From NCBI RefSeq assembly GCF_900105335.1, contig NZ_LT629770.1, positions 2,976,001 to 3,040,000 on the forward strand: 64,000 nt of DNA, written 5' to 3'. The stretch's first letter is position 1; each line of letters opens with the position of its first letter. Below, in pieces: positions 1-64,000 of the stretch. The position numbers and the translations under genes were made by a program. The notes beneath the pieces were generated by a model. The model was not told the origin of the DNA and did not search any database. It saw only the letters and a program-made list of their open reading frames with translations. This stretch comes from Microbacterium paraoxydans. GTDB taxonomy: Bacteria > Actinomycetota > Actinomycetes > Actinomycetales > Microbacteriaceae.

Positions 1-553
1 ACTGCCACGAGTACCAGCGCGGGGAGAGGTACACGTGCTCGTAGGCGTGCTCCTCGCTGTAGACCCACTCCACCCGACGGCCGATGAGCGTGGTCGTGGG
101 GGCGGCCTCGGCGCCGGTGACGTCGGCGCCCTCGATGGTGCCGGGGGCGAAGTGGTGCTGCACGCGGGTGCGGCCCTGCTCGGGCGCGGGGAGGATCTCG
201 GAGATCACCGCGAGGGAGCGTCCGTGCCGCAGGTCGAGGACGAGCGAGACGGCCTCGTTCGGGAGGTAGCGGTGGTGGAACTGCACGAAGTAGAGCTCGT
301 CGTCGACCTCGAACGCCTCGTAGTCGTCGGTGTCGGACGCGGCCTCCGTGGGGTCCTCGGCGCCGGGCTGGTACTCCCAGGCGACCGTCGAGTCGTCGAA
401 GCGGTGGACGATGCGCGTGCCGCGGTCGTCGACGACGGCGATCTCGCGACCGCTCAGGGCGGTGCTGTGCGGGGCCTTGTTGGCGTCGAAGCCGGGGGCG
501 AGTCCTTCCAACGGCAGCCAGGTGGAGGTGTCGGCGGGGTTGAGGGTCGTCAT
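1..553 (-). CDS. moaF: MoaF-family protein (C-terminus beyond window)
   Basis: The gene starts at ATG 553 and runs off the left edge after about 184 codons, so the C-terminal third is missing. The last visible residues, YEHVYLSPRWYSWQ, match the start of the conserved C-terminal MoaF domain in the second MoaF gene of this window (9968-10756, YEHVYVSSQRYAWQ). MoaF was first described in the Klebsiella monoamine regulon next to tyramine oxidase genes; its biochemical role is not settled and the old molybdenum-cofactor label is doubtful. It lies 40 bases downstream of the APC permease on the same strand, so the two are probably co-transcribed. A GGAAGGAAAT stretch before the ATG supports the start. 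Recognition of the family is fairly sure; function is not. Confidence 0.8.
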   Translation of the reverse strand, partial: MTTLNPADTSTWLPLEGLAPGFDANKAPHSTALSGREIAVVDDRGTRIVHRFDDSTVAWEYQPGAEDPTEAASDTDDYEAFEVDDELYFVQFHHRYLPNEAVSLVLDLRHGRSLAVISEILPAPEQGRTRVQHHFAPGTIEGADVTGAEAAPTTTLIGRRVEWVYSEEHAYEHVYLSPRWYSWQ

Positions 554-592
554 GGGATTTCCTTCCTTCGGAGAACGGGGTCGGCGCGGGCG

Positions 593-2047
593 TCAGCGGT
601 CGCTGAACCGCTCCAGGTCGGTCGCGAGACCGTCGTAGACGGCGGGCTTCGCACGGCGGAGGTAGGCGGCGTAGACGATGCCGCCGATCAGGGCGAGCAC
701 GAGCAGGAGCGGCATCAGACGGATCGCGAGCTCCTCGGAGCCGGCGACGATGTTGAAGTTCACGATCGCCAGGATCGAGATGGCCGCGATGCCGAGGAAG
801 CCGATGCCCGGAGCGATGAACGTGCTCCACCACCGAGGGTCGTTCCGGCGCCGGAAGTACACGACGATCGAGATCGCCGCGAGTCCCTGCAGGATCAGCA
901 CGCTGAGGGTGCCGAAGCCGAGCATCGCGGGCACGAGCGTGACGATGGGATCGGCACCGGCGAGGGCGAACAGGATCGCCACGATCGCCGCGAAGCCGGC
1001 CTGCACGATGCCCGCGAGCTGCGGGGCGCCGTTCGGGCGGGTGCGGGCGAGGGCCTGCGGGAGGATCTTCGCGCGTCCCAGCGAGTACAGGTAGCGGGTG
1101 GCGGAGTTGTGGAAGGCGAGCATCGCCGCGAACAGGCTCACCAGGAGCAGCACCATCATCACGGTCGTGAGCGGTCCGCCCAGGTACTGCTGCGAGAGCG
1201 AGAAGATGAGGTCGCCCGTGGGCAGGTGCTCCAGCGCCGTGGCCTGCGCCTGCGCGACGCCGGTCGCGCTCACCACGGCCCAGGTCGTGACGCCGAGGAT
1301 CACGCCGATCGCGATGATCGAGGTGTAGGTCGCCCGCGGGATGGTGCGCAGCGGCTGCTTGGCCTCCTCGCTGAAGAGCGCGGTGGCCTCGAACCCGAGG
1401 AAGCCGGTCGCCGCGAGCAGCAGCCCGATGGGCAGCGAGCCGGAGAACACGGCCTCCGGGCTGAACGCCGCCACGTCGTAGCCGGTCTGCACGAGCACGG
1501 AGACGTCGAACACGACGAGCATGAGCACCTCGAGCACGAGGCACACGCCGAGCACCTTCGAGCTGAAGTCGACGCCGATCCGGGCGAGCACGAAGCAGAC
1601 GACGATCGACAGCAGGCCCCAGACGAGCCAGTGCACGTCCAGACCGGTGAGGTCGCGGATGATCGTCTGCATGAAGAAGCCGCTGGTGCCGATCGTGCCG
1701 ACGACGAAGAAGTTGTAGCCGAGCGTCGCGATGAGGCCCGCGACGAGTCCGCCGGTGCGGCCGAGGCCCTTCACGACGAAGGCGTAGAAGCCTCCGGCGT
1801 TCACCAGCTGCTTCGACATCTGGGCGTAGCCGATCGCGAACAGCAGCAGGATGGCCGCGACGAGGAAGAACGACATCGGGGTGCCTCCGCCATTGCCCAG
1901 GGCGATGGCGAGCGAGGCGACGACGACGATCCCGGTCAGCGGCGCGACGGCGGCCAGGACGAGGAAGACGATGCCGGCGACGCCGAGGGCGCCGGGGCGG
2001 AGGGAGGTGTGGTGCGGCGTCGTGGGTGCGGAGGTCTGCTCTGCCAC
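593..2047 (-). CDS. APC-superfamily amino acid/amine permease
   Basis: This encodes a 484-residue integral membrane transporter of the amino acid-polyamine-organocation superfamily, probably a proton-coupled importer of an amino acid or amine. About 12 hydrophobic segments are visible from residue 20 onward. The first reads LGVAGIVFLVLAAVAPLTG, and the GFLGFEATALFSEEAK stretch in the middle is typical of the family's TM6 region. I chose GTG 2047 because AAAGGAG lies 5 bases upstream and the sequence before it is not membrane-like. The open frame continues to 2662 but shows no protein-like signal there. It is followed by moaF and divergent from two SDR genes, which suggests uptake of the substrate those enzymes handle. 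The substrate cannot be read from sequence. Confidence 0.88.
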   Translation of the reverse strand: MAEQTSAPTTPHHTSLRPGALGVAGIVFLVLAAVAPLTGIVVVASLAIALGNGGGTPMSFFLVAAILLLFAIGYAQMSKQLVNAGGFYAFVVKGLGRTGGLVAGLIATLGYNFFVVGTIGTSGFFMQTIIRDLTGLDVHWLVWGLLSIVVCFVLARIGVDFSSKVLGVCLVLEVLMLVVFDVSVLVQTGYDVAAFSPEAVFSGSLPIGLLLAATGFLGFEATALFSEEAKQPLRTIPRATYTSIIAIGVILGVTTWAVVSATGVAQAQATALEHLPTGDLIFSLSQQYLGGPLTTVMMVLLLVSLFAAMLAFHNSATRYLYSLGRAKILPQALARTRPNGAPQLAGIVQAGFAAIVAILFALAGADPIVTLVPAMLGFGTLSVLILQGLAAISIVVYFRRRNDPRWWSTFIAPGIGFLGIAAISILAIVNFNIVAGSEELAIRLMPLLLVLALIGGIVYAAYLRRAKPAVYDGLATDLERFSDR

Positions 2048-2290
2048 GTCGGCTCCTTTGCTCGGGTGACGGCCGTGCGGACACGGCATCGACGACGAGG
2101 GGAATCGTCGATAGAGCGAGTCTGCTCGCCGCCTCGTCGCCACGCTTGACCGTGAGCGAAGGACGATGGTGCCACCGCGCACACCCCGCCGGCGGGCGTG
2201 CGCCCCCTCCGCCCCGCGGAGCAGGATGACCGGGACGACACCGCTGTCTCGTCGGCGCCGCGCGGCGCCGGGCCGCGGTCGGAGGATGCG

Positions 2291-3040
2291 ATGGACCTGC
2301 AGCTCGACGGCACGACGGCCCTCGTCACGGGGGCTGCCTCCGGCATCGGCCGTGCCGTCACCCGGGCGCTCGCCGCCGAGGGGGTGCGGGTCGCACTGCT
2401 CGACCGGGACGCCGCCGCCCTCCGGGATGCGGCGGGGGAGGCCGGCATCGATCCGGTGCTGCTCGCCGCCGACGTCACGGACGAACAGCAGGTGGCTGCC
2501 GCCGTCGGCGCGGGTGTCCGGGCGCTGGGCGGTCTCGACGCGGTGGTCTGCTGCGCCGGGATCTCCGGCCCGGTCGGGACGCCGATCGAGGAGACCGCCC
2601 TGGAGGCGTGGAACCGTGTCCTCGCCGTCAACATCACCGGCGCGTTCCTCGTGCTCAAGCACGCGATCCCGGCGCTCCGGGAGTCCGCCGCCGGATCCGT
2701 CGTGCTGCTCGCGAGCGACTCGGCCGTCGTGGCCTCGCCGGGCATGGCCCCCTACGCCGCCTCGAAGGCCGCGCTCGTCCAGTTCGGGCGGGCGCTGTCG
2801 GTCGACCTCGCGGGTACCGGGGTGCGGGTGAACGCGGTGTCACCGTCCATCGTCGACACGCCGATGAGCCGGGGCGACCTCGGCGCCGCGGCGTTCGACG
2901 AGCCCGCTTTCCCCGTGCAGAGCGCCGACGAGGTCGCCGCGCACGTCGCCTACCTCCTCTCCCCGCGGAGCCGGGCGGTCAACGGCACCACCCTCCTCAG
3001 CGACTTCGGGTACACCGCCCGGTCGGGATTCCCCGCCTGA
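2291..3040 (+). CDS. Short-chain dehydrogenase/reductase
   Basis: A 249-residue classical SDR oxidoreductase, expected to be soluble, NAD(P)-dependent and tetrameric. The cofactor motif TGAASGIG lies near residues 12-19, the NNAG-type position reads CCAGISG, and the active-site YxxxK is APYAASKAAL. Catalytic Ser is in LLASDSA. ATG 2291 was chosen because GGAGG sits at 2281 and the Rossmann strand begins at once; the longer frame from 2198 would add an unrelated tail. It is divergent from the permease gene and followed after 53 bases by a second SDR, so the pair probably forms an operon. Substrate is unknown; the setting next to moaF genes recalls the SDR-like MoaE of the Klebsiella amine regulon. 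Confidence 0.9.
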   Translation: MDLQLDGTTALVTGAASGIGRAVTRALAAEGVRVALLDRDAAALRDAAGEAGIDPVLLAADVTDEQQVAAAVGAGVRALGGLDAVVCCAGISGPVGTPIEETALEAWNRVLAVNITGAFLVLKHAIPALRESAAGSVVLLASDSAVVASPGMAPYAASKAALVQFGRALSVDLAGTGVRVNAVSPSIVDTPMSRGDLGAAAFDEPAFPVQSADEVAAHVAYLLSPRSRAVNGTTLLSDFGYTARSGFPA

Positions 3041-3093
3041 CGCGCCCGCGTCCGGCCCCACCGCGCACGCGCGCAGAACACACAGGAGCACAC

Positions 3094-3909
3094 ATGGCAA
3101 CCGTGGTCGGATCGAGCGTCTCCGGACGCGTCGTCGTCATCACCGGAGGCGGCACGGGCATCGGCGCGGCGGTCGCGGAACGTTTCGCGGCCGAAGGGGC
3201 GCACGTCGTCGTGGTGGGTCGCCGGCCGGAGCCGTTGCACGAGGTCGAGCGGGCCGTCGGGGCGCTGCCGATCGTCGCGGATGCGGCGGACACCGCGTCG
3301 GCGCAGGCCGCGATCGCCGAGATCCTCGCGCGGTTCGGCCGCATCGACGTCCTCGTCGCGAACGCCGGAGGACACGGGTTCTCCCCGGTCGCCGAGACCG
3401 ACGACGCGAGCTGGGACGCCGCGATCCGTGCCAACCTCACGACCGCGTTCGTGATGGCGCGGGAAGCGCTGCCGGCGCTGATCGAGGCCAAGGGGCAGGT
3501 GGTGATCGTCTCCTCGCTGGCCGGGCTCTTCGCGGGGCCGTCGGTGGCCGGATACACGGTCGGCAAGCACGCCCTCATCGGCCTCACCCGGACGCTCGCG
3601 CGCGACTACGGGCGCCACGGCGTGCGCGTCAACGCGATCTGCCCCGGGTGGGTGCAGACGCCGATGGCCGACGAGGAGATGGACGAGTTCGCGGCGCACG
3701 CCGGTCTCGGCTCCCGGGAGGAGGGCTACGCGACGGTCACCGCCGACGTGCCGCTGCGCCGCCCGGCGCGGCCCGCCGAGATCGCCTCCGTCGTGCGGTT
3801 CCTCGGGTCGGGGGAGTCGTCATACATCACCGGCGCCGTGATCGTGGCGGACGGCGGGTCGCACGTGGTCGACGTGCCGACCATCGCCTTCGACCACGCC
3901 GGGATGTAG
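3094..3909 (+). CDS. Short-chain dehydrogenase/reductase, second of tandem pair
   Basis: A 271-residue classical SDR. Cofactor motif TGGGTGIG is near residues 18-25, NAG appears in VANAGGHG, catalytic Ser in IVSSLAG and the YxxxK motif in AGYTVGKHAL. The C-terminal ITGAVIVADGG segment is the usual SDR ending, followed by a short extra tail. The start ATG 3094 has AGGAG 5 bases upstream. It follows the first SDR on the same strand and converges on a HAD phosphatase gene. The two SDRs differ enough that they are not a recent duplication. Substrate unknown; probably works in the same pathway as the first SDR and the permease. Confidence 0.9.
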   Translation: MATVVGSSVSGRVVVITGGGTGIGAAVAERFAAEGAHVVVVGRRPEPLHEVERAVGALPIVADAADTASAQAAIAEILARFGRIDVLVANAGGHGFSPVAETDDASWDAAIRANLTTAFVMAREALPALIEAKGQVVIVSSLAGLFAGPSVAGYTVGKHALIGLTRTLARDYGRHGVRVNAICPGWVQTPMADEEMDEFAAHAGLGSREEGYATVTADVPLRRPARPAEIASVVRFLGSGESSYITGAVIVADGGSHVVDVPTIAFDHAGM

Positions 3910-3919
3910 CGCCGGGTCA

Positions 3920-3939
3920 GGGGCGGTGGCCGTCGCCCC
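3920..3939. terminator. Short hairpin between convergent genes
   Basis: GGGGCG (3920-3925) pairs with CGCCCC (3934-3939) between the SDR stop and the HAD stop. It may terminate transcription from both sides. The stem is short and has no U-run, so this is a weak call. Confidence 0.3.
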
Positions 3940-3943
3940 GAGA

Positions 3944-4594
3944 TCAGTTGATCCGGAGCTCGAAGCCGTCGTCGGTCGGGACCACGGCGACGTGCGTGAG
4001 GTCGTCGACGTGTGCGGTCGGGGCGTGGGCTCCCGCGTGCGGACCGATGCCGATCACGCGCATGCCCGCGGCGTGGGCGGCCTGGATGCCGGCGCCGGAG
4101 TCCTCGAACACGACGCAGTCCGCGGGGTCGATGCCGAGGGTGCGGGCGGCGAGGAGGAAGCCCTCCGGATCGGGCTTCGAGGCGGAGACGTTCTCCGCCG
4201 TGACGGCGAGTTCGGGGACCGTGAGCCCGGCCTGGCCCATCCGCGCGGTCATGAGCGCGACGTTGGCCGAGGTGACCACCGCGTGCGGGAACGGCTCCAG
4301 CGCGGCGAGCAGGTCCTCGGCGCCCGGGATGCCGATCACACCGTCCACGTCGGAGGCCTCGGTCGCGAGCATGACCTCGTTCTCACGGAGGTTGATGGCG
4401 TGGTCGCGCTCGGGGAGCAGGATCGCCATGCTCTGGTGCCCCTGGCGCCCGTGGACGGTGCGCAGGACGGTCTCGGGGTCGATCCCGTGCGGCTCCGCCC
4501 AGGCGAGCCAGAGGCGCTCCACGACGGCGGTCGAGTCGACGAGGGTCCCGTCCATGTCGAGGAGGGCGGCACGGGCGTGGAGGATCTCGGTCAC
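3944..4594 (-). CDS. HAD-superfamily sugar-phosphatase / phosphoglucomutase-like hydrolase
   Basis: A 216-residue HAD hydrolase with motif I DMDGTLVDS at residues 13-21 (nucleophile Asp and acid/base Asp both present), motif II in VVTSAN, motif III Lys in SKPDPEGF and motif IV in VFEDSGAGI. The helical cap between motifs I and II and the SKPDPEGF form place it with beta-phosphoglucomutase and small-molecule phosphatases; it probably dephosphorylates a sugar or polyol phosphate. The GTG start at 4594 lies exactly 6 bases after TAGCCT, which suggests a leaderless transcript separate from the upstream ABC transporter operon. Its role in the neighbourhood is unclear. Confidence 0.88.
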   Translation of the reverse strand: MTEILHARAALLDMDGTLVDSTAVVERLWLAWAEPHGIDPETVLRTVHGRQGHQSMAILLPERDHAINLRENEVMLATEASDVDGVIGIPGAEDLLAALEPFPHAVVTSANVALMTARMGQAGLTVPELAVTAENVSASKPDPEGFLLAARTLGIDPADCVVFEDSGAGIQAAHAAGMRVIGIGPHAGAHAPTAHVDDLTHVAVVPTDDGFELRIN

Positions 4595-4619
4595 TCCCTC
4601 AGGCTAACCCTCACGCCGC

Positions 4620-4699
4620 CGACCCACCCCCTTTCGCGCGCCCCGGCCCCTTGCGAACGCGCGCACGGGGCCGGGAGGAACGCAACGGGGTGGGTCGAC
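4620..4699. repeat. GACCCACCCCCTT-type intergenic hairpin (copy 1 of 4)
   Basis: An imperfect palindrome of about 80 bases fills the gap between livF and the HAD gene. The outer arms are GACCCACCCCCTTT and AACGGGGTGGGTC; inner arms pair CCCCGGCCCCTTGCG with CGGGGCCGGG. Related copies are at 39311-39390, 40455-40538 and 56178-56256. It may act as a terminator for the ABC operon, but its recurrence marks it as a dispersed extragenic palindrome. Confidence 0.75.
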
Positions 4700-4705
4700 G
4701 GGGAG

Positions 4706-5398
4706 TCAGCCCCCGAGGTAGGCGCGGTGGAGGAGGGCGGGGTCGTCTTGGAGGGCCTGCGGCGCGCCCTGGAACGACACACGGCCGCCAGCGACGACGA
4801 CCGCCTCCTGCGCGAGACCGAGGGCGAGCTGCGTGAACTGCTCCACCAGCAGCACCGCCACCCCGGACTCCGCGATCGACGACACGATCGGCATCAGGCG
4901 CAGGAACACCACCGGCGCGAGGCCCAGGGACATCTCGTCGATGAGCAGCACCCGGGGCTTCGCTGCGAACGCCCGTGCCAGCACCACCATCTGCTGCTCC
5001 CCACCCGACAGCAGTGCCGTGGGGGAGTCGATGCGCTTCTCCAGCTCCGGGAACTGCGCCAGCACGGCCTCGATCTCCCCGGCGGTGCGTGCCGTGAGGG
5101 AGAGGTTCTCGCGCACGGTGAGCGACGGGAACACGGCCCGCCCCTGCTCGATGTGCACGATGCCGCGCCGGGCCCGCGCCACGCGGGGGAGCCGGTCGAT
5201 CGGATCCCCGTCCAGCAGGATCGACCCGGACGAGTGCGGCGTCACGCCGGACACCGCCTCGATCAGGCTCGTCTTGCCCGCCCCGTTGGGGCCGACCAGG
5301 GCCAGGACCTCGCCGCCGGCGACCCGCAGCGAGACGTCCGAGATGACCGGCCCGGCGCCGCGGCTCACCGTGACGCCGTCGAGCACCAGTGCGCTCAT
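4706..5398 (-). CDS. livF: Branched-chain amino-acid type ABC transporter ATPase (LivF-like)
   Basis: A 230-residue ABC ATPase of the LivF type, the second nucleotide-binding subunit of a HAAT-family importer, on the cytoplasmic face of the membrane. Walker A is GPNGAGKTS near residue 38, the signature is LLSGGEQQM and Walker B is RVLLIDEMSLGLAP. Start ATG 5398 overlaps the stop of the upstream permease-ATPase fusion by four bases, a sign of translational coupling. It is the last gene of the livK-livH-livMG-livF unit. Despite the family name such importers carry many substrates, including aromatic acids and amides, so the substrate is open. Confidence 0.9.
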   Translation of the reverse strand: MSALVLDGVTVSRGAGPVISDVSLRVAGGEVLALVGPNGAGKTSLIEAVSGVTPHSSGSILLDGDPIDRLPRVARARRGIVHIEQGRAVFPSLTVRENLSLTARTAGEIEAVLAQFPELEKRIDSPTALLSGGEQQMVVLARAFAAKPRVLLIDEMSLGLAPVVFLRLMPIVSSIAESGVAVLLVEQFTQLALGLAQEAVVVAGGRVSFQGAPQALQDDPALLHRAYLGG

Positions 5399-7167
5399 TT
5401 CAGCAGCTCCGTCTCTCCCATGTACGCCTTGACGACGTCGGGGTTCGCGAGGACCTCCGCCTGCGGGCCGCTCGCCAGGACGCGGCCGAAGTCGAGGACC
5501 GTGAGGGTCGGGCACACCGAGCGGACGAGGTCCAGGTCGTGCTCGATGATGATGAGGGCCACGCCGTAGCGCCCGGGGAGCTCGCGCAGGCGAGCCGCGA
5601 GTGCCAGATGCTCCTCGTGCGAGAGGCCGGCGGCTGGCTCGTCGAGGATGAGCAGTCGCGGGCGGGCGGCGACGTTCGCCGCGACCTCCACGAGCCGCCG
5701 GGTGCCGACGTCGACGCTCGAGAGGCGCGCCCGGGCCGGCGGGCACCCGAAGAACGCGAGGACCTCGTCGATGTCCGCCGCGGCGAGCCGCCGTCTGGCC
5801 ACGAAGCGCACGTAGCCGCCCACGGTCAGCGCCGGAGGGACGCGGTCCTGCTGGAAGGTCCGTCGCAGTCCGAGTCGCGCACGCCGGGTGGGGGAGAGCC
5901 CGGCGAGGTCGCGGTCGCCGAGAAGCACGCGGCCCTCGTGCTGGGGGAGGAAGCCGCTGATGGCGTCGACGAAGGTCGACTTCCCGGCGCCGTTCGGACC
6001 GATGAGTCCCATGATCGAGGCGGCGGGCACCGTGAACGAGACGTCGTCGAGGGCCTTGAGCGCCCCGAACTGCACGGTCAGACCGTCGACCGTGAGCACC
6101 GGGGCGCCGTCGAGGGCGGCCTCGTCGACGGTGGCCGTCGTGGTCGTGGTGATCGCCGCCGCATCGGTTCCCGCGTCAGGCGGGAGCGCCGTGAGCTTCG
6201 CGCTGGCCGTGCGCCGGTCGGCCCGTCGGTACAGGAGGTTGCGGATGCCCTGGCCGAGGTTCGTGCCGCTCGTGAGCGCCTGCACCCCCAGCACGCCGAA
6301 CACGACGAAGCCCCAGTCCTGCGGCACGCCCCACCGCTTGAGCAGCTCCGGCACGAGCACCCAGAGCAGTCCGCCGAAGATGGCCATGTCGATGAGGTGC
6401 GCGCCGGACATGATCGCCAGCACGTACAGGGCGAGGGACTGCAGCGGCGTGAAGCTCGAGGCGAAGGGGAGCTGCACCTGTCCGGCGAGCAGCCCGCCGG
6501 AGATGCCGCCGAGGGCCGCCGACACCGCGAACGCCGTGAGCTTCGCGGTGCGCACGCTCTGCCCGGCCGCGGCCGTGCCCCGCTCGGAGAAAGCGACGGC
6601 CTTCCAGCTCGCGCCCCACCGGCCGCGCTGCAGGAAGAACACCGCCAGGCCGCAGACGGCGAGCACGACGATGGAGAGGAAGAAGAACTCCCGGTCGCTC
6701 CCGAACAGTGCCGGGCGCTCGATCGCGATGCCGTCCGCGGAGCCGGGGAACTGGATCTGCACGAGCGTGACGTCGGCCGCCGCGGCGAAGCCGAGCGTCA
6801 CCACCGCCAGGTTCACCCCGCGCAGCCGCAGGGCGGGGAGCCCGACGAGGATGCCCACGAGACCGGCCGCGACGCCACCGAGCACGAGCCAGACGAGGAA
6901 GCCCCCCGGCGCCTGCATCACGTTCAGCAGCGAGACGATCCACGCGCCGACCGCGGCGAACGTGAGCTGGCAGAGGGCGATCATGCCGGCCGAGCCGGTG
7001 ACGATGCCGAGTCCGAGGATCGCGATCGCGGCCGTGACGGCGCTGATCGCGAGGAAGACGAAGTAGCCGGGAAGGGCGGCGCTGAGGAGCGCACCCACGC
7101 CGATGCCGACCAGGGCGACGGCGAACGGCCAGGTGATTCGGAACCAGGGGCGGTCAGCGAGCGGCAT
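5395..7167 (-). CDS. Fused LivM-LivG: ABC permease joined to ATPase
   Basis: A 590-residue fusion of the LivM permease and the LivG ATPase of a HAAT importer. Residues 1 to about 320 hold around eight to ten membrane segments with the LivM-type stretches VTGSAGMIALCQ and LALYVLAIMSG. A Thr/Ala-rich linker (ITTTTTATVDEA) follows near residues 340-355, and then a complete ATPase with GPNGAGKSTF (Walker A), a diverged signature region around SSVDVGTRRLVEVA, and RLLILDEPAAGL (Walker B). The frame is unbroken across the junction, so this is a real fusion and not two genes. ATG 7167 has AAGGAGGT just upstream and overlaps livH by 14 bases. Confidence 0.88.
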   Translation of the reverse strand: MPLADRPWFRITWPFAVALVGIGVGALLSAALPGYFVFLAISAVTAAIAILGLGIVTGSAGMIALCQLTFAAVGAWIVSLLNVMQAPGGFLVWLVLGGVAAGLVGILVGLPALRLRGVNLAVVTLGFAAAADVTLVQIQFPGSADGIAIERPALFGSDREFFFLSIVVLAVCGLAVFFLQRGRWGASWKAVAFSERGTAAAGQSVRTAKLTAFAVSAALGGISGGLLAGQVQLPFASSFTPLQSLALYVLAIMSGAHLIDMAIFGGLLWVLVPELLKRWGVPQDWGFVVFGVLGVQALTSGTNLGQGIRNLLYRRADRRTASAKLTALPPDAGTDAAAITTTTTATVDEAALDGAPVLTVDGLTVQFGALKALDDVSFTVPAASIMGLIGPNGAGKSTFVDAISGFLPQHEGRVLLGDRDLAGLSPTRRARLGLRRTFQQDRVPPALTVGGYVRFVARRRLAAADIDEVLAFFGCPPARARLSSVDVGTRRLVEVAANVAARPRLLILDEPAAGLSHEEHLALAARLRELPGRYGVALIIIEHDLDLVRSVCPTLTVLDFGRVLASGPQAEVLANPDVVKAYMGETELLK

Positions 7168-8014
7168 CCCACACCTCCTTGCGTTGCGTCCACAGCAGCA
7201 GGACGACGATGAACAGGAACGGCAGGAAGTTGCGCACGAGCGCCACTTCGTCGATCTGCGCGACGAGTCCGCCGAGGACGCCGAGGAGCAGGCCGCCGAC
7301 GACGGCGAGGTCGAGCCGGCGGAAGCCGCCGAGGAGCGCGGCCGCCGCGGCGGGGACGATGAGCATGGACAGGCTCGTGGCATCGTTCGACTGCGAGGGT
7401 GCGACGATGATGATCGCGATGGCGCTGATGACCCCGGTGACGAACCAGACGGCGATCGACAGCGGCCGGGAGCGGATGCCGAGCAGCTCCGCCGTGGTCG
7501 GCCGCTCCGACAGCGCGCGCAGCTGGGTGCCGACCCGGGTACGGCGCAGCACGATACGGACGGCGACGGCGGTGACGACGGCCATCGCCACCGTCGCGAC
7601 GGTTACCTGGCTGATCACCACGCCGCCGAAGGAGAACGCGGGGCCGGCGATGATGGGGGTGAAGGGCTGCGGCTTGTTGCCGAACAGGATGAACGACAGC
7701 GAGATGAGCAGCAGGAGCGGGCCGACCGTCATGGCCGAGCGGGTCGTCGTCGAGGCCTCCGACAGCCAGGTCGCGGCGATGAACCCGATCGCCGCGGCGA
7801 GTAGGCCCGCGACGAGGACCCCGAGGATCGAGCCCAGCCAGATGGGCAGCCCGATCTCGCGGACGAACCACACGGCGGTGAAGGCCCCGAACATGCCGGT
7901 CGCGGCCTGGGCGAAGTTCACCACGCGCACGAGGCGCGACATGAGGGTGAGGCAGACGCCGAGGACGGCGTAGAGGCCGCCGGCGGCGAGACCGGCGATG
8001 GCGCCTTGGAGCAT
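7154..8014 (-). CDS. livH: Branched-chain amino-acid type ABC permease (LivH-like)
   Basis: A 286-residue integral membrane permease of the LivH family with about eight hydrophobic segments. The N-terminus GLAAGGLYAVLGVCLTL and the VVNFAQAATGMFGAF stretch are typical of LivH. It pairs with the LivM half of the downstream fusion to form the channel. The gene follows livK after a 176-base gap filled with a repeat hairpin array, so its expression is probably lower than that of the binding protein. Its stop overlaps the start of the livMG fusion. Confidence 0.9.
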   Translation of the reverse strand: MLQGAIAGLAAGGLYAVLGVCLTLMSRLVRVVNFAQAATGMFGAFTAVWFVREIGLPIWLGSILGVLVAGLLAAAIGFIAATWLSEASTTTRSAMTVGPLLLLISLSFILFGNKPQPFTPIIAGPAFSFGGVVISQVTVATVAMAVVTAVAVRIVLRRTRVGTQLRALSERPTTAELLGIRSRPLSIAVWFVTGVISAIAIIIVAPSQSNDATSLSMLIVPAAAAALLGGFRRLDLAVVGGLLLGVLGGLVAQIDEVALVRNFLPFLFIVVLLLWTQRKEVWDAAR

Positions 8015-8039
8015 CAGGCGTCCTTTCTGGTGAGGGGCC

Positions 8040-8185
8040 CTTCGACAGGCTCAGGGACCCAGATGTGGGTCGCTGAGCCTGTCGAAGCGCGGGAAACCCG
8101 GGTGGGTCGCCGAGCCTGTCGAGGTGGGTCGCTGAGCCTGTCGAAGCGCAGGGACCCGGGGTGGGTCGCTGAGCCTGTCGAAGCG
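8040..8185. repeat. GAGCCTGTCGAAG element array with large hairpin, between livK and livH
   Basis: Five copies of the element lie here: one in reverse orientation (8040-8058) and four forward (near 8071, 8108, 8130 and 8167). The first two face each other: CTTCGACAGGCTCAG...GACCCA pairs with TGGGTC...CTGAGCCTGTCGAAG over 8040-8087, giving a stem of about 21 bp with a 4-base loop. The position, between the binding-protein gene and the permease gene of one operon, suggests an mRNA stabiliser or partial terminator. The same element forms an array at 9834-9967 and one copy sits inside ribE. Confidence 0.85.
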
Positions 8186-8190
8186 CGGGA

Positions 8191-9357
8191 CTATTCGCCG
8201 ATCCGGAGCCAGTCGTCGGCGACCTTCTCCCAGGCGTTCGTGCCCGACTTCAGGATGATCGGCCAGCCCGCGGTGTTCTGCGTGCCGAAGGCGTAGGGCG
8301 TGCCCACCATCGGGTTCTCGATCGGGTCCATGCCCTTCAGTGCCTCGGAGACGCTCTCCCGGGTGATGTCGCCGTCGATGCTTTTCAGCACCTCGATGAA
8401 GTACGTCGCCGCGAGGTAGCCGCCCTGGCTGAACGAGGTGAGGGGGATGTCGTTCTCCTCCATCAGCGCCCGCCAGTCCGCGTTGATGTCGCTGTCGTCC
8501 GTGAACGGGTAGAACTCGGCGGGGACGTAGATGCCGGCGCCCGCGTCGTCGATCGCGTCGGCGAAGTTCTCGCTGTAGACGCTCGTGAGGTAGAGCCAGG
8601 TCACGTCGTCCCAGCCCTGCGCGTTCGCGGCCTTGACCTGTCCGATCGCGTCGGGCTCGACGGGGTTGATCGCGAGGGCCTTGCAGCCCTGGTCGCGCGC
8701 CTTGACGATGTAGGGCGTGTAGTCGGAGGCGCCGTACGGCACGGTGTCGTCGACGTACTTCGGCTCCTTGCCCGTGATCTCGGTCCACTTGTCGATCGCG
8801 GCCTGGTAGGTCGGGCGGGTGGAGCCGGCGATCTCCAGCAGGATGCAGATGTCGTCGAGTCCGAGCACCTCGGAGCCGTACTGCAGCGTGAGGGTCATGT
8901 CGTTGAACGGGCCGACGTTCGCCGGCGAGATGTTCTCGCTGTCGAAGCAGCCCGTGTCGACGCCGATGCCGGGCACCGAGAGGATGCCCTCCTGCTCGTA
9001 GTACTTCGCGTTGATCTCGCACTCGATGAGGCTCGCGGAGCCCACGAGTGCGACGGCTTCGTCGCTGCCAACGATCTCCCGCGCCGAGGCGGTGGCCGTG
9101 GCGGGGTCGCCCTTGTCGTCGAGCATCTTGTACTCGATCTTCCGGCCGTCCAGGCCGCCATCCTCGTTGAACGCGTCGAAGACGGCGGCGGCCGCCTGCG
9201 ACGCTTCCGGGAACGTCGCCGGGCCGCTGATCGTGTTCACGGAGCCGACGACGATGGGGGCGCCGTCGCCCCCGGCTCCGTCGCCACCGGCGCAGCCGGC
9301 GAGAGCGAGGGCGGCCACGGCGATGACCGCCGCGGTGCCGGATGCTCGTCTGTTCAT
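8191..9357 (-). CDS. livK: Substrate-binding lipoprotein of LivK-type ABC importer
   Basis: A 388-residue extracellular binding protein of the HAAT (LivK) family. The N-terminus has a lipoprotein signal: a hydrophobic stretch and the lipobox LAGC with Cys near residue 21, followed by a Gly/Ser-type linker. The mature part begins IVVGSVNTISGP, and VALVGSASLIEC and GGYLAATYF are typical type-I periplasmic-fold segments. ATG 9357 is preceded by AGGAGAGG. It lies 32 bases after the SnoaL-like gene, so the operon probably starts at moaF or further up. The ligand is not deducible; the location with moaF and SDR genes suggests an amine or related compound. Confidence 0.9.
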   Translation of the reverse strand: MNRRASGTAAVIAVAALALAGCAGGDGAGGDGAPIVVGSVNTISGPATFPEASQAAAAVFDAFNEDGGLDGRKIEYKMLDDKGDPATATASAREIVGSDEAVALVGSASLIECEINAKYYEQEGILSVPGIGVDTGCFDSENISPANVGPFNDMTLTLQYGSEVLGLDDICILLEIAGSTRPTYQAAIDKWTEITGKEPKYVDDTVPYGASDYTPYIVKARDQGCKALAINPVEPDAIGQVKAANAQGWDDVTWLYLTSVYSENFADAIDDAGAGIYVPAEFYPFTDDSDINADWRALMEENDIPLTSFSQGGYLAATYFIEVLKSIDGDITRESVSEALKGMDPIENPMVGTPYAFGTQNTAGWPIILKSGTNAWEKVADDWLRIGE

Positions 9358-9389
9358 GTGCTTCTGCCTCTCCTGTTCGGGTCGTGCTG

Positions 9390-9812
9390 TCAGCTCGAAG
9401 GCTGGGTATCGGTGCTCGTCGACGGCGCGCGCAGGGCGCGGTTCACGAGCTCCGTGTCGGTGAACTGCTCGAAGGCGACGATCTCGCCGCCCGCCACGCG
9501 CCAGACGTGGGCCACCCGGGCGGCGAAGAACCGCCCGGTGCGCTTGTAGGTGCCGGAGTAGGTGCCGATGCCGACCACGACGTCGCCGCCGTCGACGACC
9601 TCGTCGATCGCGACGGTGTAGTCGTCCCACTCCTCCTGGATGCGGCCGAAGACGTTCTCGGCGACCGCGTCCGGGCCGATGTAGGTTCCGGCGTAAGGGA
9701 ATCCGGCGGCCTCCGTCCACTCGATGTCGGCCGCGAAGGGCGCGAGCATGCCGTCCAGGTCGCCCCGGTCGTTCGCGGCGTAGTGCTCGCGGATCAGGTC
9801 TGCGTTGCTCAT
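9390..9812 (-). CDS. SnoaL/NTF2-like protein
   Basis: A 140-residue protein with the SnoaL-like cone fold pattern: an N-terminal helix IREHYAANDRGDLDGML, then FAADIEWTEAAGFPYAGTYIGPDAV, and the strand DVVVGIGTYSGTYKRTGRFF. Such proteins are isomerases, hydratases, or ligand-binding proteins of no fixed activity; DIEWTEA and GTYIGPDAV are common in bacterial members of unknown function. ATG 9812 has AAAGAGAG upstream. It sits between moaF and livK on the same strand and is separated from moaF by a 23-bp tandem repeat array. The exact role is unknown. Confidence 0.8.
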   Translation of the reverse strand: MSNADLIREHYAANDRGDLDGMLAPFAADIEWTEAAGFPYAGTYIGPDAVAENVFGRIQEEWDDYTVAIDEVVDGGDVVVGIGTYSGTYKRTGRFFAARVAHVWRVAGGEIVAFEQFTDTELVNRALRAPSTSTDTQPSS

Positions 9813-9833
9813 GTGCTCTCTTTCGTTCCGGGG

Positions 9834-9967
9834 CCCTGAGCCTGTCGAAGGTGGGTCCCTGAGCCTGTCGAAGGGGGGTCCCTGAGCCTGTCGAAGGGGG
9901 GTCCCTGAGCCTGTCGAAGGGGGGTCCCTGAGCCTGTCGAAGGGGGGGCCCTGAGCCTGTCGAAGGG
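9834..9967. repeat. Tandem array of six 23-bp GAGCCTGTCGAAG units
   Basis: Six head-to-tail copies with core CCCTGAGCCTGTCGAAGG begin at 9834, 9857, 9880, 9903, 9926 and 9949, an exact 23-bp period. Unit-to-unit differences are limited to the few bases between cores (GTGGGT, GGGGGT, GGGGGG). The array fills the gap between the moaF and SnoaL-like genes of one likely operon. There are no unique spacers, so it is not a CRISPR. Confidence 0.95.
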
Positions 9968-10756
9968 TCAGACGGGCTGCGCGTCGGGGTAGGCGACGGC
10001 GCCCAGGGGGTAGATGTGTCCGCCGGCGCGGGAGTGCTCGGACTCGCCGTCGCCGTTGAGTCCGAGGAAGATCCCCGTCGTCATGAGCTGGTAGCCGAGG
10101 TCGTGGAGCCAGACGCTCGCCACCGCGATGCGGAACTCGCGGAAGCAGAACAGGTAGAGGCCGTCCGCGAACTTCCACACCGTGGAGAGGTCCATGTCGC
10201 CGTGACCGCGCTGGACGCCCTCGAGGCACTGCCACGCGTAGCGCTGGCTGGACACGTAGACGTGCTCGTACAGGTGGTGGGGGCTGTAGCGGTAGATGTT
10301 CCGCTTGCCGATGAGGTCGCGGCTCGGACCGGGGACCTCTCCGGTGGCGGGGCCGGCGTCGGTGGTCGCGGCCCAGAAGTCCTGTCCGACCTGCGGGGTG
10401 CCCTCGACCGCCTCCGCCGCGATGCGGGAGCGGATGACGGTGGCGCGGTGGGTCGTGGTGGAGAACACGACGGTGAGGGCTTCACGCTCGCGGGTCTCGA
10501 AGAGGATGTTCACGAAGACGACGTCGTCGCGCACGCGGACCGCGTCATACGGGTCGCGTCCCGAGGAGCCCAGTCCCTCCCAGGTCACGGAGTCCTCGTC
10601 GAAGCGGAGCGCGAGCGTGGTGTCGTCGTCGAGGGTGAGCATGAGCGCCGTTCCGGGGAGCGTCGTGTTCGGCAGGCGGAACGTGTCGATGCCCGCGGCG
10701 AACTCGTCGTACGTGCGCCATTCGTCCAGAGCGGGGTCGGTGGAGATGTCGGTCAT
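9968..10756 (-). CDS. moaF: MoaF-family protein, full length
   Basis: A 262-residue MoaF protein. The N-terminal half (about residues 1-115) is the first beta-rich MoaF domain. The C-terminal half holds the conserved stretch YEHVYVSSQRYAWQCLEG near residue 160 and the segment VWKFADGLYLFCFREFRI. There is no signal peptide, so it should be cytosolic. MoaF was found in the Klebsiella monoamine regulon; its catalytic role is unproven. I chose ATG 10756 with AGGA upstream; GTG 10777 in the same frame is the alternative. It probably heads the operon through SnoaL and the Liv importer. It is a paralogue of the truncated gene at 1-553, so the locus has two MoaF genes bracketing an importer and two SDRs. 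Confidence 0.85.
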   Translation of the reverse strand: MTDISTDPALDEWRTYDEFAAGIDTFRLPNTTLPGTALMLTLDDDTTLALRFDEDSVTWEGLGSSGRDPYDAVRVRDDVVFVNILFETREREALTVVFSTTTHRATVIRSRIAAEAVEGTPQVGQDFWAATTDAGPATGEVPGPSRDLIGKRNIYRYSPHHLYEHVYVSSQRYAWQCLEGVQRGHGDMDLSTVWKFADGLYLFCFREFRIAVASVWLHDLGYQLMTTGIFLGLNGDGESEHSRAGGHIYPLGAVAYPDAQPV

Positions 10757-10995
10757 GAGGGTCCTGACGTCGCACACGGCGGGGCCTCGTCGCCCCGGGC
10801 ACCGCGTCGTCGCGATGCGCTTGCCTCATGCTCCGGCCGGCCCGGGGGAGCCCTCAAGCGCGCGGAGTCCATCCCGCGCCGAGAGTCAACCGGCGTGCCC
10901 TCCCGGGCAAGCCCGCCCCCGCGGATGCCCCGTACCGGTCCCGTCCCCGCGGCAGCCCCGCCTTCCGGTCACGTCCGCGGATCCGCCCCCGGCCC

Positions 10996-11556
10996 TCCGT
11001 GCGGGATCAGAAGCGCCCCTGCCGGACGCGTTTGGGGTGCGTTCCTGATCCCGCACGTGCGTCCCGCCTGCGGCCGCCCCGGCGCGGGACGGAAAACGCC
11101 CCTCCCGGACGCGTGTGCGGCCCGTTCCTGATCCCGCACGCGGGGGTCAGCCGTGTCCTCTGGCGCGCGGGAGTCGCGCCCTTCCGCGCACGGCGTGCCT
11201 TTCATCGGAGCGGGATCGAAAACGTCCCTGCCGGACGCGGGTGGAGTGCGTTCCTGATCCCGCACCGGCGTCCCGCGTGCGGCCGCCCCGGTGCGGGACG
11301 GGAAACGCCCCTGCCGGACGCGTATGAGGCCCGTTCCTGATCCCGCACCCGAACGCGGTGTACCTCTGGTGCACGGGAGTCGTGTTCTTCCGTGCAGGGC
11401 GTGCCGCTCGTCGGTGCGGGGTCGAAACTGCACCTGCCAAGGGCGTCTGGGGTGCGTTCTTGATCCCGCGCGCGGGGCGGGGGACGGTGCGGGATCAGAA
11501 ACGTGCGCGGGGCGGGCGCTGGCGGGGCGGTTTTCATCCCGCGCGCGACGGGGAGG
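10996..11556. repeat. Tandem array of about 207-bp units, each with two GGGATCAGAAACG hairpins
   Basis: The 815-base gap between moaF and the AraC gene (10757-11571) contains no convincing gene. Most of it is six hairpin units at about 11000-11057, 11082-11141, 11210-11264, 11289-11350, 11414-11474 and 11488-11550. Each begins with a form of GTGCGGGATCAGAAACG, continues with CCCCTGCCGGACGCG or similar, and ends with the inverted CGTTCCTGATCCCGCAC. Odd and even units recur every 199-210 bases, and the DNA between them also recurs (GGAGTCG...CTTCCG...GGCGTGCC at about 11170 and 11376). The array is therefore about 2.7 copies of a 207-bp repeat. The stretch 10757-10995 shows nothing recognisable beyond high GC. 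Confidence 0.85.
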
Positions 11557-11571
11557 ACGGGAACGACGGGG

Positions 11572-12528
11572 TCAGTGGGTGGCGCGGTACTCGCTGGGGG
11601 AGACGCCGAACGCGGTCTTGAACGCACGGCTGAAATGTGCCGCGTCGACGAAGCCCCAGCGGGCGGCGATCGCGGCGACGGGGCGGTCGGCGAGCATCGG
11701 GTCGAGGAGGTCGCGACGGCACTGCTCCAGGCGGCGGGTGCGGATCCACGTCGACACGGTCACCCCCTGTTCCTGGAACAGTCCGTGCAGGTGGCGGGTG
11801 GAGATGAAGTGCGCCGCGGCGATGGAGGCCGGACCGAGGTCCGTGGAGGCGAGGTTGCGGTCGATATGCGCACGGATCCGCTGCATGAGGGCGCGGTGCG
11901 GGTCGGCGGAGGCCTGGTCGAGACCGAGCTCCCGCGTGAACACGGTGGTCACGAGGTCGAGGGCGCTGTGCGCGAGCCGGGCTCCCGTCGTGCCGGCGAG
12001 CTCGTCGAGGTTGCCGGCGAGCTGCGTCAGGTACGGCACGACCATGCCGCCCAGCCCCTCCTGCCCGGAGATGCGGACGGCCGTGAGCTGCCCGATCATG
12101 TCCGCGGGCAGGCTGATGAGGTGCTTCGGGAACATGACCACCATGGTGCGGAAGTCCTGATCGAAGACGAGGGAGTACGGCCGATCAGTGTCGTAGACGG
12201 CGAGGTCGCCCGGCTGCAGCACGGCCTCGCGGTCGTCCTGGATGAGCAGCCCGGTCCCGGCGAGCATCAGGCTCACCTTGAAGTACGAGCGGTCGCCGCG
12301 GGCGATGAGCTCGGTCGTGCGTTCGACGACGTGCGAGGTCGCGCGGATGTCGTTGACGTGGACCTCGTCGACGGCAGCGCCCCGGATCAAGCCGCGGAAC
12401 TGGTCGGCGCCCGCGGAGGACACCTGCAGGGGCACGAAGGACTCGGAGACGGCGGCGCGGAACTCGCTGATGTTGCGCGCGACCAGGGTCGACACCGATT
12501 CGGCGGGGGTGGTGAGGGCACCGTTCAT
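11572..12528 (-). CDS. AraC-family transcriptional regulator (FeaR-like)
   Basis: A 318-residue regulator. Residues about 10-190 form an AraC-binding-like ligand domain (FKVSLMLAGTGLLIQDDREAVLQPGDLAVYD is the beta-barrel part), and residues about 210-318 hold the paired HTH AraC domain, with HFISTRHLHGLFQEQGVTVS in the first helix-turn-helix and AARWGFVDAAHFSRAFKTAF in the second. This architecture, with a domain 14525-type N-terminus, is shared with FeaR, the activator of aromatic amine oxidase genes in E. coli. That similarity, plus moaF and tynA nearby, suggests control of amine catabolism, an inference only. ATG 12528 has GAGGTGATC upstream. The divergent promoter region contains a palindromic GGTGG...CCACC stretch (12549-12595). 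Confidence 0.88.
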   Translation of the reverse strand: MNGALTTPAESVSTLVARNISEFRAAVSESFVPLQVSSAGADQFRGLIRGAAVDEVHVNDIRATSHVVERTTELIARGDRSYFKVSLMLAGTGLLIQDDREAVLQPGDLAVYDTDRPYSLVFDQDFRTMVVMFPKHLISLPADMIGQLTAVRISGQEGLGGMVVPYLTQLAGNLDELAGTTGARLAHSALDLVTTVFTRELGLDQASADPHRALMQRIRAHIDRNLASTDLGPASIAAAHFISTRHLHGLFQEQGVTVSTWIRTRRLEQCRRDLLDPMLADRPVAAIAARWGFVDAAHFSRAFKTAFGVSPSEYRATH

Positions 12529-12632
12529 GACTGATCACCTCGGGCTGGTGGGAACGACGACGTTGTATACGATCCGTTCCGCGATGCTACCACCGGCGAC
12601 GGCCGCGCGGGGTGCCGTCTAGGATGTGGTCC

Positions 12633-13775
12633 GTGAACGGCGGGGTGATGTCGACGGTGGGGCAGCGGATCCGGCACGTGCTCCGTCAGGTGCGTGGACC
12701 CGCCACCTCAGACGCGGTGTTCGAAGCGACGGCGCTGATCGTCGGCGCGGCGTTCCTCCTGGTGGGATTCCTCGTGGCCCTGCCGGTGTTCTGGGGGCAC
12801 CAGCTCTCGATCAGCGGCACCGGCTCGATCGGCATGTTCGCGGCGTACGGCGGTGCGATCGCGGCCGCGCTCGCCTTCGCCCTGGGACGCCTCGCCGTGC
12901 GGGCTCCGGAGGTCGACCCCTCGGTCGCGAGGGACGGATTCGCCGTCCCCGGCGACCGGCTCCGCTGGTATGACCTCGCCGCCATCGCCTTCGCGCACGC
13001 CGCCATCGCCTACCTCGGCTGGCTCGGCATCGCGCAGCTGCTGGAGCAGAGCTTCGTCGACGCCCCGGTCTTCCCGTTCCCCGGGGCGATCCTCGTCGCG
13101 GTGGCCTTCGCGCTCACGGGCTACGTCGCCTTCCTCAGCGCCGTCGCTCTGACGCCGACCGTGCTGTCGCTGGTCCTGGCGGTGTTCCTCGTCGTCGGGG
13201 CGTTCGCGGCGATGCTGGCGTCGAGCGACGTGCACTGGTGGCGCGACAACCTGTCGGCGCTGGGCATGAGCAGCAACAGCGCCTCGGTGGCCTTCAACGT
13301 GACCCTCATCATCGCGGGGATCATGGTGACGACCATCTCCCGCTATGCGACCGCGGGGCTGCCCGTCGACGACCCGGTCGACCGCCGCGGCCGGACGATC
13401 GTGCGCGGGGGCCTCATCCTCATGGGGATCTTCCTCGCGTGCGTGGGCATCTTCCCGGTCGACGAGTTCTTCGGCCTGCACAACACGGTCGCGACGGGCA
13501 TGGCGGTGGTGTTCGCGGTGATCGTCGTCGGCCTGCCGTGGTTCGTGCGCAGCATCCCGCGGGTGTTCGTGGGGCTCGGCTGGGCGTACGTGCTGGTCAT
13601 CGTGCTGCTGGGGGCGTTCTTCGCGGTCGGCTACTACAACCTCACGGCGGTCGAGCTCATCGCGGCCGTGCTGATCTTCAGCTGGATCATCGTGTTCCTG
13701 CGCACCGCCGGCACGATGGGAGCCTCCGCGACGCGCGCGGACGCCCGTGCGACCCCGGAGTCGGCGCTCGACTGA
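12633..13775 (+). CDS. DUF998-like integral membrane protein
   Basis: A 380-residue membrane protein with about ten hydrophobic segments. The second half shows the DUF998 pattern: NLSALGMSSNSASVAFNVTLIIAG, then RGGLILMGIFLACVGIFPVDEF and LHNTVATGMAVVF. The first 200 residues are a second hydrophobic block. DUF998 proteins have no established function. GTG 12633 lies 7 bases after TAGGAT (12620-12625), which fits a leaderless start; ATG 12648 is an alternative and would remove five residues. It is divergent from the AraC gene and convergent with the RpiR gene, so it stands alone. Confidence 0.8.
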   Translation: MNGGVMSTVGQRIRHVLRQVRGPATSDAVFEATALIVGAAFLLVGFLVALPVFWGHQLSISGTGSIGMFAAYGGAIAAALAFALGRLAVRAPEVDPSVARDGFAVPGDRLRWYDLAAIAFAHAAIAYLGWLGIAQLLEQSFVDAPVFPFPGAILVAVAFALTGYVAFLSAVALTPTVLSLVLAVFLVVGAFAAMLASSDVHWWRDNLSALGMSSNSASVAFNVTLIIAGIMVTTISRYATAGLPVDDPVDRRGRTIVRGGLILMGIFLACVGIFPVDEFFGLHNTVATGMAVVFAVIVVGLPWFVRSIPRVFVGLGWAYVLVIVLLGAFFAVGYYNLTAVELIAAVLIFSWIIVFLRTAGTMGASATRADARATPESALD

Positions 13776-13790
13776 CGGGGCGAGGCGTCG

Positions 13791-14648
13791 TCAGTCGCGC
13801 AGCAGGCGCGTCGCCTGACGCGTGCGCTGCAGGGCGTCGACGGTCTCGGCGTACCGGCGCTTGGCGACGCCGATGAACAGGCAGTCCACGAGGGCGAGCT
13901 GCGCGATCCGGCTCACCATCGCCCCGGCGCGGAAGGTCGACTCGCGCACCTCGGTGAACAGCGCGTGGTCGGCGACCTGGGCGAGGGGGGAGTCCTTGAC
14001 GGAGGTGACGGCCACCGTCGTCGCGCCGTTGGCGACGGCGGCTTCGAGGAACCGCACCGTCTCGATGGTCGACCCGGCGTGCGAGAACCCGATAGCGACG
14101 GTCGTGCCCACGGGGAGCACGGCGGCGGCGATCGCCTCGTGGGGGTCGGAGAGGACGTGGGCGTTGCGGCCGACGCGGAGCAGCTTGTGCGCGAGGTCCT
14201 CGGCGACGAACTGGCTGGCGCCGATGCCGTAGAGGAGGATCCGGTCGGCGCCGTCGATGGCCGCGACCGCCGCCGCCAGCACGGCGAAGTCGAGCTGGCC
14301 GACGGTCTCCTCGATCGCGAGGAGTTCCAGGGCGGCGAGCTTGGAGACGGCCTCCTCCAGGGAGTCCTCGTCGGAGATCTCGGAGCCGTAGGCGCCGCGG
14401 GCGGAGAACTGGGCGGCCTCCTTGCCGAGCTCGGTGGCCAGGGCCATGCGCAGCGGGGCGTATCCGGTGAAGCCGATCGCACGGCAGAACCGGACGACGG
14501 ACGCGACCGAGGTGCGGCACTCCGCCGCGAGCTCGCTGATCGTCTTGTCGATCACGAGGCTCGGGTTCTCCCGCACGGCGGCCGCGACACGGGCCAGGGA
14601 CGGGGGCAGGGTCGCGGCGGCGGCTTCGATCGTCGACTGGATGCTCAC
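13791..14648 (-). CDS. murR: MurR/RpiR-family regulator
   Basis: A 285-residue RpiR-type transcription factor. The N-terminal HTH_6 domain (residues about 1-77) includes KTISELAAECRTSVASVVRFCRAIGF. The C-terminal SIS domain (about 115-250) has ILLYGIGASQFVAEDLAHKLLRVG and TVAIGFSHAGSTIETVRFL, which bind a phosphosugar. It is divergent from a sugar kinase and murQ, so it probably senses MurNAc-6-phosphate or a related amino-sugar phosphate and represses that operon. GTG 14648 has GGAGGA upstream. The name murR is by context. Confidence 0.85.
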   Translation of the reverse strand: MSIQSTIEAAAATLPPSLARVAAAVRENPSLVIDKTISELAAECRTSVASVVRFCRAIGFTGYAPLRMALATELGKEAAQFSARGAYGSEISDEDSLEEAVSKLAALELLAIEETVGQLDFAVLAAAVAAIDGADRILLYGIGASQFVAEDLAHKLLRVGRNAHVLSDPHEAIAAAVLPVGTTVAIGFSHAGSTIETVRFLEAAVANGATTVAVTSVKDSPLAQVADHALFTEVRESTFRAGAMVSRIAQLALVDCLFIGVAKRRYAETVDALQRTRQATRLLRD

Positions 14649-14750
14649 GGTATCCTCCGGAACGGCGGAACGGGATGGTAAATTCTTTTCAGCGAGTCTA
14701 CGTGTTGTGTAGTCGCTTTTCTTTCTTTCCGCCGGATCCGAGGAGTGCCG
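14649..14750. promoter_or_regulatory. Divergent promoter region of murR and the murQ operon
   Basis: This is the most AT-rich stretch of the neighbourhood. It holds an inverted repeat CTAC-GTGTTGT-GTAG (14698-14712) flanked by GCGAGT and TCGC, and runs of T/C. A RpiR-family operator would be expected here. On the kinase strand AGGAG at 14741-14745 is the ribosome site for ATG 14751. The exact -10 boxes are uncertain. Confidence 0.45.
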
Positions 14751-15641
14751 ATGAGCGAGACGACCGCCACCGTCGACCTCGGCAAGTCCCGCTGCCGCCT
14801 CGTCGTGCACGGCGCGACGGCCGGGGAGCGCTCCGGGATCGGAGCGCCGGGCCTCGCCGCGGCGGGCGGAGTGGAGGCGGCGCTCACCGCGATTCTCCCG
14901 CTGCTCGACGATGTCGGGCGCATCGACACGCTCGGCGTGGGGGCGGCCGGCGCCTGGTTCGCCCCGGAGGCGGCCGCGGAACTCGCCGCCGCGCTCGCCG
15001 CACGGACCGGCGCACGCGTGGCGGTGGCGTCGGACGTGGTCACCGCCCATGCGGGCGCTCTCGACGGCGCGGCCGGCGTGCTGCTCATCGCCGGCACCGG
15101 AGCCGTGGCGCTGGGCGTCGACCCCTCCGGTGCGCGTCTGGTCGACGGCTGGGGCCCCGAGCTGGGCGACTTCGGCAGCGGATCCTGGCTCGGCCGGGAG
15201 GCGTTGCGTGCCGTGCTCCGTGCCCACGACGGGCTGGCCGCCCCCACCGCTCTCACCGCGGCGCTCGCCGCCCCCGTCGGCCCGCCCTCGGCCGTGCAGG
15301 CCTGGCTCGCCGCCGACGGAGCCCTCGCCCGCCGCCTCGCGACCCTCGCGCCCCTCGTGCTCGCCGCGGCCGCAGACGACGACCCCGTCGCCGGCGGGAT
15401 CGTGGACGAGGCCGTCGGGCTCCTCACGGCGACGACCGCTGCGGCCGCCGGCGCGACAGCGGACGTCGTGCTGCACGGCGGCCTCACCGACCACGACGGC
15501 TTCCGCGCCGCCCTGACCCGCGCCCTGGAGACGAGCGGCCACCGCGTCGTCCCCGCGCGCGGCGGCGCCATGGACGGGGCCCTGCTGCTGACCCGTCGCC
15601 TCGACCTCCCCCATGAAAGGTTCGTGCACCGTGCCGAATGA
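14751..15641 (+). CDS. BadF/BadG-type N-acetylhexosamine kinase
   Basis: A 296-residue ASKHA-fold kinase of the BadF/BadG/BcrA/BcrD ATPase family, which includes eukaryote-type N-acetylglucosamine kinases and bacterial MurK. Phosphate-1 loop TVDLGKSRCRLVVHG is at residues 6-20, phosphate-2 region GVLLIAGTGAVALGVD near 110, and the GDFGSGSWLGREAL motif near 140 is diagnostic of GlcNAc/MurNAc kinases. It probably phosphorylates MurNAc or GlcNAc taken from cell-wall turnover, so that MurQ can act on MurNAc-6-P. Start ATG 14751 follows AGGAG; GTG 14745 is in frame but too close to it. The next gene, murQ, begins inside its last codons. Confidence 0.85.
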   Translation: MSETTATVDLGKSRCRLVVHGATAGERSGIGAPGLAAAGGVEAALTAILPLLDDVGRIDTLGVGAAGAWFAPEAAAELAAALAARTGARVAVASDVVTAHAGALDGAAGVLLIAGTGAVALGVDPSGARLVDGWGPELGDFGSGSWLGREALRAVLRAHDGLAAPTALTAALAAPVGPPSAVQAWLAADGALARRLATLAPLVLAAAADDDPVAGGIVDEAVGLLTATTAAAAGATADVVLHGGLTDHDGFRAALTRALETSGHRVVPARGGAMDGALLLTRRLDLPHERFVHRAE

Positions 15642-16563
15642 CCCCCGTCTGACCACCCTCCTCGCCGAGCTCGCGGGCCTCGACACCGAGGCCTCCACCA
15701 CCGAGCGCGGCGACCTCGACCTGCTGAGCACGACCGAGCTCGTCGAGCGCATGAACGCCGAGGACCGGCGCGTGCCCGAGGCCGTGGCCGGTCGCACGGC
15801 GGAGATCGCGGCGGCGGTGGACGGCATCACGGAGCGGTTCCGACGCGGCGGTCGCCTCATCTACATCGGTGCAGGCACGGCCGGACGCATCGGCGTGCTG
15901 GACGCGAGCGAGTGCCCGCCCACCTTCGGCACCGACCCGTCGATGGTCGTGGGGCTCATCGCGGGCGGGGAGACGGCCATCCGCTCGGCGGTGGAGAACG
16001 CGGAGGACGACGACGAGGCCGCGGCCCTCGCTCTGCGCGACCTCGACCTCACCGATCTGGACACGGTGGTGGGGATCTCGGCATCCGGCCGCACCCCGTA
16101 CGTCATCGGCGGGCTGCGGTACGCCAGGGGCCTCGGCGCGCTCACGGTGGCGATCGCCTCGAACGCCGGGTCGGCGATCGGCGCGGAGGCCGAGATCGCG
16201 ATCGAGGTCGTCACGGGGCCGGAGTTCATCTCGGGCTCCACGCGGCTGAAGTCCGGCACGGCGCAGAAGCTCGTCGTGAACATGCTGACGACGCTCTCGA
16301 TGATCAAGCTCGGCAAGACGTACCGCGGGGTCATGGTCGACCTGCTGGCGACGAACGAGAAGCTGCACGCCCGCTCGATCCGCACGGTCTCGCAGCTTGC
16401 GGGCGTGGACTTCGACGCCGCGTCCGCCGCGCTGGAGGCCGCGGACGGCTCCGTCAAGCTCGCGCTGCTCCTGCTCGCGACCGGAGTGTCCGCCGAGACC
16501 GCGGCGGCCGTACTGGCGGACGCCGACGGCATCCTCCGCGACGCGATCGCCGCCCTCACCTGA
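15631..16563 (+). CDS. murQ: N-acetylmuramic acid 6-phosphate etherase MurQ
   Basis: A 310-residue SIS-domain lyase that splits the lactyl ether of MurNAc-6-phosphate into GlcNAc-6-phosphate and D-lactate in peptidoglycan recycling. Characteristic strings are LSTTELVERMNAEDRRVP, GRLIYIGAGTAGRIGVLDASECPPTFG with the catalytic Glu, and STRLKSGTAQKLVVNMLTT. Length is normal for the family. I prefer GTG 15631, with GAAAGG upstream, over ATG 15613. It overlaps the kinase gene by 11 bases, so translation is coupled. With the upstream kinase in place of a MurP PTS, the operon suits cytosolic phosphorylation of imported or internal MurNAc. Confidence 0.95.
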   Translation: MPNDPRLTTLLAELAGLDTEASTTERGDLDLLSTTELVERMNAEDRRVPEAVAGRTAEIAAAVDGITERFRRGGRLIYIGAGTAGRIGVLDASECPPTFGTDPSMVVGLIAGGETAIRSAVENAEDDDEAAALALRDLDLTDLDTVVGISASGRTPYVIGGLRYARGLGALTVAIASNAGSAIGAEAEIAIEVVTGPEFISGSTRLKSGTAQKLVVNMLTTLSMIKLGKTYRGVMVDLLATNEKLHARSIRTVSQLAGVDFDAASAALEAADGSVKLALLLLATGVSAETAAAVLADADGILRDAIAALT

Positions 16564-16589
16564 GTCGGTCGTCGCCCTCCCCGTGGCGC

Positions 16590-16650
16590 GGGATGCGAAG
16601 CGCTCCTGCCCGGAACGATCGGGGCACGTTTTCGCACCCGCGACGGGCTG
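16590..16650. repeat. Single GGGATC/GATCCC-type hairpin related to the 11-kb array
   Basis: GCGCGGGATGCGAAGCGCTC at 16590 and the inverted CACGTTTTCGCACCCGC ending near 16647 form a hairpin with the same layout and spacing as the units at 11000-11550, including CCTGCCCGGA in the middle. It lies between murQ and the next SDR gene, where it could also terminate murQ. Confidence 0.6.
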
Positions 16651-16655
16651 CCCAC

Positions 16656-16661
16656 TAGCGT
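16656..16661 (+). promoter_or_regulatory. -10 box TAGCGT for a leaderless SDR transcript
   Basis: TAGCGT ends 6 bases before ATG 16668, leaving no room for a ribosome site if transcription starts at the start codon. The same spacing recurs at many genes in this window. Confidence 0.6.
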
Positions 16662-16667
16662 GTGGGC

Positions 16668-17330
16668 ATGCCCCTCGCTCTCGTCACCGGCGCCGCGCGC
16701 GCGAACAGCATCGCCGCCGGCATCGTCCCGCGGCTCCGTGCCGACGGCTGGACCGTCGTCACGAGCGACCTCGACGACGCCGATCACCCGGCCGACCTCT
16801 CCACCGCGGACGGATCGGAGCGTCTGATCGCCGAGGTCGCGGAGGCGCACGGCCCGATCTCCGCGCTCGTCCTCAGCCACGCGCATGACGTCGAGTCCGG
16901 CGTGCTCGACACCACGGCGGAGAGCTTCGACCGGCACGTCGCCGTGAACGCGCGGGCGAGCCTGCTCCTCATCGCGGCCTTCGCCCGCCAGGCCGAGGAC
17001 GGCGGCGCGATCGTGGCTCTCACGAGCGATCACGTCACCGGGAACCTGCCGTACGGGGCGTCCAAGGGCGCGCTCGACCGGCTCGTGATCTCCGCCGCGC
17101 GCGAGCTCGGTCCGCGCGGCATCTCCGCCAACGTCCTGAACCCCGGCCCCATCGACACCGGCTGGATGGACGACGGGACGCGCACCGACCTCGCCGGGAT
17201 GACGCCGCTCGGGCGCCTCGGCACGCCGGGCGACATCGCCGCCGTCGTCTCGTTCCTCGTCTCGGACGAGGGACGCTGGATCTCCGGGCAGCTCCTCCAG
17301 GCCGACGGGGCCTTCTCCGCCCGCTACTGA
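16668..17330 (+). CDS. SDR-family oxidoreductase
   Basis: A 220-residue SDR. The cofactor loop reads TGAARANSIAAGI near residue 7, closer to the enoyl-reductase-like divergent type than to the classical TGxxxGIG. The catalytic motif is LPYGASKGALDRL, and the ending WISGQLLQADGAF is usual for the family. Short length and the missing NNAG (here LVLSHAHD) make it somewhat divergent. It resembles proteins often annotated as 3-oxoacyl-ACP reductase, but the reaction is unknown. It is transcribed alone and converges on tynA. Confidence 0.82.
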   Translation: MPLALVTGAARANSIAAGIVPRLRADGWTVVTSDLDDADHPADLSTADGSERLIAEVAEAHGPISALVLSHAHDVESGVLDTTAESFDRHVAVNARASLLLIAAFARQAEDGGAIVALTSDHVTGNLPYGASKGALDRLVISAARELGPRGISANVLNPGPIDTGWMDDGTRTDLAGMTPLGRLGTPGDIAAVVSFLVSDEGRWISGQLLQADGAFSARY

Positions 17331-17357
17331 TCACGGGGCGGAGCGGCCCCGGTGCTC

Positions 17358-19346
17358 TCAGTGGCCGCAGGCGCAGGAGTCGCCGCCGCAGCAGGAGGCC
17401 GTCGCCGTCGCTCCGCCGTGCGCCTGGGAGGACTCCGGCACGTCCATGGCCGGGTTCTGGTCGAGGAAGCCGTAGGGCTTGAACCAGAATCCCGCGTAGT
17501 CCACGGGCATGATCGGCCAGTCCTCCGGGCGGGGGAAGTGCGTGAGCCCGAAGGTGTGCCAGAGCACCATGTCCTCGCCGTCGATCCGGCGATCATCGGC
17601 CGTGTACTCCGGGAGGCCGGAGCCGCCCTGGTGCGCGTTGGGATAGCGCCCGGCCGGCCAGATCCGGCCGTGCTCGTATCGCGTCGCCCAGAGGTGCTTC
17701 GTGGCGAAGGCCGCGCGGGCAGCGACGGACGACGCGGGGTCGGCCATCAGCAGGGCGGTCGGCTCCGGCACGAGGTGGTAGGCGGTCGGGCGGCCGACGT
17801 GGTTCGTCCGCGAGGCGCTCTGCACCTCCCACACCCGGGCGACGGAGGAGTCGGCCTCGCGCTGGGCGGCGTGCTCAGTCTCCAGCACCGTCTCCGACCA
17901 GGTGAACGCGTTGCCGAACGGGTTGTCCGGCCCCATCGGCACCCGCTGCGCGTCCACCTCCACGAGGCGATTGTCCTGGCCGTCGATCGCCACGTCGAGG
18001 CGCGCGCAGAACAGGTGCTGGTGGACCGGGGCGAAGACGCCGGGGGCGAGTTCGGTCGCGTGCTTCTGGCGGACGCCCGGCTCTCCGGCACCGGCGAACA
18101 CGATGCCCGTGGCCTTGGCGACGACCTCGATCGAGCCGTCCAGGCCGAAGTTCCAGTAGAAGCCGTAGTCGTAGTTGCCGATGGTGGAGAAGTACGAGAC
18201 GACGAAGCGCCGCGAGCGCCGCACGTCGGAGCGCCCGGAGAGGTCGGTGTGCTTCCAGAGGATGCCGAAGTCCTCCTCGTGCATGCAGATCACATTCGGG
18301 ATGCGCACCGGGTGGCCGTGGTCGTCGGCGACGTATCCGTCGAGATACCGGATCACGCCGAGGCAGTCGCAGCCGAGCTCCAGGTGGTTGGCGTTCTTGC
18401 CGAGGAGGTACTCGCCCGCGTCGAAGTAGCTGATCCAGAAGCGGCCGGGGGCGGTGTCGCCGTAGGGCACGACCATCTCCGGCACGCTCGCCCGGTGCAG
18501 GACGGAGCGCCCCTGGAACGACACGTCGTGCAGCACGAGGCCCTCGCGGGCGTTGAAACCGACGCGCATCGACCAGCCCTCCCACTCGACGAGCGAGCCG
18601 GACACGCCGAAGCTCGGCCCCTCCGGCTGGGTGATCTCGATGGGCTTCAGCGTCGTCCGTGCCGCGCCCTGCACCTCCGGGTAGTAGTTGCCGTGTCCGG
18701 CCGGGACCGGCACGTCGCCCTCGTCCTCGACGCGGATCACGCTGTCCGAGGTGAGGTCGATGTGCACGATCAGTCCCTCGACGGGGTGCGCCCACGGGGA
18801 ATCCTGCTCGTCGTATCGGAGGAAGGTGAGGGACCGGATCACGCGGCGGCCCACCTCGTCGGCCCGGCCCGTGTAGCCCGGGGCCAGGGGGGAGCAGAAG
18901 GCGAGGGTCATGTGGTCCGCCAGGCCGCGGCGGCGCATGGCCGCCTGCCATTCCGGGGACGCCTTGGCGATGGCCTCGGCCCGCTCGTACTCCTCGAAGA
19001 GGTACTGCGGCTGGCCGTAGGGCGGGGCGTCGTTGGGCACCCGCTCCTGGCGCACGACCTCGTCGCGGGTGATCGAGACGATCACCTCGGTCGCGACACC
19101 GGTGGCCGTGTCGAGCAGCGTCACGTCGACCCGGCGGTCGATGGGGGCGCCAGGGCGCCAGGCCGCGAGCTCCTCCTTCGTGGCTTCGTCGGGGAGCAGC
19201 ATCGGCACGCGGGTGGTCGCCGTCAGCAGGCCGGCTGCGTCGAGCACCGCGCGGGCGGCGGCGATCTCGGCGCCGGTGAGCGGATCGAGCGGATGCGGAG
19301 CGGCGATGGGCTCGAGGGAGACGGGCTGGGGGGAGTGCGGGGACAT
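17358..19346 (-). CDS. tynA: Primary-amine (copper amine) oxidase
   Basis: A 662-residue copper/topaquinone amine oxidase that converts primary amines to aldehydes with release of ammonia and hydrogen peroxide. The quinone-forming Tyr is Y392 in IGNYDYGF, the catalytic base Asp is D309 in YFDAGEYLLGKN, and copper ligands are the His pair in VHQHLF (442, 444) plus a third His in THFPRPEDWP near residue 600. No signal peptide is visible, so it is cytosolic. The C-terminus ends in an unusual Cys-rich tail, SCCGGDSCACGH. ATG 19346 follows GAGG; the frame before it is not protein-like. A TetR-type palindrome lies 17-33 bases upstream. It fits with the moaF genes and the AraC regulator as an amine catabolic function. 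Confidence 0.95.
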   Translation of the reverse strand: MSPHSPQPVSLEPIAAPHPLDPLTGAEIAAARAVLDAAGLLTATTRVPMLLPDEATKEELAAWRPGAPIDRRVDVTLLDTATGVATEVIVSITRDEVVRQERVPNDAPPYGQPQYLFEEYERAEAIAKASPEWQAAMRRRGLADHMTLAFCSPLAPGYTGRADEVGRRVIRSLTFLRYDEQDSPWAHPVEGLIVHIDLTSDSVIRVEDEGDVPVPAGHGNYYPEVQGAARTTLKPIEITQPEGPSFGVSGSLVEWEGWSMRVGFNAREGLVLHDVSFQGRSVLHRASVPEMVVPYGDTAPGRFWISYFDAGEYLLGKNANHLELGCDCLGVIRYLDGYVADDHGHPVRIPNVICMHEEDFGILWKHTDLSGRSDVRRSRRFVVSYFSTIGNYDYGFYWNFGLDGSIEVVAKATGIVFAGAGEPGVRQKHATELAPGVFAPVHQHLFCARLDVAIDGQDNRLVEVDAQRVPMGPDNPFGNAFTWSETVLETEHAAQREADSSVARVWEVQSASRTNHVGRPTAYHLVPEPTALLMADPASSVAARAAFATKHLWATRYEHGRIWPAGRYPNAHQGGSGLPEYTADDRRIDGEDMVLWHTFGLTHFPRPEDWPIMPVDYAGFWFKPYGFLDQNPAMDVPESSQAHGGATATASCCGGDSCACGH

Positions 19347-19362
19347 CGTTGACCTCACTATT

Positions 19363-19379
19363 TTCGAGCGAACGCTCAA
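19363..19379. promoter_or_regulatory. TetR-type operator upstream of tynA
   Basis: TTCGAGCGAACGCTCAA contains the inverted repeat GAGCG-AA-CGCTC and lies just upstream of tynA. It closely resembles TTGAGCGATCGATCAA at 20072-20087 in the promoter of the neighbouring tetR gene, so both are probably bound by that regulator. Confidence 0.65.
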
Positions 19380-19448
19380 GAAACGGGTTGGCACGATGAT
19401 ACGACGGCGTGCACGGGTGCACAACCGTGCGTGTGGGCGATGTCGAGG

Positions 19449-20051
19449 TCAGGGTCGCCAGGGGGCGAGGATGCTGTCGAGGACTGCGAAGTGCGCCGCC
19501 GGCGTCTGCGGCTCGGTGACCTCGACGACCTGCTGGCCGTAGGTGATCGAGCGCAGGAGGGCGAGGAGGTCGCCGGTGGGGGTGTCGGGGCGCAGCTCCC
19601 CGTCGGTCGCCGCCTCGTCCAGGGCCTCCCGGACGCTGTCCTGCCACGTCGCGAGGGTCGGCGCTCCGGCGTCAGGAGTCGGTGCGAGAGTGGCCAGGCG
19701 TCCCCAGAAGCCGACGACCACATGCGCCTCGGTGCGGGTGCGCTCGTCGACGGGGAGCACCTCGCCCATCAGGGCTCGCAGGCGGGCAAGGCCGCGCAGC
19801 CCGTCCGTCGCGGCGGCGATGCGCTCGTCGGTGCGACGGGTGACCTCGGCCGCCGCGGCGCGGACGACGTCGTCGAAGCCGTCGAAGTAGTGCCACAGGG
19901 AGCCGGTCGCGACGCCGAGCTCCTTCGCGACCGCCCGCGAGGACACGCTCTCATGACCGTCCCTGGCGGCGACGACGAGCAGCGCGTCGGCGATCTGACG
20001 GCGACGCTCATCATGGTCGACGATGCGGGGCACGTGCTCATTGTGTCGCAT
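19449..20051 (-). CDS. TetR-family transcriptional regulator
   Basis: A 200-residue TetR-type repressor. The N-terminal HTH occupies residues about 10-57, with VSSRAVAKELGVATGSLWHYFDGFDDVVRAA as the recognition region. The C-terminal ligand domain is all-helical and not similar to any family I can name. The start MRHNEHVPRIVDHDERRRQIADAL is chosen because the upstream frame is not protein-like. It is transcribed towards tynA's promoter, which carries a palindrome like the one in its own promoter. This suggests it represses tynA, itself and the divergent membrane-protein gene. Confidence 0.9.
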   Translation of the reverse strand: MRHNEHVPRIVDHDERRRQIADALLVVAARDGHESVSSRAVAKELGVATGSLWHYFDGFDDVVRAAAAEVTRRTDERIAAATDGLRGLARLRALMGEVLPVDERTRTEAHVVVGFWGRLATLAPTPDAGAPTLATWQDSVREALDEAATDGELRPDTPTGDLLALLRSITYGQQVVEVTEPQTPAAHFAVLDSILAPWRP

Positions 20052-20071
20052 CGCGACGGGGCCTCGCTTTT

Positions 20072-20087
20072 TTGAGCGATCGATCAA
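20072..20087. promoter_or_regulatory. TetR-type operator between tetR and a small membrane gene
   Basis: TTGAGCGATCGATCAA sits in the 48-base gap between the divergent starts 20051 and 20100. It abuts TATACT (20088-20093), the likely -10 box of the plus-strand gene, so binding would block that promoter. It resembles the palindrome upstream of tynA. Confidence 0.7.
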
Positions 20088-20099
20088 TATACTTCGGCT

Positions 20100-20630
20100 G
20101 TGGACCTCCTGCTCCCGGCAGCATCGTGGCTGATGGCGGCGGCGGCGCTCGTGTCGGCCGGCGCCTGCCTCGCTGCCCGGCGCGCTGTGCCGTGGCAGGG
20201 GCGCCAGGCCGCGGTGGTGATGGCGGTGGGGATGCTGCTGGTGGCGGCGGGCGGCACAGGAGCGCTGGGTGCGCTGCTGCTCGGTGCCCTGATGCTCGTG
20301 TCCGGCATGATCGGCACGATGGGCGTCCGCGGGGCGGCATCGGCGGCCGGCTGCTGCCACCGCGCGCTCGGGGCGCTCGTGATGGCGATCTGCGCCTTCC
20401 ACAGTGCCGCCGGATCGGGCAGTCAGGGCGTGGAGTCGGCGGGACACGCGGGACACAGCCTCGGCGGTGCGCTCGGTGCGCTCCTCGTGCTCGGCACGGT
20501 CGCCGTCGTCGGGTGGACGCTCGCCGCGGCCTTGCGTCCGACGGGGCATCGGGGGCGCACCGCCCGGCTGCTCGCGGTGGAATCCTGGGCGATGGCGATC
20601 GGGGTCGTCGCGATGGGCATCGCGGGCTGA
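20100..20630 (+). CDS. Small membrane protein, DUF5134-like
   Basis: A 176-residue protein made mostly of five or six hydrophobic segments, with Met-, His- and Cys-containing turns (CCHRALGALVMAICAFHSA near residue 85, GHAGHS near 125). The pattern recalls actinobacterial DUF5134 proteins, which some authors link to copper, but I am not certain of the family. GTG 20100 lies 6 bases after TATACT, so translation is probably leaderless. Sharing a TetR operator with tynA raises the thought of a copper-related helper for the amine oxidase; this is inference. Confidence 0.6.
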   Translation: MDLLLPAASWLMAAAALVSAGACLAARRAVPWQGRQAAVVMAVGMLLVAAGGTGALGALLLGALMLVSGMIGTMGVRGAASAAGCCHRALGALVMAICAFHSAAGSGSQGVESAGHAGHSLGGALGALLVLGTVAVVGWTLAAALRPTGHRGRTARLLAVESWAMAIGVVAMGIAG

Positions 20631-20652
20631 CCGTGCGGTGCGACGCCCGACC

Positions 20653-21870
20653 TCACTCCCGCGCGGCGGGGCGGACGAACGCCCAGGCGGCGATCGCCGC
20701 GACGGCGGCGGCGAGGGTCATGGTGACCGCCATCGTGACGGCGTTCGTGCCCCCGATCCCGGCGGCGACCGGGGCGAGCACCGGGCCGAACAGGAACGAG
20801 GACATGCCGAGCAGGGCGGACGCCGTCCCCGCCCTGGCGCCGTGATGCGCGAGGGCGAGTGTCTGGCCGTTCGGGCCGCCGAGGCCCGCACACAGCATGA
20901 ATCCGACGAGTGCCGCCACCACGCCCGCCACCCCCGTCCCGCTGAGTGCCAGGACGAGGAAGGTCGTGGTCGCGACGAGCGTCGCCGTGACCCCGCCGAG
21001 ATAGACGCGGAGGGGGCCGAACCGGCGCACGACCAGGCGGCTCGACTGGCTGCCGACGATGCTCGCGAGGGCGCCGGCGGCGAAGGCGAGACTGAAGCTC
21101 TGCGGGCTGAGGCCGAACTCGTCCTGCAGCACGAACGACGACATCGAGAGATAGGTGAAGAACGCCACGCCTGCACCGGCGGAGGCGCACAGGACCGCGG
21201 CGAAGAGCCGGTCGCCCAGCACGGCGCCGGCGTGCGCTCGCAGCACGCGGAGGCCTCCGCCGTGGCGCGCCTCCGGTCGCAGCGTCTCCGGCAGGAGGAA
21301 GACGACCACGAGCAGCAGGATGACGCCGATCCCGGCCAGCACCCCGAAGATCCCGCGCCAGTCCATGATGCGGGCGAGCTGGCCGCCCACCACCGGCGCG
21401 ATGATCGGCGCGGTGCCCGAGACGAGGAACAGCAGCGAGAGCATGCGGGAGAGCTCGACCCCCTCGAACTGGTCGCGGGCGATCGCCAGGCAGATCACGA
21501 TGCCCGCTGATCCCGCCAGCCCCTGCAGGAAGCGGGCGACGAGCAGCAGCTCGATGGTCGGAGCGACCGCGCAGACCGCGGAGAGCACCGCGAACGCCGC
21601 TACGCCGATCAGCAGCGGCAGCCGCCTGCCCAGCCGGTCGCTGAGAGGGCCGGCGACGAGCTGCCCCAGGCCGAGGCCGATCATGCACGCCGACATGGTC
21701 ACCTGCGCCAGGGCCTCGGTCGTGCCGAGCGAGGCCGCGAGCTGGGGGAGCTGCGGCAGGTAGAGGTCCATCGACAGCGGACCGAAGGCTTCCAGCATGC
21801 CCAGCACCAGCATCGCCCGCAGAGTGCCCATGCGGGGCCGCGGGGCGTCAGCGGCGAACGGAAGACTCAT
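20653..21870 (-). CDS. Bcr/CflA-family MFS drug exporter
   Basis: A 405-residue major facilitator of the 12-TM DHA1 Bcr/CflA subgroup, a proton-driven exporter in the inner membrane. Typical strings are EAFGPLSMDLYLPQLPQL in TM1, LGLGQLVAGPLSDRLGRRLPL in the TM2-3 loop (motif A), and LFLVSGTAPIIAPVVGGQL in the TM5 region (motif C). It could expel a toxic compound or intermediate linked to the neighbouring esterase/ADH unit. The downstream gap to the small membrane gene is 22 bases. Its start overlaps the stop of the esterase gene by four bases, so it is the last gene of the 26739-20653 minus-strand run. Confidence 0.9.
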   Translation of the reverse strand: MSLPFAADAPRPRMGTLRAMLVLGMLEAFGPLSMDLYLPQLPQLAASLGTTEALAQVTMSACMIGLGLGQLVAGPLSDRLGRRLPLLIGVAAFAVLSAVCAVAPTIELLLVARFLQGLAGSAGIVICLAIARDQFEGVELSRMLSLLFLVSGTAPIIAPVVGGQLARIMDWRGIFGVLAGIGVILLLVVVFLLPETLRPEARHGGGLRVLRAHAGAVLGDRLFAAVLCASAGAGVAFFTYLSMSSFVLQDEFGLSPQSFSLAFAAGALASIVGSQSSRLVVRRFGPLRVYLGGVTATLVATTTFLVLALSGTGVAGVVAALVGFMLCAGLGGPNGQTLALAHHGARAGTASALLGMSSFLFGPVLAPVAAGIGGTNAVTMAVTMTLAAAVAAIAAWAFVRPAARE

Positions 21871-22850
21871 CCCTCGCGGCGCAGCACGCGGCGCAGCCAG
21901 CTCTCCCGCGCGGCCACTGCGGCCCGGGAGACCTCGGCATCGGGGGAGAACCCCGAGAAACCGTGGTAGCCGCCCGCCCAGACGTGCAGTTCGGCCTGCC
22001 CGCCCGTGGCCCAGATCCGCGAGGCGTAGGCGGCGGCCTCATCGCGGAAGGTCTCCGCGGCGCCCACCTCGATGAACGCCGGAGCGAGTCCCGACAGATC
22101 CGTGGCCCGGGCCGGTGCCGTGTACGGCGACACGCGGTCGGTGAACCGGTCGGCTCCGGCGATCGCGTCCCACGCGGTGTCGTTGTTGTTCCGGTCCCAG
22201 GCGCCGAAGCCGTCGTACTGATGGCTCGACGGGGTCTCGTTGCGATCGTCGAGCATCGGGCAGCCGAGGAGCTGCCCGGCCAGCCGGGGCCCGCCGCGGT
22301 CGCGGGAGAGCAGCGCGACCGCCGCCGAGAGCCCGCCCCCGGCGCTCTGCCCGGAGGCGATGATGCGGGAGGTGTCGATGCCGAGCTCGTCGGCGTGGGC
22401 GACCATCCACTCCAGCGCCGCGTAGCAGTCCTCCGCCTGCGCCGGTCCGGGGTGCTCGGGGGCGAGGCGGTACTCGACCGCGACGCCGACGACGCCGTGC
22501 CGCTCGGCGAGGTCGATGAGCTCGGCGGTGCCGAAGAAGCGCGTGCCGAGCACCATGCCGCCGCCGTGGATCGACAGCACCGCCGGAGCCGGGGCTGTGG
22601 GCGCCGGCGCCGGGCGCACGACGGTGATCTCGAGCTCCGGAGCACCGACGGGGCCGGGGATGACCCGGTCCTCCCAGGTCACGGCGCGACCCTCGGCCTG
22701 CACGGCCATCGGCGGGATGATCGTCGCGAAGTGGTCGCGGTTGGCGTGGATCGTGTCGGCGCGCAGCGGGATGACCTCCACGAGGTCGACGAAGGCGTCG
22801 AGTCCGGCGACGAGCTCCGGGTCGTAGGGCACCGGTTCGGGCGCGCTCAT
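21867..22850 (-). CDS. Alpha/beta hydrolase, HSL (GDXG) family, copy A
   Basis: A 327-residue hormone-sensitive-lipase-type esterase. The oxyanion-hole motif HGGG is at 95-98, the nucleophile is Ser169 in GQSAGG, and the C-terminal His lies in GYHGF. The acidic position, usually Asp in DPLRDE, reads AETFRDE, so a Glu may serve. No signal peptide, so it is cytosolic and probably hydrolyses a small ester or lactone. It overlaps both neighbours by four bases (21867-21870 and 22847-22850), indicating one tightly coupled operon. It is a diverged paralogue of the adjacent gene 22847-23818, sharing ITWEDRVIPGP-like and VEYRLAPE segments. Confidence 0.9.
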   Translation of the reverse strand: MSAPEPVPYDPELVAGLDAFVDLVEVIPLRADTIHANRDHFATIIPPMAVQAEGRAVTWEDRVIPGPVGAPELEITVVRPAPAPTAPAPAVLSIHGGGMVLGTRFFGTAELIDLAERHGVVGVAVEYRLAPEHPGPAQAEDCYAALEWMVAHADELGIDTSRIIASGQSAGGGLSAAVALLSRDRGGPRLAGQLLGCPMLDDRNETPSSHQYDGFGAWDRNNNDTAWDAIAGADRFTDRVSPYTAPARATDLSGLAPAFIEVGAAETFRDEAAAYASRIWATGGQAELHVWAGGYHGFSGFSPDAEVSRAAVAARESWLRRVLRREG

Positions 22851-23818
22851 GCGGCGGCCCGCCAGATCCGTCGCAGCCAGGAGGCGCGCGCGGCGAGGGC
22901 GGCGCGGGTGATCTCGGCCTCCGGCATGTACATGTCGAAGCCGTGGGCGCCGCCGCCCCAGACGTGCAGCTCGGCCTGTCCGCCGGTCTCCCAGATCCGG
23001 AGGGCGTACATGGTGTCCTCGTCGCGGAACATCTCCGCCTCGCCGACCTCGATGTAGGCGGGAGGGAGGCCGGAGACGTCCGTCGCGCGGCTCGGCGCGG
23101 CGTAGGCCGGGGCCTCGGTGCTGAACGCGAGGTCCTCGCCGAGGACGCACGACCAGGCGAGGAGGTTCATGTCGCGCTGCCAGGTGCCGATGCCGTCGTA
23201 CTGCCGACTGGAGATCGTGGTGTTGGTGTTGTCGATCATGGGGCACAGCAGCAGCTGCCCGGCCATGACCGGGCCCCGCCGATCGCGCGCCAGCAGGGCG
23301 ACGGCCGCGGTGAGGCCGCCGCCCGCGCTGCCGCCGCCCACGACGATGCGCGCGGGGTCGATGCCGAGCTCCGCGGCGTGCGCGTGCGTCCACACGAAGG
23401 CCGCGTAGCAGTCCTCCACGCCCGCGGGGTACGGGTCCTCCGGCGCGAGGCGGTACTCGACGTTCACGGCCACGACGCCGTGCTCCGCGACGATGTCGAC
23501 GACCCGAGCCGTCTCCCACGAGCGGTGGCCGACGATCATGCCGCCGCCGTGGATGTTCACGAAGCCCGGGAGCGTCGAGGTCTCGGAACCCGCGGGGCGG
23601 AAGATCGTGACCTCGACGTCCGGGGCTCCGGGCGGGCCGGGGATGACACGGTCCTCCCAGGTGATGTCCCGGCCGGCGATCACGGTGTCGTTGTCCGGGA
23701 ACATCCGGTCGACGCCGTCGCGCGGCAGGGTCTCGCGGGTGAGCGCGGGCTGCGGGTTCTTCGCGATCTCGTCGAGCACGGCCTGCACGTCGGGATCGAA
23801 GGGGACGGGGATGATCAT
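22847..23818 (-). CDS. Alpha/beta hydrolase, HSL (GDXG) family, copy B
   Basis: A 323-residue HSL-type esterase. HGGG is at 90-93, nucleophile Ser164 is in GGGSAGGG, and His lies in GAHGF near residue 292. As in copy A the acid position reads AEMFRDE with Glu. Shared blocks with copy A are WEDRVIPGP, VNIHGGGM/LSIHGGGM, EYRLAPE and IEVGxAExFRDE, so the two arose by tandem duplication, perhaps to handle two ester bonds or two substrates. ATG 23818 follows GAGGAGAACC. It is preceded, 23 bases upstream, by the AKR-like gene. Confidence 0.9.
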   Translation of the reverse strand: MIIPVPFDPDVQAVLDEIAKNPQPALTRETLPRDGVDRMFPDNDTVIAGRDITWEDRVIPGPPGAPDVEVTIFRPAGSETSTLPGFVNIHGGGMIVGHRSWETARVVDIVAEHGVVAVNVEYRLAPEDPYPAGVEDCYAAFVWTHAHAAELGIDPARIVVGGGSAGGGLTAAVALLARDRRGPVMAGQLLLCPMIDNTNTTISSRQYDGIGTWQRDMNLLAWSCVLGEDLAFSTEAPAYAAPSRATDVSGLPPAYIEVGEAEMFRDEDTMYALRIWETGGQAELHVWGGGAHGFDMYMPEAEITRAALAARASWLRRIWRAAA

Positions 23819-23841
23819 GGTTCTCCTCGGGTGGGACGGCG

Positions 23842-24801
23842 TCAGGGGCCCTCGGGGTCGACGACCCCGCGGTCGGCCCAGAAGGGCTCGACGAGACGGC
23901 GCAGCTCGGCGGCGCCGACGCGGTCGACGAGGGCGGCCGCGTCGAGGTTCGCCCGCCGCTGCGTGACGCGGGAGGCGCCGAACAGGGTCGTCGTCAGGGC
24001 GGGGTGGGTGAGGGTGAAGGCGATGCCGAGCTGGGCCGGGGTCACGCCGAGGTCCTCCGCGACCGCGGTGAACGCGGGGACGTCGGCGACGATCCGCTCG
24101 CGGATGCCGCCGGGGTCGCGCCCGATCTGCCGGCCGCCGTTCACCGTCCCGGCGAGGATCCCGCCCTCCAGGCAGTCCGAGGCCTGCAGCGTGAGGCCCT
24201 GCTCCCAGAGGCGTGCGAAGGGCTCGCCGTCCGGGATCGACCGCCGCGAGACGCTGTACTTGAGCTGCGCGATCTGCGGGCCGGGCACGCCTTCCGCGGC
24301 GGCGAGGTCGATCAGGGCCTGGATGCTCCCCGCCGACCAGTTGTTCACGCCCCACGCGCGGATGAGGCCGGCGTCGGCGAGGGCGGCGAGGTCGAGCACG
24401 AGGTCGCGCAGGTCGAGGTCGTCGCGGCGCAGGTCGCCGAGGATCACGAGATCGGCGTGCTCGGTGCCCACCCGCATCAGGGCGTTCTCGAGCTGCGGGC
24501 GGAAGCCGTCGGCGCCGAAGGCCTCCAGCCAGAGCTTCGACGACAGCAGCCACTCCTCTCGGCGCAGCCCCGCCGCGCGCACCATCGCCGAGAAGATCAC
24601 GTCGGTGAAGACGGGCGGGGCGCCGGGTGCGGAGTACACGCCCACGTCGAAGAGGTTCACGCCGCGGTTGGTGGCCTCGCGGAGGAGTGCGACCGCGTCG
24701 GCGAAGTCCATGCGGTCGTAGGTGTGCCACGAGCCCAGGGAGAACAGGGAGGCGTGCAGGCCGCTGCGGCCGATCTCGCGCACGGGGAGGGGAGTGGTCA
24801 T
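23842..24801 (-). CDS. Aldo/keto-reductase-like protein lacking the catalytic His (copy A)
   Basis: A 319-residue AKR-fold protein. The usual Asp and Tyr (D52, Y56 in FDVGVYS) and Lys (K89 in SSKLW) are present, but the position of the catalytic His is Gly (G122 in VILGD). The NADPH-binding end GASRVTQRRANLDA is recognisable. Closest relative in this window is the divergent gene at 26840-27802 (shared GSWxTxDRM, SKLW/GKLW, GVNNWS/GINNWR, QLKYxxxRR, LQASDxxEGGIL). The missing His suggests a non-standard reaction or a role other than carbonyl reduction. It lies between esterase copy B and the alcohol dehydrogenase. Confidence 0.85.
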   Translation of the reverse strand: MTTPLPVREIGRSGLHASLFSLGSWHTYDRMDFADAVALLREATNRGVNLFDVGVYSAPGAPPVFTDVIFSAMVRAAGLRREEWLLSSKLWLEAFGADGFRPQLENALMRVGTEHADLVILGDLRRDDLDLRDLVLDLAALADAGLIRAWGVNNWSAGSIQALIDLAAAEGVPGPQIAQLKYSVSRRSIPDGEPFARLWEQGLTLQASDCLEGGILAGTVNGGRQIGRDPGGIRERIVADVPAFTAVAEDLGVTPAQLGIAFTLTHPALTTTLFGASRVTQRRANLDAAALVDRVGAAELRRLVEPFWADRGVVDPEGP

Positions 24802-24809
24802 GATGCTCC

Positions 24810-25910
24810 TCAGAGGCTGGGGTCGATGACGGCCTTGACCTCATCGAGGTGGTGCATGTGGGCGATCTTCGCGGAGGCGCCGGCGAGCCCGACCGGGGCG
24901 CTGAACAGGTCGTCCCAGGGGAAGCGGTCGGCGAACGCCGTGAAGAAGTCGATCGCGCGGGCGTAGTCGGAGATGTCGCCGTTGAGCGAGCCGACCACCG
25001 TGAGCTCCTTGCCCATGATCGTGCTGAGGGCGAAGCCGTCTCCGGCGGGGCCGGTCGAGCCGACGATCGCGACGGTGCCGCGCTGGGCGGCCATGCCGAC
25101 GGCGTCCGGTCCGACGCTCGGTGCGCCCGCGAAGTCGAACACGTGGTCCGCTCCCTGGCCTCCGGTGAGCGCCAGGACCTGGTCGACGACGGGCCCGTCG
25201 CGGAAGTCGACGACGGCGTCGGCGCCGAAGCGGGCGGCGAGCTCCAGACGGGCCGCGGGAGCACCGACGGTGATGACCTGCCCGGCACCCGCGATCTTCG
25301 CGACTGCCGTGGCGAAGATGCCGAGGGCGCCGGAGCCCTGCACCACCACGCGGGAGCCGGGGCGGATGCGACCGGCCCGCTCGAACGCGCGCAGGACGGT
25401 CTTCGCGGCGCAGCCCGCCATGGAGGCCCAGGTGTCCTTGACGGCCGCCGGGAGCAGGAGCTTGGCGGCACCCGGGGTGACGTACGCGTACTCGGAGAGC
25501 CCAGCCGTCGCGAACGGCGGTACGTCGGCGCGCTGGAGGAAGCCGTAGCCGCGGCGGGAGCAGGCGACCGGTTCCCGCAGCACGACGCAGCCGTGGCACT
25601 CGCCGCAGGTGGACTCCGACCAGCCGATCCGGTCGCCGGGGGAGAGCGGGCGGCCGAGCGCGTCGCGGGTGTCGGGTCCGGTGGCCACGATCTCGCCGAC
25701 CATCTCGTGACCGAGGACCATGGGCAGCATTCCGGGGAACGACATCTTCCCCTCCCAGATCTCGATGTCCGTGCCGCACAGCGTGGTGCAGGCGATGCGG
25801 ACGAGGGCGGCGCCGGGTTCGATCTCGGCGGGCAGCGGGAGGTCCTGCAGGGTGAGCGGCTCGCCGTGCGCGGTGAGCACCGCGGCGCGGGTGGTGGTGG
25901 GGAGGGTCAT
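24810..25910 (-). CDS. Zinc-dependent medium-chain alcohol dehydrogenase
   Basis: A 366-residue MDR dehydrogenase. The catalytic zinc site is C45-GTD and H68-E69, and the structural zinc lobe is CGECHGC plus Cys117. The NAD-binding region is VVVQGSGALGIFATAVAKIAG near residue 190. The GTD-x2-IWEGKMSF and FATAGLSEYAYV stretches are typical of sorbitol/threonine-dehydrogenase-like branches. It would oxidise a secondary alcohol or polyol or reduce the matching ketone, NAD-dependent. ATG 25910 is the first possible start after the repeat element. Between it and the upstream SDR lies a GGGATC-type hairpin. Confidence 0.9.
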   Translation of the reverse strand: MTLPTTTRAAVLTAHGEPLTLQDLPLPAEIEPGAALVRIACTTLCGTDIEIWEGKMSFPGMLPMVLGHEMVGEIVATGPDTRDALGRPLSPGDRIGWSESTCGECHGCVVLREPVACSRRGYGFLQRADVPPFATAGLSEYAYVTPGAAKLLLPAAVKDTWASMAGCAAKTVLRAFERAGRIRPGSRVVVQGSGALGIFATAVAKIAGAGQVITVGAPAARLELAARFGADAVVDFRDGPVVDQVLALTGGQGADHVFDFAGAPSVGPDAVGMAAQRGTVAIVGSTGPAGDGFALSTIMGKELTVVGSLNGDISDYARAIDFFTAFADRFPWDDLFSAPVGLAGASAKIAHMHHLDEVKAVIDPSL

Positions 25911-25929
25911 GGTTCTCCAGTCGCGGGGC

Positions 25930-25996
25930 GGGTGGCGGGATCGAAGACGGTCCTCCGCGGAGCCCGGGAGGGGCGGAATCGATCCTGCACGGAGGG
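25930..25996. repeat. Single GGGATCGAAGACG hairpin within the operon
   Basis: GGCGGGATCGAAGACGGTCC at 25932 faces the inverted CGGAATCGATCCTGC ending near 25993, with the same layout as the GGGATCAGAAACG units at 11 and 28 kb. It lies between the SDR stop (26005) and the alcohol dehydrogenase start (25910). Confidence 0.6.
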
Positions 25997-26004
25997 GGAC
26001 GGGG

Positions 26005-26739
26005 TCAGACGAGGAGCTGGCCGCCGTCGACGGGGACCGAGACCCCGGTGATGTGGCTGGCGGCCTCGCTCGCGAGGAACAGCACGAGCGGGGTGACCTG
26101 GTCGATTTCGGCGATGGTGCCGAGCGGGATGCGCGACTCCCACGCGGCGCGGGCGTCCGGGTTGGAGGCGAAGTCGGCGGTCAGGGGCGTGAGCACGGGG
26201 CCGGGGGCGACGGCGTTGACCCGCACCCCGGAGCCGGCGAGTTCGATGGCCGCCGTCCGGGTGAGCGCGTCGACCGCGGCCTTCGTGGCCTCGTAGTGCC
26301 CGAGGCCGGGTGTGGGCTGCCGGGCGCCGATCGAGGAGATGTTGACGATGGTCCCGTGGCCGGCCGCGGCGAACAGCCTGCCGAAGACCCGCAGCATGAG
26401 GAACGTGCCGCGGACGTTGACGCGCAGGGCCGCATCGACCGCGTCGACCGCGACCTCCTGGAGTGTTCCCCCGCCGGCGACGACACCGGCGTTGTTGACG
26501 AGGACGTCGAGTCCGCCGGCCTCGCGGATCCGTTCGGCTGCCGCCTGCACCGACGCTTCGTCGCCGATGTCGAGGGGGAGGGCGGTGGCGCCGATCTCGG
26601 CGGCGACGGCTGCGGCGGCGACGTCGTCCACGTCGCCGATGAACACCTCGTCGCCCGCTGCGCGGAAGGCGGTGGCGATCCCGCGGCCGAGTCCGGACGC
26701 GCCTCCGGTGACCAGGATGCGACGGGGGGAAGCGGTCAT
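26005..26739 (-). CDS. SDR-family oxidoreductase, first gene of the minus-strand unit
   Basis: A 244-residue classical SDR. TGGASGLG is near residues 11-18, NNAG in DVLVNNAGVVAG, catalytic Ser in NISSIGA and YxxxK in GHYEATKAAV. The ending ITGVSVPVDGGQ is usual. ATG 26739 follows GTGAGGA; the frame before it is not protein-like. Its promoter region, shared with the divergent AKR gene, carries one of the four 16-bp palindromes. It heads the set SDR, ADH, AKR, two esterases and exporter, which look like steps in one pathway. Substrate unknown. Confidence 0.9.
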   Translation of the reverse strand: MTASPRRILVTGGASGLGRGIATAFRAAGDEVFIGDVDDVAAAAVAAEIGATALPLDIGDEASVQAAAERIREAGGLDVLVNNAGVVAGGGTLQEVAVDAVDAALRVNVRGTFLMLRVFGRLFAAAGHGTIVNISSIGARQPTPGLGHYEATKAAVDALTRTAAIELAGSGVRVNAVAPGPVLTPLTADFASNPDARAAWESRIPLGTIAEIDQVTPLVLFLASEAASHITGVSVPVDGGQLLV

Positions 26740-26784
26740 GTTCGTCCTCACTGACGGGTGTTCTGACGGGATGAGTCCGTTATA

Positions 26785-26800
26785 TTCTACAAACATAGAA
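26785..26800. promoter_or_regulatory. 16-bp regulon operator 1 (TTCTACAAACATAGAA)
   Basis: A near-perfect palindrome in the 100-base gap between the divergent SDR (start 26739) and AKR (start 26840) genes. It covers TAGAAT on the minus strand (26784-26789), a likely -10 box of the SDR unit. It fits the pattern TTCYAC-N4-RTAGAM shared with 28559-28574, 35238-35253 and 37696-37711. Confidence 0.75.
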
Positions 26801-26839
26801 AAACACAACCCCGTGCCCAGAGCCGGCGAAGGAGCCCCC

Positions 26840-27802
26840 ATGCCCGATGCGACATCCCCCCGCAAGCCGCTGTCTCCGGGAGGGGCGACGGTGCCGCCGC
26901 TCGCCCTCGGATCGTGGAACACCTGGGATCGCATGGAGTTCGACGACGCCGTGCAGCTGATCCACCGGGCGGTCGAGCTCGACGCCGGATTCTTCGACGT
27001 GGCGTACTACAACATGGGGCCGCACGCCGAGAACTCCCGGACCGACATCCTCTTCGGAGAGGCCTTCCGGGCGAGCGGGGTGGACCGTGCCGACGTCGTG
27101 CTGTGCGGCAAGCTCTGGCTGTGGGACTGGCCGAACCAGGGCTTCCGTGGGCAGATCGAGGAGTCGCTCGAGCGGGCGGGCCTCGACCGCTTCGACACCC
27201 TCGTGGTGGGGGACTATCTCGACGCCCCGGACATGCCGCGGCTCGTCGCCGACGTGAACGCCCTCCTCGCGGACGGCCTGGTCGACTCGTGGGGGATCAA
27301 CAACTGGCGGATCGCGGACACCAGGGCGGCGCTGGCCGAGGCGGACGCGCAGGGGATGATCGGCCCCTCGTTCGCGCAGCTCAAGTACGGCATCGCCCGA
27401 CGGGCCATGGCGGAGGGTGACGCGTACGGCCCGCTGTTCGCCGACGGAACCCTCGCGCTGCAGGCCTCGGACGTGTTCGAGGGCGGAATCCTCGCCACCG
27501 GACGGATGCCTCAGCGCAAGATCGGTGCCGATGTCGGAGGTATCCGCGAGCGGATCCTCGCCGTGTACCCCGAGGTCGCACGGGTCGCGGGGGAGTTCGG
27601 GGTCACCCCGGCCGCCCTCGGCATCGCCTTCTGTCTGGCGAACCCCGCGACGGCCACCGTGCTCTTCGGTGCCTCCCGCGTCGCGCAGCTCGAGGAGAAC
27701 CACGCCGCCCTCGCCCTCGCCCGCGACCACGGAGCCGAGGTCCGCGCCGCCCTCGCCGACTGCCGCGTCGACCACGCCGTCCGCCCCGACGGCACCTGGT
27801 GA
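26840..27802 (+). CDS. Aldo/keto-reductase-like protein lacking the catalytic His (copy B)
   Basis: A 320-residue AKR-fold protein. D53 and Y57 (FFDVAYYN) and K91 (CGKLW) hold the usual catalytic places, but Gly124 (VVGDY) stands where His normally lies, exactly as in the copy at 23842-24801. Near-identical blocks between the two point to a shared ancestor and a shared special chemistry. The NADPH end is GASRVAQLEENHAA. ATG 26840 has GGAG 5 bases upstream. The gene is divergent from the SDR unit and lies 39 bases from operator 1; an 870-base repeat region follows. Confidence 0.85.
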   Translation: MPDATSPRKPLSPGGATVPPLALGSWNTWDRMEFDDAVQLIHRAVELDAGFFDVAYYNMGPHAENSRTDILFGEAFRASGVDRADVVLCGKLWLWDWPNQGFRGQIEESLERAGLDRFDTLVVGDYLDAPDMPRLVADVNALLADGLVDSWGINNWRIADTRAALAEADAQGMIGPSFAQLKYGIARRAMAEGDAYGPLFADGTLALQASDVFEGGILATGRMPQRKIGADVGGIRERILAVYPEVARVAGEFGVTPAALGIAFCLANPATATVLFGASRVAQLEENHAALALARDHGAEVRAALADCRVDHAVRPDGTW

Positions 27803-27856
27803 CCCCGTACCTCCCACGCCCCGCCTCCCCCGCCCGCCTCCCCCGCCCTCCCGGCC

Positions 27857-28440
27857 GTCCGGGATCACTTCCGCACCTCTCACACGCCCCGCAGGCACGT
27901 TCCTGATCCCGCCTCGCGCGGCCCCGCGTCCCACTCGCCGCGCGGGATCACTTCCGCACCTCGCGCGCGCCCCGCGCGCACGTTTCTGATCCCGCACGGC
28001 GTGACGCTCTGCGCGCCGATTCGAAACCCCGCCGCGTGGGGAGGGCGTGCGGCCGGTTCTGATCCGGCTTCTGGCGGCGGCGGTATGTCAGTCGCCGGGC
28101 CCGCCGCTCGTGGGCAAGCGAACCGCTCTTCGGCGCCCCGGATCAGAAGTGCTCCTCGCCTCAGTGTGGGATCGGAAGTGCTCCCGCGCATGCGCCGGAT
28201 CAGAAGTGCTCGTCCTGCCCGCGTGGGAGGAGCGTTCTTGATCCCGGGAGGGTGGGTGTGGTGTCCCTCGGGGGCGGCGGCATAGTACGTCCGCGCCGTC
28301 ACTTGCTCCGGTGCGGGATGAAAAGGGTGCCTGGAAGGCGACGCGGAGGGGCGTTTCTGATCCGGCTGGCGGGGTGGGCGCAGTGGCGGGACCAGAAACG
28401 GGCCCTGTGGGGAGGGGAGAGGTGCGGAAGTGATCCCGGC
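27857..28440. repeat. Second GGGATC hairpin array, diverged units
   Basis: The gap 27803-28671 holds no convincing gene. It contains hairpin units at about 27860-27912 and 27941-27997 (GGGATCACTTCCGCACCT facing CGTTCCTGATCCCGC or CGTTTCTGATCCCGC), a cluster of three direct copies of GGATCAGAAGTGCTC (28140-28154, 28169-28183, 28197-28211) facing GAGCGTTCTTGATCCC, and units at about 28311-28367 and 28386-28440. They are the same family as the 11-kb array but less regular, with no clear 207-bp period. From 28471 to 28540 I see nothing specific; 28541-28671 is the promoter and leader of the binding-protein gene. Confidence 0.75.
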
Positions 28441-28467
28441 ACCGGCACCGGCACCGGCACCGGCACC
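28437..28467. repeat. CGGCAC hexamer tandem repeat (five units)
   Basis: CGGCAC is repeated five times without interruption at the edge of the last hairpin unit. It is a simple-sequence tract, probably a slippage product. Confidence 0.85.
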
Positions 28468-28558
28468 CGCGAGGCGGGGTGTGCGCGGGGGAGCAAGGCG
28501 CGTGCGCGCTGAGGCATCGGTCCGCGCGGCTGGGGTCGGAAACACGCTTGCGCTCTTT

Positions 28559-28574
28559 TTCCACGCATGTAGAC
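28559..28574. promoter_or_regulatory. 16-bp regulon operator 2 (TTCCACGCATGTAGAC) over the ABC importer promoter
   Basis: The right half-site overlaps TAGACT (28570-28575), which lies 16 bases after TTGCGC (28548-28553) and looks like the promoter of the binding-protein gene at 28672. A repressor bound here would cover the -10 box. Confidence 0.75.
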
Positions 28575-28671
28575 TAACCAGCACGACACATCGAAGTGGC
28601 GTCGGTCCCGGTCTCCGGTCAGCGGCTCTTCGAACCTTCTTCACCACCCCCTGCACCCGAGAGAAGGAACC

Positions 28672-30201
28672 ATGAAACGAATGCCCCTCGCGGTCGCCGC
28701 CGCCGTCGCCGCGACCCTCGCGCTCGCCGGCTGCAGCGGCGGCGGAACGCCCTCGCCGTCCGAGGGCGGTGGCGCCGAAGGCCCCGACGCCCTCAACATC
28801 GGCAACTTCCTCGACGTCACCTCGTGGGACCCGTCCCTCGCCGACATCGGCTTCGACGGCCCCTACCTGTCCGCGGTGTACGACGCCCTCATCGCCCTCG
28901 ACAGCGACGGCACCCCGATCCCGTCGCTCGCGACGAAGTGGACCGTGGCCGACGACGACCTCAGCATCGACCTCGACATCCGCACCGACGCCGTGTTCAG
29001 CGACGGCACCCCGGTCGACGCCGACGCCGTCGTCGCGAGCCTCGAGTACCTCAAGGCCGGCGCCAGGTCCGGTGAGGCCTACGTCAACGCGGAGGGGTTC
29101 GAGAAGGTCGACGACGACACCGTCCGCATCGCCCTCACGCAGCGCGACGACACGATCCTCTACCTGATGGGCCTCGGCCGCAGCTACGTCATGCCCCCGG
29201 CCTCCATCGAGGCGGGCACGCTCGGCAGCGATCCGGTCGGCTCCGGCCCCTATGTGCTCGACAGCGACACCAGCGTCGCGGGCGCCGAGTACCACTTCAC
29301 CAAGACCGAGGACCACTGGGACGCGAAGACATACCCGTTCGCCGAGCTCTCGATCTACCCGATCACCGACGCGACCGCCCGCCACAACGCGATGCTCAGC
29401 GGCCAGATCAACGTGCAGTACGGCGACGTGGCCAACCTCGACCAGGCCGAGCAGCAGGGCTGGAACACCGCCCAGCGGGTCTCCGGGTGGGCGGGCCTCG
29501 TCATCACCGACCACACCGGCGCGAAGAGCGAGCCCCTGGGCAAGCTCGAGGTGCGTCAGGCGCTGAACTACGCGTTCGACGGTGCGGCCGTCCTCGCGGC
29601 GGTCGGCAGCGGCGCGGGCGTGGCCACCAACCAGGTCTTCCCGGACGGCGGCGACATCAACGACCCCGAGCTCAACGACGCCTACGCGTTCAACATGGAC
29701 AAGGCGAAGGAGCTCCTGGCCGACGCCGGCTACCCGGACGGCTTCGACATCTCGATGCCGATGTCCCCGATCTTCGAGATGTGGAAGCCGTCGGCCGAGC
29801 AGGCCCTCAACGAGCTCGGCATCACCGTCACCTGGGACAACATGCAGATGCCGGACTACCAGCTCAACGCACCGAACTACCCGATGTTCATCTCCTTCCT
29901 CGCGATGGACGGCAACGACGTTGCCACCGTCTCTCGCCAGCTGACGAGCGTGCAGTGGTTCAACCCGGAGCCCGACTACGCGAAGAACGAGGTCATCGCC
30001 CCGCTCGTCGAGAAGGTGCAGACGGAGCGCGGCGACGCGCAGACCGCCGCCATCAAGGAGCTCAACGAGGCCCTCGTCGACCAGGCCTGGTGGTCGGTCT
30101 GGTACCAGGCGAACAACATCTACTACACGGCGCCCGGCATCCAGCTGCAGCCCGTCGTGGGGATGATGTTCCCGACGCTGCGGTACATCACGCAGGGCTG
30201 A
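28672..30201 (+). CDS. Family 5 (peptide/nickel type) ABC substrate-binding lipoprotein
   Basis: A 509-residue extracellular solute-binding protein of family 5 (DppA/OppA class). The signal sequence ends in lipobox LAGC (Cys near residue 21) followed by a Gly/Ser/Pro linker. Typical blocks are YDALIALDSDGTPIPSLATKW, VGSGPYVLDSD and VRQALNYAFDGAAVLAAV. Such proteins bind peptides, oligosaccharides, metal chelates or glycosides, so the ligand is open. ATG 28672 follows AGAAGGA. The promoter carries operator 2. It is followed by a perfect hairpin and then the permease genes. Confidence 0.92.
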   Translation: MKRMPLAVAAAVAATLALAGCSGGGTPSPSEGGGAEGPDALNIGNFLDVTSWDPSLADIGFDGPYLSAVYDALIALDSDGTPIPSLATKWTVADDDLSIDLDIRTDAVFSDGTPVDADAVVASLEYLKAGARSGEAYVNAEGFEKVDDDTVRIALTQRDDTILYLMGLGRSYVMPPASIEAGTLGSDPVGSGPYVLDSDTSVAGAEYHFTKTEDHWDAKTYPFAELSIYPITDATARHNAMLSGQINVQYGDVANLDQAEQQGWNTAQRVSGWAGLVITDHTGAKSEPLGKLEVRQALNYAFDGAAVLAAVGSGAGVATNQVFPDGGDINDPELNDAYAFNMDKAKELLADAGYPDGFDISMPMSPIFEMWKPSAEQALNELGITVTWDNMQMPDYQLNAPNYPMFISFLAMDGNDVATVSRQLTSVQWFNPEPDYAKNEVIAPLVEKVQTERGDAQTAAIKELNEALVDQAWWSVWYQANNIYYTAPGIQLQPVVGMMFPTLRYITQG

Positions 30202-30207
30202 ACGCCC

Positions 30208-30238
30208 GCCGGGGCGGTCGCCATGCGGCCGCCCCGGC
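30208..30238 (+). terminator. Perfect 10-bp hairpin between binding-protein and permease genes
   Basis: GCCGGGGCGG (30208-30217) pairs exactly with CCGCCCCGGC (30229-30238), loop 11. There is no U-run, so it more likely protects the upstream mRNA or lets only part of the transcripts continue. The livK-livH junction has a comparable hairpin. Confidence 0.6.
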
Positions 30239-30274
30239 ACCCCTTCCCCTCCTCCTCACCCTCGAGAGGCCCCC

Positions 30275-31216
30275 ATGCTCCTCTTCACGGCGAAGCGGGT
30301 GCTGTCCGGCATCCTCCTGCTCGTCGCGGTCTCGATCGGCACGTTCTTCCTCGCCCACCTCGCGATCAGCGACCCGACCGCCTCGCTCCTCGGGACCACG
30401 GCGAGTCCTGCGCAGCAGGAGGCGCTGGCGGCGAAGATCGGTCTCGACCGCCCCCTGATCGTGCAGTTCTGGGACTGGTTCTCCCACGCCGTGCTGCTCG
30501 ACTTCGGCGTCTCGTGGCGCAACTTCCAGCCGGTCGGCGCGCAGCTCGCGGTCAAGGTCCCCGTCACGCTCTCCGTGGTGACCCTCGCGACCCTCATCAC
30601 CGCGGTCATCGGCGTCGCGTTCGGCATGATCACCGGACTCCGCCCCGGCACCTGGTTCGACCGGATCATCAAGGGGATCTCCGTCGTCCTCTTCGCGCTC
30701 CCCGGGTTCTGGGTGAGCCTGGTCCTCGTCATGTGGCTGGCCGTGCAGCTCAAGTGGTTCCCGGCCGTGGGGTACGTCCCGCCGACACAGTCCGTCGACG
30801 GGTGGCTGCGCTCGATCACGCTGCCGGCGATCTCCCTCGCCCTGGGCGGCATCGTCGCCGTCTCGGAGCAGCTGCGCAATGCCGTGATCGCCCAGAGCCG
30901 CCAGGACTGGGTGCGCACCCTCCGCAGTCGCGGCCTGTCCGCCGCCCGGGTGAACCTGCACATCCTCCGCAACGCCTCGCCCGCCGCGCTCACGGTGATC
31001 GCCCTGATGTTTGTGGGCCTGCTCTCCGGGGCGATCGTGGTGGAGCAGATCTTCAGCCTCCCCGGTCTGGGGCAGCTCACGAACCAGTCGTCGCAGAACG
31101 GCGACATCCCCATGCTGCTCGGGATCACGGTGGTCTCCATCGTCTTCGTCGTCCTCATCAACCTCCTGCTCGACCTCGTCCTCGGCTGGATCAACCCGAA
31201 GGTGCGCGTCGCATGA
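30275..31216 (+). CDS. ABC permease, DppB type
   Basis: A 313-residue permease with six predicted membrane segments and the BPD_transp_1 core. The N-terminus AKRVLSGILLLVAVSIGTFFLAHLA and the EAA-like loop YVRTLRSRGLSAARV (here WVRTLRSRGLSAARVNLHILRN split across two stretches) are typical of DppB/OppB. It forms the channel with the permease half of the next gene. ATG 30275 follows GAGAGG. Its stop overlaps the next start (ATGA, 31213-31216). Confidence 0.9.
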   Translation: MLLFTAKRVLSGILLLVAVSIGTFFLAHLAISDPTASLLGTTASPAQQEALAAKIGLDRPLIVQFWDWFSHAVLLDFGVSWRNFQPVGAQLAVKVPVTLSVVTLATLITAVIGVAFGMITGLRPGTWFDRIIKGISVVLFALPGFWVSLVLVMWLAVQLKWFPAVGYVPPTQSVDGWLRSITLPAISLALGGIVAVSEQLRNAVIAQSRQDWVRTLRSRGLSAARVNLHILRNASPAALTVIALMFVGLLSGAIVVEQIFSLPGLGQLTNQSSQNGDIPMLLGITVVSIVFVVLINLLLDLVLGWINPKVRVA

Positions 31217-33009
31217 CCACGACTGACATCCGCGTCGCCTTCGACCGGGCCGCCCAGAAGCGCCGGTCGAGCCTGTTCCGACGCTTCCTCCGTCACCCCG
31301 GCGGCTACATTCCGCTCGCGATCTTCGTGCTCATCGTGCTCGTCGGGGTGTTCGCGCCGCTGCTGGCGCCGATGGACCCGAACCTCGTCGACCTCGCAGC
31401 CGCGAAGGCCCCGCCCTCGCCGGAGCACCTCCTCGGCGGCGACTCCACCGGGCGCGACATCCTCAGCCGCCTCATCTACGGGACGAGGACGACGCTGTGG
31501 GGTGCGCTCATCACGATCGTCACGGCGCTCGTCATCGGCGTCCCGTCGGGTGTCGCGGCCGGGTACTTCGGCGGCGTCTTCGACCGGGTCGCGACCTGGA
31601 TCAGCGACGCCCTCCAGTCGATCCCCGGGATGATCATCCTCCTCGTGGTCGCCGCCGGCAGTCGCAACAACTTCGAGCTGCTGATGGTCACCGTCGGCGT
31701 CTTCATGGTGCCGGGCTACTTCCGCATCGCGCGGTCGCAGACGCTCGCCGTCCGCGGCGAGGCGTACATCGATGCCGCCCGCGTGTCGGGGCTGTCGGAC
31801 GCGCGCATCATCTTCCGCCACGTCATCACGGCCGTCTACCCGCCGGTCATCATCCAGACCGCGCTCACGGCGGGCATCGCCATGGGCATGCAGGCGGGGC
31901 TCCAGTTCCTCGGCATCGGCGACTCGAACGTGCCGAGCTGGGGCGCGATGATGCTCGAGGGCTTCCGGCTCATGCTCACGTACCCGCTCATACTGCTGTG
32001 GCCCTCCGCCGCGCTCGGTCTCACGATCGCGGTCCTCGCGATCATGGGCTCCACGCTCGCCGAGCTCGTGCAGGTGCGCACGCCGCGGGCGGCCCGACGG
32101 CGGCGGCGCGGTGTGCTCGAGACCGCGGACGAGGTCGCCGCGCCTCCCGCCACGGGCAGCGTGCGTCATGAGGCTCCGGCGTCGGCCCTCCGCGTCGAGA
32201 ACCTGCACGTCGTGCACGCGACACCGACAGGGGAGACCGAGGTCGTGCACGGAGTGACGCTCGACGTCGCGCCAGGGGAGGTCGTCGGGATCGTCGGCGA
32301 GTCCGGGTCGGGCAAGTCGCAGACCGTGTTCTCGGTGCTCGACCTGCTCCCCGCGACCGGCCGGGCGACCGCCGACGCGATCTGGGTCGGCGGCGCGGAG
32401 GTCACCCACGCGACGCCGAAGGGGCGCCAGGCCCTGCTCGGGCGCACCATCGGCTATGTGCCGCAGGAGCCGATGAGCAATCTCGACCCCTCGTACACGA
32501 TCGGGCACCAGCTCATCGAGCCGCTGCGCCGGACGCACGGGCTGGGGAAGGCCGCCGCCCGGCAGCGCGCGCGGGAGGTGCTCCTGCGGGTCGGGCTGTC
32601 CGACCCCGATCGCGTGATGCGCAGCTACCCGCATCAGGTGTCCGGCGGCATGGCGCAGCGCGTGCTCATCGCCGGCGCGATCGCCGGTCGGCCGTCGCTC
32701 CTCGTCGCGGACGAGCCCACCACCGCCCTCGACGTGACCGTGCAGGCCGAGGTGCTCGAACTGCTGCGGGAGCTGCAGGCCGAGTACGGCATGGCGCTGC
32801 TCATCGTGACGCACAACTTCGGCGTCGTCGCCGACATCTGCGACCGCGTGATCGTCATGCGCGGCGGCGACATCGTGGAGTCGGGGCCCGTGGACGACCT
32901 CTTCGCCGCGCCCACCCAGGAGTACACGCGCGAGCTCATCGCCGCGTCGCTCGACGAAGCCGAGGGCCGCGCCGCGCTCGACGGCCGGCGGACGGAGGTC
33001 CCCGCATGA
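31213..33009 (+). CDS. Fused ABC permease-ATPase (DppC-DppD)
   Basis: A 598-residue fusion. Residues 1 to about 295 are a DppC-type permease (ARVSGLSDARIIFRHVITAV is the EAA-type loop). After a basic and acidic linker (RRRRRGVLETADEVAAPP), residues about 325-598 are a DppD-type ATPase with GESGSGKSQT (Walker A), SGGMAQRVLIAGA (signature) and LLVADEPTTALDVTV (Walker B). The frame is continuous. Separate genes are the rule for this importer class. It overlaps both neighbours by four bases. Confidence 0.9.
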   Translation: MTTTDIRVAFDRAAQKRRSSLFRRFLRHPGGYIPLAIFVLIVLVGVFAPLLAPMDPNLVDLAAAKAPPSPEHLLGGDSTGRDILSRLIYGTRTTLWGALITIVTALVIGVPSGVAAGYFGGVFDRVATWISDALQSIPGMIILLVVAAGSRNNFELLMVTVGVFMVPGYFRIARSQTLAVRGEAYIDAARVSGLSDARIIFRHVITAVYPPVIIQTALTAGIAMGMQAGLQFLGIGDSNVPSWGAMMLEGFRLMLTYPLILLWPSAALGLTIAVLAIMGSTLAELVQVRTPRAARRRRRGVLETADEVAAPPATGSVRHEAPASALRVENLHVVHATPTGETEVVHGVTLDVAPGEVVGIVGESGSGKSQTVFSVLDLLPATGRATADAIWVGGAEVTHATPKGRQALLGRTIGYVPQEPMSNLDPSYTIGHQLIEPLRRTHGLGKAAARQRAREVLLRVGLSDPDRVMRSYPHQVSGGMAQRVLIAGAIAGRPSLLVADEPTTALDVTVQAEVLELLRELQAEYGMALLIVTHNFGVVADICDRVIVMRGGDIVESGPVDDLFAAPTQEYTRELIAASLDEAEGRAALDGRRTEVPA

Positions 33010-33854
33010 ACACCGCTCCGGTGAACCCCCTGCTGCAGGTGGACGACCTCGTGGTCGAGTACGGCCGGGGTCGGCACGCCTTCCGCGCGCTGCACGGCGT
33101 CTCCCTCGACATCGCCCCCGGTGAGTGCCTCGGCCTCGTCGGCGAGTCCGGATCGGGCAAATCGACCCTCGGCAAGGCCATCCTCGGCCTCGCCCCGGTG
33201 ACGGCGGGGCGCATCCGCTTCGACGGCCGGGACATCGGCCGCCTCGGCGGCCGGGCCCGACGGGCGCTCGCCGACGACGTGCAGGTCGTGTTCCAGGACC
33301 CGTACGGCTCCCTCAATCCGGCACTGACCATCGGCGACATCCTCGCCGAGCCGTTGCTGACGACGGGCATCGGGGCGAAGGCGGCCGACGCGCGCGTGCG
33401 CGACATGCTCGACCGCGTGCGCCTGCCCGCCACGAGCATGGACCGGTACCCGAGCGAGTTCTCCGGCGGGCAGCGGCAGCGCATCGCGATCGCCCGCGCC
33501 CTGGTCCGCGGTCCGCGGCTGATCGTGTGCGACGAGCCGGTCAGCGCGCTCGATCTCACCACGCAGGCCACCATCCTCGACCTCTTCATCGAGCTGCAGC
33601 GCGACACCGGTGTGGCCTACCTGTTCGTGTCGCACGACCTCGGCGTCGTCCGGCGGGTCTGCCACCGGGTCGCGGTGATGTACCGGGGCGAGATCGTGGA
33701 GATCGGTGACGGGGAGCAGGTCACCCGCGCGCCACGCCACCCGTACGCCGAACGGCTGCGGCTGGCCTCGCCCGTCGCCGACCCAGCGTCCCAGCGGGAA
33801 CGCCGGGCGCAGTGGCTCGCTCTGCGGGAGGTGCCCGATGCGGCGGTACGGTAG
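33006..33854 (+). CDS. ABC ATPase, DppF/OppF type
   Basis: A 282-residue ATPase, the second nucleotide-binding subunit of the importer. Walker A is GESGSGKSTL near residue 45, signature FSGGQRQRIAIARAL, Walker B LIVCDEPVSALDLTT, and the C-terminal oligopeptide-transporter tail (RAPRHPYAERLRLA) is present. ATG 33006 overlaps the upstream stop by four bases. It completes a full importer set: binding protein, DppB, DppCD fusion and DppF. Confidence 0.92.
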   Translation: MNTAPVNPLLQVDDLVVEYGRGRHAFRALHGVSLDIAPGECLGLVGESGSGKSTLGKAILGLAPVTAGRIRFDGRDIGRLGGRARRALADDVQVVFQDPYGSLNPALTIGDILAEPLLTTGIGAKAADARVRDMLDRVRLPATSMDRYPSEFSGGQRQRIAIARALVRGPRLIVCDEPVSALDLTTQATILDLFIELQRDTGVAYLFVSHDLGVVRRVCHRVAVMYRGEIVEIGDGEQVTRAPRHPYAERLRLASPVADPASQRERRAQWLALREVPDAAVR

Positions 33855-33901
33855 CTCCAGGCCGGAACTCGCCACACCCCGGACTCGGCCGGAAGGACGC
33901 C

Positions 33902-34489
33902 ATGCCGAAGATCATCGACCACGACCAGCGGCGACGGGACATCGTCGAGGTGGCCAAGAGCATCATCCTGAAGGGTGGGTTCGAGGCGGCGACCATGCGC
34001 AGCATCGCCGCGGAGGCGGGCTTCGCGAACGGTGCGCTGAAGCACTACTTCCCCGGGAAGGAGAGCATCGTCGCGGCGACGTTCGAGACGATCCTGCAGC
34101 AGATGTCCGAGGGCGTGGAGGCCGCCGGGCAGGAACCGGTGGCGGCGGACGACGCGCTGCGCGGCTTCCTGCAGGCCACCGTGCCGCGCGACCCGGAGCA
34201 GATCGCCGCGGGCCGGGTGCTCCTGGCGCTGTGGGAGTACGCGATGGCGAACGAGTCGCTGGCCGAGCTCTACCGCGGACACCTGGGCTCCTGGCGAGCC
34301 TCGCTCATCGCGCGCATGGAGGCGGCCCGCGACGAGGGGTCGATCCGCGATCAGGACTACGGCCCGCTGGCGGACGAGTACATCTCCGCGGCGGTCGGTG
34401 CGACGGTCATCAACCTCATGTACCCGGACGGCGACCGCATTGCCGACTACGAGAACTACATCGACCGGTTCCTCGCGCGGCTGCGCTGA
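33902..34489 (+). CDS. TetR-family regulator, candidate regulator of the 16-bp operator regulon
   Basis: A 195-residue TetR-type protein. The HTH is in residues about 8-54 (AATMRSIAAEAGFANGALKHYFPGKESIVAATF read across the recognition helix). The C-terminal part resembles the TetR_C_6-type ligand domain found in BetI-like regulators (QIAAGRVLLALWEYAMANESLAELY). It is the only TetR gene within the 21.9-37.7 kb cluster, so it is the best candidate for binding the four TTCYAC-N4-RTAGAM palindromes, an inference. It lies 47 bases after the ATPase gene, probably in the same transcript. Confidence 0.88.
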   Translation: MPKIIDHDQRRRDIVEVAKSIILKGGFEAATMRSIAAEAGFANGALKHYFPGKESIVAATFETILQQMSEGVEAAGQEPVAADDALRGFLQATVPRDPEQIAAGRVLLALWEYAMANESLAELYRGHLGSWRASLIARMEAARDEGSIRDQDYGPLADEYISAAVGATVINLMYPDGDRIADYENYIDRFLARLR

Positions 34490-34523
34490 GGGCGAGGGGC
34501 CGGTCCCGAGAGGACGGCCCGTC

Positions 34524-35198
34524 ATGACCCTTCCCCCCGAACGACCCGTGGTGTTCCTGCACGGCCTCGCCTCGCGCGGCACGCAGGACTGGCCGGACAG
34601 CGAGTGGACGGCGGTGCTCGGCGATCGGCCGCGCCGGGTCCTCGATCTGCCGGCGCACGGCGACGCCCCCGGGCTCGGAGTCGTGCCGACCGCCGCGGTG
34701 CTCGACGCGCTCGCCGAAGCGATCGGACCGGACGAGGTCGACCTCGTCGGCTACTCGCTCGGCGCCCGGCTCGCCTGGGACCTCGCGCGGCACCCCGGCG
34801 TCGCGGTGCGGCGTCTCGTGCTGGGCGGCCTCAGCGCGGGGGAGCCCTTCGCGCTCGTCGACCTCTCCGCCGCGCGAGCCGCCATCGCCGGTGGACCGGC
34901 TCCCGTCGATCCGCTGACCGGGATGATCGTGCACATGGTGAGCCTGCCCGGCAACCGCCCGGACGATCTGCTCGACCTCATCGAGGGGCTCGCGACCGAG
35001 CCGTTCGCGCCCGAGGCGGGAGCGCCGGCGATGCCGGTGCTGCTCCTGGGCGGCGAGGACGACCCGATGGCCGCGGGCATCGACGAACTCGCCGCGCGGC
35101 TGCCGGACGTCCGGGTGCGGCGCGTCCCCGGCGATCACCTCGCGGCGCTGCACACCGCCGCGTTCCGCGACGCCGTGCGCGGGTTCCTCGCGGACTGA
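34524..35198 (+). CDS. Alpha/beta hydrolase
   Basis: A 224-residue alpha/beta hydrolase. The oxyanion segment is VVFLHGLASRG near residue 10, nucleophile Ser in VGYSLGARLAWDLA (near residue 76), acid Asp in LLGGEDDPMA and His in VPGDHLAALHT. Layout resembles the BioH/MhpC-like group without a clear lid. Start ATG 34524 follows GAGAGGA. It follows the TetR gene after 34 bases and may share its transcript. It would act on a small ester, thioester or C-C bond; substrate unknown. Confidence 0.85.
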   Translation: MTLPPERPVVFLHGLASRGTQDWPDSEWTAVLGDRPRRVLDLPAHGDAPGLGVVPTAAVLDALAEAIGPDEVDLVGYSLGARLAWDLARHPGVAVRRLVLGGLSAGEPFALVDLSAARAAIAGGPAPVDPLTGMIVHMVSLPGNRPDDLLDLIEGLATEPFAPEAGAPAMPVLLLGGEDDPMAAGIDELAARLPDVRVRRVPGDHLAALHTAAFRDAVRGFLAD

Positions 35199-35237
35199 CC
35201 CGCCCCATCGACGCCCGGCCCCCTCCTGTCGTTTATT

Positions 35238-35253
35238 TCCCACGTTTGTAGAC
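35238..35253. promoter_or_regulatory. 16-bp regulon operator 3 (TCCCACGTTTGTAGAC)
   Basis: It lies 19 bases upstream of ATG 35273. TAGACA at 35249-35254 may be the -10 box, again inside the right half-site. Confidence 0.7.
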
Positions 35254-35272
35254 ATACCGAAAGGCATCCGCC

Positions 35273-36262
35273 ATGACCGACACCCCCACCCCCGACGCCG
35301 CCCGCATCCTCGACATCGCCACCGGCTACATGGCCGCGAAGCAGCTCTTCCAGGCCAGCCGCATCGGGCTGTTCGCCGCCGTCGCCGCGGGCGCCGACAC
35401 GGCCGCGGCGCTCGCCGAGCGCTGCGGGGTGAGCGAGCGGATCGCCCGGCTGCTCGCCGACGCCCTCGCCGCGAAGGGTCTCCTCGTCCGGACGGAGGGG
35501 CGCTACGCCCTGGCTCCGGACGCCTCCGCCTACCTCACGGGGGAGGACGCGGTCATCGACCTCGCTCCGTTCCTCACGTTCCTCGACGAGATCAGCTACC
35601 CGCACTGGCTGCAGTTCGCGCACACGGTCGACACGACCGAGCCCGGCGACCTGCAGATGGACGACGCGCGGTGGGGCACGTTCATGGCCGGCGTCATGAC
35701 GTACAACCGCCTGCACGCGCAGGAGTTCGGCCGGCTCGTCGAGCTCGCCGGCGCGACCAAGGCCCTCGACTTCGGTGGTCTGTCCGCTGAGTTCGCCCTC
35801 GCCGTCATGGCGCGCAACCCCGAGCTGCACACGACGTTCGTCTACGCCCCGGGATTCGAGGACGGCGTGGCCGAGGCGGTCGAGGCGGCGGGCGTCGCCG
35901 ACCGGGCTGCCGTCGAGGTGGGGGACACGGCGACTGCGGCCCCCGAGGGCGCCTACGACGCGGTGTTCGCCAACCACGTCATCCACCGCTTCTCCGCGGA
36001 GGAGAACGCGCAGATCTTCCGCCGGCTCCGTGCCGCAGCGGTCGAGGGGGCGACGCTGACCGTGCTCGACTTCTTCCTCGACGACGAGGACGAGCAGCGC
36101 GCGCTGGACGCCCTGCACGCGGGGGAGTACCTCGTGATCGACGGCACCGTCGTGTACCCGGAGTCGCAGGTCCGTGGCTGGCTGACGGACGCCGGCTGGG
36201 CGGTGCGCGACACCGTCGCCCTGCCGGGGAGCCCGCGCGTGCTCCTGGCCACCGCGGTCTGA
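35273..36262 (+). CDS. Methyltransferase-like protein with degenerate SAM motif
   Basis: A 329-residue protein with the layout of plant-type O-methyltransferases: an N-terminal winged-helix dimerisation domain (residues about 8-95, ATGYMAAKQLFQASRIGLFAAV split over two helices, then CGVSERIARLLADALAAKG) and a C-terminal Rossmann domain. The glycine-rich SAM loop, usually DVGGGTG, reads DFGGLSAEF, so the third Gly and the last Gly are lost. The loss may mean altered SAM binding or a non-methylating role. YFL-type end and VFANHVIHRFSAEEN (the DxxxVLHH-like region) remain. ATG 35273 follows GAAAGG. Operator 3 controls it; a strong hairpin follows. Confidence 0.8.
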   Translation: MTDTPTPDAARILDIATGYMAAKQLFQASRIGLFAAVAAGADTAAALAERCGVSERIARLLADALAAKGLLVRTEGRYALAPDASAYLTGEDAVIDLAPFLTFLDEISYPHWLQFAHTVDTTEPGDLQMDDARWGTFMAGVMTYNRLHAQEFGRLVELAGATKALDFGGLSAEFALAVMARNPELHTTFVYAPGFEDGVAEAVEAAGVADRAAVEVGDTATAAPEGAYDAVFANHVIHRFSAEENAQIFRRLRAAAVEGATLTVLDFFLDDEDEQRALDALHAGEYLVIDGTVVYPESQVRGWLTDAGWAVRDTVALPGSPRVLLATAV

Positions 36263-36298
36263 CGACCGCGGTTCGAGACTGGTCCGAGGGGGATCAGA

Positions 36299-36330
36299 GG
36301 CGGGCGGCATGCGTGAACATGCCGCCCGCC
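36299..36330. terminator. Bidirectional terminator hairpin
   Basis: GGCGGGCGGCATG (36299-36311) pairs perfectly with CATGCCGCCCGCC (36318-36330), loop 6, followed by GTTTTCG on the plus strand. It lies between the convergent methyltransferase-like and amidohydrolase genes and should terminate both. Confidence 0.85.
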
Positions 36331-36349
36331 GTTTTCGTGGCTCGGGTGG

Positions 36350-37693
36350 TCAGTCGCGCGCGAACACCGTGCGGCCGTCGACGATGGTGCGCTCGACCCG
36401 AAGGTCGGCGAACGGGCGCCCCGGGGTGCACGGATCCTCATCGAGCACCGTGATGTCGGCGACCTTGCCGGGCTCGAGGGTGCCCTTCCAGCTCGCGGCG
36501 CCGTCCTGGATCGCGGCGTCGGCCGTCATCGTGCGCAGCAGCCGGCGCCGGGTCGCGGCGTCGTCCGCCCGGCCGTCGGCGGCGAGGAGGGCGAGGGAGG
36601 CATCGAGGCTGGGGCGCCAGTCCGGCGTGGCGATCGGGGCGTCGCTGGTCACGGTGGTCAGCGCCCCGGAGGAGAGCATCTCGGCCAGCGGCCACGCCGC
36701 GGCGACGCGGGCCTCGCCGAGCTGCACGGCCGCCCAGGAGTGCGTGTGCGCGGCGATGAGGGGCTGCACGGCGAAGCCGACGCCGAGGCGTTCCGCACGG
36801 CGGATCTGCGCGGGGGTCGCGAGGTCGCCGTGCACGATGTGGTGGGGTGCCGGCGGCGGGGGTGTCCGGCCGTGCCGTTCCAGTGCGGTGAGGAACTCCT
36901 CGATCGAGCGGTCGCCGGTGGCGTGCACCGCGATCTGGAGGCCGCGACTCGCGGCCAGCGCGATCATCTGCTGGAAGGCGCTGAGCGGATCCGCATCGCC
37001 GCGCGTGAGGAGGTGCCCGGTCGTCCCGTCGGGGTAGGGGGCCGACGTCCAGGCGGTGGCCATCGGCGGGATACCGTCGGCGAAGATCTTCACGCCGGGG
37101 ATCGCGAGCCAGCGGGGGTCGGTCGACGGGGGCGGCACCGGGAGTCCGGCGGCGAAGTCCTCCAGGGAGCTCTCGCCGTCGATCGTCCCGAACAGGCGCA
37201 GCAGCGTGACGCGCGAGGTCTGCGCGCCCTCCCGGTGCAGCTGCACGTACGCGTCGAGCATGTCGGTGCCGAAGCAGCCGGTCTCGCCGTCGTCCTCCCC
37301 GGGGCCGATGCCCGGCTCCGTGTAGCTGGTGATGCCGAACTCCGCGAGCAGTGCCCAGGCCCGGCGCAGGGCCGCGTGTCGTTCGTCGGCCGTGGCCACG
37401 AGGCGGCCGGTGGGCTGCTCCTCGGGTGGGGTGTCGGAGAAGAAGAGGTGCGGCCAGCGCGCGCCCAGCCAGGCGGCGTGGAGGTGGGCGTCGTTGAGGC
37501 CGGGGATCGCGGTGCGACCGTCCAGCTGCACGATCTCGCGGGCCGGGAGGGCTTCGGCGGCGGCGTCGGTGGCGACGATCACCCCGTCCCGGACGGCGAT
37601 CGCGGTGGCGACGGAATCGGTGGCGTCGACGGTGTGGATGCGGCCGCCGCGGAGAAGGAGGTCGGCGTCGTCGCCGAGGAGTGCGCTGCTCAT
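36350..37693 (-). CDS. YtcJ-type metal-dependent amidohydrolase
   Basis: A 447-residue amidohydrolase_3 family enzyme (YtcJ/NfdA-like), a metal-dependent hydrolase of amide, N-formyl or similar bonds. Features: beta-strand RGGRIHTVD, metal site GLNDAHLHA near residue 84, AVHATGDRS with metal-binding His near 275, HHIVHGDL near 305, and TSDAPI with the catalytic Asp near 362; the C-terminal GKVADITVLD and RTIVDGRTV are typical. No signal peptide. ATG 37693 lies 3 bases from operator 4, so repression should be tight. Its substrate may be the imported compound or a product of the esterases. Confidence 0.88.
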   Translation of the reverse strand: MSSALLGDDADLLLRGGRIHTVDATDSVATAIAVRDGVIVATDAAAEALPAREIVQLDGRTAIPGLNDAHLHAAWLGARWPHLFFSDTPPEEQPTGRLVATADERHAALRRAWALLAEFGITSYTEPGIGPGEDDGETGCFGTDMLDAYVQLHREGAQTSRVTLLRLFGTIDGESSLEDFAAGLPVPPPSTDPRWLAIPGVKIFADGIPPMATAWTSAPYPDGTTGHLLTRGDADPLSAFQQMIALAASRGLQIAVHATGDRSIEEFLTALERHGRTPPPPAPHHIVHGDLATPAQIRRAERLGVGFAVQPLIAAHTHSWAAVQLGEARVAAAWPLAEMLSSGALTTVTSDAPIATPDWRPSLDASLALLAADGRADDAATRRRLLRTMTADAAIQDGAASWKGTLEPGKVADITVLDEDPCTPGRPFADLRVERTIVDGRTVFARD

Positions 37694-37695
37694 TA

Positions 37696-37711
37696 TTCCA
37701 CCAGTGTAGAC
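37696..37711. promoter_or_regulatory. 16-bp regulon operator 4 (TTCCACCAGTGTAGAC)
   Basis: It begins two bases upstream of the amidohydrolase start codon and covers TACACT (minus strand, 37703-37708), the probable -10 box. Confidence 0.75.
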
Positions 37712-37857
37712 GTAAAACTCTCGCGCACGGGAGGCCACGCGCCGGCCGATTCGGCGCGTGGTTCCGCGGCTTGTACCCTGGAGTCATCCCCCGAACACCC
37801 CGGCAACCTCGTGCGCGCCGGCGACCTCGGCGCGCGCTCACACATGCAAGGACGCAG

Positions 37858-39300
37858 ATGAACGATTCCGCGGCACACCGCGACGAATGGACGGCGAGCG
37901 AAGAGCTGGCGGAGCGGATGATCCCGCTCATCGGGGCTCTCAAGCGCGAGCGCGACGTGGTCACCTCGTTGCACGGTCATCGCCTGCTCGGCCTCTCGGC
38001 CACCGGCGTCGTCGAGGTGCACGAGCGCGTGGCCCAGCTCGGACACGAGCGCCTGGCGGTCGAGGACAGCCTGGCGGTGCTCGAGGGCATCCACGCCCTG
38101 GCCCCCGGAGCCTCGTCGATCGACGTGGCCCGCCTCGTGGAAGGGCACGCCTCGAGTGGACGCCCGCTCGGGGAGTACCTGGCCGAGACCCTGGCCCCGG
38201 CCGTCGGCGCGGTCCCGGCACCGCCGACCGACGTCGTGCTCTACGGCTTCGGGCGCATCGGCCGCCTGCTGGCCCGCATCCTCATCGCGCACACCGGCGG
38301 GGGGAGCGGACTCCGGCTCCGCGCCATCGTCGTGCGCCGCGGTTCTGAGAACGACCTCGTCAAGCGTGCGTCGCTGCTGCTGCGCGACTCGGTGCATGGC
38401 CGCTTCGCGGGCTCGGTCACGGTGGACGAGGACGCCGAGCAGATCATCGCCAACGGCACGCGCATCCAGGTCATCTACTCCGACGACCCGGCGGCCGTCG
38501 ACTACACGGCCTACGGCATCGACGACGCGATCGTCGTCGACAACACCGGCCGCTGGCGCGACGAGGCCGGACTCTCCCAGCACCTCCGCGCGAAGGGCGT
38601 CGCCCGCGTGCTGCTGACCGCCCCCGGCAAGGGCCCGCTGAAGAACATCGTGCAGGGCATCAACGACGACACGATCACCGAGGAAGACCGCATCGTCTCC
38701 GCGGCGTCGTGCACGACCAACGCCATCACCCCGGTGCTCGCCGCGATCGACGAGGCCTACGGCGTCGTGAAGGGTCACGTCGAGACCGTGCACTCGTTCA
38801 CGAACGACCAGAACCTCATCGACAACTTCCACAAGGGCGACCGCCGCGGTCGCTCCGCCGTGCTGAACATGGTCATCACCGAGACCGGGGCGGCGAAGGC
38901 CGTGGCCAAGGCTCTGCCGCAGCTCGAGGGCAAGCTCACGGGCAGCGCGATCCGCGTCCCCACGCCGGACGTCTCGCTCGCGGTGCTGCACCTCACACTG
39001 GAGCGCCCCGCCACCAAGGACCAGGTCAACGACTACCTGCGCCGGGTCTCGCTGCACTCGAAGCTCCGGCAGCAGATCGACTACGTGGAGAGCCCGGAGG
39101 TGGTCTCCACGGACTTCGTCGGCTCGCACCGCGCGGGCATCGTCGATGGCCTGGCCACGATCGCCGACGAGGACACCCTCATCCTCTACGTCTGGTACGA
39201 CAACGAGTTCGGCTACTCCTGCCAGGTGATCCGGGTGCTGGAGACCATGGCGGGTTCGCACCCCGTCGTGCTCCCCGCCCGCCGCGAAGTCACCCTCTGA
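37858..39300 (+). CDS. gapB: Glyceraldehyde-3-phosphate dehydrogenase, long GapB type
   Basis: A 480-residue GAPDH. An N-terminal extension of about 120 residues precedes the NAD(P) domain (GFGRIGR at 130-136). The catalytic Cys285 is in SCTTN and the active-site His in VHSFTNDQN. The length and extension match the second GAPDH of Corynebacterium (GapB), which works mainly in the gluconeogenic direction; that role is an inference from similarity. ATG 37858 follows AAGGACG. TACCCT (37774-37779) may be the -10 box. Its neighbours ramB-like and pckG also belong to gluconeogenesis. Confidence 0.92.
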   Translation: MNDSAAHRDEWTASEELAERMIPLIGALKRERDVVTSLHGHRLLGLSATGVVEVHERVAQLGHERLAVEDSLAVLEGIHALAPGASSIDVARLVEGHASSGRPLGEYLAETLAPAVGAVPAPPTDVVLYGFGRIGRLLARILIAHTGGGSGLRLRAIVVRRGSENDLVKRASLLLRDSVHGRFAGSVTVDEDAEQIIANGTRIQVIYSDDPAAVDYTAYGIDDAIVVDNTGRWRDEAGLSQHLRAKGVARVLLTAPGKGPLKNIVQGINDDTITEEDRIVSAASCTTNAITPVLAAIDEAYGVVKGHVETVHSFTNDQNLIDNFHKGDRRGRSAVLNMVITETGAAKAVAKALPQLEGKLTGSAIRVPTPDVSLAVLHLTLERPATKDQVNDYLRRVSLHSKLRQQIDYVESPEVVSTDFVGSHRAGIVDGLATIADEDTLILYVWYDNEFGYSCQVIRVLETMAGSHPVVLPARREVTL

Positions 39301-39310
39301 CCCCCTCCCG

Positions 39311-39390
39311 TCGACCCACCCCCTTCCGCTCGACCCGGCCCCCTACGTGCGAACGCAACGGGCCGGGGCACGCGAAAGGGGGTGGGTCGC
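39311..39390. repeat. GACCCACCCCCTT-type hairpin (copy 2 of 4)
   Basis: CGACCCACCCCCTTCCG at 39312 faces the inverted CGAAAGGGGGTGGGTCG ending at 39389, with inner arms GGCCCC and GGGCC. It lies just after gapB and before the AlkZ-like gene, where it may end the gapB transcript. Confidence 0.8.
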
Positions 39391-39405
39391 GGCATGATGA
39401 GGGGC

Positions 39406-40449
39406 ATGAAGACCTCACGATGGCGGGAGGAGCGGCTGCGGTTCCAAGGGCTCACGGCGCCGGAGGCGGACGTGGCGGGGGCGGCGGCGCGGCTGCTCGC
39501 GGTGCAGAGCCAGGACTTCACGGCCGGACGGTGGGCGCTGGCCCTGCGGACGAAGGGCGACGTACGGCTTCGTGACGTCGACGCCGCGTTCGACCGTGGG
39601 GACCTCGTCCGGGCCTGGACCATGCGGGGGACGCTGCACACGATCCCCGCGCGCGACCTCGGCTGGGTGCTGGAGGTCACGGCCGCGCGACAGCAGCAGC
39701 AGGCGGCCTCCCGACAGCGGCAGCTCGGCATCGACGACGACATGATCGACACGGTGGTCCGGGAGCTCACGCCGCGGCTCCGTGACGGCGGCCTCACCAG
39801 GGGCGAGATCTTCCCGGTGCTCGAGGGCATCGGCATCGACCCCTCGGGGCAGCGCGGCATCCACCTGCTGTTCGCGCTGACGGTCTCCGGCGTGCTCGTG
39901 CAGGGGCCGGTCGTGCCGCGGGAGGGCATCACGCGGGAGCAGCGGTTCGTGCTCGCGGCGGACCACATCCGCGATCACGCCCACCCGGAGGACCCGCTGG
40001 CCGAGCTGTTCGTCCGCTACGTCGAGGGACACGGGCCCGCCGGGGTCGCGGACTTCGCGTGGTGGTCGGGGCTGACGCTCGGGCGGTCCAGGGAGGCGGC
40101 GGAGCGCGCGGCGACACGGGTGACCGAGGCCGACGACGGGGTCTTCGTCGGCCGCACCCCGCCCCGGCGCGCGGCAGGCCGTCCGGCCGTGTTCGCCCTC
40201 GGAGCCTTCGACGAGTACTACATCTCCTACGCCGACCGCACCGTCGTCTGTGACCCCGAGTACCTCGCCGCCGTCGGACCGGGGAAGAACGGGATGGTCC
40301 GGGCGACCGTCGTGGAGCACGGCCGCGTGATCGGCTGCTGGACGCACGCCGCCGCCGCCCACACCACCCCTCCGGAGTTCTTCACTGCACCCGAGGACCC
40401 CGCCGCCGTCACCGCCGCCCTCGCCCGCTTCGCCGGGTTCCTCCCCTGA
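39406..40449 (+). CDS. Winged-helix AlkZ-like protein (HTH_42 family)
   Basis: A 347-residue protein of the HTH_42 (DUF1006) family, which includes the DNA glycosylases AlkZ and AlkX that remove alkylated or crosslinked bases. The N-terminal AAARLLAVQSQDF carries the QSQ-type segment implicated in AlkZ catalysis, and WTMRGTLHTIPARDLGWVL is strongly conserved. Three successive winged-helix domains are likely. Start ATG 39406 is preferred, with GAGGGG close upstream; ATGs at 39394 and 39397 are alternatives. It may repair alkylation damage, but many family members are uncharacterised. Confidence 0.78.
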   Translation: MKTSRWREERLRFQGLTAPEADVAGAAARLLAVQSQDFTAGRWALALRTKGDVRLRDVDAAFDRGDLVRAWTMRGTLHTIPARDLGWVLEVTAARQQQQAASRQRQLGIDDDMIDTVVRELTPRLRDGGLTRGEIFPVLEGIGIDPSGQRGIHLLFALTVSGVLVQGPVVPREGITREQRFVLAADHIRDHAHPEDPLAELFVRYVEGHGPAGVADFAWWSGLTLGRSREAAERAATRVTEADDGVFVGRTPPRRAAGRPAVFALGAFDEYYISYADRTVVCDPEYLAAVGPGKNGMVRATVVEHGRVIGCWTHAAAAHTTPPEFFTAPEDPAAVTAALARFAGFLP

Positions 40450-40454
40450 CCCCT

Positions 40455-40538
40455 CGTCGACCCACCCCCTTCCGCGCCTCCCGGCCCCTTACGCCCGCGC
40501 GTAACGGGCCGGGGTGGACGCAAGGGGGCGGGTCGACG
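40455..40538. repeat. GACCCACCCCCTT-type hairpin (copy 3 of 4)
   Basis: CGTCGACCCACCCCCTTCCG at 40455 faces CGCAAGGGGGCGGGTCGACG ending at 40538, with inner arms GGCCCCTTACG and CGTAACGGGCC. It fills the whole gap between convergent genes and is a good candidate bidirectional terminator. Confidence 0.85.
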
Positions 40539-41981
40539 TCACTCACTCGCGTGGCGACCGAGGAAGTTGTAGACCTCGTTGTCGTCCACGCCGGGGAACA
40601 TACCGCGGGGGAGCGGCGAGAACATGTGGGTGTGCACGCGGGCGCTCGGCCATGCCCGGCCCTTCCAGCGCTCCGTGAGCTCGGCCGACGGGCGACGGCA
40701 GCACGCCTCGTCGGGGCAGGTCGACACGGCCCTGTCGTTCGTCTCGCGTCCTCGCCACCACCGGGCGTCGTCGAACGGCACGCCGACCGTGACGGAGAAC
40801 TCGCCCTCGCTCGACGACCCGGTCTGCGTGGAGCACCAGAACGTGCCGGACGGGGTGTCCGTGTACTGGTGGTGCTCGACGGTGCGGTTCTGCTCCGTGA
40901 AGGCGGAACGGGCCTGGAACTTCCGGCACACCCGCTGTCCCTCCACGGCTCCCGTCACGTCCATCGGCAGCGGCAGGTCGTCGTTCTCGTAGACGCGGGT
41001 GATGGCTCCGGTCGAGTCGACGCGCAGGAAGTGCAGCGACACGCCGAGGTGCTGCGTGAGCAGGTTGGTCATGCGCATGCCGGCGGCCTCGTGCGTCACG
41101 CCGAACCCGTCGCGGAAGTCCTCCACCGCGAGGTTGCGGTCCTTCTTCGCCTGCTGCAGGAAGGCCACCGCGGCGGTCTCCGGCATCAGGCAGCACGCCG
41201 CGAAGTAGTTGATCTCCAGGCGCTGCTGCAGGAAGTCGGCGTAGTCGGTCGGCGGCGTGTGCCCGAGCAGGCGGTGCGCCATCGCCTGCAGTGCCATGGA
41301 CCGCAGGCCGTGTCCGCCGGGGATGGATGCCGGGGGCAGGTAGATGCGGCCGTTCTCGAGGTCGGTGACGGAGCGCGTCGAGTGCGGCAGGTCGTTGACG
41401 TAGATGAGCTCGAAGCCGAGCTTCTCGGCCATGATGCTCACGGTGCGGTGGGTCAGGGCGCCCTGCGAATGGCCGGCCGCCTTGAGCTGCTTCTCCGCGA
41501 GCTTCTCGATGTCCGGGAGGTAGTTGTTCTGCGCGCGCATCCGCAGGCGCAGCTCCGTGTTGGCGCGACGGGCCTCCTCAGGGGTCGCGATGGCCTCACG
41601 CTCGCGGCGCTGCAGCTCGCGGTGCAGCCCGAGGATGGACTCGATGGTCTCGTCGCTCATGCCCTTCGTGACCCGGACGGGCGAGACCCCGAGTTGACGG
41701 AAGACCGGACTCTCCTGCGCCCGCTCCAGCTCGATCTCCAGGGCCGCGCGTCGATTCGGCGGCTCGCCGGAGATGAGGTCGGTCACCTCCGTGCCGGTGG
41801 CCTGCGCGATCGCCTGGAGGAGGGAGAGCTTGGGCTCGCGCTTGCCGTTCTCGATGAGGCTGAGCTGGGAGCCGGCGACCCCGACGACGGCTCCGAGCTC
41901 GTCGAGCGTGTAGCCCTTCTCCAGGCGGCGGTGCCGGATGCGGTGGCCGAGGGTCGTGAGGTGGATGCCGGAGGACGCCAT
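40539..41981 (-). CDS. ramB: RamB/ScfR-type transcriptional regulator
   Basis: A 480-residue XRE regulator of the short-chain fatty acyl regulator family. Residues about 8-66 form the Cro/CI HTH (LGHRIRHRRLEKGYTLDELG and SQLSLIENGKREP), followed by an IrrE-like region with a degenerate zinc motif (AHRLLGH near residue 235) and a Cys-containing C-terminal domain (CPDEACCRRP). RamB of Corynebacterium represses acetate and related carbon genes. The gene is divergent from pckG and likely controls it. ATG 41981 lies 6 bases after TAGACT, fitting a leaderless start. Naming is by similarity. Confidence 0.85.
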   Translation of the reverse strand: MASSGIHLTTLGHRIRHRRLEKGYTLDELGAVVGVAGSQLSLIENGKREPKLSLLQAIAQATGTEVTDLISGEPPNRRAALEIELERAQESPVFRQLGVSPVRVTKGMSDETIESILGLHRELQRREREAIATPEEARRANTELRLRMRAQNNYLPDIEKLAEKQLKAAGHSQGALTHRTVSIMAEKLGFELIYVNDLPHSTRSVTDLENGRIYLPPASIPGGHGLRSMALQAMAHRLLGHTPPTDYADFLQQRLEINYFAACCLMPETAAVAFLQQAKKDRNLAVEDFRDGFGVTHEAAGMRMTNLLTQHLGVSLHFLRVDSTGAITRVYENDDLPLPMDVTGAVEGQRVCRKFQARSAFTEQNRTVEHHQYTDTPSGTFWCSTQTGSSSEGEFSVTVGVPFDDARWWRGRETNDRAVSTCPDEACCRRPSAELTERWKGRAWPSARVHTHMFSPLPRGMFPGVDDNEVYNFLGRHASE

Positions 41982-41987
41982 AGTTTG

Positions 41988-41993
41988 AGTCTA
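41988..41993 (-). promoter_or_regulatory. -10 box TAGACT of the ramB-like gene
   Basis: On the minus strand TAGACT is followed by CAAACT and then the ATG at 41981, the 6-base spacing of a leaderless start. There is no Shine-Dalgarno sequence. Confidence 0.65.
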
Positions 41994-42090
41994 TCGAAAG
42001 AACCGTGATTCTTATCGCTCGATTTGGCCGAAAGTCCGCGCCGAGGGCGAAGAAGATGGAAGCAACGCCCCACACTTCGAAGGAGCAGTC

Positions 42091-43953
42091 ATGGCCATGG
42101 CCGAAGTCCTCACCCCTCGCACGTCCCCTGTCGCCCCGACGCGCACGTTCGGCACCGCCCCCTCCTACGACACCCCTGCGATGGCGGGACTCGCCGCCTG
42201 GGTCGAAGAGATCCGCGCGCTCACCCAGCCGGACGCCGTGCACTGGGTGGACGGCTCGCGCGCTGAGAACGACTGGCTGCTGCGCGGACTCGTCGACGAG
42301 GGCAAGCTCATCAAGCTGAACCCCGAGTGGCGTCCCGGCTCGTACCTGGCGCGCTCGCACCCCAGCGACGTCGCCCGCACCGAGGCCCGCACCTTCATCG
42401 CCTCGGAGCGCGAGGAGGACGCCGGCCCCACCAACAACTGGGCCGACCCCGCCGAGATGCACACGAAGATGGACGAGATCTTCGAGGGCTCGATGCGCGG
42501 TCGCACGATGTACGTCGTGCCGTTCTCGATGGGTCGCGTCGGCGGCCCCCTCTCGCACATCGGCGTGCAGATCACCGACAGCGCCTACGCGGTCGCGTCG
42601 ATCGGCATCATGACCCGCGTGGGCGACGAGGTCACCCGCCAGATCGCCGAGGGCGCGCCCTGGGTCAAGACCGTGCACTCCGTCGGCGCTCCGCTGGAGC
42701 CGGGCGAGCCGGACGTCGAGTGGCCCTGCAACGACGATAAGTACATCGTGCACTTCCCGGAGACGCTCGAGGTGTACTCGTACGGATCGGGCTACGGCGG
42801 CAACGCGATCCTCGCCAAGAAGTGCTTCGCGCTGCGCATCGCGTCGGTGATCGCCCGGGACGAGGGCTGGCTCGCCGAGCACATGCTCCTCATCCGCGTG
42901 ATCGATCCGCAGGGCAAGGCGTACCACGTGGCCGCCGCGTTCCCGTCGGCCTGCGGCAAGACCAACCTCGCGATGCTGCGTCCGACGATCCCGGGCTGGA
43001 AGGTCGAGACCCTCGGCGACGACATCGCCTGGATCCGTCCCGGCGAAGACGGACGGCTCTGGGCGATCAACCCGGAGGCCGGCTTCTTCGGCGTCGCGCC
43101 CGGCACCGGAGAGTCGACCAACGTCACCGCGGTCGAGACGCTGTGGGGCAACACGATCTTCACCAACGTCGCGCTCCGTCCCGATGGTGACGTGTGGTGG
43201 GAGGGCCTGACCGACGAGGCGCCTGCGAACCTGATCGACTGGGAGGGCAACGACTGGACGCCCGACTCCGGTCGTCCCGCGGCGCACCCCAACTCGCGCT
43301 TCACCGTGTCGGCGGCCCAGTGCCCGCAGATCTCCGAGGACTGGGAGGAGGCCGTGCCGCTCGACGTCATCCTGTTCGGCGGACGCCGCGCGAGCAACGT
43401 GCCGCTGGTCGTCGAGGCCACCGACTGGACGCACGGCGTGTTCCTGGGCTCGAACATCTCCTCCGAGCGCACGGCAGCAGCCGAGGGCACGGTCGGCGAG
43501 CTGCGCCGCGACCCCTTCGCGATGCTGCCGTTCTGCGGCTACAACATGGCCGACTACTTCGGTCACTGGCTGAAGGTCGGCCGCGGCCTGCGGTTCGACC
43601 GTGCACCGCGCATCTTCCAGGTGAACTGGTTCCGTCGCGGAGCGGACGGCCGGTTCCTCTGGCCCGGATTCGGCGACAACTCCCGCGTCGTCGACTGGAT
43701 CATCCGCCGGGTGGCCGGTGACGTGCCGGCGGTGGACAGCCCCATCGGACGCCTGCCGCGCGTGGAGGACCTCAACCTCGACGGCCTCGACATCCCCGCG
43801 GAAGACCTCGACGAGCTCTTCTCGGTCGACCCCGAGGCGTGGAAGGCCGAGGCCGACCTCACGGAGGAGTTCTACGACACCTTCGGCGACCGCGTCCCGG
43901 CCGCGCTGCGCACCGAGCTCGCGTCGCTGCGCTACCGCCTCGCGAAGGCCTAG
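42091..43953 (+). CDS. pckG: Phosphoenolpyruvate carboxykinase (GTP)
   Basis: A 620-residue GTP-dependent PEPCK, which converts oxaloacetate and GTP to PEP in gluconeogenesis. The PEPCK nucleotide loop FPSACGKTN with the active Cys is near residues 283-291, and the metal/kinase motif region [13 protein letters not shown] follows; [10 protein letters not shown] and [19 protein letters not shown] are typical of the GTP class. Length is normal for actinobacteria. ATG 42091 follows AAGGAG; a second in-frame ATG lies at 42097. It is divergent from the RamB-like regulator. Confidence 0.97.
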
Positions 43954-43964
43954 CCCCCAAGACC

Positions 43965-43990
43965 GGTGCCGGTTCGGGGGAGCCGGCACC
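43965..43990 (+). terminator. Hairpin after pckG
   Basis: GGTGCCGG (43965-43972) pairs with CCGGCACC (43983-43990), 12 bases after the pckG stop. A likely terminator without a U-run. Confidence 0.55.
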
Positions 43991-44017
43991 CTCGGCCTTC
44001 GGGTCGAGACAGACCCG

Positions 44018-44175
44018 CGAAGGCGGGGCATCAGAGACGAACCCATGGCTGAGTGGTCTCCGACGCCCCGCCTTCGTGGCACCCACTTCCGCCGAGACCC
44101 CGGTTTCGCGTCGAGACCCCGCCCCGCATACGTGCGGAAGGCGGGGTCTCGGCGGAAACGCGGGGTCTCAGCGGC
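44018..44175. repeat. Nested palindromes with GGTCTCGGCGGAAA arms
   Basis: Two inverted repeats lie side by side. CGCGAAGGCGGGGC...GAGAC (from 44018) pairs with GTCTC...GCCCCGCCTTCG (to about 44077), and TTCCGCCGAGACCCCG...GAGACCCCGCC (from 44090) pairs with GGCGGGGTCTCGGCGGAA...CGGGGTCTC (to about 44170). They fill the gap between convergent pckG and the ABC exporter. Confidence 0.7.
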
Positions 44176-44218
44176 GGGTAGGGGGTAGGGGGTAGGGGGT
44201 AGGGGGTAGGGGGGGGGG
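44176..44218. repeat. Five GTAGGGG heptamers followed by a 10-G run
   Basis: GTAGGGG repeats with period 7 (T at 44179, 44186, 44193, 44200, 44207), then ten G. The plus strand has several G4-run groups and could fold into a G-quadruplex. The C-rich complement is on the strand that ends the exporter transcript. Confidence 0.9.
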
Positions 44219-44233
44219 AGGGGGGAGAGGGGG

Positions 44234-46120
44234 TCAGGCGAGGAGCTGGTGGCGGGCGAGGTCGCGGTAGAGCGGAGTCGACTCCACGAGCTCGGCGTGG
44301 GTGCCCTGTCCGACGACCACGCCGTCCTGCAGCACCACGATGAGGTCGCTGTCGACGACGGTGGACAGACGATGCGCGATCACGACGAGCGTGCGGTCCG
44401 TGGCGACCGCGTCGATGGCCTCGCGCATGCGCTGCTCGTTCACGCCGTCGAGCGACGAGGTCGACTCGTCCAGCAGGAGGATCGGGGCGTCCGTGAGGAG
44501 TGCCCGGGCGATCGCGAGCCGCTGCCGTTCGCCGCCGGAGAGCATCACGCCGTCCTCACCGACCGGAGCGTCGACCCCGAGGGGGTTCCGCTCCAGCACG
44601 TCGCCGAGGTTCACGGCGCGGAGCACGCGCTCGCAGTCCGCATCGGTGGCGCCGGGGGAAGCGAGACGCAGGTTCTCGGCGAGGGTGCCGGCGAGGGTCG
44701 GGGCGTCCTGCTCGACGTAGCCGAAGTGCGCGCGCAGCTCGTCGCGCGCGTAGGTGCGGGTGTCGTGTCCCTTCAGGCGGATGGAGCCGCCCGTCGGGTC
44801 GTAGAAGCGCTCGATGAGGGAGAGGATGGTGCTCTTCCCCGCCCCGCTGGGACCGACCAGCGCCACCCGTGCCCCGCGTGGGACCGCGAACGACACCCCG
44901 CGGAGCACCTCGTGGTCCTGCGGGTCGACGGCGGCCTCGGTCTGCTCCAGGTGCGCATCGGCGAGCAGGGTCTGCGCCTCCCTCGCGGCGGCGCGGCGGG
45001 CGGCGACGACGTTCTCCGGGTAGCGGAACCGCACGTCGCGGAACTCCAGGGCGGGGGCGTCCGCACCGGGCTCCTCGTCACGGGGCAGAGCGGCGGCGGT
45101 GGCGGCGTCGTCCTGGGTCTCGGTCGGCAGGTCGAGGACCTCTTGGATGCGGCCGAGCGCGCCGAGGGCCTGGTTGACGGAGGTGATCGCGCCGAACGTC
45201 GAGGCGAGGGGCATCACCAGCAGGAAGAGGAACATCACGAACGAGATGAGGGCCGCGATCGAGATGGCTCCGGCGGCGACGCGGAAGCCGCCCACGCCGA
45301 GCACGACGAGCAGGGAAAGCTGGAGGGCGATGCCGGCGACCGGCACCACGAGCGAGGAGATCTTCGCGATCCGCACGCCGATGCCATAGGCCTCAGAGGC
45401 CCGCTCCGTCACCGCCGCGGTCTCCCGCTCGGTCGCGCCCGAGGCCCGGATGGTGCGGATGGACCCGACGGCCCGCTCGACGCCCGAGGCCAGCTCGCCG
45501 ACCTTCTCCTGCTGGGCGGTGGACGCCGTGCGGATCCGGCCGCTGAGGGCGACGACGACCACGACGGAGACGCCGATCACCACGACGATGAGCAGCAGCA
45601 GCACGGGGTCGATGAGCAGCATCGCGATCAGCGCCCCGGCGAAGAGGACGACGTTGCCGACCGCGTCGGCGAGCCCCTGCGTGAGGACGGCATAGAGGAG
45701 CGTGGTGTCGGTGCCCACACGGGAGACGAGGTCGCCGGTGCGCCGTGCGTCGAACTCGGACGTCGGCAGGTGAAGGATGCGGGCGATGAGCTTGCGGCGG
45801 CTGGAGTAGACGACCGCGGTGCCGGTGCGCTGCAGCAGGTAGTGCTGGAACCCCGAGATGATCGACGACACGATCACGAAACCGACGAGCAGCCACACGA
45901 GCACGCCGATCGTGCCGTCGGATTGCACGGCCTCGATGACCTGGCCGACGAGGAGGGGCTGCACGAGGGAGGTCGCGGCGCCGAACACGCTGAGGACGGC
46001 GACGACGACGAGGGTGCGCTTGTGCTCGAAGAGGAAGGGGAGGAGCTGGCGGAAGGTGGCGCGGGGCCCGTCGGCCGGTGCGCCCCGTCCGCGTCGGCGT
46101 GCTGTCGCCGTGCGGGACAT
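44234..46120 (-). CDS. ABC exporter, permease-ATPase half transporter
   Basis: A 628-residue type IV ABC exporter (MsbA/LmrA-like), working as a homodimer or with a partner. Six membrane segments lie in residues about 35-330, with TGDLVSRVGTDTTLL as the coupling-helix region. The ATPase domain (about 370-628) has GPSGAGKST, YVEQDAPTLAGT (Q-loop), LSGGERQRLAIARAL and ILLLDESTSSLDG. A 50-residue insert with REAQTLLADAHLEQTEAAVD lies just before Walker A. ATG 46120 follows GAGG; the frame upstream is not protein-like. Substrate unknown; multidrug or lipid export is usual. Confidence 0.9.
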   Translation of the reverse strand: MSRTATARRRGRGAPADGPRATFRQLLPFLFEHKRTLVVVAVLSVFGAATSLVQPLLVGQVIEAVQSDGTIGVLVWLLVGFVIVSSIISGFQHYLLQRTGTAVVYSSRRKLIARILHLPTSEFDARRTGDLVSRVGTDTTLLYAVLTQGLADAVGNVVLFAGALIAMLLIDPVLLLLIVVVIGVSVVVVVALSGRIRTASTAQQEKVGELASGVERAVGSIRTIRASGATERETAAVTERASEAYGIGVRIAKISSLVVPVAGIALQLSLLVVLGVGGFRVAAGAISIAALISFVMFLFLLVMPLASTFGAITSVNQALGALGRIQEVLDLPTETQDDAATAAALPRDEEPGADAPALEFRDVRFRYPENVVAARRAAAREAQTLLADAHLEQTEAAVDPQDHEVLRGVSFAVPRGARVALVGPSGAGKSTILSLIERFYDPTGGSIRLKGHDTRTYARDELRAHFGYVEQDAPTLAGTLAENLRLASPGATDADCERVLRAVNLGDVLERNPLGVDAPVGEDGVMLSGGERQRLAIARALLTDAPILLLDESTSSLDGVNEQRMREAIDAVATDRTLVVIAHRLSTVVDSDLIVVLQDGVVVGQGTHAELVESTPLYRDLARHQLLA

Positions 46121-46196
46121 GGGGGACCTCGATCTGGAGATGGTACTTCGACCGTACTCGGGGGACGGTCGTTTCCTATGGGGCGGCTGTATGGGC

Positions 46197-46403
46197 TTAG
46201 GTGCGACCGAAGCGCCGATGTGCCGCCTGCTTGGTGACGCCGAGGGCACTCGCGATCGCCTGCCACGAGTAGCCGCTCGTGCGGGCGCGACGGACCTGCG
46301 CCTCTTCGGCGCGCGCGAGCTCCTTGCGCAGCGCGGCCAGGCGGTGGAGTTCGGCGAGGGGTTCGCCGCCTTCGGCCGCGGCGATGGTGGTCGGTTGAGA
46401 CAT
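46197..46403 (-). CDS. Small helix-turn-helix protein, 68 residues
   Basis: A 68-residue protein with an HTH of the AsnC/ParB-like type in residues 45-66 (SWQAIASALGVTKQAAHRRF) and an Ala/Glu-rich helix before it. Similar small proteins in actinobacteria lack a known role. ATG 46403 has a perfect AAGGAGGT 4 bases upstream. Its promoter region holds two 20-bp palindromes of identical form (GCGTCAA-N6-TTGACGC), probably its own operator. It is followed by the ABC exporter after a 76-base gap with its own promoter-like sequence. Confidence 0.75.
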   Translation of the reverse strand: MSQPTTIAAAEGGEPLAELHRLAALRKELARAEEAQVRRARTSGYSWQAIASALGVTKQAAHRRFGRT

Positions 46404-46416
46404 GGGGACCTCCTTC

Positions 46417-46436
46417 GCGTCAATATTCGTTGACGC
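46417..46436. promoter_or_regulatory. 20-bp palindrome GCGTCAA-N6-TTGACGC, copy 1
   Basis: GCGTCAATATTCGTTGACGC. It contains GAATAT on the minus strand, a likely -10 box of the small HTH gene, and ends 13 bases before its start codon. Its centre is 29 bp from that of copy 2. Confidence 0.8.
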
Positions 46437-46445
46437 GGCGGGCCC

Positions 46446-46465
46446 GCGTCAAGAAGTGTTGACGC
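46446..46465. promoter_or_regulatory. 20-bp palindrome GCGTCAA-N6-TTGACGC, copy 2
   Basis: GCGTCAAGAAGTGTTGACGC has the same arms and spacing as copy 1. Its left arm supplies TTGACG on the minus strand, suitably placed as the -35 box of the HTH gene, and it lies about 60-80 bases upstream of the antitoxin start on the plus strand. Confidence 0.8.
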
Positions 46466-46522
46466 GCACTTTGTCCACAGCACGGCCTCGCCCGCATGTG
46501 GAGCGCATGCGATGCTGACAGG

Positions 46523-46768
46523 ATGGCTCGCATGCTGCAAGTGAGGAACCTGCCCGATGAGGTTCACGCCCGGCTCAAAGAGCGTGCCGCGGCGGAACGC
46601 ATGAGCCTGTCGGACTACGTCGCGCGCGAGTTGGAAGACCTCGTCCGGTACCGCAGCAATGCCGCGCTCCTCGAGGCGTCGCGGGCACGGGCGCGCGCGG
46701 CCGGCGTCTCCCTGACGCGCGAGGGCATCCTCGCCGCCCGTGATCGCGAACGGGACGAGCGCGAGTGA
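46523..46768 (+). CDS. FitA/VapB-type ribbon-helix-helix antitoxin
   Basis: An 81-residue antitoxin. Residues 1-45 form the ribbon-helix-helix (LQVRNLPDEVHARLKERAAAERMSLSDYVARELE read across strand and helices), a DNA-binding fold that represses its own promoter and, with its C-terminal tail, blocks the toxin. ATG 46523 is given; ATG 46532 is possible because CAGGAT lies 7 bases before it. The stop overlaps the toxin start (GTGA, 46765-46768), typical of such pairs. Confidence 0.85.
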   Translation: MARMLQVRNLPDEVHARLKERAAAERMSLSDYVARELEDLVRYRSNAALLEASRARARAAGVSLTREGILAARDRERDERE

Positions 46769-47151
46769 GCGGGACGTCCGAGGCGGTCGTGCTCGATGCC
46801 TCGGCGGCGATCGAGGCACTGCTCGGCGAGGAGGTCTGGGCGCACGGCGAGGAGTTCCATGCACACGCGGGTCTCGATATCGAGGTCCTCTCCGTGCTCC
46901 GACGCCTCACGATGCGGTCCTCGATGCCGGCGCATGCCGCTCGTGAGGCTCTCGACGCGTTCGGAGCGCTGGAGATCACCCGCCATCCGCTGCGTCGTCT
47001 CATCCCACGGATCTGGACGCTGCGCGAGGACGTCTCCGCGTACGACGCCGGTTATGTCGCGCTCGCCGAGGCCCTCGACGTCCCTCTGCTCACGGCCGAT
47101 CACCGGCTGGCGAAGACGGCGGCCCGGTACTGCGACGTCGTGGTGCTGTGA
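46765..47151 (+). CDS. vapC: PIN-domain toxin (VapC/FitB type)
   Basis: A 128-residue PIN ribonuclease, expected to cleave RNA and stop translation when free of its antitoxin. The four acidic residues are present: D11 in VLDASAA, E40 in LDIEVLS, D94 in YDAGYVALAE and D112 in LLTADHRLA. Starts at GTG 46765 overlapping the antitoxin gene. The full set of catalytic residues suggests an active toxin. Target RNA is unknown. Confidence 0.92.
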   Translation: MSGTSEAVVLDASAAIEALLGEEVWAHGEEFHAHAGLDIEVLSVLRRLTMRSSMPAHAAREALDAFGALEITRHPLRRLIPRIWTLREDVSAYDAGYVALAEALDVPLLTADHRLAKTAARYCDVVVL

Positions 47152-47202
47152 GCACCCGGCCAGGCGAGAACACCCCACCCGCTCCGAGACTAGGGTGAGC
47201 GG

Positions 47203-47823
47203 ATGCCGGAGAAGTGGATACTGTTCGACGTCGGCGGCGTGCTCGAGGTCGTCGACGATGACGCCTGGCAGGACCAGTGGTGGTCGCGCTGGTGCCGTGA
47301 GGCTGATGTCACGCGCCAGGAGGCGGACGAGCGCCTGGCAGCCGCGGCGCTTCCGAGAATCGACCTCGAAGCGGGAGTAGCTGAGGCGTTCTGGGAGGGA
47401 CTCGGGGCGGTGCTGCGTCTCGACAGTGACCGCCAGGCGCAGATGCGTGCGGAGTTCTGGGATTCCTACTGCGGTCATGCCGACTCGGAGCTGATCGCGC
47501 ACGCCGCGACGTTGCGGGGAAGGGCGAGGGTGGCGATCCTCTCGAACTCGGCGGACGGCGCGCGCGAGGAGGAGGAACGGCGCTACGGGTTCTCTGCGGT
47601 GTTCGATCCCATTTGTTACAGCCACGAGCTGGGAGTGGCGAAACCCGACGCCCGGGCGTACCGCAGCGCGCTCCAACGGATGGATGCGGCCCCGGAGGAT
47701 GTCCTCTTCATCGATGACCACGTGGAGGCCGTCCGCGGCGCCCGTGAGATCGGAATGTCAGCGCTCCTCCACCGGAGCACCCCGCAGACCGTAGCCGCGA
47801 TCGAGCAGTTCCTCCGGGCCTGA
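47203..47823 (+). CDS. HAD-superfamily hydrolase (HAD-IA type)
   Basis: A 206-residue HAD hydrolase. Motif I reads FDVGGVLEV, so the first Asp is present but the second acidic residue is Gly, as in the DLGxV branch (for example YihX-like phosphatases). Motif II is ILSNSADG, Lys in VAKPDARAY and motif IV FIDDHVEAVRGA. It probably removes phosphate from a small molecule. ATG 47203 lies 6 bases after TAGGGT (47191-47196), fitting a leaderless start. A strong hairpin ends the gene. Confidence 0.88.
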   Translation: MPEKWILFDVGGVLEVVDDDAWQDQWWSRWCREADVTRQEADERLAAAALPRIDLEAGVAEAFWEGLGAVLRLDSDRQAQMRAEFWDSYCGHADSELIAHAATLRGRARVAILSNSADGAREEEERRYGFSAVFDPICYSHELGVAKPDARAYRSALQRMDAAPEDVLFIDDHVEAVRGAREIGMSALLHRSTPQTVAAIEQFLRA

Positions 47824-47838
47824 GCGCACCATGACAGC

Positions 47839-47874
47839 GAACGGCGCCCGTGTCCGAGGACACGGGCGCCGTTC
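47839..47874. terminator. 17-bp inverted repeat, bidirectional terminator
   Basis: GAACGGCGCCCGTGTCC (47839-47855) pairs exactly with GGACACGGGCGCCGTTC (47858-47874) between the convergent HAD and MHS symporter genes. Confidence 0.85.
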
Positions 47875-47890
47875 GTCGTTCGGTCGGCCT

Positions 47891-49351
47891 CTAGAGCTCG
47901 ACGGCGGAGGCGAGGCCGAGGTCGTCCTCGTAGTCGTGGTCCTTCGTCTCCGGGGTGAAGATGAGTGCGATGAAGGTCAGCACCGCCATCGACGAGAGGT
48001 ACAGCCCCACGAGCCACGGCTCGCCGCCGACGGCCGCCCACAGGGCCACCGCGATGAACGGTGCCACGGCCGCACCGAGGATCGACGACACGTTGTACGC
48101 GATCGCGGAGCCGGAGTAGCGAACGTTCGTCGGGAAGAGCTCCGGCAGGAGTGCCCCCATCGGCCCGAACGTCGTGCCCATGAGCATGAAGCCGAACACG
48201 AGGAAGGCCTGGGTGAGAGCGCCGGTGAACTTCGGGTCCGCCTGCGGGAGCAGGAAGATGTTGAACGACAGGCCGAAGACGACGATGAGTCCGGTGACCC
48301 ACAGCAGCAGCTTGCGGCGCCCGATGGCGTCGGCGATCGGCCCGGACAGCAGTGTGAAGATGCCGAAGAACACGACGCCGATGATCTGCATGAGCACGAA
48401 GTCCGTGTAGCCGAAGCCGAGGCCCGGGTAGAACTGCGCCGCGAACGCGCTCGGGTCGAAGTCCTTTCCGGTCGCCTCCGCGGCAGCACGGGCGGCGGCC
48501 GAGGCGGTCTCGAGGTCGGCGGCCTTCGTGCCGTAGGTGAGCGTGAAGTTCGTCATCAGGTAGAACAGCACGTACGTCGCCAGCATGATGAACGTGCCGA
48601 GGATGAGCTGCTTCCAGTGGTGCCGGAACACGGTCGCGAGCGGGAGCTTGCGGATGGCCCCGGTCTTCTCCGCCTTCTTGAACGTGTCCGACTCGACGAG
48701 CCGGAGCCGCACCCACAGGCCGATGATGACCATGACGGCGGAGAACAGGAACGGCACGCGCCAGCCCCAGGAGAGGAAGGCCTCGGACTTCAGCGCCGGG
48801 TCCTCGGGGTGGGGGAGTGCGAAGTTGATGGCGAGGAAGATGCCGTTCGCGATGATGAAGCCCAGCGGTGCGCCGAGCTGCGGGAACGAGCCATACCAGG
48901 CGCGCTTGCCCTTCGGGGCGTTCTCGGTGGCCACCAGCGCCGCGCCCGACCACTCGCCGCCCAGCGCGAAGCCCTGGGCGAGACGGAGGATCAGCAGGAG
49001 CAGCGGGGCGACCCAGCCGATCTGCTGGAAGGTGGGCAGGAGACCGATCACGAACGTCGCGATACCCATGGTGAGGAGCGATGCGACGAGGGTGGCCTTG
49101 CGCCCGAACTTGTCGCCGAAGTGACCGAAGACGACGGCGCCGATCGGGCGGGCGACCATCGCCGCGCCGAAGACGGCGAACGACGACAGCAGCGACGCGG
49201 TGTCGTTCGTGCTGGGGAAGAAGAGCGTGGGGAAGACGAGCACGGCTGCCGTCGCATAGACGTAGAAGTCGTAGAACTCGATGGTGGTGCCGACGAGGCT
49301 CGCGGTGATGACGCGCGAGCGGGGGTTCGCGGGGGTGGTGGCGGTGCTCAA
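47891..49351 (-). CDS. MFS metabolite:H+ symporter (MHS family)
   Basis: A 486-residue 12-TM MFS transporter of the metabolite:H+ symporter family (ShiA/ProP-like), an importer of organic acids or osmolytes. Typical strings: GTTIEFYDFYVYATAAVLVFP in TM1, RPIGAVVFGHFGDKFGRKATL in the TM2-3 loop, and RLAQGFALGGEWSGAALVATE in TM4. A 30-residue extra loop ([19 protein letters not shown]) lies between TM7 and TM8. It starts with TTG 49351, supported by GGAG 5 bases upstream; no ATG or GTG fits better. Substrate unknown. Confidence 0.9.
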   Translation of the reverse strand: MSTATTPANPRSRVITASLVGTTIEFYDFYVYATAAVLVFPTLFFPSTNDTASLLSSFAVFGAAMVARPIGAVVFGHFGDKFGRKATLVASLLTMGIATFVIGLLPTFQQIGWVAPLLLLILRLAQGFALGGEWSGAALVATENAPKGKRAWYGSFPQLGAPLGFIIANGIFLAINFALPHPEDPALKSEAFLSWGWRVPFLFSAVMVIIGLWVRLRLVESDTFKKAEKTGAIRKLPLATVFRHHWKQLILGTFIMLATYVLFYLMTNFTLTYGTKAADLETASAAARAAAEATGKDFDPSAFAAQFYPGLGFGYTDFVLMQIIGVVFFGIFTLLSGPIADAIGRRKLLLWVTGLIVVFGLSFNIFLLPQADPKFTGALTQAFLVFGFMLMGTTFGPMGALLPELFPTNVRYSGSAIAYNVSSILGAAVAPFIAVALWAAVGGEPWLVGLYLSSMAVLTFIALIFTPETKDHDYEDDLGLASAVEL

Positions 49352-49496
49352 GGGGTCTCCGATCCTCCGCCGGTATACCAGCGGACTCGGGCGAGTCTAC
49401 GCCTTCCTGGGAGTTCGCTGGACGTTCATGACGGGTCGGGGTCGAGCGCGTCGGTGCCCCCGCGTAGAGTCGGGGGAGACCGGCCGGAGGGGGACG

Positions 49497-49994
49497 ATGA
49501 CCACGCGGATGCTGCTCCTCGCCGACACGCACGTCCCGAAGCGCGCGAAGCGGCTGCCGGACGCGGTGCTCCGGGCGATCGACGAGGCCGACGTCGTCGT
49601 GCACGCGGGGGACTGGGTCGATCTCGCCACCGTCGAGCTGCTCCAGGCCCGCGCGCGCGTGCTCCACGGCGTGCACGGCAACAACGACGGCCCCGAGATC
49701 CGCCGGGTGCTGCCGGAGATCGCGCGGTTCACCGTGGAGGACACCGCCGTCGCCGTCATCCACGAGACGGGCGCCGCGACCGGGCGCGAGAAGCGGATGG
49801 ATCTGGCCTTCCCCGACGCCGACCTGCTGGTCTTCGGGCACTCGCACATCCCCTGGGACACCGTGACGCCGAACGGGCTGCGGCTGCTCAACCCGGGCTC
49901 TCCCACCGACCGACGCCGGCAGCCGGTGCACACGATGATGCACGTCGTGGTCGACGGGCGCGATGTCGAGGCGACCCTGGCGCCGCTCCGATGA
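49497..49994 (+). CDS. YfcE-type metallophosphoesterase
   Basis: A 165-residue calcineurin-like phosphodiesterase. Metal-site motifs are LLADTHVPK near residue 8, VVHAGDWVD near 36, GVHGNNDGPE near 62, and VFGHSHIPW near 116, all present. Such short enzymes (YfcE/MJ0936 class) hydrolyse phosphodiesters such as bis-p-nitrophenyl phosphate; a natural substrate is not known. ATG 49497 follows GGAGGGGG. It overlaps the next gene by four bases (ATGA). Confidence 0.9.
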   Translation: MTTRMLLLADTHVPKRAKRLPDAVLRAIDEADVVVHAGDWVDLATVELLQARARVLHGVHGNNDGPEIRRVLPEIARFTVEDTAVAVIHETGAATGREKRMDLAFPDADLLVFGHSHIPWDTVTPNGLRLLNPGSPTDRRRQPVHTMMHVVVDGRDVEATLAPLR

Positions 49995-50494
49995 CGGGCG
50001 ACGCAGCCGACGGGCCGATCGGCTACCGGGCGCCGATGCGCTCCCGCGACGATGCCGTCGCCCCGGGGGTCGCGGTCGAGCGCGCGCTCGCCGAAGGGGT
50101 GTGCGGCATGGGCGGGCGGCTCGACCGCGCGCCCCGTTCCCTGACCGCGGCGCTCGCGGCCGTCGACGCCCGTCATGGCGAGCGGTCGGCGCGGCGGCTG
50201 GAGCGGTTCGCGGCGCTTCCGACGGGAACCCTCGTCTGGACGCGGGACGCCGACGGGTACTTCTGGCTCGGGACGCTGACGGGGCCGTGGCGCTACGACG
50301 ACGATCCGGCGGCGGTGGCGGCAGACCTCGTGCACGTGCGCGACTGCACCTGGTCGTCGCGCCCGGTGGCGCCTTCCGATGTCCCGCCGGGCGTCACGGC
50401 CACGTTCGCCCGCGGGGGACGCAACGGCCAGCGCATCCGCACGGCCGGGGTCGGGGAGCAGTCAGCCGCACTCTGGGAGCGCGGCCTCCGCTGA
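49991..50494 (+). CDS. Uncharacterised protein coupled to the phosphodiesterase
   Basis: A 167-residue protein that I do not recognise. The centre, TLVWTRDADGYFWLGTLTGPWRY, followed by VHVRDCTW and a basic Gly/Arg-rich region (FARGGRNGQRI), suggests a beta-rich fold, perhaps an SH3-like or nucleic-acid-binding domain. No signal peptide or membrane segment. ATG 49991 overlaps the phosphodiesterase stop, so the two are co-translated. Some databases label similar proteins GAF-domain; I could not confirm that. Confidence 0.7.
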   Translation: MTGDAADGPIGYRAPMRSRDDAVAPGVAVERALAEGVCGMGGRLDRAPRSLTAALAAVDARHGERSARRLERFAALPTGTLVWTRDADGYFWLGTLTGPWRYDDDPAAVAADLVHVRDCTWSSRPVAPSDVPPGVTATFARGGRNGQRIRTAGVGEQSAALWERGLR

Positions 50495-50502
50495 TCCGCG
50501 CC

Positions 50503-50862
50503 TCAGCGCCAGATCGCGGCGATGGCCGCGTTGACCGCGGTGAGGATGCCCACGAGCCAGAAGACCGCGGGCGGCACCACCTGGTCGCGCTTCTGGCGCG
50601 CCGTCCCGATCCCGAGCAGGGCGCCGATCGCGAGGAGGATGACGAGCTTCGTGCCGATCTTGGCGTAGTTCATCTCGACGCCCTCGGGAAGGCCCCACGG
50701 GGCGGCGAGGGCGAGGCCGGCGACCGCGGCGATCGTCATGCCGATGGTCATCAGACGCGTGAACACCCGCTTGCCGCCGAACGCCTGCGCCGCCCAGGCC
50801 CCGAAGAGCACGGCGAAGCCGATGAGGTGGACGAAGAGCACGATGTGGCGCAGGGTCTCCAT
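50503..50862 (-). CDS. Small integral membrane protein
   Basis: A 119-residue protein with four hydrophobic segments: residues about 5-25, 37-57, 68-88 and 97-117. A short cytosolic loop (ARQKRD) lies between the last two. I do not recognise the family. ATG 50862 lies 6 bases after TACGGT on the minus strand (50869-50874), and GAGGG also precedes it. It is convergent with the uncharacterised gene 49991-50494 and separate from the rib operon. Confidence 0.75.
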   Translation of the reverse strand: METLRHIVLFVHLIGFAVLFGAWAAQAFGGKRVFTRLMTIGMTIAAVAGLALAAPWGLPEGVEMNYAKIGTKLVILLAIGALLGIGTARQKRDQVVPPAVFWLVGILTAVNAAIAAIWR

Positions 50863-50947
50863 GCCCTCACCGTACGAGAGCGCGGCGTTCCGCGCCACCA
50901 AGGCACGCCTGACCTCGCGCCCGCGATCGGGCGCGAGGTGGAGGGAG

Positions 50948-51421
50948 TCAGCCGCGCAGCTCGCGGATCACGAGGGCGGTGCGCAGTGCGGCGTCCGCGG
51001 CCTCCGCGCCCTTGTCCTCCTTCGAGCCCTCCAGGCCCGCGCGGTCCAGCCCCTGCTTCTCGTCGTCGAGCGTGAGCAGCCCGAACCCGACCGGCTTGCC
51101 GGCATCGAGGGAGACGCGGGTGAGTCCGTCGGTCGCCGCCGCCGAGACGTACTCGAAGTGCGGCGTGCCGCCACGGATGATGACCCCGAGGGCGACCACC
51201 GCGTCCGCACCGCCGGCGAAGGCGGCCTGTGCGGCCACGGCGAGCTCGAACGAACCGGGCACTCGCACGAGCCGATGCGTCGCCCCCGCCTCGTCGAGCA
51301 CCCGCTGGGCGCCGGCGATCAGGCCGTTCGAGATCACCTCATGCCAGGTGCCGGCGATCACGACGATCTCCAGCCCCCGCCCGTCGATGTTCCCCGTCTT
51401 CGGTGCTCCGGCGCCGCTCAT
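50948..51421 (-). CDS. ribH: 6,7-dimethyl-8-ribityllumazine synthase
   Basis: A 157-residue lumazine synthase, which joins the RibB product (dihydroxybutanone phosphate) and the RibD pyrimidine product to form the riboflavin precursor. Characteristic blocks: HEVISNGLIAGA, VRVPGSFELAVAAQ, VVALGVIIRGGTPHFEYVS and GLLTLDDEKQGLDRAG (TLxTxxQAxxR region). ATG 51421 overlaps the ribBA stop by four bases. It is the last gene of ribD-ribE-ribBA-ribH. Confidence 0.96.
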   Translation of the reverse strand: MSGAGAPKTGNIDGRGLEIVVIAGTWHEVISNGLIAGAQRVLDEAGATHRLVRVPGSFELAVAAQAAFAGGADAVVALGVIIRGGTPHFEYVSAAATDGLTRVSLDAGKPVGFGLLTLDDEKQGLDRAGLEGSKEDKGAEAADAALRTALVIRELRG

Positions 51422-52686
51422 TCCTCGTCCTTTCCTGCCGCGAGGGCCTCGGCGAGCTCTGCTTCGCCGATGATGTGGCCCATGCGGTCGCGCTTGGTCT
51501 CCAGGTACTGGTGGTTGTTCGGGCCCACGCCCACGATCAGCGGCACCTGCTCGACGACGTCGAGGCCGAGCTCGCGCAGCTTGTTCACCTTGTCGGTGTT
51601 GTTGGTGAGCAGCCGGACCTTCGAGACGCCCAGGTCGGTGAGGATCCCGGCCGCCGCGGCGTAGTCGCGGGCGTCCGCCGGGAGCCCCAGTGCCAGGTTC
51701 GCGTCGACGGTGTCCAGGCCGTCCTCCTGCAGGCTGTAGGCCCGCAGCTTGTTGATGAGCCCGATGCCGCGCCCCTCGTGCCCCCGCATGTAGATGACGA
51801 TCCCGCCCTCGCGGTCGATCGCGTCCAGCGCGGCATCGAGCTGCGGCCCGCACTCGCACTTCTGGGAGCCGAACGCCTCGCCGGTGAGGCACTCGGAGTG
51901 CACGCGCACGAGGGCGGTCTCGGTCGGCTCGCCTGACACGACCGCGATGTGGTCGGTGCCGGTGACGCGGTCCTTGTAGGCAAGGAAGCGGAACGTGCCG
52001 TGGTCGGTGGGCACGGTGGCGTCGGCACGGAGGCTCACGCGGCGTCCGCGCTGGGCGGCCGGTGTGGCTCCGTCCGGGTCGATCTCGTTGAGGTGCGCGA
52101 TGAGCTGCTCGATCGTGATGACCGGTACGCCGTCGCGGGCGCCCAGTTCGAGAAGCCCGGGAAGCCGCATCATGCTGCCGTCCTCGGCGACGACTTCCGC
52201 GATCGCGCCGACGGGCCGGAGGCCGGCGAGCTTCATGAGCTCGACCGCTGCCTCCGTGTGACCGCTGCGCTCGCGCACACCGCCGTCGACGGCCCGGAGC
52301 GGCAGCACGTGGCCGGGGCGGATGATGCTCGTCGCCGTCGAGGACGGATCGGCCAGGACGTTGAGGGTGTGCGCCCGGTCGCTCGCGCTGATTCCCGTCG
52401 TCACCCCTTCCGCGGCGTCGACGCTCACGGTGTAGGCGGTGGAGCGGGCGTCTTCACTGGCCGCGACCATCGGCGGGAGGTTGAGGCTGTCCGCGAGGTC
52501 GGTGGGCATTGGCGCGCAGATGAAGCCGGACGACCAGCGCACCGTCCACGCCACCCATTCGGGGGTGGCGAGCTCGGCGGAGAGGACGACGTCCCCCTCG
52601 TTCTCGCGGTTCTCGTCGTCGGCCACGAGCACGGGCCGGCCGGCGCGCAGCGCCTCCAGGGCCTCGGGGATGGTTGCCAGGCTCAT
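51418..52686 (-). CDS. ribBA: Bifunctional DHBP synthase / GTP cyclohydrolase II
   Basis: A 422-residue fusion of RibB and RibA. Residues 1 to about 205 are the 3,4-dihydroxy-2-butanone-4-phosphate synthase (VLVADDENRENEGDVV, RPGHVLPLRA, RSGHTEAAVEL). Residues about 210-422 are GTP cyclohydrolase II with the zinc Cys set in VHSECLTGEAFGSQKCECG and RGHEGRGIGLINKL. It feeds both branches of riboflavin synthesis. ATG 52686 overlaps ribE. Confidence 0.96.
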   Translation of the reverse strand: MSLATIPEALEALRAGRPVLVADDENRENEGDVVLSAELATPEWVAWTVRWSSGFICAPMPTDLADSLNLPPMVAASEDARSTAYTVSVDAAEGVTTGISASDRAHTLNVLADPSSTATSIIRPGHVLPLRAVDGGVRERSGHTEAAVELMKLAGLRPVGAIAEVVAEDGSMMRLPGLLELGARDGVPVITIEQLIAHLNEIDPDGATPAAQRGRRVSLRADATVPTDHGTFRFLAYKDRVTGTDHIAVVSGEPTETALVRVHSECLTGEAFGSQKCECGPQLDAALDAIDREGGIVIYMRGHEGRGIGLINKLRAYSLQEDGLDTVDANLALGLPADARDYAAAAGILTDLGVSKVRLLTNNTDKVNKLRELGLDVVEQVPLIVGVGPNNHQYLETKRDRMGHIIGEAELAEALAAGKDEE

Positions 52687-53351
52687 CGCGAGCCCCCTTC
52701 CGGTGCGGCGCGGAACGCGAGCAGCCGCTCGACGTGCCGCGCGAGGATGTCGGTCTCGAGGTTCACGCGGTCGCCGACCGCGCGGGTGCCGAGGGTGGTC
52801 GCCGCCAGGGTCTCCGGGATGAGCGACACCTCGAACCAGTGCCCTCCCCGGGTCCCCGAGCCCTCCTGGGTCCCTGAGCCTGTCGAAGGGGTCGAAGGGC
52901 TCACCGCGCTCACTGTCAGCGAGGTGCCGTCGACCGAGATGGAGCCTTTGTCGACGACGAGTGGCGCGAGGTCGTCCGGAAGGCTGATGCGGAGCACGCT
53001 CCACTGCGCGCCCGGGCGCACCTCGAGCACGACACCGGTGCCGTCGACGTGGCCCTGCACGATGTGCCCGCCGAGCCGTGCGCCCACGGGCATCGCCTTC
53101 TCGATGTTGACCCTGGTCCCGACGGTCGCCGTGCCGAGGGCCGCGACGTCGAGCGTCTGCTTCATGACGTCCGCGTCGAAGGTCTCGGCGGTGGAGCCGA
53201 CGACGGTCAGGCAGACGCCGGAGACCGCGATCGACTCCCCGTGCACGGCGTCGGCGGCCGCCTTCGGGGCGCGGACGGTGAGCCGCCAGCCGTCGCCCGA
53301 CTCGGCGATGGCGGTGATCTCGCCGATCTCCTCGATGATTCCGGTGAACAT
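52683..53351 (-). CDS. ribE: Riboflavin synthase alpha subunit with a repeat-derived insert
   Basis: A 222-residue riboflavin synthase with two lumazine-binding barrels: MFTGIIEEIG opens the first, and KGSISVDGTSLTVSAV opens the second barrel's middle. It dismutates two lumazines into riboflavin. Between VSAV and WFEVSLIPET there are about 20 extra residues (SPSTPSTGSGTQEGSGTRGG). The DNA there contains the 23-bp-type element (52872-52890), so the insert was probably made by that repeat landing in a surface loop without breaking the frame. ATG 53351 overlaps ribD. Confidence 0.95.
   Translation of the reverse strand: MFTGIIEEIGEITAIAESGDGWRLTVRAPKAAADAVHGESIAVSGVCLTVVGSTAETFDADVMKQTLDVAALGTATVGTRVNIEKAMPVGARLGGHIVQGHVDGTGVVLEVRPGAQWSVLRISLPDDLAPLVVDKGSISVDGTSLTVSAVSPSTPSTGSGTQEGSGTRGGHWFEVSLIPETLAATTLGTRAVGDRVNLETDILARHVERLLAFRAAPEGGSR
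52872..52890. repeat. GAGCCTGTCGAAG element inside ribE
   Basis: CCCTGAGCCTGTCGAAGGG is the core of the repeats at 8040-8185 and 9834-9967. It is flanked by partial copies (GGGTCCCCGAGCCC just before, GGTCGAAGGGCTCA just after), so more than one unit inserted or decayed here. In the ribE frame it reads PSTGSGT. Confidence 0.9.
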
Positions 53352-54406
53352 CAGCGGCTTCCCTTCTCCGGGCCGGTGTGGTCCGGGTCGTCCACGTCCG
53401 CAGGATGCGCGATCGCGAGCAGGTCTGCGCCCAACGGCAGCCATTCGTCCACGACGAGGCGGCGCGCATCGTCGATCGAGCGGACGCCGATGTCGGACAC
53501 GGCCAGGCGCCTCCCGCCCAGGAGGACCGGGGCGACGTAGGCGAGCACACGGTCCGCGAGTCCGGCGGCGAGGAACGCGGTGGCGAGCGTCGGGCCGCCT
53601 TCCACGAACAGTGTCTGGATGCCGCGCGCGTGCAGCGCGGCGAGGACCGCCGACAGGTCGTGCGTGTCGAAGAACACCGGCGTGTGCGGATGACGGTGCA
53701 CCGCCGCATCCGCAGGGGTGGGTCGCGCTCCGATCACGACCGGGACGGGCTGATGCGGAAGGAGCTCGTCCCCGGCGCGGGCGGTGAGCGCGGGGTCGTC
53801 GGCGAGCACGGTGCCGGTGCCGACCGCGATGGCGTCGGCCTCGGCGCGTCGTCGGTGCACATCGGCACGCGCCTCGGGACCGGTGATCCACTGGCTGGTG
53901 CCGTCGTCCGCCGCAGCCCTGCCGTCGAGGCTCTGCGCCCACTTCACGGTGACGTGCGGACGGCCGCGCCGCGCCGCGAAGAGCCAGTCGCCGATCAGCG
54001 TGCGCGCCTCCGCGGCCCGTTCGCCGGACTCGACGCTCACGCCCGCGGCGCGCAGCCGCTCCGCGCCGCCGCCGGAGACCTCACCCGGGTCGTCGAGGGC
54101 GTAGACGACCCGTGCCACCCCGGCCTCGATGAGCGCGAGCGCGCAGGGACCGGTGCGACCGGTGTGGTTGCAGGGTTCGAGCGTGACGACCGCGGTCGCG
54201 CCGCGTGCGGCGCCGGGCGCGAGCTTCGACAGCGCGTCGACCTCGGCGTGCGGAGTGCCGGAGCCCCGGTGCCAGCCCTCGGCCAGCACCTCGCCGTCGG
54301 GGGAGAGGAGCACGGCGCCCACCTGCGGATTGACTCCGCGGGGGCCACGGGTCGCGAGGGCGAGCGCGCGATCCATCGCGCGGCGCTCTGTCGCGGTCAC
54401 TGCCAT
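53351..54406 (-). CDS. ribD: Riboflavin biosynthesis deaminase/reductase
   Basis: A 351-residue bifunctional RibD. The N-terminal deaminase (residues about 1-145) has HAEVDAL and TLEPCNHTGRTGPC with the zinc His and Cys residues. The C-terminal reductase (about 155-350) has VTVKWAQSLDGRAA, SQWITG and FVEGGPTLATAFL. ATG 54406 follows AGAGAGGA. The gene heads the operon and is preceded by an FMN riboswitch. Confidence 0.95.
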   Translation of the reverse strand: MAVTATERRAMDRALALATRGPRGVNPQVGAVLLSPDGEVLAEGWHRGSGTPHAEVDALSKLAPGAARGATAVVTLEPCNHTGRTGPCALALIEAGVARVVYALDDPGEVSGGGAERLRAAGVSVESGERAAEARTLIGDWLFAARRGRPHVTVKWAQSLDGRAAADDGTSQWITGPEARADVHRRRAEADAIAVGTGTVLADDPALTARAGDELLPHQPVPVVIGARPTPADAAVHRHPHTPVFFDTHDLSAVLAALHARGIQTLFVEGGPTLATAFLAAGLADRVLAYVAPVLLGGRRLAVSDIGVRSIDDARRLVVDEWLPLGADLLAIAHPADVDDPDHTGPEKGSR

Positions 54407-54474
54407 CCGTCGTCCTCTCTGCGGCCTCGGGGTCGCTGCAGGGTGGCGGAACGGACGCACGCGCGTGCGCCTCG

Positions 54475-54612
54475 TGCTGCCTCCCTTCCGGACTAGCGAG
54501 GTGTCCCTCGCATCACCGTCGGTTCCGGAATTCCACCGGATCGGCATCCCGATCACTCGGAACGCTCGCGGACTGTCACCGCCGGTTCGGATTCCCACCG
54601 ACCCCGGAGCAC
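54475..54612 (-). ncRNA. FMN riboswitch (RFN element)
   Basis: On the minus strand the leader of ribD contains GGGGTCGGTGGGAATCC, ACCGGCGGTGACAGTCCGC, GATCCGGTGGAATTCCGG, AACCGACGGT and AGTCCGGAAGGGAG in that order, the conserved blocks of the FMN aptamer. A likely -10 box TACACT (54625-54630) lies just upstream. Between the aptamer and ribD, GCGCACGCGCGTGCG (about 54446-54462) may form part of the switching stem. High FMN should lower expression of the rib operon. Confidence 0.93.
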
Positions 54613-54682
54613 GTTGCTGCTCTGAGTGTACTCAACGCGTCCGCGCCCGTTTCATTCCGTGGCAGGGGCCGTTCCCCGCGCC

Positions 54683-55546
54683 TCACTTGAGCAGGCGGGA
54701 GAGCCGCCGGTCGGCGAGCACCTTGCCGCCGGTCTGACAGGTGGGGCAGTACTCCAGAGAGCGGTCGGCGAAGAAGACGCTGCGCACCTCATCGCCGCAG
54801 ACCGGGCACGCCTCGCCCCGGCGGGCGTGCACCCGCATGCCGCGGCGCTTGGCGTCCTTGAGATCAGCCGGGGGTTTTCCCGCAGCGGCCGCCACGGCCT
54901 CGGCGAGGGTCTCCTGCATCGCCGCGAACAGGCGGTCGATCTCGGCGTCGTCCAGCGTGCCGGCGATCGCGTACGGCGACATGCGGGCCGCGTGCAGGAT
55001 CTCGTCCGAGTAGGCGTTGCCGATGCCCGCGATCACGCCCTGGTCGCGCAGCAGACCCTTGATCTGCATCCGTCGGTCGTCCAGCAGCGCGGCGAAGGCG
55101 TCGCGGGTGAAGGACGGATCGAGCGGGTCGGGGCCGAGCCGGGCGATGCCGGGCACCTCGGCGGGGTCGCGGACCACGTACACGGCCAGCGACTTCTTCG
55201 TCCCGGCCTCGGTCAGGTCGAAGCCGCTGCCGTCGTCGAGGGCGATCCGCAGCGCGATGGGCGACTTGCCCGGCTTGAGGAGCGTGGTCGGCAGGGTTTC
55301 GTACCAGCGCAGCCATCCGGCCTTCGCCAGGTGGAAGACGAGGTGCAGCTCGGACCCGCAGGACAGCACCACGAACTTGCCGCGGCGCTCCGCCCCGGTG
55401 ATCGCCGCGCCTTCCAGTGCCGAGATCGGCGGGTCGTAGGTCTTCAGCGCGGCGATCGCGGCCACGGAGGCACGGGTGATCGTGCGTCCGGTGGTGCGCT
55501 CGCCGAGGAACGCGACGAGTCCTTCGACCTCCGGCATCTCAGGCAT
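54683..55546 (-). CDS. Fpg/Nei-family DNA glycosylase
   Basis: A 287-residue bifunctional DNA glycosylase/AP lyase that removes oxidised bases. The catalytic N-terminus PEMPEVE follows the initiator Met, the helix-two-turn-helix includes QGVIAGIGNAYSDEILHAA, and the C-terminal zinc finger is CPVCGDEV...EYCPTC. Whether it is closer to Fpg or to Nei-like actinobacterial paralogues I cannot decide. CAGGAT lies 6 bases before ATG 55546. Confidence 0.92.
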   Translation of the reverse strand: MPEMPEVEGLVAFLGERTTGRTITRASVAAIAALKTYDPPISALEGAAITGAERRGKFVVLSCGSELHLVFHLAKAGWLRWYETLPTTLLKPGKSPIALRIALDDGSGFDLTEAGTKKSLAVYVVRDPAEVPGIARLGPDPLDPSFTRDAFAALLDDRRMQIKGLLRDQGVIAGIGNAYSDEILHAARMSPYAIAGTLDDAEIDRLFAAMQETLAEAVAAAAGKPPADLKDAKRRGMRVHARRGEACPVCGDEVRSVFFADRSLEYCPTCQTGGKVLADRRLSRLLK

Positions 55547-55596
55547 GCAGCCATCCTGTCACCGGGGTCCGACGCTGTCACGCGTGGGACGTGCGG

Positions 55597-56160
55597 TCAG
55601 AGCATCGGCCACTCGACCGGCGTCCGGTCGTCGTCGCGCAGCAGCCCGGCGAGCCAGCCGTCGTCCCGTCCGCGCTGGCTGGTGAGTCCCTGACGCATGG
55701 TGCCTTCGAAGCGGAAGCCGAGGGCGCGGGCGGCGCGGGCGGAGGGGACGTTGCCCACGACGGCCTGCCAGCGGATGCGGGCGAGGCCGAGCTCCGCGAA
55801 GCCCCAGTCGAGCACGGCCCGCGCGGCCTCGACGAGGTAGCCGCGGCCGCGGGCGTCCGCGACGACCCAGTAGCCGAGCTCGGCATGGCCCCCGGCCGGA
55901 TGCTCCCCGATGTGGTGGAGTCCGACCATGCCCACGAGGACGTCGTCGGCGTAGACACCCCAGACGGTCTGCGAGCCGTCCTCCCACCACTGCTCGACGA
56001 GGGCGACGAAGTCCTCCGCGTCCTGCCGGAAGTAGGGGGAGGGCACCGTCGTCCACCGCGCGATCTCCGGGTCCTGGCACGCCTCGGTGATCGCGTCGAC
56101 ATCCGCCTCCGTCGGGGCATGGAGGACGAGTCGTGCGGTGGTGAGGGTGACCGGAAGCAT
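55597..56160 (-). CDS. GNAT acetyltransferase, RimJ/RimL type
   Basis: A 187-residue GNAT with the typical start LTTARLVLHAPTEADVDAI, the acetyl-CoA loop VVADARGRGYLVEAARAVL and the ending SARAARALGFRFEGTMRQG. It acetylates an amino group on a protein or small molecule, target unknown. ATG 56160 lies 6 bases after TAGGCT on the minus strand (56167-56172). Confidence 0.88.
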   Translation of the reverse strand: MLPVTLTTARLVLHAPTEADVDAITEACQDPEIARWTTVPSPYFRQDAEDFVALVEQWWEDGSQTVWGVYADDVLVGMVGLHHIGEHPAGGHAELGYWVVADARGRGYLVEAARAVLDWGFAELGLARIRWQAVVGNVPSARAARALGFRFEGTMRQGLTSQRGRDDGWLAGLLRDDDRTPVEWPML

Positions 56161-56177
56161 CCCTCCAGCCTAAAACG

Positions 56178-56256
56178 CTCGACCCGGCCCCTTCGGTTCG
56201 CCCCGGCCCCTTCCGCGCGTCCGTAACGGGGTGGGAGGTACGGAAAGGGGTGGGAT
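56178..56256. repeat. GACCCACCCCCTT-type hairpin (copy 4 of 4, diverged)
   Basis: GACCCGGCCCCTTCGG and CCCCGGCCCCTTCCG face GGAAAGGGGTGGG, with CGTAACGGGGTGGG between. It lies in the 143-base gap between the divergent GNAT and mfd starts, so here it cannot be a terminator for either. Confidence 0.65.
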
Positions 56257-56303
56257 GCAGGGAAGCCGACCGCAGTGTCCGTGGGCGCGATTAGGCTTGT
56301 CCG

Positions 56304-59300
56304 GTGACTGTTCCGGGGATTCTGCGCGCCTTGGAAGAGGCGTCTCTGTATCGTGACGCTCTCGCCTGGGCGCACACCGACGCCGACCTCGGCCTGGTCG
56401 ACGGGCTCGACGCGCCCGTGCTCGCCGGTCTGCTCGCCAAGCGTGCGGCGGCCGGCCACCCGGCGGCGCTGCTGGCCGTGGTGCCCACGGGGCGCCGGGC
56501 GGAATCGGTCGCGCAGGCCCTGGAGACGTACGTCCCGGACGCCGAGGTGCTCACCTTCCCCGCCTGGGAGACGCTGCCGCACGAGCGCCTCAGCCCCAGC
56601 CCGGACACGGTCGGCCTGCGACTGCAGACCCTGCGCCGCATCGCCGAATGGTCAGGGGAGCGTCCCCTCGTGGTCGTGGCCTCGGTGCGCGCCGCGCTCC
56701 AGCCCATCGCCGGGAACCTCGGCGACATCGTGCCACTGGAGTTGGCGGTGGGCAGCCGCGGCAATGAGCTCGACCACGTCGCCGAGCAGCTCGTCGAACG
56801 GGCATACTCCCGCGTCGACATGGTGTCGCGACGGGGCGAGTTCGCCGTCCGCGGCGGCATCCTCGACGTCTTCCCGCCCACGTCCGAGCACCCGTACCGC
56901 GTGGAGTTCTTCGGCGACGAGATCGATCAGATCCGCGCGTTCTCCGTGGCGGACCAGCGTTCCCTCCCCGGCGACGTGCCGCGCGTCGACCTGCCGCCCA
57001 GCCGCGAGCTCCTGCTCACGGCCGAGGTGCGGGAGCGCGCCAGGGCGCTCATCGGGGGCTTCCCGGCCATCAGCGGCATGCTCGAGAAGATGGCCGAGGG
57101 TATCCCGGTCGAGGGCATGGAGTCGCTACTGCCCGCGGTCGCCGGCCCCCTCAAGTCGCTCGTCGAGTATCTGCCCGAGGGCGCGGCGACCGCCGTGATC
57201 GACCCGGAGCGCTCGACCGCCCGCGCCCTCACCCTCGGCGAGACGAACCGCGAGTTCCTCGACGCCGCCTGGAGTGCGGCGACCTCCGGAGCCTCGGCCC
57301 CCATCGACCTCGGCGCCGGCGACTTCCTCACCATCGCCGACCTGCGCGAGGTCGTCCGCGACCGCGGCGGCGTGTGGTGGCGGCTGAGCCCGTTCGGGAT
57401 CGGCGACGCGACCGCGGAGAGCGTCGAGGCGGCCACCGTCATCCCGTCCTTCCACGGCAACGTCGACGGCGCCATCGCCTTCGTCGACGCGAAGGTCGCC
57501 GACGGCTGGCGGGTGGTCGTTCTCGCGACCGGACTCGGCCTCGTCGACCGCGCCCGGGACGTGCTCTCGGACCGTGGTATCGCGGCCCGGGTCGTCGAGA
57601 CCATCGCGGACGCGCCGGACCCGGGGGTCGCGACCCTCACGGTGGGTGGTGTCGAGGCCGGCTTCCAGGTGCCGGAGGCGAAGCTCGCCGTCCTCACCGA
57701 CAACGAGTTCTACGGCCGCACCATCGGCGGCGACCAGCGCGTCGTCAAGAAGCTCGCCTCCCGTCGGAAGAACGTCGTCGATCCGCTGCAGCTCAAGCAG
57801 GGCGACTTCGTCGTGCATGCCACGCACGGCATCGGCCGCTTCGTCGAGATGACCCAGCGCGAGGTCTCCACCGGGGGCCGCAACGCCGCGAAGTCCGTCC
57901 GCGACTACCTCGTGCTGGAGTATGCGCCGTCGAAGCGCGGCTACCCCGGCGACAAGCTGTACGTGCCCACCGACCAGCTCGATCTCCTGTCGAAGTACGT
58001 CGGCGGCGAGGCCCCGACGCTGTCGAAGATGGGCGGCAGCGATTGGGCGCAGGCCAAGGGCAAGGCGCGCAAGGCGGTCCGCGACATCGCCGTCGAGCTC
58101 GTCAAGCTCTACTCCGCCCGGATGAGCGCCAAGGGGTACGCCTTCGGCCCGGACACCCCCTGGCAGCGCGAGCTGGAGGAGGCGTTCCCGTTCGCGGAGA
58201 CCCAGGACCAGCTGCAGACCATCGACGAGATCAAGGCCGACATGGAGCGGCCCATCCCGATGGATCGGCTGCTCTCCGGCGACGTCGGCTTCGGCAAGAC
58301 CGAGGTCGCGGTCCGCGCGGCGTTCAAGGCGATCCAGGACGGCAAGCAGGTGGCGATGCTCGTCCCGACCACCCTGCTCGTCAAGCAGCACCTCGAGACG
58401 TTCACGGAGCGCTTCGCCGGGTTCCCGGTCAAGGTGCGGCCGCTGTCGCGGTTCCAGACCGACAAGGAGGCGCGGCTCACGCTGCAGGGCCTGCTCGACG
58501 GCTCGGTGGACATGGTGATCGGCACGCACCGCATCCTCACGGAGCAGGTGCTGTTCAAGGATCTCGGCCTCATGATCATCGACGAGGAGCAGCGCTTCGG
58601 CGTCGAGCACAAGGACGCGCTGAAGAAGATGAAGACCAACGTCGACATCCTCGCCATGAGCGCCACCCCGATCCCGCGCACGCTGGAGATGGCGGTCACC
58701 GGCATCCGCGAGATGTCGACCCTCGCCACGCCCCCGGAGGACCGGCACCCGATCCTCTCGTTCGTCGGACCCCGCAGCGACAAGCAGATCGCCGCCGCCA
58801 TCCGCCGCGAGATCCTCCGCGAGGGGCAGGTCTTCTTCGTGCACAACCGCGTGCAGTCGATCCAGCGGGTCGCGGCCGAGCTCGCCGAGCTGGTCCCCGA
58901 GGCGCGGATCGCCGTGGCGCACGGGCAGATGGGGGAGCACGCGCTGGAGCAGGTCGTCGACGACTTCTGGGAGCGCAAGTTCGACGTCCTCGTCTCGACC
59001 ACGATCATCGAGACCGGCCTCGACATCTCCAACGCGAACACGATCATCATCGACCGCGCCGACAAGTACGGGCTGAGCCAGCTGCACCAGCTCCGCGGAC
59101 GGGTGGGCCGCGGACGCGAGCGCGCCTACGCGTACTTCCTCTACGACGACATGAAGCCGCTGAGCGAGACCGCGGCCGACCGGCTGCAGACCATCGCGGT
59201 CAACAACGACCTCGGCTCCGGAATGCAGGTCGCCCTCAAGGACCTCGAGCTGCGCGGTGCCGGAAACCTCCTCGGTGCCGAGCAGGCCGGGCACATCGCC

Positions 59301-59870
59301 GGAGTCGGCTTCGACCTGTACCTCCGCATGATCGGCGAGGCCGTCGCGACCTTCCGCGGCGAGGAGGTCGAGACCGGGCAGGAGCTCCGCCTCGAGCTGC
59401 CGCTCGATGCCCGCATCCCCGAGGACTACATCGACAGCGAGCGCCTCCGGCTCGAGGCGTACCAGAAGCTCTCCGCCGCCTCGGCCGCGACCGCGAAGGA
59501 CGACGCCATCGATCTCGTGGTGGAGGAGCTCGTCGACCGGTACGGCACGCCGCCGGAGGAGGTCACCGGACTCGTGTCGATCGCGCGACTGCGGCGCCGG
59601 GCGGCCAGGGCCGGGCTCACCGACGTCGTGGCCATGGGGTCGAACCTGCGCCTCGCGCCCGCCCGCCTCGAGGACTCCATCAAGGTCCGGCTGCAGCGGC
59701 TGTATCCGAAGGCGAAGCTCGTCTCCGGCGGGGAGGCCCTGGTCGTGCCGATGCCCACGGTGCCCGCGGCGGTCGGGGTGGGCGTGGAGCCGCTTCCCGA
59801 CGCGGAGCTGCTCGCCTGGGTCGACCAGCTGTTCACCGCCATCTTCCCCGAGCCCGCCAAGCCCGAATGA
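56304..59870 (+). CDS. mfd: Transcription-repair coupling factor Mfd
   Basis: An 1188-residue Mfd translocase, which removes RNA polymerase stalled at DNA damage and recruits UvrA. The N-terminal UvrB-like module (to about residue 340) is followed by the RNA polymerase-interaction domain (GDFVVHATHGIGRF near 500), the RecG-like motor with SGDVGFGKTEVA (Walker A near 658) and DEEQRFGVEHK (near 760), and the C-terminal TRCF domain from about 1010. GTG 56304 lies 6 bases after TAGGCT (56292-56297). Length is normal. Confidence 0.97.
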   Translation: MTVPGILRALEEASLYRDALAWAHTDADLGLVDGLDAPVLAGLLAKRAAAGHPAALLAVVPTGRRAESVAQALETYVPDAEVLTFPAWETLPHERLSPSPDTVGLRLQTLRRIAEWSGERPLVVVASVRAALQPIAGNLGDIVPLELAVGSRGNELDHVAEQLVERAYSRVDMVSRRGEFAVRGGILDVFPPTSEHPYRVEFFGDEIDQIRAFSVADQRSLPGDVPRVDLPPSRELLLTAEVRERARALIGGFPAISGMLEKMAEGIPVEGMESLLPAVAGPLKSLVEYLPEGAATAVIDPERSTARALTLGETNREFLDAAWSAATSGASAPIDLGAGDFLTIADLREVVRDRGGVWWRLSPFGIGDATAESVEAATVIPSFHGNVDGAIAFVDAKVADGWRVVVLATGLGLVDRARDVLSDRGIAARVVETIADAPDPGVATLTVGGVEAGFQVPEAKLAVLTDNEFYGRTIGGDQRVVKKLASRRKNVVDPLQLKQGDFVVHATHGIGRFVEMTQREVSTGGRNAAKSVRDYLVLEYAPSKRGYPGDKLYVPTDQLDLLSKYVGGEAPTLSKMGGSDWAQAKGKARKAVRDIAVELVKLYSARMSAKGYAFGPDTPWQRELEEAFPFAETQDQLQTIDEIKADMERPIPMDRLLSGDVGFGKTEVAVRAAFKAIQDGKQVAMLVPTTLLVKQHLETFTERFAGFPVKVRPLSRFQTDKEARLTLQGLLDGSVDMVIGTHRILTEQVLFKDLGLMIIDEEQRFGVEHKDALKKMKTNVDILAMSATPIPRTLEMAVTGIREMSTLATPPEDRHPILSFVGPRSDKQIAAAIRREILREGQVFFVHNRVQSIQRVAAELAELVPEARIAVAHGQMGEHALEQVVDDFWERKFDVLVSTTIIETGLDISNANTIIIDRADKYGLSQLHQLRGRVGRGRERAYAYFLYDDMKPLSETAADRLQTIAVNNDLGSGMQVALKDLELRGAGNLLGAEQAGHIAGVGFDLYLRMIGEAVATFRGEEVETGQELRLELPLDARIPEDYIDSERLRLEAYQKLSAASAATAKDDAIDLVVEELVDRYGTPPEEVTGLVSIARLRRRAARAGLTDVVAMGSNLRLAPARLEDSIKVRLQRLYPKAKLVSGGEALVVPMPTVPAAVGVGVEPLPDAELLAWVDQLFTAIFPEPAKPE

Positions 59871-59893
59871 CCCGGCCCTGGGCGGTGGCCGCC

Positions 59894-59979
59894 GTGCACA
59901 ACTCCGGAGTCGGCGTACGACACGCCGTCGGGAGCGGCTCGGGGCCGGCGTGTCGGTGATGATCTCCGAAGTCGTGCAC
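59894..59979. repeat. Long imperfect palindrome between mfd and the next gene
   Basis: The arm GTGCACAACTCCGGAGTC...CACGCCG (59894-59927) pairs with CGGCGTG...CTCCGAAGTCGTGCAC (59946-59979); about 27 of 34 positions match. It lies 23 bases after the mfd stop and just before the next promoter, so it may terminate mfd. Confidence 0.7.
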
Positions 59980-59997
59980 GCCGCAGACGCCGCGGGC

Positions 59998-60003
59998 TAG
60001 TCT
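59998..60003 (+). promoter_or_regulatory. -10 box TAGTCT, leaderless spacing
   Basis: TAGTCT is followed by six bases (GGCCGC) and ATG 60010. It matches the spacing at 16668, 20100, 41981, 47203, 56160 and 56304. Confidence 0.65.
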
Positions 60004-60009
60004 GGCCGC

Positions 60010-60606
60010 ATGTTGTACGAGCACCTCGGGGCTCGCCCCCGCATCCACGACACCGCCGTCGTCGCTCCCACCGCCGTCATCTCCGGCGACGTGGAGCTCG
60101 GACCGGGCTGCCAGGTGCTGCACGGCGCCGTCATCACCGCGGAGGGCGGCCCGATCACCCTCGGCGCGCACGTCATCGTGATGGAGAACGCGCTGATCAG
60201 GGCGACTGCGGCCAACGCCGTCCACATCGGGGCGCACACCCTCGTCGGGACACTGGCCAGCATCGCCGGGGCGACCGTGGGCGAGGAGGTGTTCTTCGCG
60301 TCCGGAGCCCGGGTCTTCAACGGGGCGCTCGTCGGGGATCGCTGCGAGGTGCGGGTCAACGCGATCGTGCATCGCCGGGCCGTGCTGCCGTCGGGGACGG
60401 TGGTGCCGATCGGGTGGGTCGCGGTCGGCGATCCGGTGCAGCTGCTCTCACCCGACCAGGACGCCGAGATCGCGGCCGCACAGCCCGAGCTCGACTTCCC
60501 CGGACACGTCTTCGGCGTCGATCGGGACACTCCCGACCTCATGGTGCAGCTCACGGAGCGCTACGGCAGCTCCCTCGCGCGGCACGCCGACGACCGCCAG
60601 GTCTGA
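60010..60606 (+). CDS. Gamma-carbonic-anhydrase-like hexapeptide-repeat protein
   Basis: A 198-residue left-handed beta-helix protein made of hexapeptide turns (VVAPTAVISGDVELGPGCQV, ITLGAHVIVMENALI, VHIGAHTLVGTLASIAGATVGEE). It resembles gamma carbonic anhydrases and PaaY-like proteins, but the zinc His positions are not all clear. I see His in VHIGAHT and VLHGAV, but no confident third. It may be an inactive or acyltransferase-related member. A strong palindrome follows. Confidence 0.8.
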   Translation: MLYEHLGARPRIHDTAVVAPTAVISGDVELGPGCQVLHGAVITAEGGPITLGAHVIVMENALIRATAANAVHIGAHTLVGTLASIAGATVGEEVFFASGARVFNGALVGDRCEVRVNAIVHRRAVLPSGTVVPIGWVAVGDPVQLLSPDQDAEIAAAQPELDFPGHVFGVDRDTPDLMVQLTERYGSSLARHADDRQV

Positions 60607-60614
60607 CCCCGCCC

Positions 60615-60673
60615 TTCGAATCGCCCGAATGGTCCCATCTCGGCCGGATTTGGGACCATTCAGGCGATTCGAA
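60615..60673. terminator. 23-bp inverted repeat between convergent genes
   Basis: Arms 60615-60637 (begin TTCGAATCGCC, end GGTCCCA) and 60651-60673 match at 22 of 23 positions, loop 13. It is a very strong hairpin at the ends of two convergent genes and should stop transcription both ways. Confidence 0.85.
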
Positions 60674-60677
60674 CGGG

Positions 60678-62132
<1,455 letters not shown>

Positions 62133-62180
62133 CTAGCGTCGGCGACGCGGGCCTCCGCGCACGCGGCGGGAGGGCTCGGG

Positions 62181-64000
62181 TCACCCGGTGTTCTGCAGGC
62201 CGGCGGCGACCCCGCTGACGGACAGGAGGAGCAGGCGCTGCTGTTCGGCGTCGGCTCCCGAGCCCTCCGGCTGCTCCGGCGCCGACCGGAGCGCGCGGAG
62301 CGCCCGCAGCTGCAGGAGGGAGAGGGCGTCGACGTACGGGCTGCGCAGCTGGACCGCCCGCTGCAGCACGGGCTTGTTCTCCAGCAGTCCCTCGCCTCCC
62401 GTGAGGCGGATGACCCAGCGACGGGTGAGGGCGAGCTCGTCGAGCACCAGGGCGGCGAGGTCGTCGCGATCGCCGAGGGCGAGGTACTGCCGGGCGATGC
62501 GCTCGTCGGTCTTGGCGAGGCTCATCGCGACGTTGTCGACCATCGTGCGCAGCAGCGGCCACTCGCGGTAGGCCTCCGTGAGCAGTTCCTCGTCGCCGAC
62601 GGCCTCGAGCGCGGTGCCGAGTCCGAACCAGCCGGCGAGGTTGATCCGGGCCTGCGTCCACGCGAACACCCAGGGGATGGCCCTGAGGTCTTCCAGCGAC
62701 TCCACCGAGAGGCCGCGGCGGGCGGGACGCGAGCCGAGCGCGAGCAGACCGATCTCCTCCATCGGGGTCACGGTCGCGAACCACGGGGCGAAGCCCTCGG
62801 CCTTGACGAGCGCGAAGAACCGCTCGCGGGAGGCGGCGTCCATGGTCGCGGCGACATCGGCGTAGCGGGCGGCCGCGCGGCTCGTGCGCTCCTCGACCGT
62901 GGGGGAGGAGGCCAGCAGCGTCGCGGCGGCGACCTGGTCGATGTGCCGCATCGCGATCGCGGGCTCGCCGTAGCGGGCGAAGATGACCTCGCCCTGCTCG
63001 GTGAGCTTGAACCGACCGTCGACGGAGTGCGGGGGCTGCGCGAGGATCGCGGAGTTGGCGGGGCCGCCGCCACGGCCGAGCGCCCCGCCGCGGCCGTGGA
63101 AGAGGGTCAGCTCGATGCCGGACTCCTGCGCCCAGCGGGCGATCTTCTCCTGCGCCGTGTACAGCGCGAGGTTCGCGGCGACGGGCCCGACGTCCTTGGA
63201 GGAGTCGGAGTAGCCGAGCATGACCTCCAGCCGGTTGCCGGTCGCGGCCATCCGCTCGCGGAACTCCGGGAAGGTGACGGCCTCGGCGAGGATCCCCGGG
63301 GCCGCCTGGAGGTCGGCGAAGGTCTCGAACAGCGGCACGACGTCGAGCACCGGGGCGTCGTCGCCGAGCGCGTGACGGGCCAGCTCGTACACGTTCGCGA
63401 GGTCGGAGGCCGCCTGCGTGAAGGAGACGACGTAGCGACCCGCGGAGCGCAGTCCGCGGTCGCGCTGGATGTCCGCGATCGCGCGGAACACCTCCAGCAC
63501 CTCCTCGGTCTGCGTGCTGATCGGACCGCCGGCCTCGAGCTCGGCCAGGGCCTTCGCGTGCACCTGGGAGTGCTGACGGACTTCGAGCTCCGTGAGGTGG
63601 AAGCCGTAGGTCTCGACCTGCCAGATCAGATGCTGCACGCCGCCGAACGCGTGGCGGCGGGCTCCGGCGGCGACGAGGGAGGACTGCACGGCGCGCAGGT
63701 CCGCGAGCAGCTCCTCCGGACCCGTGTACCCCTCCTCGTCACCGCGCCGTGTGGCCGCCACGCGGCGGGCCATGACGAGGACGACCCGGCGGTGCGGCTC
63801 GTCAGGGGAGCGGGCCGCCAGCTCGTCGGCGACCGTCGGCTCCGCGGCGGTGAAACGCTCCCAGAGTGCGATGACCTCGGCGCTGGGCGGGGTGTCGTCC
63901 GCGGCGAGCGTGAGGGTGCGGCCGATCCGGTCGAGCGCCCGCTCGAGGCCGCGGAGCACGTGGTCGGAGGCGATCTGCGAGGCCTCACGGGTCACCGCGG
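62181..64000 (-). CDS. ppc: Phosphoenolpyruvate carboxylase, C-terminal part
   Basis: The last 606 or so codons of PEP carboxylase, which makes oxaloacetate from PEP and bicarbonate; the N-terminus lies beyond the right edge. Diagnostic blocks are GYSDSSKDVG, FHGRGGALGRGGGP with catalytic Arg residues, RFKLTEQGEVI, and the C-terminal QNTG that ends all enzymes of the class. No internal stop or frameshift. The neighbouring gdhA and, further away, pckG and gapB belong to the same metabolic crossroads. Confidence 0.96.
   Translation of the reverse strand, partial: AVTREASQIASDHVLRGLERALDRIGRTLTLAADDTPPSAEVIALWERFTAAEPTVADELAARSPDEPHRRVVLVMARRVAATRRGDEEGYTGPEELLADLRAVQSSLVAAGARRHAFGGVQHLIWQVETYGFHLTELEVRQHSQVHAKALAELEAGGPISTQTEEVLEVFRAIADIQRDRGLRSAGRYVVSFTQAASDLANVYELARHALGDDAPVLDVVPLFETFADLQAAPGILAEAVTFPEFRERMAATGNRLEVMLGYSDSSKDVGPVAANLALYTAQEKIARWAQESGIELTLFHGRGGALGRGGGPANSAILAQPPHSVDGRFKLTEQGEVIFARYGEPAIAMRHIDQVAAATLLASSPTVEERTSRAAARYADVAATMDAASRERFFALVKAEGFAPWFATVTPMEEIGLLALGSRPARRGLSVESLEDLRAIPWVFAWTQARINLAGWFGLGTALEAVGDEELLTEAYREWPLLRTMVDNVAMSLAKTDERIARQYLALGDRDDLAALVLDELALTRRWVIRLTGGEGLLENKPVLQRAVQLRSPYVDALSLLQLRALRALRSAPEQPEGSGADAEQQRLLLLSVSGVAAGLQNTG

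Follow-up and report, generated by a model that had tools for sequence, protein, structure and literature searches.

Four copies of a 16-nucleotide palindromic motif in the window (the whole stretch of 64,000 nucleotides analysed here) are very probably the operators of the TetR-family protein encoded at 33902..34489 on the plus strand, which would act as an autoregulated, ligand-released local repressor of a presumed uptake-and-breakdown gene cluster. The four 16-mers, to which no strand is assigned, are all present where the initial annotation placed them, and its distances of 2 to 97 bases to the start codons could be reproduced. Site 1 (TTCTACAAACATAGAA, 26785..26800) separates the gene of an aldo/keto reductase from a putative, divergent short-chain dehydrogenase (SDR) operon, 39 bases from the start codon of the former (26840) and 45 from that of the latter (26739). 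Site 2 (TTCCACGCATGTAGAC, 28559..28574) is found in the putative promoter of an ABC-importer/TetR operon, 97 bases from the start codon, site 3 (TCCCACGTTTGTAGAC, 35238..35253) in that of an O-methyltransferase-like gene at 19 bases and site 4 (TTCCACCAGTGTAGAC, 37696..37711) 2 bases before the start of an amidohydrolase gene on the minus strand. The common pattern described earlier, in its strict form TTCYAC-N4-RTAGAM, is matched exactly by sites 1, 2 and 4 and missed by one mismatch at 35238. Palindromy holds for the consensus, since the symmetric half-site [G/T]TCTAC emerges from the sites of relatives, but each single site is an imperfect palindrome (5, 4, 3 and 4 of 6 arm positions paired in sites 1 to 4, counted by eye).

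The cluster begins at 20653 and not at about 21.9 kb as annotated, because the gene of an MFS transporter (20653..21870, minus strand; Pfam MFS_1), which is syntenic in the genus, overlaps the preceding hydrolase gene and would be the last of the SDR operon. Upstream of it on the minus strand are two alpha/beta hydrolases of the hormone-sensitive-lipase type (21867..22850, NCBIfam LipP1 at 192.8 bits, under the cut-off of 350; 22847..23818, 223 bits to the lipase 7b4q and 191 to the heroin esterase 1lzk), a first aldo/keto reductase (23842..24801, Pfam Aldo_ket_red), a zinc-dependent alcohol dehydrogenase (24810..25910, Pfam ADH_N and ADH_zinc_N) and, as first gene, the SDR (26005..26739, NCBIfam PRK07231 at 201.4 bits, cut-off 215). 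The plus strand carries the second aldo/keto reductase (26840..27802, Pfam) and the importer, which consists of a solute-binding protein (28672..30201, Pfam SBP_bac_5), permease 1 (30275..31216, best NCBIfam match Opp2B at 215 bits, under the cut-off of 350), a 598-residue fusion of permease 2 and ATPase 1 (31213..33009, with NCBIfam permease models covering residues 14-289 and ATPase models 324-597) and ATPase 2 (33006..33854, NCBIfam). The TetR gene and a third alpha/beta hydrolase (34524..35198, Pfam Abhydrolase_1/6) follow, and then the O-methyltransferase-like protein (35273..36262, plus strand, Pfam Methyltransf_2), whose altered SAM motif I (LDFGGLS) is also present in aligned relatives. 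The amidohydrolase (36350..37693, Pfam Amidohydro_3) is encoded on the minus strand.

The regulator belongs to the TetR family by both of its domains, an N-terminal helix-turn-helix (PF00440, 43.8 bits, cut-off 24) that is nearly invariant among relatives and a C-terminal ligand domain (PF13977, TetR_C_6, 45 bits, cut-off 27). In the proposed mechanism, a TetR dimer would bind [G/T]TCTAC-N4-GTAGA[A/C] at positions inside or overlapping the core promoters of the four regions. Site 1 would control both the divergent operon from the SDR to the MFS transporter (SDR, alcohol dehydrogenase, aldo/keto reductase 1, hydrolases, MFS) and the gene of aldo/keto reductase 2, site 2 the importer-TetR-hydrolase operon, site 3 the O-methyltransferase-like gene and site 4 the amidohydrolase gene. 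Since the TetR gene is part of the predicted site 2 operon, the repressor is proposed to limit its own synthesis; with operons delimited by gene spacing, an operator precedes each transcription unit including that of the regulator, as in a local autoregulated regulon. The ligand, which is probably the compound taken up by the importer or one formed in its breakdown, would bind the variable C-terminal domain, and the ligand-bound dimer would leave the DNA and thereby switch on the entire uptake-and-breakdown set, that is the peptide-type ABC importer, hydrolases, oxidoreductases and amidohydrolase.

A more specific proposal, compatible with the TetR repressor model but unlikely, is that the cluster imports and degrades an esterified, sometimes sulfated, hydroxylated aromatic compound (phenylethanoid-like) and that this compound or its alcohol or ketone is the ligand. 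It is consistent with the importer, three hydrolases and four oxidoreductases of the cluster, with arylsulfatase genes that lie at or beside it in 7 of 92 loci, with an additional sulfatase found in Cucumibacter, and with HpaE- and HpaD-like genes, named by eye, that come next in locus L137. In 8 of 10 Streptomyces loci (L154 is too short to tell and L167 lacks the gene at that position) an aldehyde dehydrogenase adjoins TetR, with phenylacetaldehyde dehydrogenase as best NCBIfam match (516 bits, under the cut-off of 850). Most of these supporting genes, however, are neighbours whose regulon membership is putative, the Streptomyces arrangement may reflect one ancestral event and the solved relatives are distant. 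Devosia deoxynivalenol reductases were considered, AKR6D1 being the nearest solved relative, but at 82-87 bits the distance is too great for a substrate assignment.

Putative promoters were read by eye at two of the sites. That of the SDR operon (26779..26808, minus strand) has a -35 hexamer TTGTGT (26808-26803), an 18-bp spacer, most of which is occupied by operator site 1, and a -10 hexamer TATAAC (26784-26779). That of the importer operon (28548..28575, plus strand) combines TTGCGC (28548-28553), a 16-bp spacer and TAGACT (28570-28575), and here site 2 overlaps the -10 hexamer and part of the spacer. The flanks of both are alike across most loci. The -10 boxes of the initial annotation are putative: hexamers readable as such lie at or under the sites, and when 26600-38000 was scanned for the sigma-70 consensus, no promoter came up. 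In the same region, terminator-like sites number two versus 2.0 expected, and a chance-level terminator-like stem at 26825-26806 covers the putative SDR -35 hexamer. Activation is known for some TetR-family proteins, such as FasR, called a TetR-like activator in the abstract of PMC7382501, and the protein could in principle be an activator or mixed regulator at these sites. The position of the operators between or over the presumed core hexamers, where a bound protein should block the polymerase, makes this very doubtful.

The sites are confined to the cluster. The strict pattern occurs three times in the 3.55-Mb genome, every time inside the cluster, and the reversed control pattern does not occur. 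When one mismatch is allowed, 12 rows are obtained versus 13 for the reversed control; five rows correspond to the four sites and seven to 6 other places, which reach 4.1 to 15.9 bits versus 18.4 to 25.2 for the four sites on a matrix built from relatives. This matrix, which includes identical sequences of relatives, ranks the four sites as the best matches in the window, the next one scoring 15.1. At up to two mismatches the window holds 9 matches versus a shuffle mean of 3.8, a modest excess that 3 of 100 shuffles attain. The earlier reader had named, as evidence against a regulon, a frequent motif dispersed over promoters of unrelated genes; the genome scan does not reveal this, as the exact sites fall within the cluster only.

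Within the genus, exact sites track the TetR gene, which again argues against a scattered motif. Among 366 genomes, mostly Microbacterium as judged from named relatives, the gene (61% identity or more) is present in 41, all of which have at least one exact site and 39 at least two. Among the other 325 genomes, 47 have at least one and 2 have at least two. The association of TetR with at least two exact sites is strong (Fisher 1.2e-47), the counts being non-independent because the genomes are related. Sites 1, 2 and 4 occupy the same promoters in all fetched loci that hold those promoters: site 1 is exact in 30 of 34 loci (3 with one mismatch, 1 with two), site 2 in 37 of 37 and site 4 in 34 of 36 (2 with one mismatch). 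Site 3 is more variable; 30 of 39 fetched loci have it at up to two mismatches and 4 (L073, L079, L080, L102) show it at the same position with three mismatches, and it has been lost in 5 (L082-L085, L101). The restriction of the sites to the cluster and their co-occurrence with the TetR gene, both established, suggest at the level of sequence comparison that the 33902-34489 protein runs the regulon, as the initial annotation had surmised.

A matrix built from the genus sites alone (threshold 12 bits) was applied to 52 loci from other genera, among them alphaproteobacteria, and returned 177 matches. For 10 matrices with shuffled columns, the mean was 7.6 and the maximum 20, as estimated from one locus in four. 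At least one predicted site is present in 50 of the 52 loci, and 176 of the 177 lie at most 330 bp upstream of a cluster-gene homologue (gene starts being tblastn estimates), so that here too the motif is not spread over unrelated promoters. Gene order is rearranged, and through this rearrangement the sites stay with their genes. The pattern itself was counted 92 times in these loci versus 5 for its reverse. The 80 named loci were retrieved with patterns that included the recognition helix word EAGFANGA, which biases them toward relatives of the same specificity. Two further searches for the TetR gene returned, from 297 genomes of the order at E 1e-35 or better, three genus members and one genome outside the genus (46% identity), and from plasmids 5 records, all at 35% identity or less. 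The cluster appears to recur, together with these predicted sites, in many soil bacteria belonging to two phyla. Tentatively, the operator may mark a novel breakdown pathway common to actinomycetes and alphaproteobacteria, in which the methyltransferase-fold protein with its altered SAM motif LDxGGLx and the two aldo/keto reductases, whose catalytic histidine is apparently missing, perform unusual chemistry on a compound not so far connected with these genes.

The recognition helix of the loci with sites is AGFANGALKHYF or a near variant (KHFF, KRYF). One relative at 40% identity, with the helix GFANGALKLYF, has degenerate sites. Paralogous TetR genes (GFAHGALQRYF or GFAHGALARYF) were found at 6 loci, 3 without a site and 3 with one, and the genomes of the latter also carry the cluster. 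L147 is a counter-example, with a similar TetR (AGYANGALKRYF) but neither site nor cluster across the 16.5 kb examined. Because the TetR gene goes with the cluster, co-occurrence alone does not separate TetR from another cluster-linked factor; Pfam or NCBIfam scans of every cluster protein revealed no second regulator. A dimeric regulator encoded outside the cluster could also bind the palindromes, with TetR as a passenger of the operon, given that the motif has the generic form of a dimer operator and that the link to TetR comes from comparison. It is highly improbable, as at least two exact sites are almost confined to TetR-bearing genus genomes, the sites recur with TetR in other genera and a second phylum, and the relative with the deviating helix deviates in its sites as well. 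That the motif belongs to the promoter itself, for instance as an element read by an alternative sigma factor, agrees with its position at or over hexamers readable as -10 boxes but is hardly tenable given the symmetric consensus, the orientation of site 4 to its gene (opposite to that of sites 2 and 3), the variable start-codon distance of 2 to 97 bases and the exact copies in one cluster only of this genome.

Binding of the four sites by the cluster's own TetR protein would unite a series of genes with generic names in a single regulatory unit whose operator is defined and for which a candidate repressor can be named, so that the substrate becomes directly findable by a promoter reporter or by TetR ligand binding. 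As the unit is common to two phyla, with the order reshuffled and the operators kept, it also offers a natural data set for co-change of recognition helix and operator. Literature searches on Microbacterium TetR, the operator arms, the gene content, TetR comparative genomics and phenylacetaldehyde/homoprotocatechuate genes gave no account of the operator or the cluster among the matches listed; in the passages of PMC1995591 and PMC7382501 that matched, the arm letters are primers or other operators. Operator and gene set are new to print as far as this literature, searched non-exhaustively, extends; the type of TetR regulon itself is known. KstR, the TetR-family regulator of a mycobacterial lipid-degradation regulon, likewise has one palindromic operator before many catabolic genes of the same function and within its own promoter, according to passages of PMC1995591. 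Its sites there are of the kind ATTAGAACGTGTTCTAGTCG versus arms TTCTAC/GTAGAA here, the protein scores 39.3 bits on the KstR model (cut-off 280) and the present regulon is, in contrast, local in this genome. The choline-binding repressor BetI has the same Pfam C-terminal domain, TetR_C_6 being described as BetI-type, but the protein stays at 60.4 and 60.2 bits on the BetI models (cut-offs 118 and 201.3) and no choline gene is among the cluster proteins scanned. Its best sequence match among solved structures is the TetR protein 2nx4 (117 bits), whose entry as listed gives neither operator nor ligand nor regulon and whose aligned helix reads GYTNGALSHYF versus GFANGALKHYF here.

The four 16-bp palindromes of the initial annotation are each present at the claimed position in the window (26785, 28559, 35238 and 37696, hereafter sites 1 to 4), and the regulon proposed around them is, by comparative sequence evidence, real. 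The TetR gene at 33902-34489 (plus strand) is with high probability the predicted regulator. Local TetR regulons are an already known kind of system; this operator and gene set was not found described among the literature matches listed.

The cluster extends from 20653 to 37711. Its left end, previously placed at 21.9 kb, had to be moved outwards, since the MFS and hydrolase genes overlap and the synteny with relatives includes the MFS gene. A tightly packed minus-strand run encodes an SDR, a zinc alcohol dehydrogenase, an aldo/keto reductase, two hormone-sensitive-lipase-type hydrolases and the MFS transporter. A second aldo/keto reductase on the plus strand is followed by a plus-strand run of solute-binding protein, permease, permease-ATPase fusion, ATPase, TetR and third hydrolase, then by an O-methyltransferase-like gene (plus strand); an amidohydrolase (minus strand) comes last. 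The next gene, GAPDH at 37861, is excluded. The importer fusion is a single 598-residue protein (31213-33009), which also has matches in other genera.

In the window, TTCYAC-N4-RTAGAM has nine matches with up to two mismatches compared to 3.8 expected, a modest excess. More telling is the whole-genome count: 3,552,213 bases contain the exact pattern at three places, all inside the cluster. With up to one mismatch, 12 rows are obtained against 13 for the reversed control, five corresponding to the four sites and seven to six places elsewhere in the genome. With a later matrix, built from relatives, these six places score 4.1 to 15.9 bits, compared to 18.4 to 25.2 bits for the four sites, each lying at least 2.5 bits under the weakest of the four.

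The genus survey covered 366 genomes, 88 of which contain the exact pattern. TetR matches at an E-value of 1e-20 or better were found in 66, with at least 61% identity in 41; the 28 named loci with a TetR at 61-100% identity comprise 25 Microbacterium, two Actinomycetota bacterium and one Microbacteriaceae bacterium. All 41 TetR-bearing genomes (at least 61%) have at least one place and 39 at least two (exceptions G186 and G334); among the remaining 325, 47 have at least one and only G139 and G229 at least two. Co-occurrence was tallied by eye from two tables, a palindromic match on both strands being one place; the table of counts spans all genomes and the site positions are those among the matches listed (to genome G271). 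The Fisher test value of 1.2e-47 is descriptive and not an independent-sample probability, as the genomes are related.

Of the 40 other clusters, 39 were fetched, together with one relative at 44% identity, and the window is excluded from the counts per promoter. Site 2 is exact in 37 of 37 loci, site 4 in 34 of 36 (two with one mismatch) and the site 1 stretch in 30 of 34 (three with one mismatch, one with two). Site 3 is matched with up to two mismatches in 30 of 39 loci and with three at the same place in four (L073, L079, L080, L102); it is gone in five (L082-L085 and L101, where the two-mismatch match falls at the end of the preceding gene). Its score is the best of a 170-base stretch, so that weak matches elsewhere in the stretch are meaningless. 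Several genus genomes without a close TetR (G156, G192, G194-G196, G211) carry TTCTACCATGGTAGAM at one place, a look-alike palindrome that perhaps belongs to another regulator; it also occurs once in the cluster-bearing genome G120.

A symmetrised matrix built from 49 distinct genus sites was applied to the 52 non-genus loci among 80 named loci kept from 276 relatives. These include Streptomyces, Amycolatopsis, Saccharopolyspora, Saccharothrix, Actinokineospora, Leifsonia, Agromyces and others, as well as five alphaproteobacteria (Cucumibacter, Maritalea, Devosia, Gellertiella and a Rhizobium bin). At 12 bits, 177 sites are predicted, where ten column-shuffled matrices average 7.6 and reach at most 20 (estimated from every fourth locus); an earlier pattern count in non-genus loci gave 92 versus 5 for the reversed pattern. 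All but one of the 177 lie at most 330 bases upstream of a cluster-gene homologue (starts estimated from tblastn), most often that of the SDR, second aldo/keto reductase (AKR2), O-methyltransferase-like, solute-binding, amidohydrolase, hydrolase 3 or alcohol dehydrogenase (ADH) gene. Such upstream sites number at least one in 50 of the 52 loci, at least two in 44 and at least three in 39; none was found in the 16.5 kb of L147, where TetR is present and the cluster absent, or in the 4.5-kb contig L154. Gene order differs strongly among these groups, so the operators have moved along with their promoters. The commonest half-sites outside the genus are GTCTAC and TTCTAC.

TetR residues 1-62 are near-invariant in aligned relatives while overall identity drops to 44%. 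Sites are retained in G133 and G240 (TetR 42-44%, helix GFANGALKHYF), and G290 (40%, GFANGALKLYF) has sites such as TTCTACAACAGGAGAA; the incomplete genome G299 has sites, and no TetR was found in it. Helix variants KHYF, KHFF and KRYF all occur with sites, and three loci have a helix of this type and no site: L147, L154 (a short contig) and a KHYF locus, the 5-kb contig L196. Nine Streptomyces TetR proteins in the half-site comparison have KRYF, and their sites have GTCTAC and GTATAC halves. The search patterns for relatives contained EAGFANGA, which biases the sample toward that helix. Of six paralogous TetR loci (GFAHGALQRYF or GFAHGALARYF), three lack a site at the 12-bit threshold, including L200, whose genome has the cluster elsewhere, and three have one, in genomes that likewise carry the cluster. 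At about residues 63-100, two ligand-domain classes, MSEGVQAAG and HDTWLQES types (L094-L103 versus L069-L093), sit behind the near-invariant DNA-binding domain, a pattern that resembles an exchange of part of the ligand domain.

Site 1 would take up the greater part of the 18-base spacer that separates TTGTGT from TATAAC in a putative SDR-operon promoter, and site 2 would overlap the -10 (TAGACT) and some of the spacer of the putative importer-operon promoter. A consensus promoter scan found neither promoter. The importer operon also encodes the proposed repressor, which would thus be autoregulated. Two bases separate site 4 from the amidohydrolase start. Such an operator layout is that of steric repression with autoregulation, as established for TetR proteins.

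The importer belongs to the peptide/nickel type, whose members transport many ligands. Besides TetR, solved structures were searched for six cluster enzymes and the binding protein, and the nearest are distant: AKR6D1 for both aldo/keto reductases (82-87 bits), lipases (221-223 bits) and heroin esterase (191 bits) for hydrolase 2, RedM for the O-methyltransferase-like protein (81 bits), 3icj for the amidohydrolase (65 bits) and 1vj0 for the alcohol dehydrogenase (130 bits). Arylsulfatase genes lie beside or inside the cluster in seven of 92 loci searched, six from the genus and one from Agromyces (L088 at 6757-9084; L095, L099, L092, L105, L108, L188), their best NCBIfam matches being under the curated cut-offs; the Cucumibacter locus has another sulfatase. 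An aldehyde dehydrogenase adjoins TetR in eight of ten Streptomyces loci (L137, L148, L152, L156, L159, L161, L163, L166). The sulfatase and aldehyde dehydrogenase neighbours are only hints to the substrate.

Several further features were observed. In L137, genes judged by eye to be HpaE/HpaD-like follow a few kb beyond the aldehyde dehydrogenase, and in Sphaerimonospora (L179, 1455-3538) two phosphotriesterase-related proteins are encoded between the two hydrolase genes. Both aldo/keto reductases (26840-27802 and 23842-24801) apparently lack the catalytic-tetrad histidine (VVGDYLDAPD versus CHRPD in 8hw0), a reading made by eye for one of the two. The SAM motif I usually has the form GGGxG or similar; at this position the O-methyltransferase-like protein (35273-36262) has LDFGGLS and its aligned relatives GGL or GGF, and its use of SAM may not be of the usual kind. 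A dispersed intergenic repeat at 27840-28440 and 11004-11503 consists of modules GGATCAGAARYG that occur in either orientation (at up to one mismatch the window has 15 matches versus 0.8 expected) and holds a 73-base unit recurring at 83-base spacing with 81% identity; GGATCAGAARCGNNC has 11 exact matches at about eight genome places versus none for the control. Finally, two GTCAA-N6-TTGAC palindromes 29 bases apart, at 46419-46434 (GTCAATATTCGTTGAC) and 46448-46463 (GTCAAGAAGTGTTGAC), form an operator-like pair distinct from the TetR-type sites.
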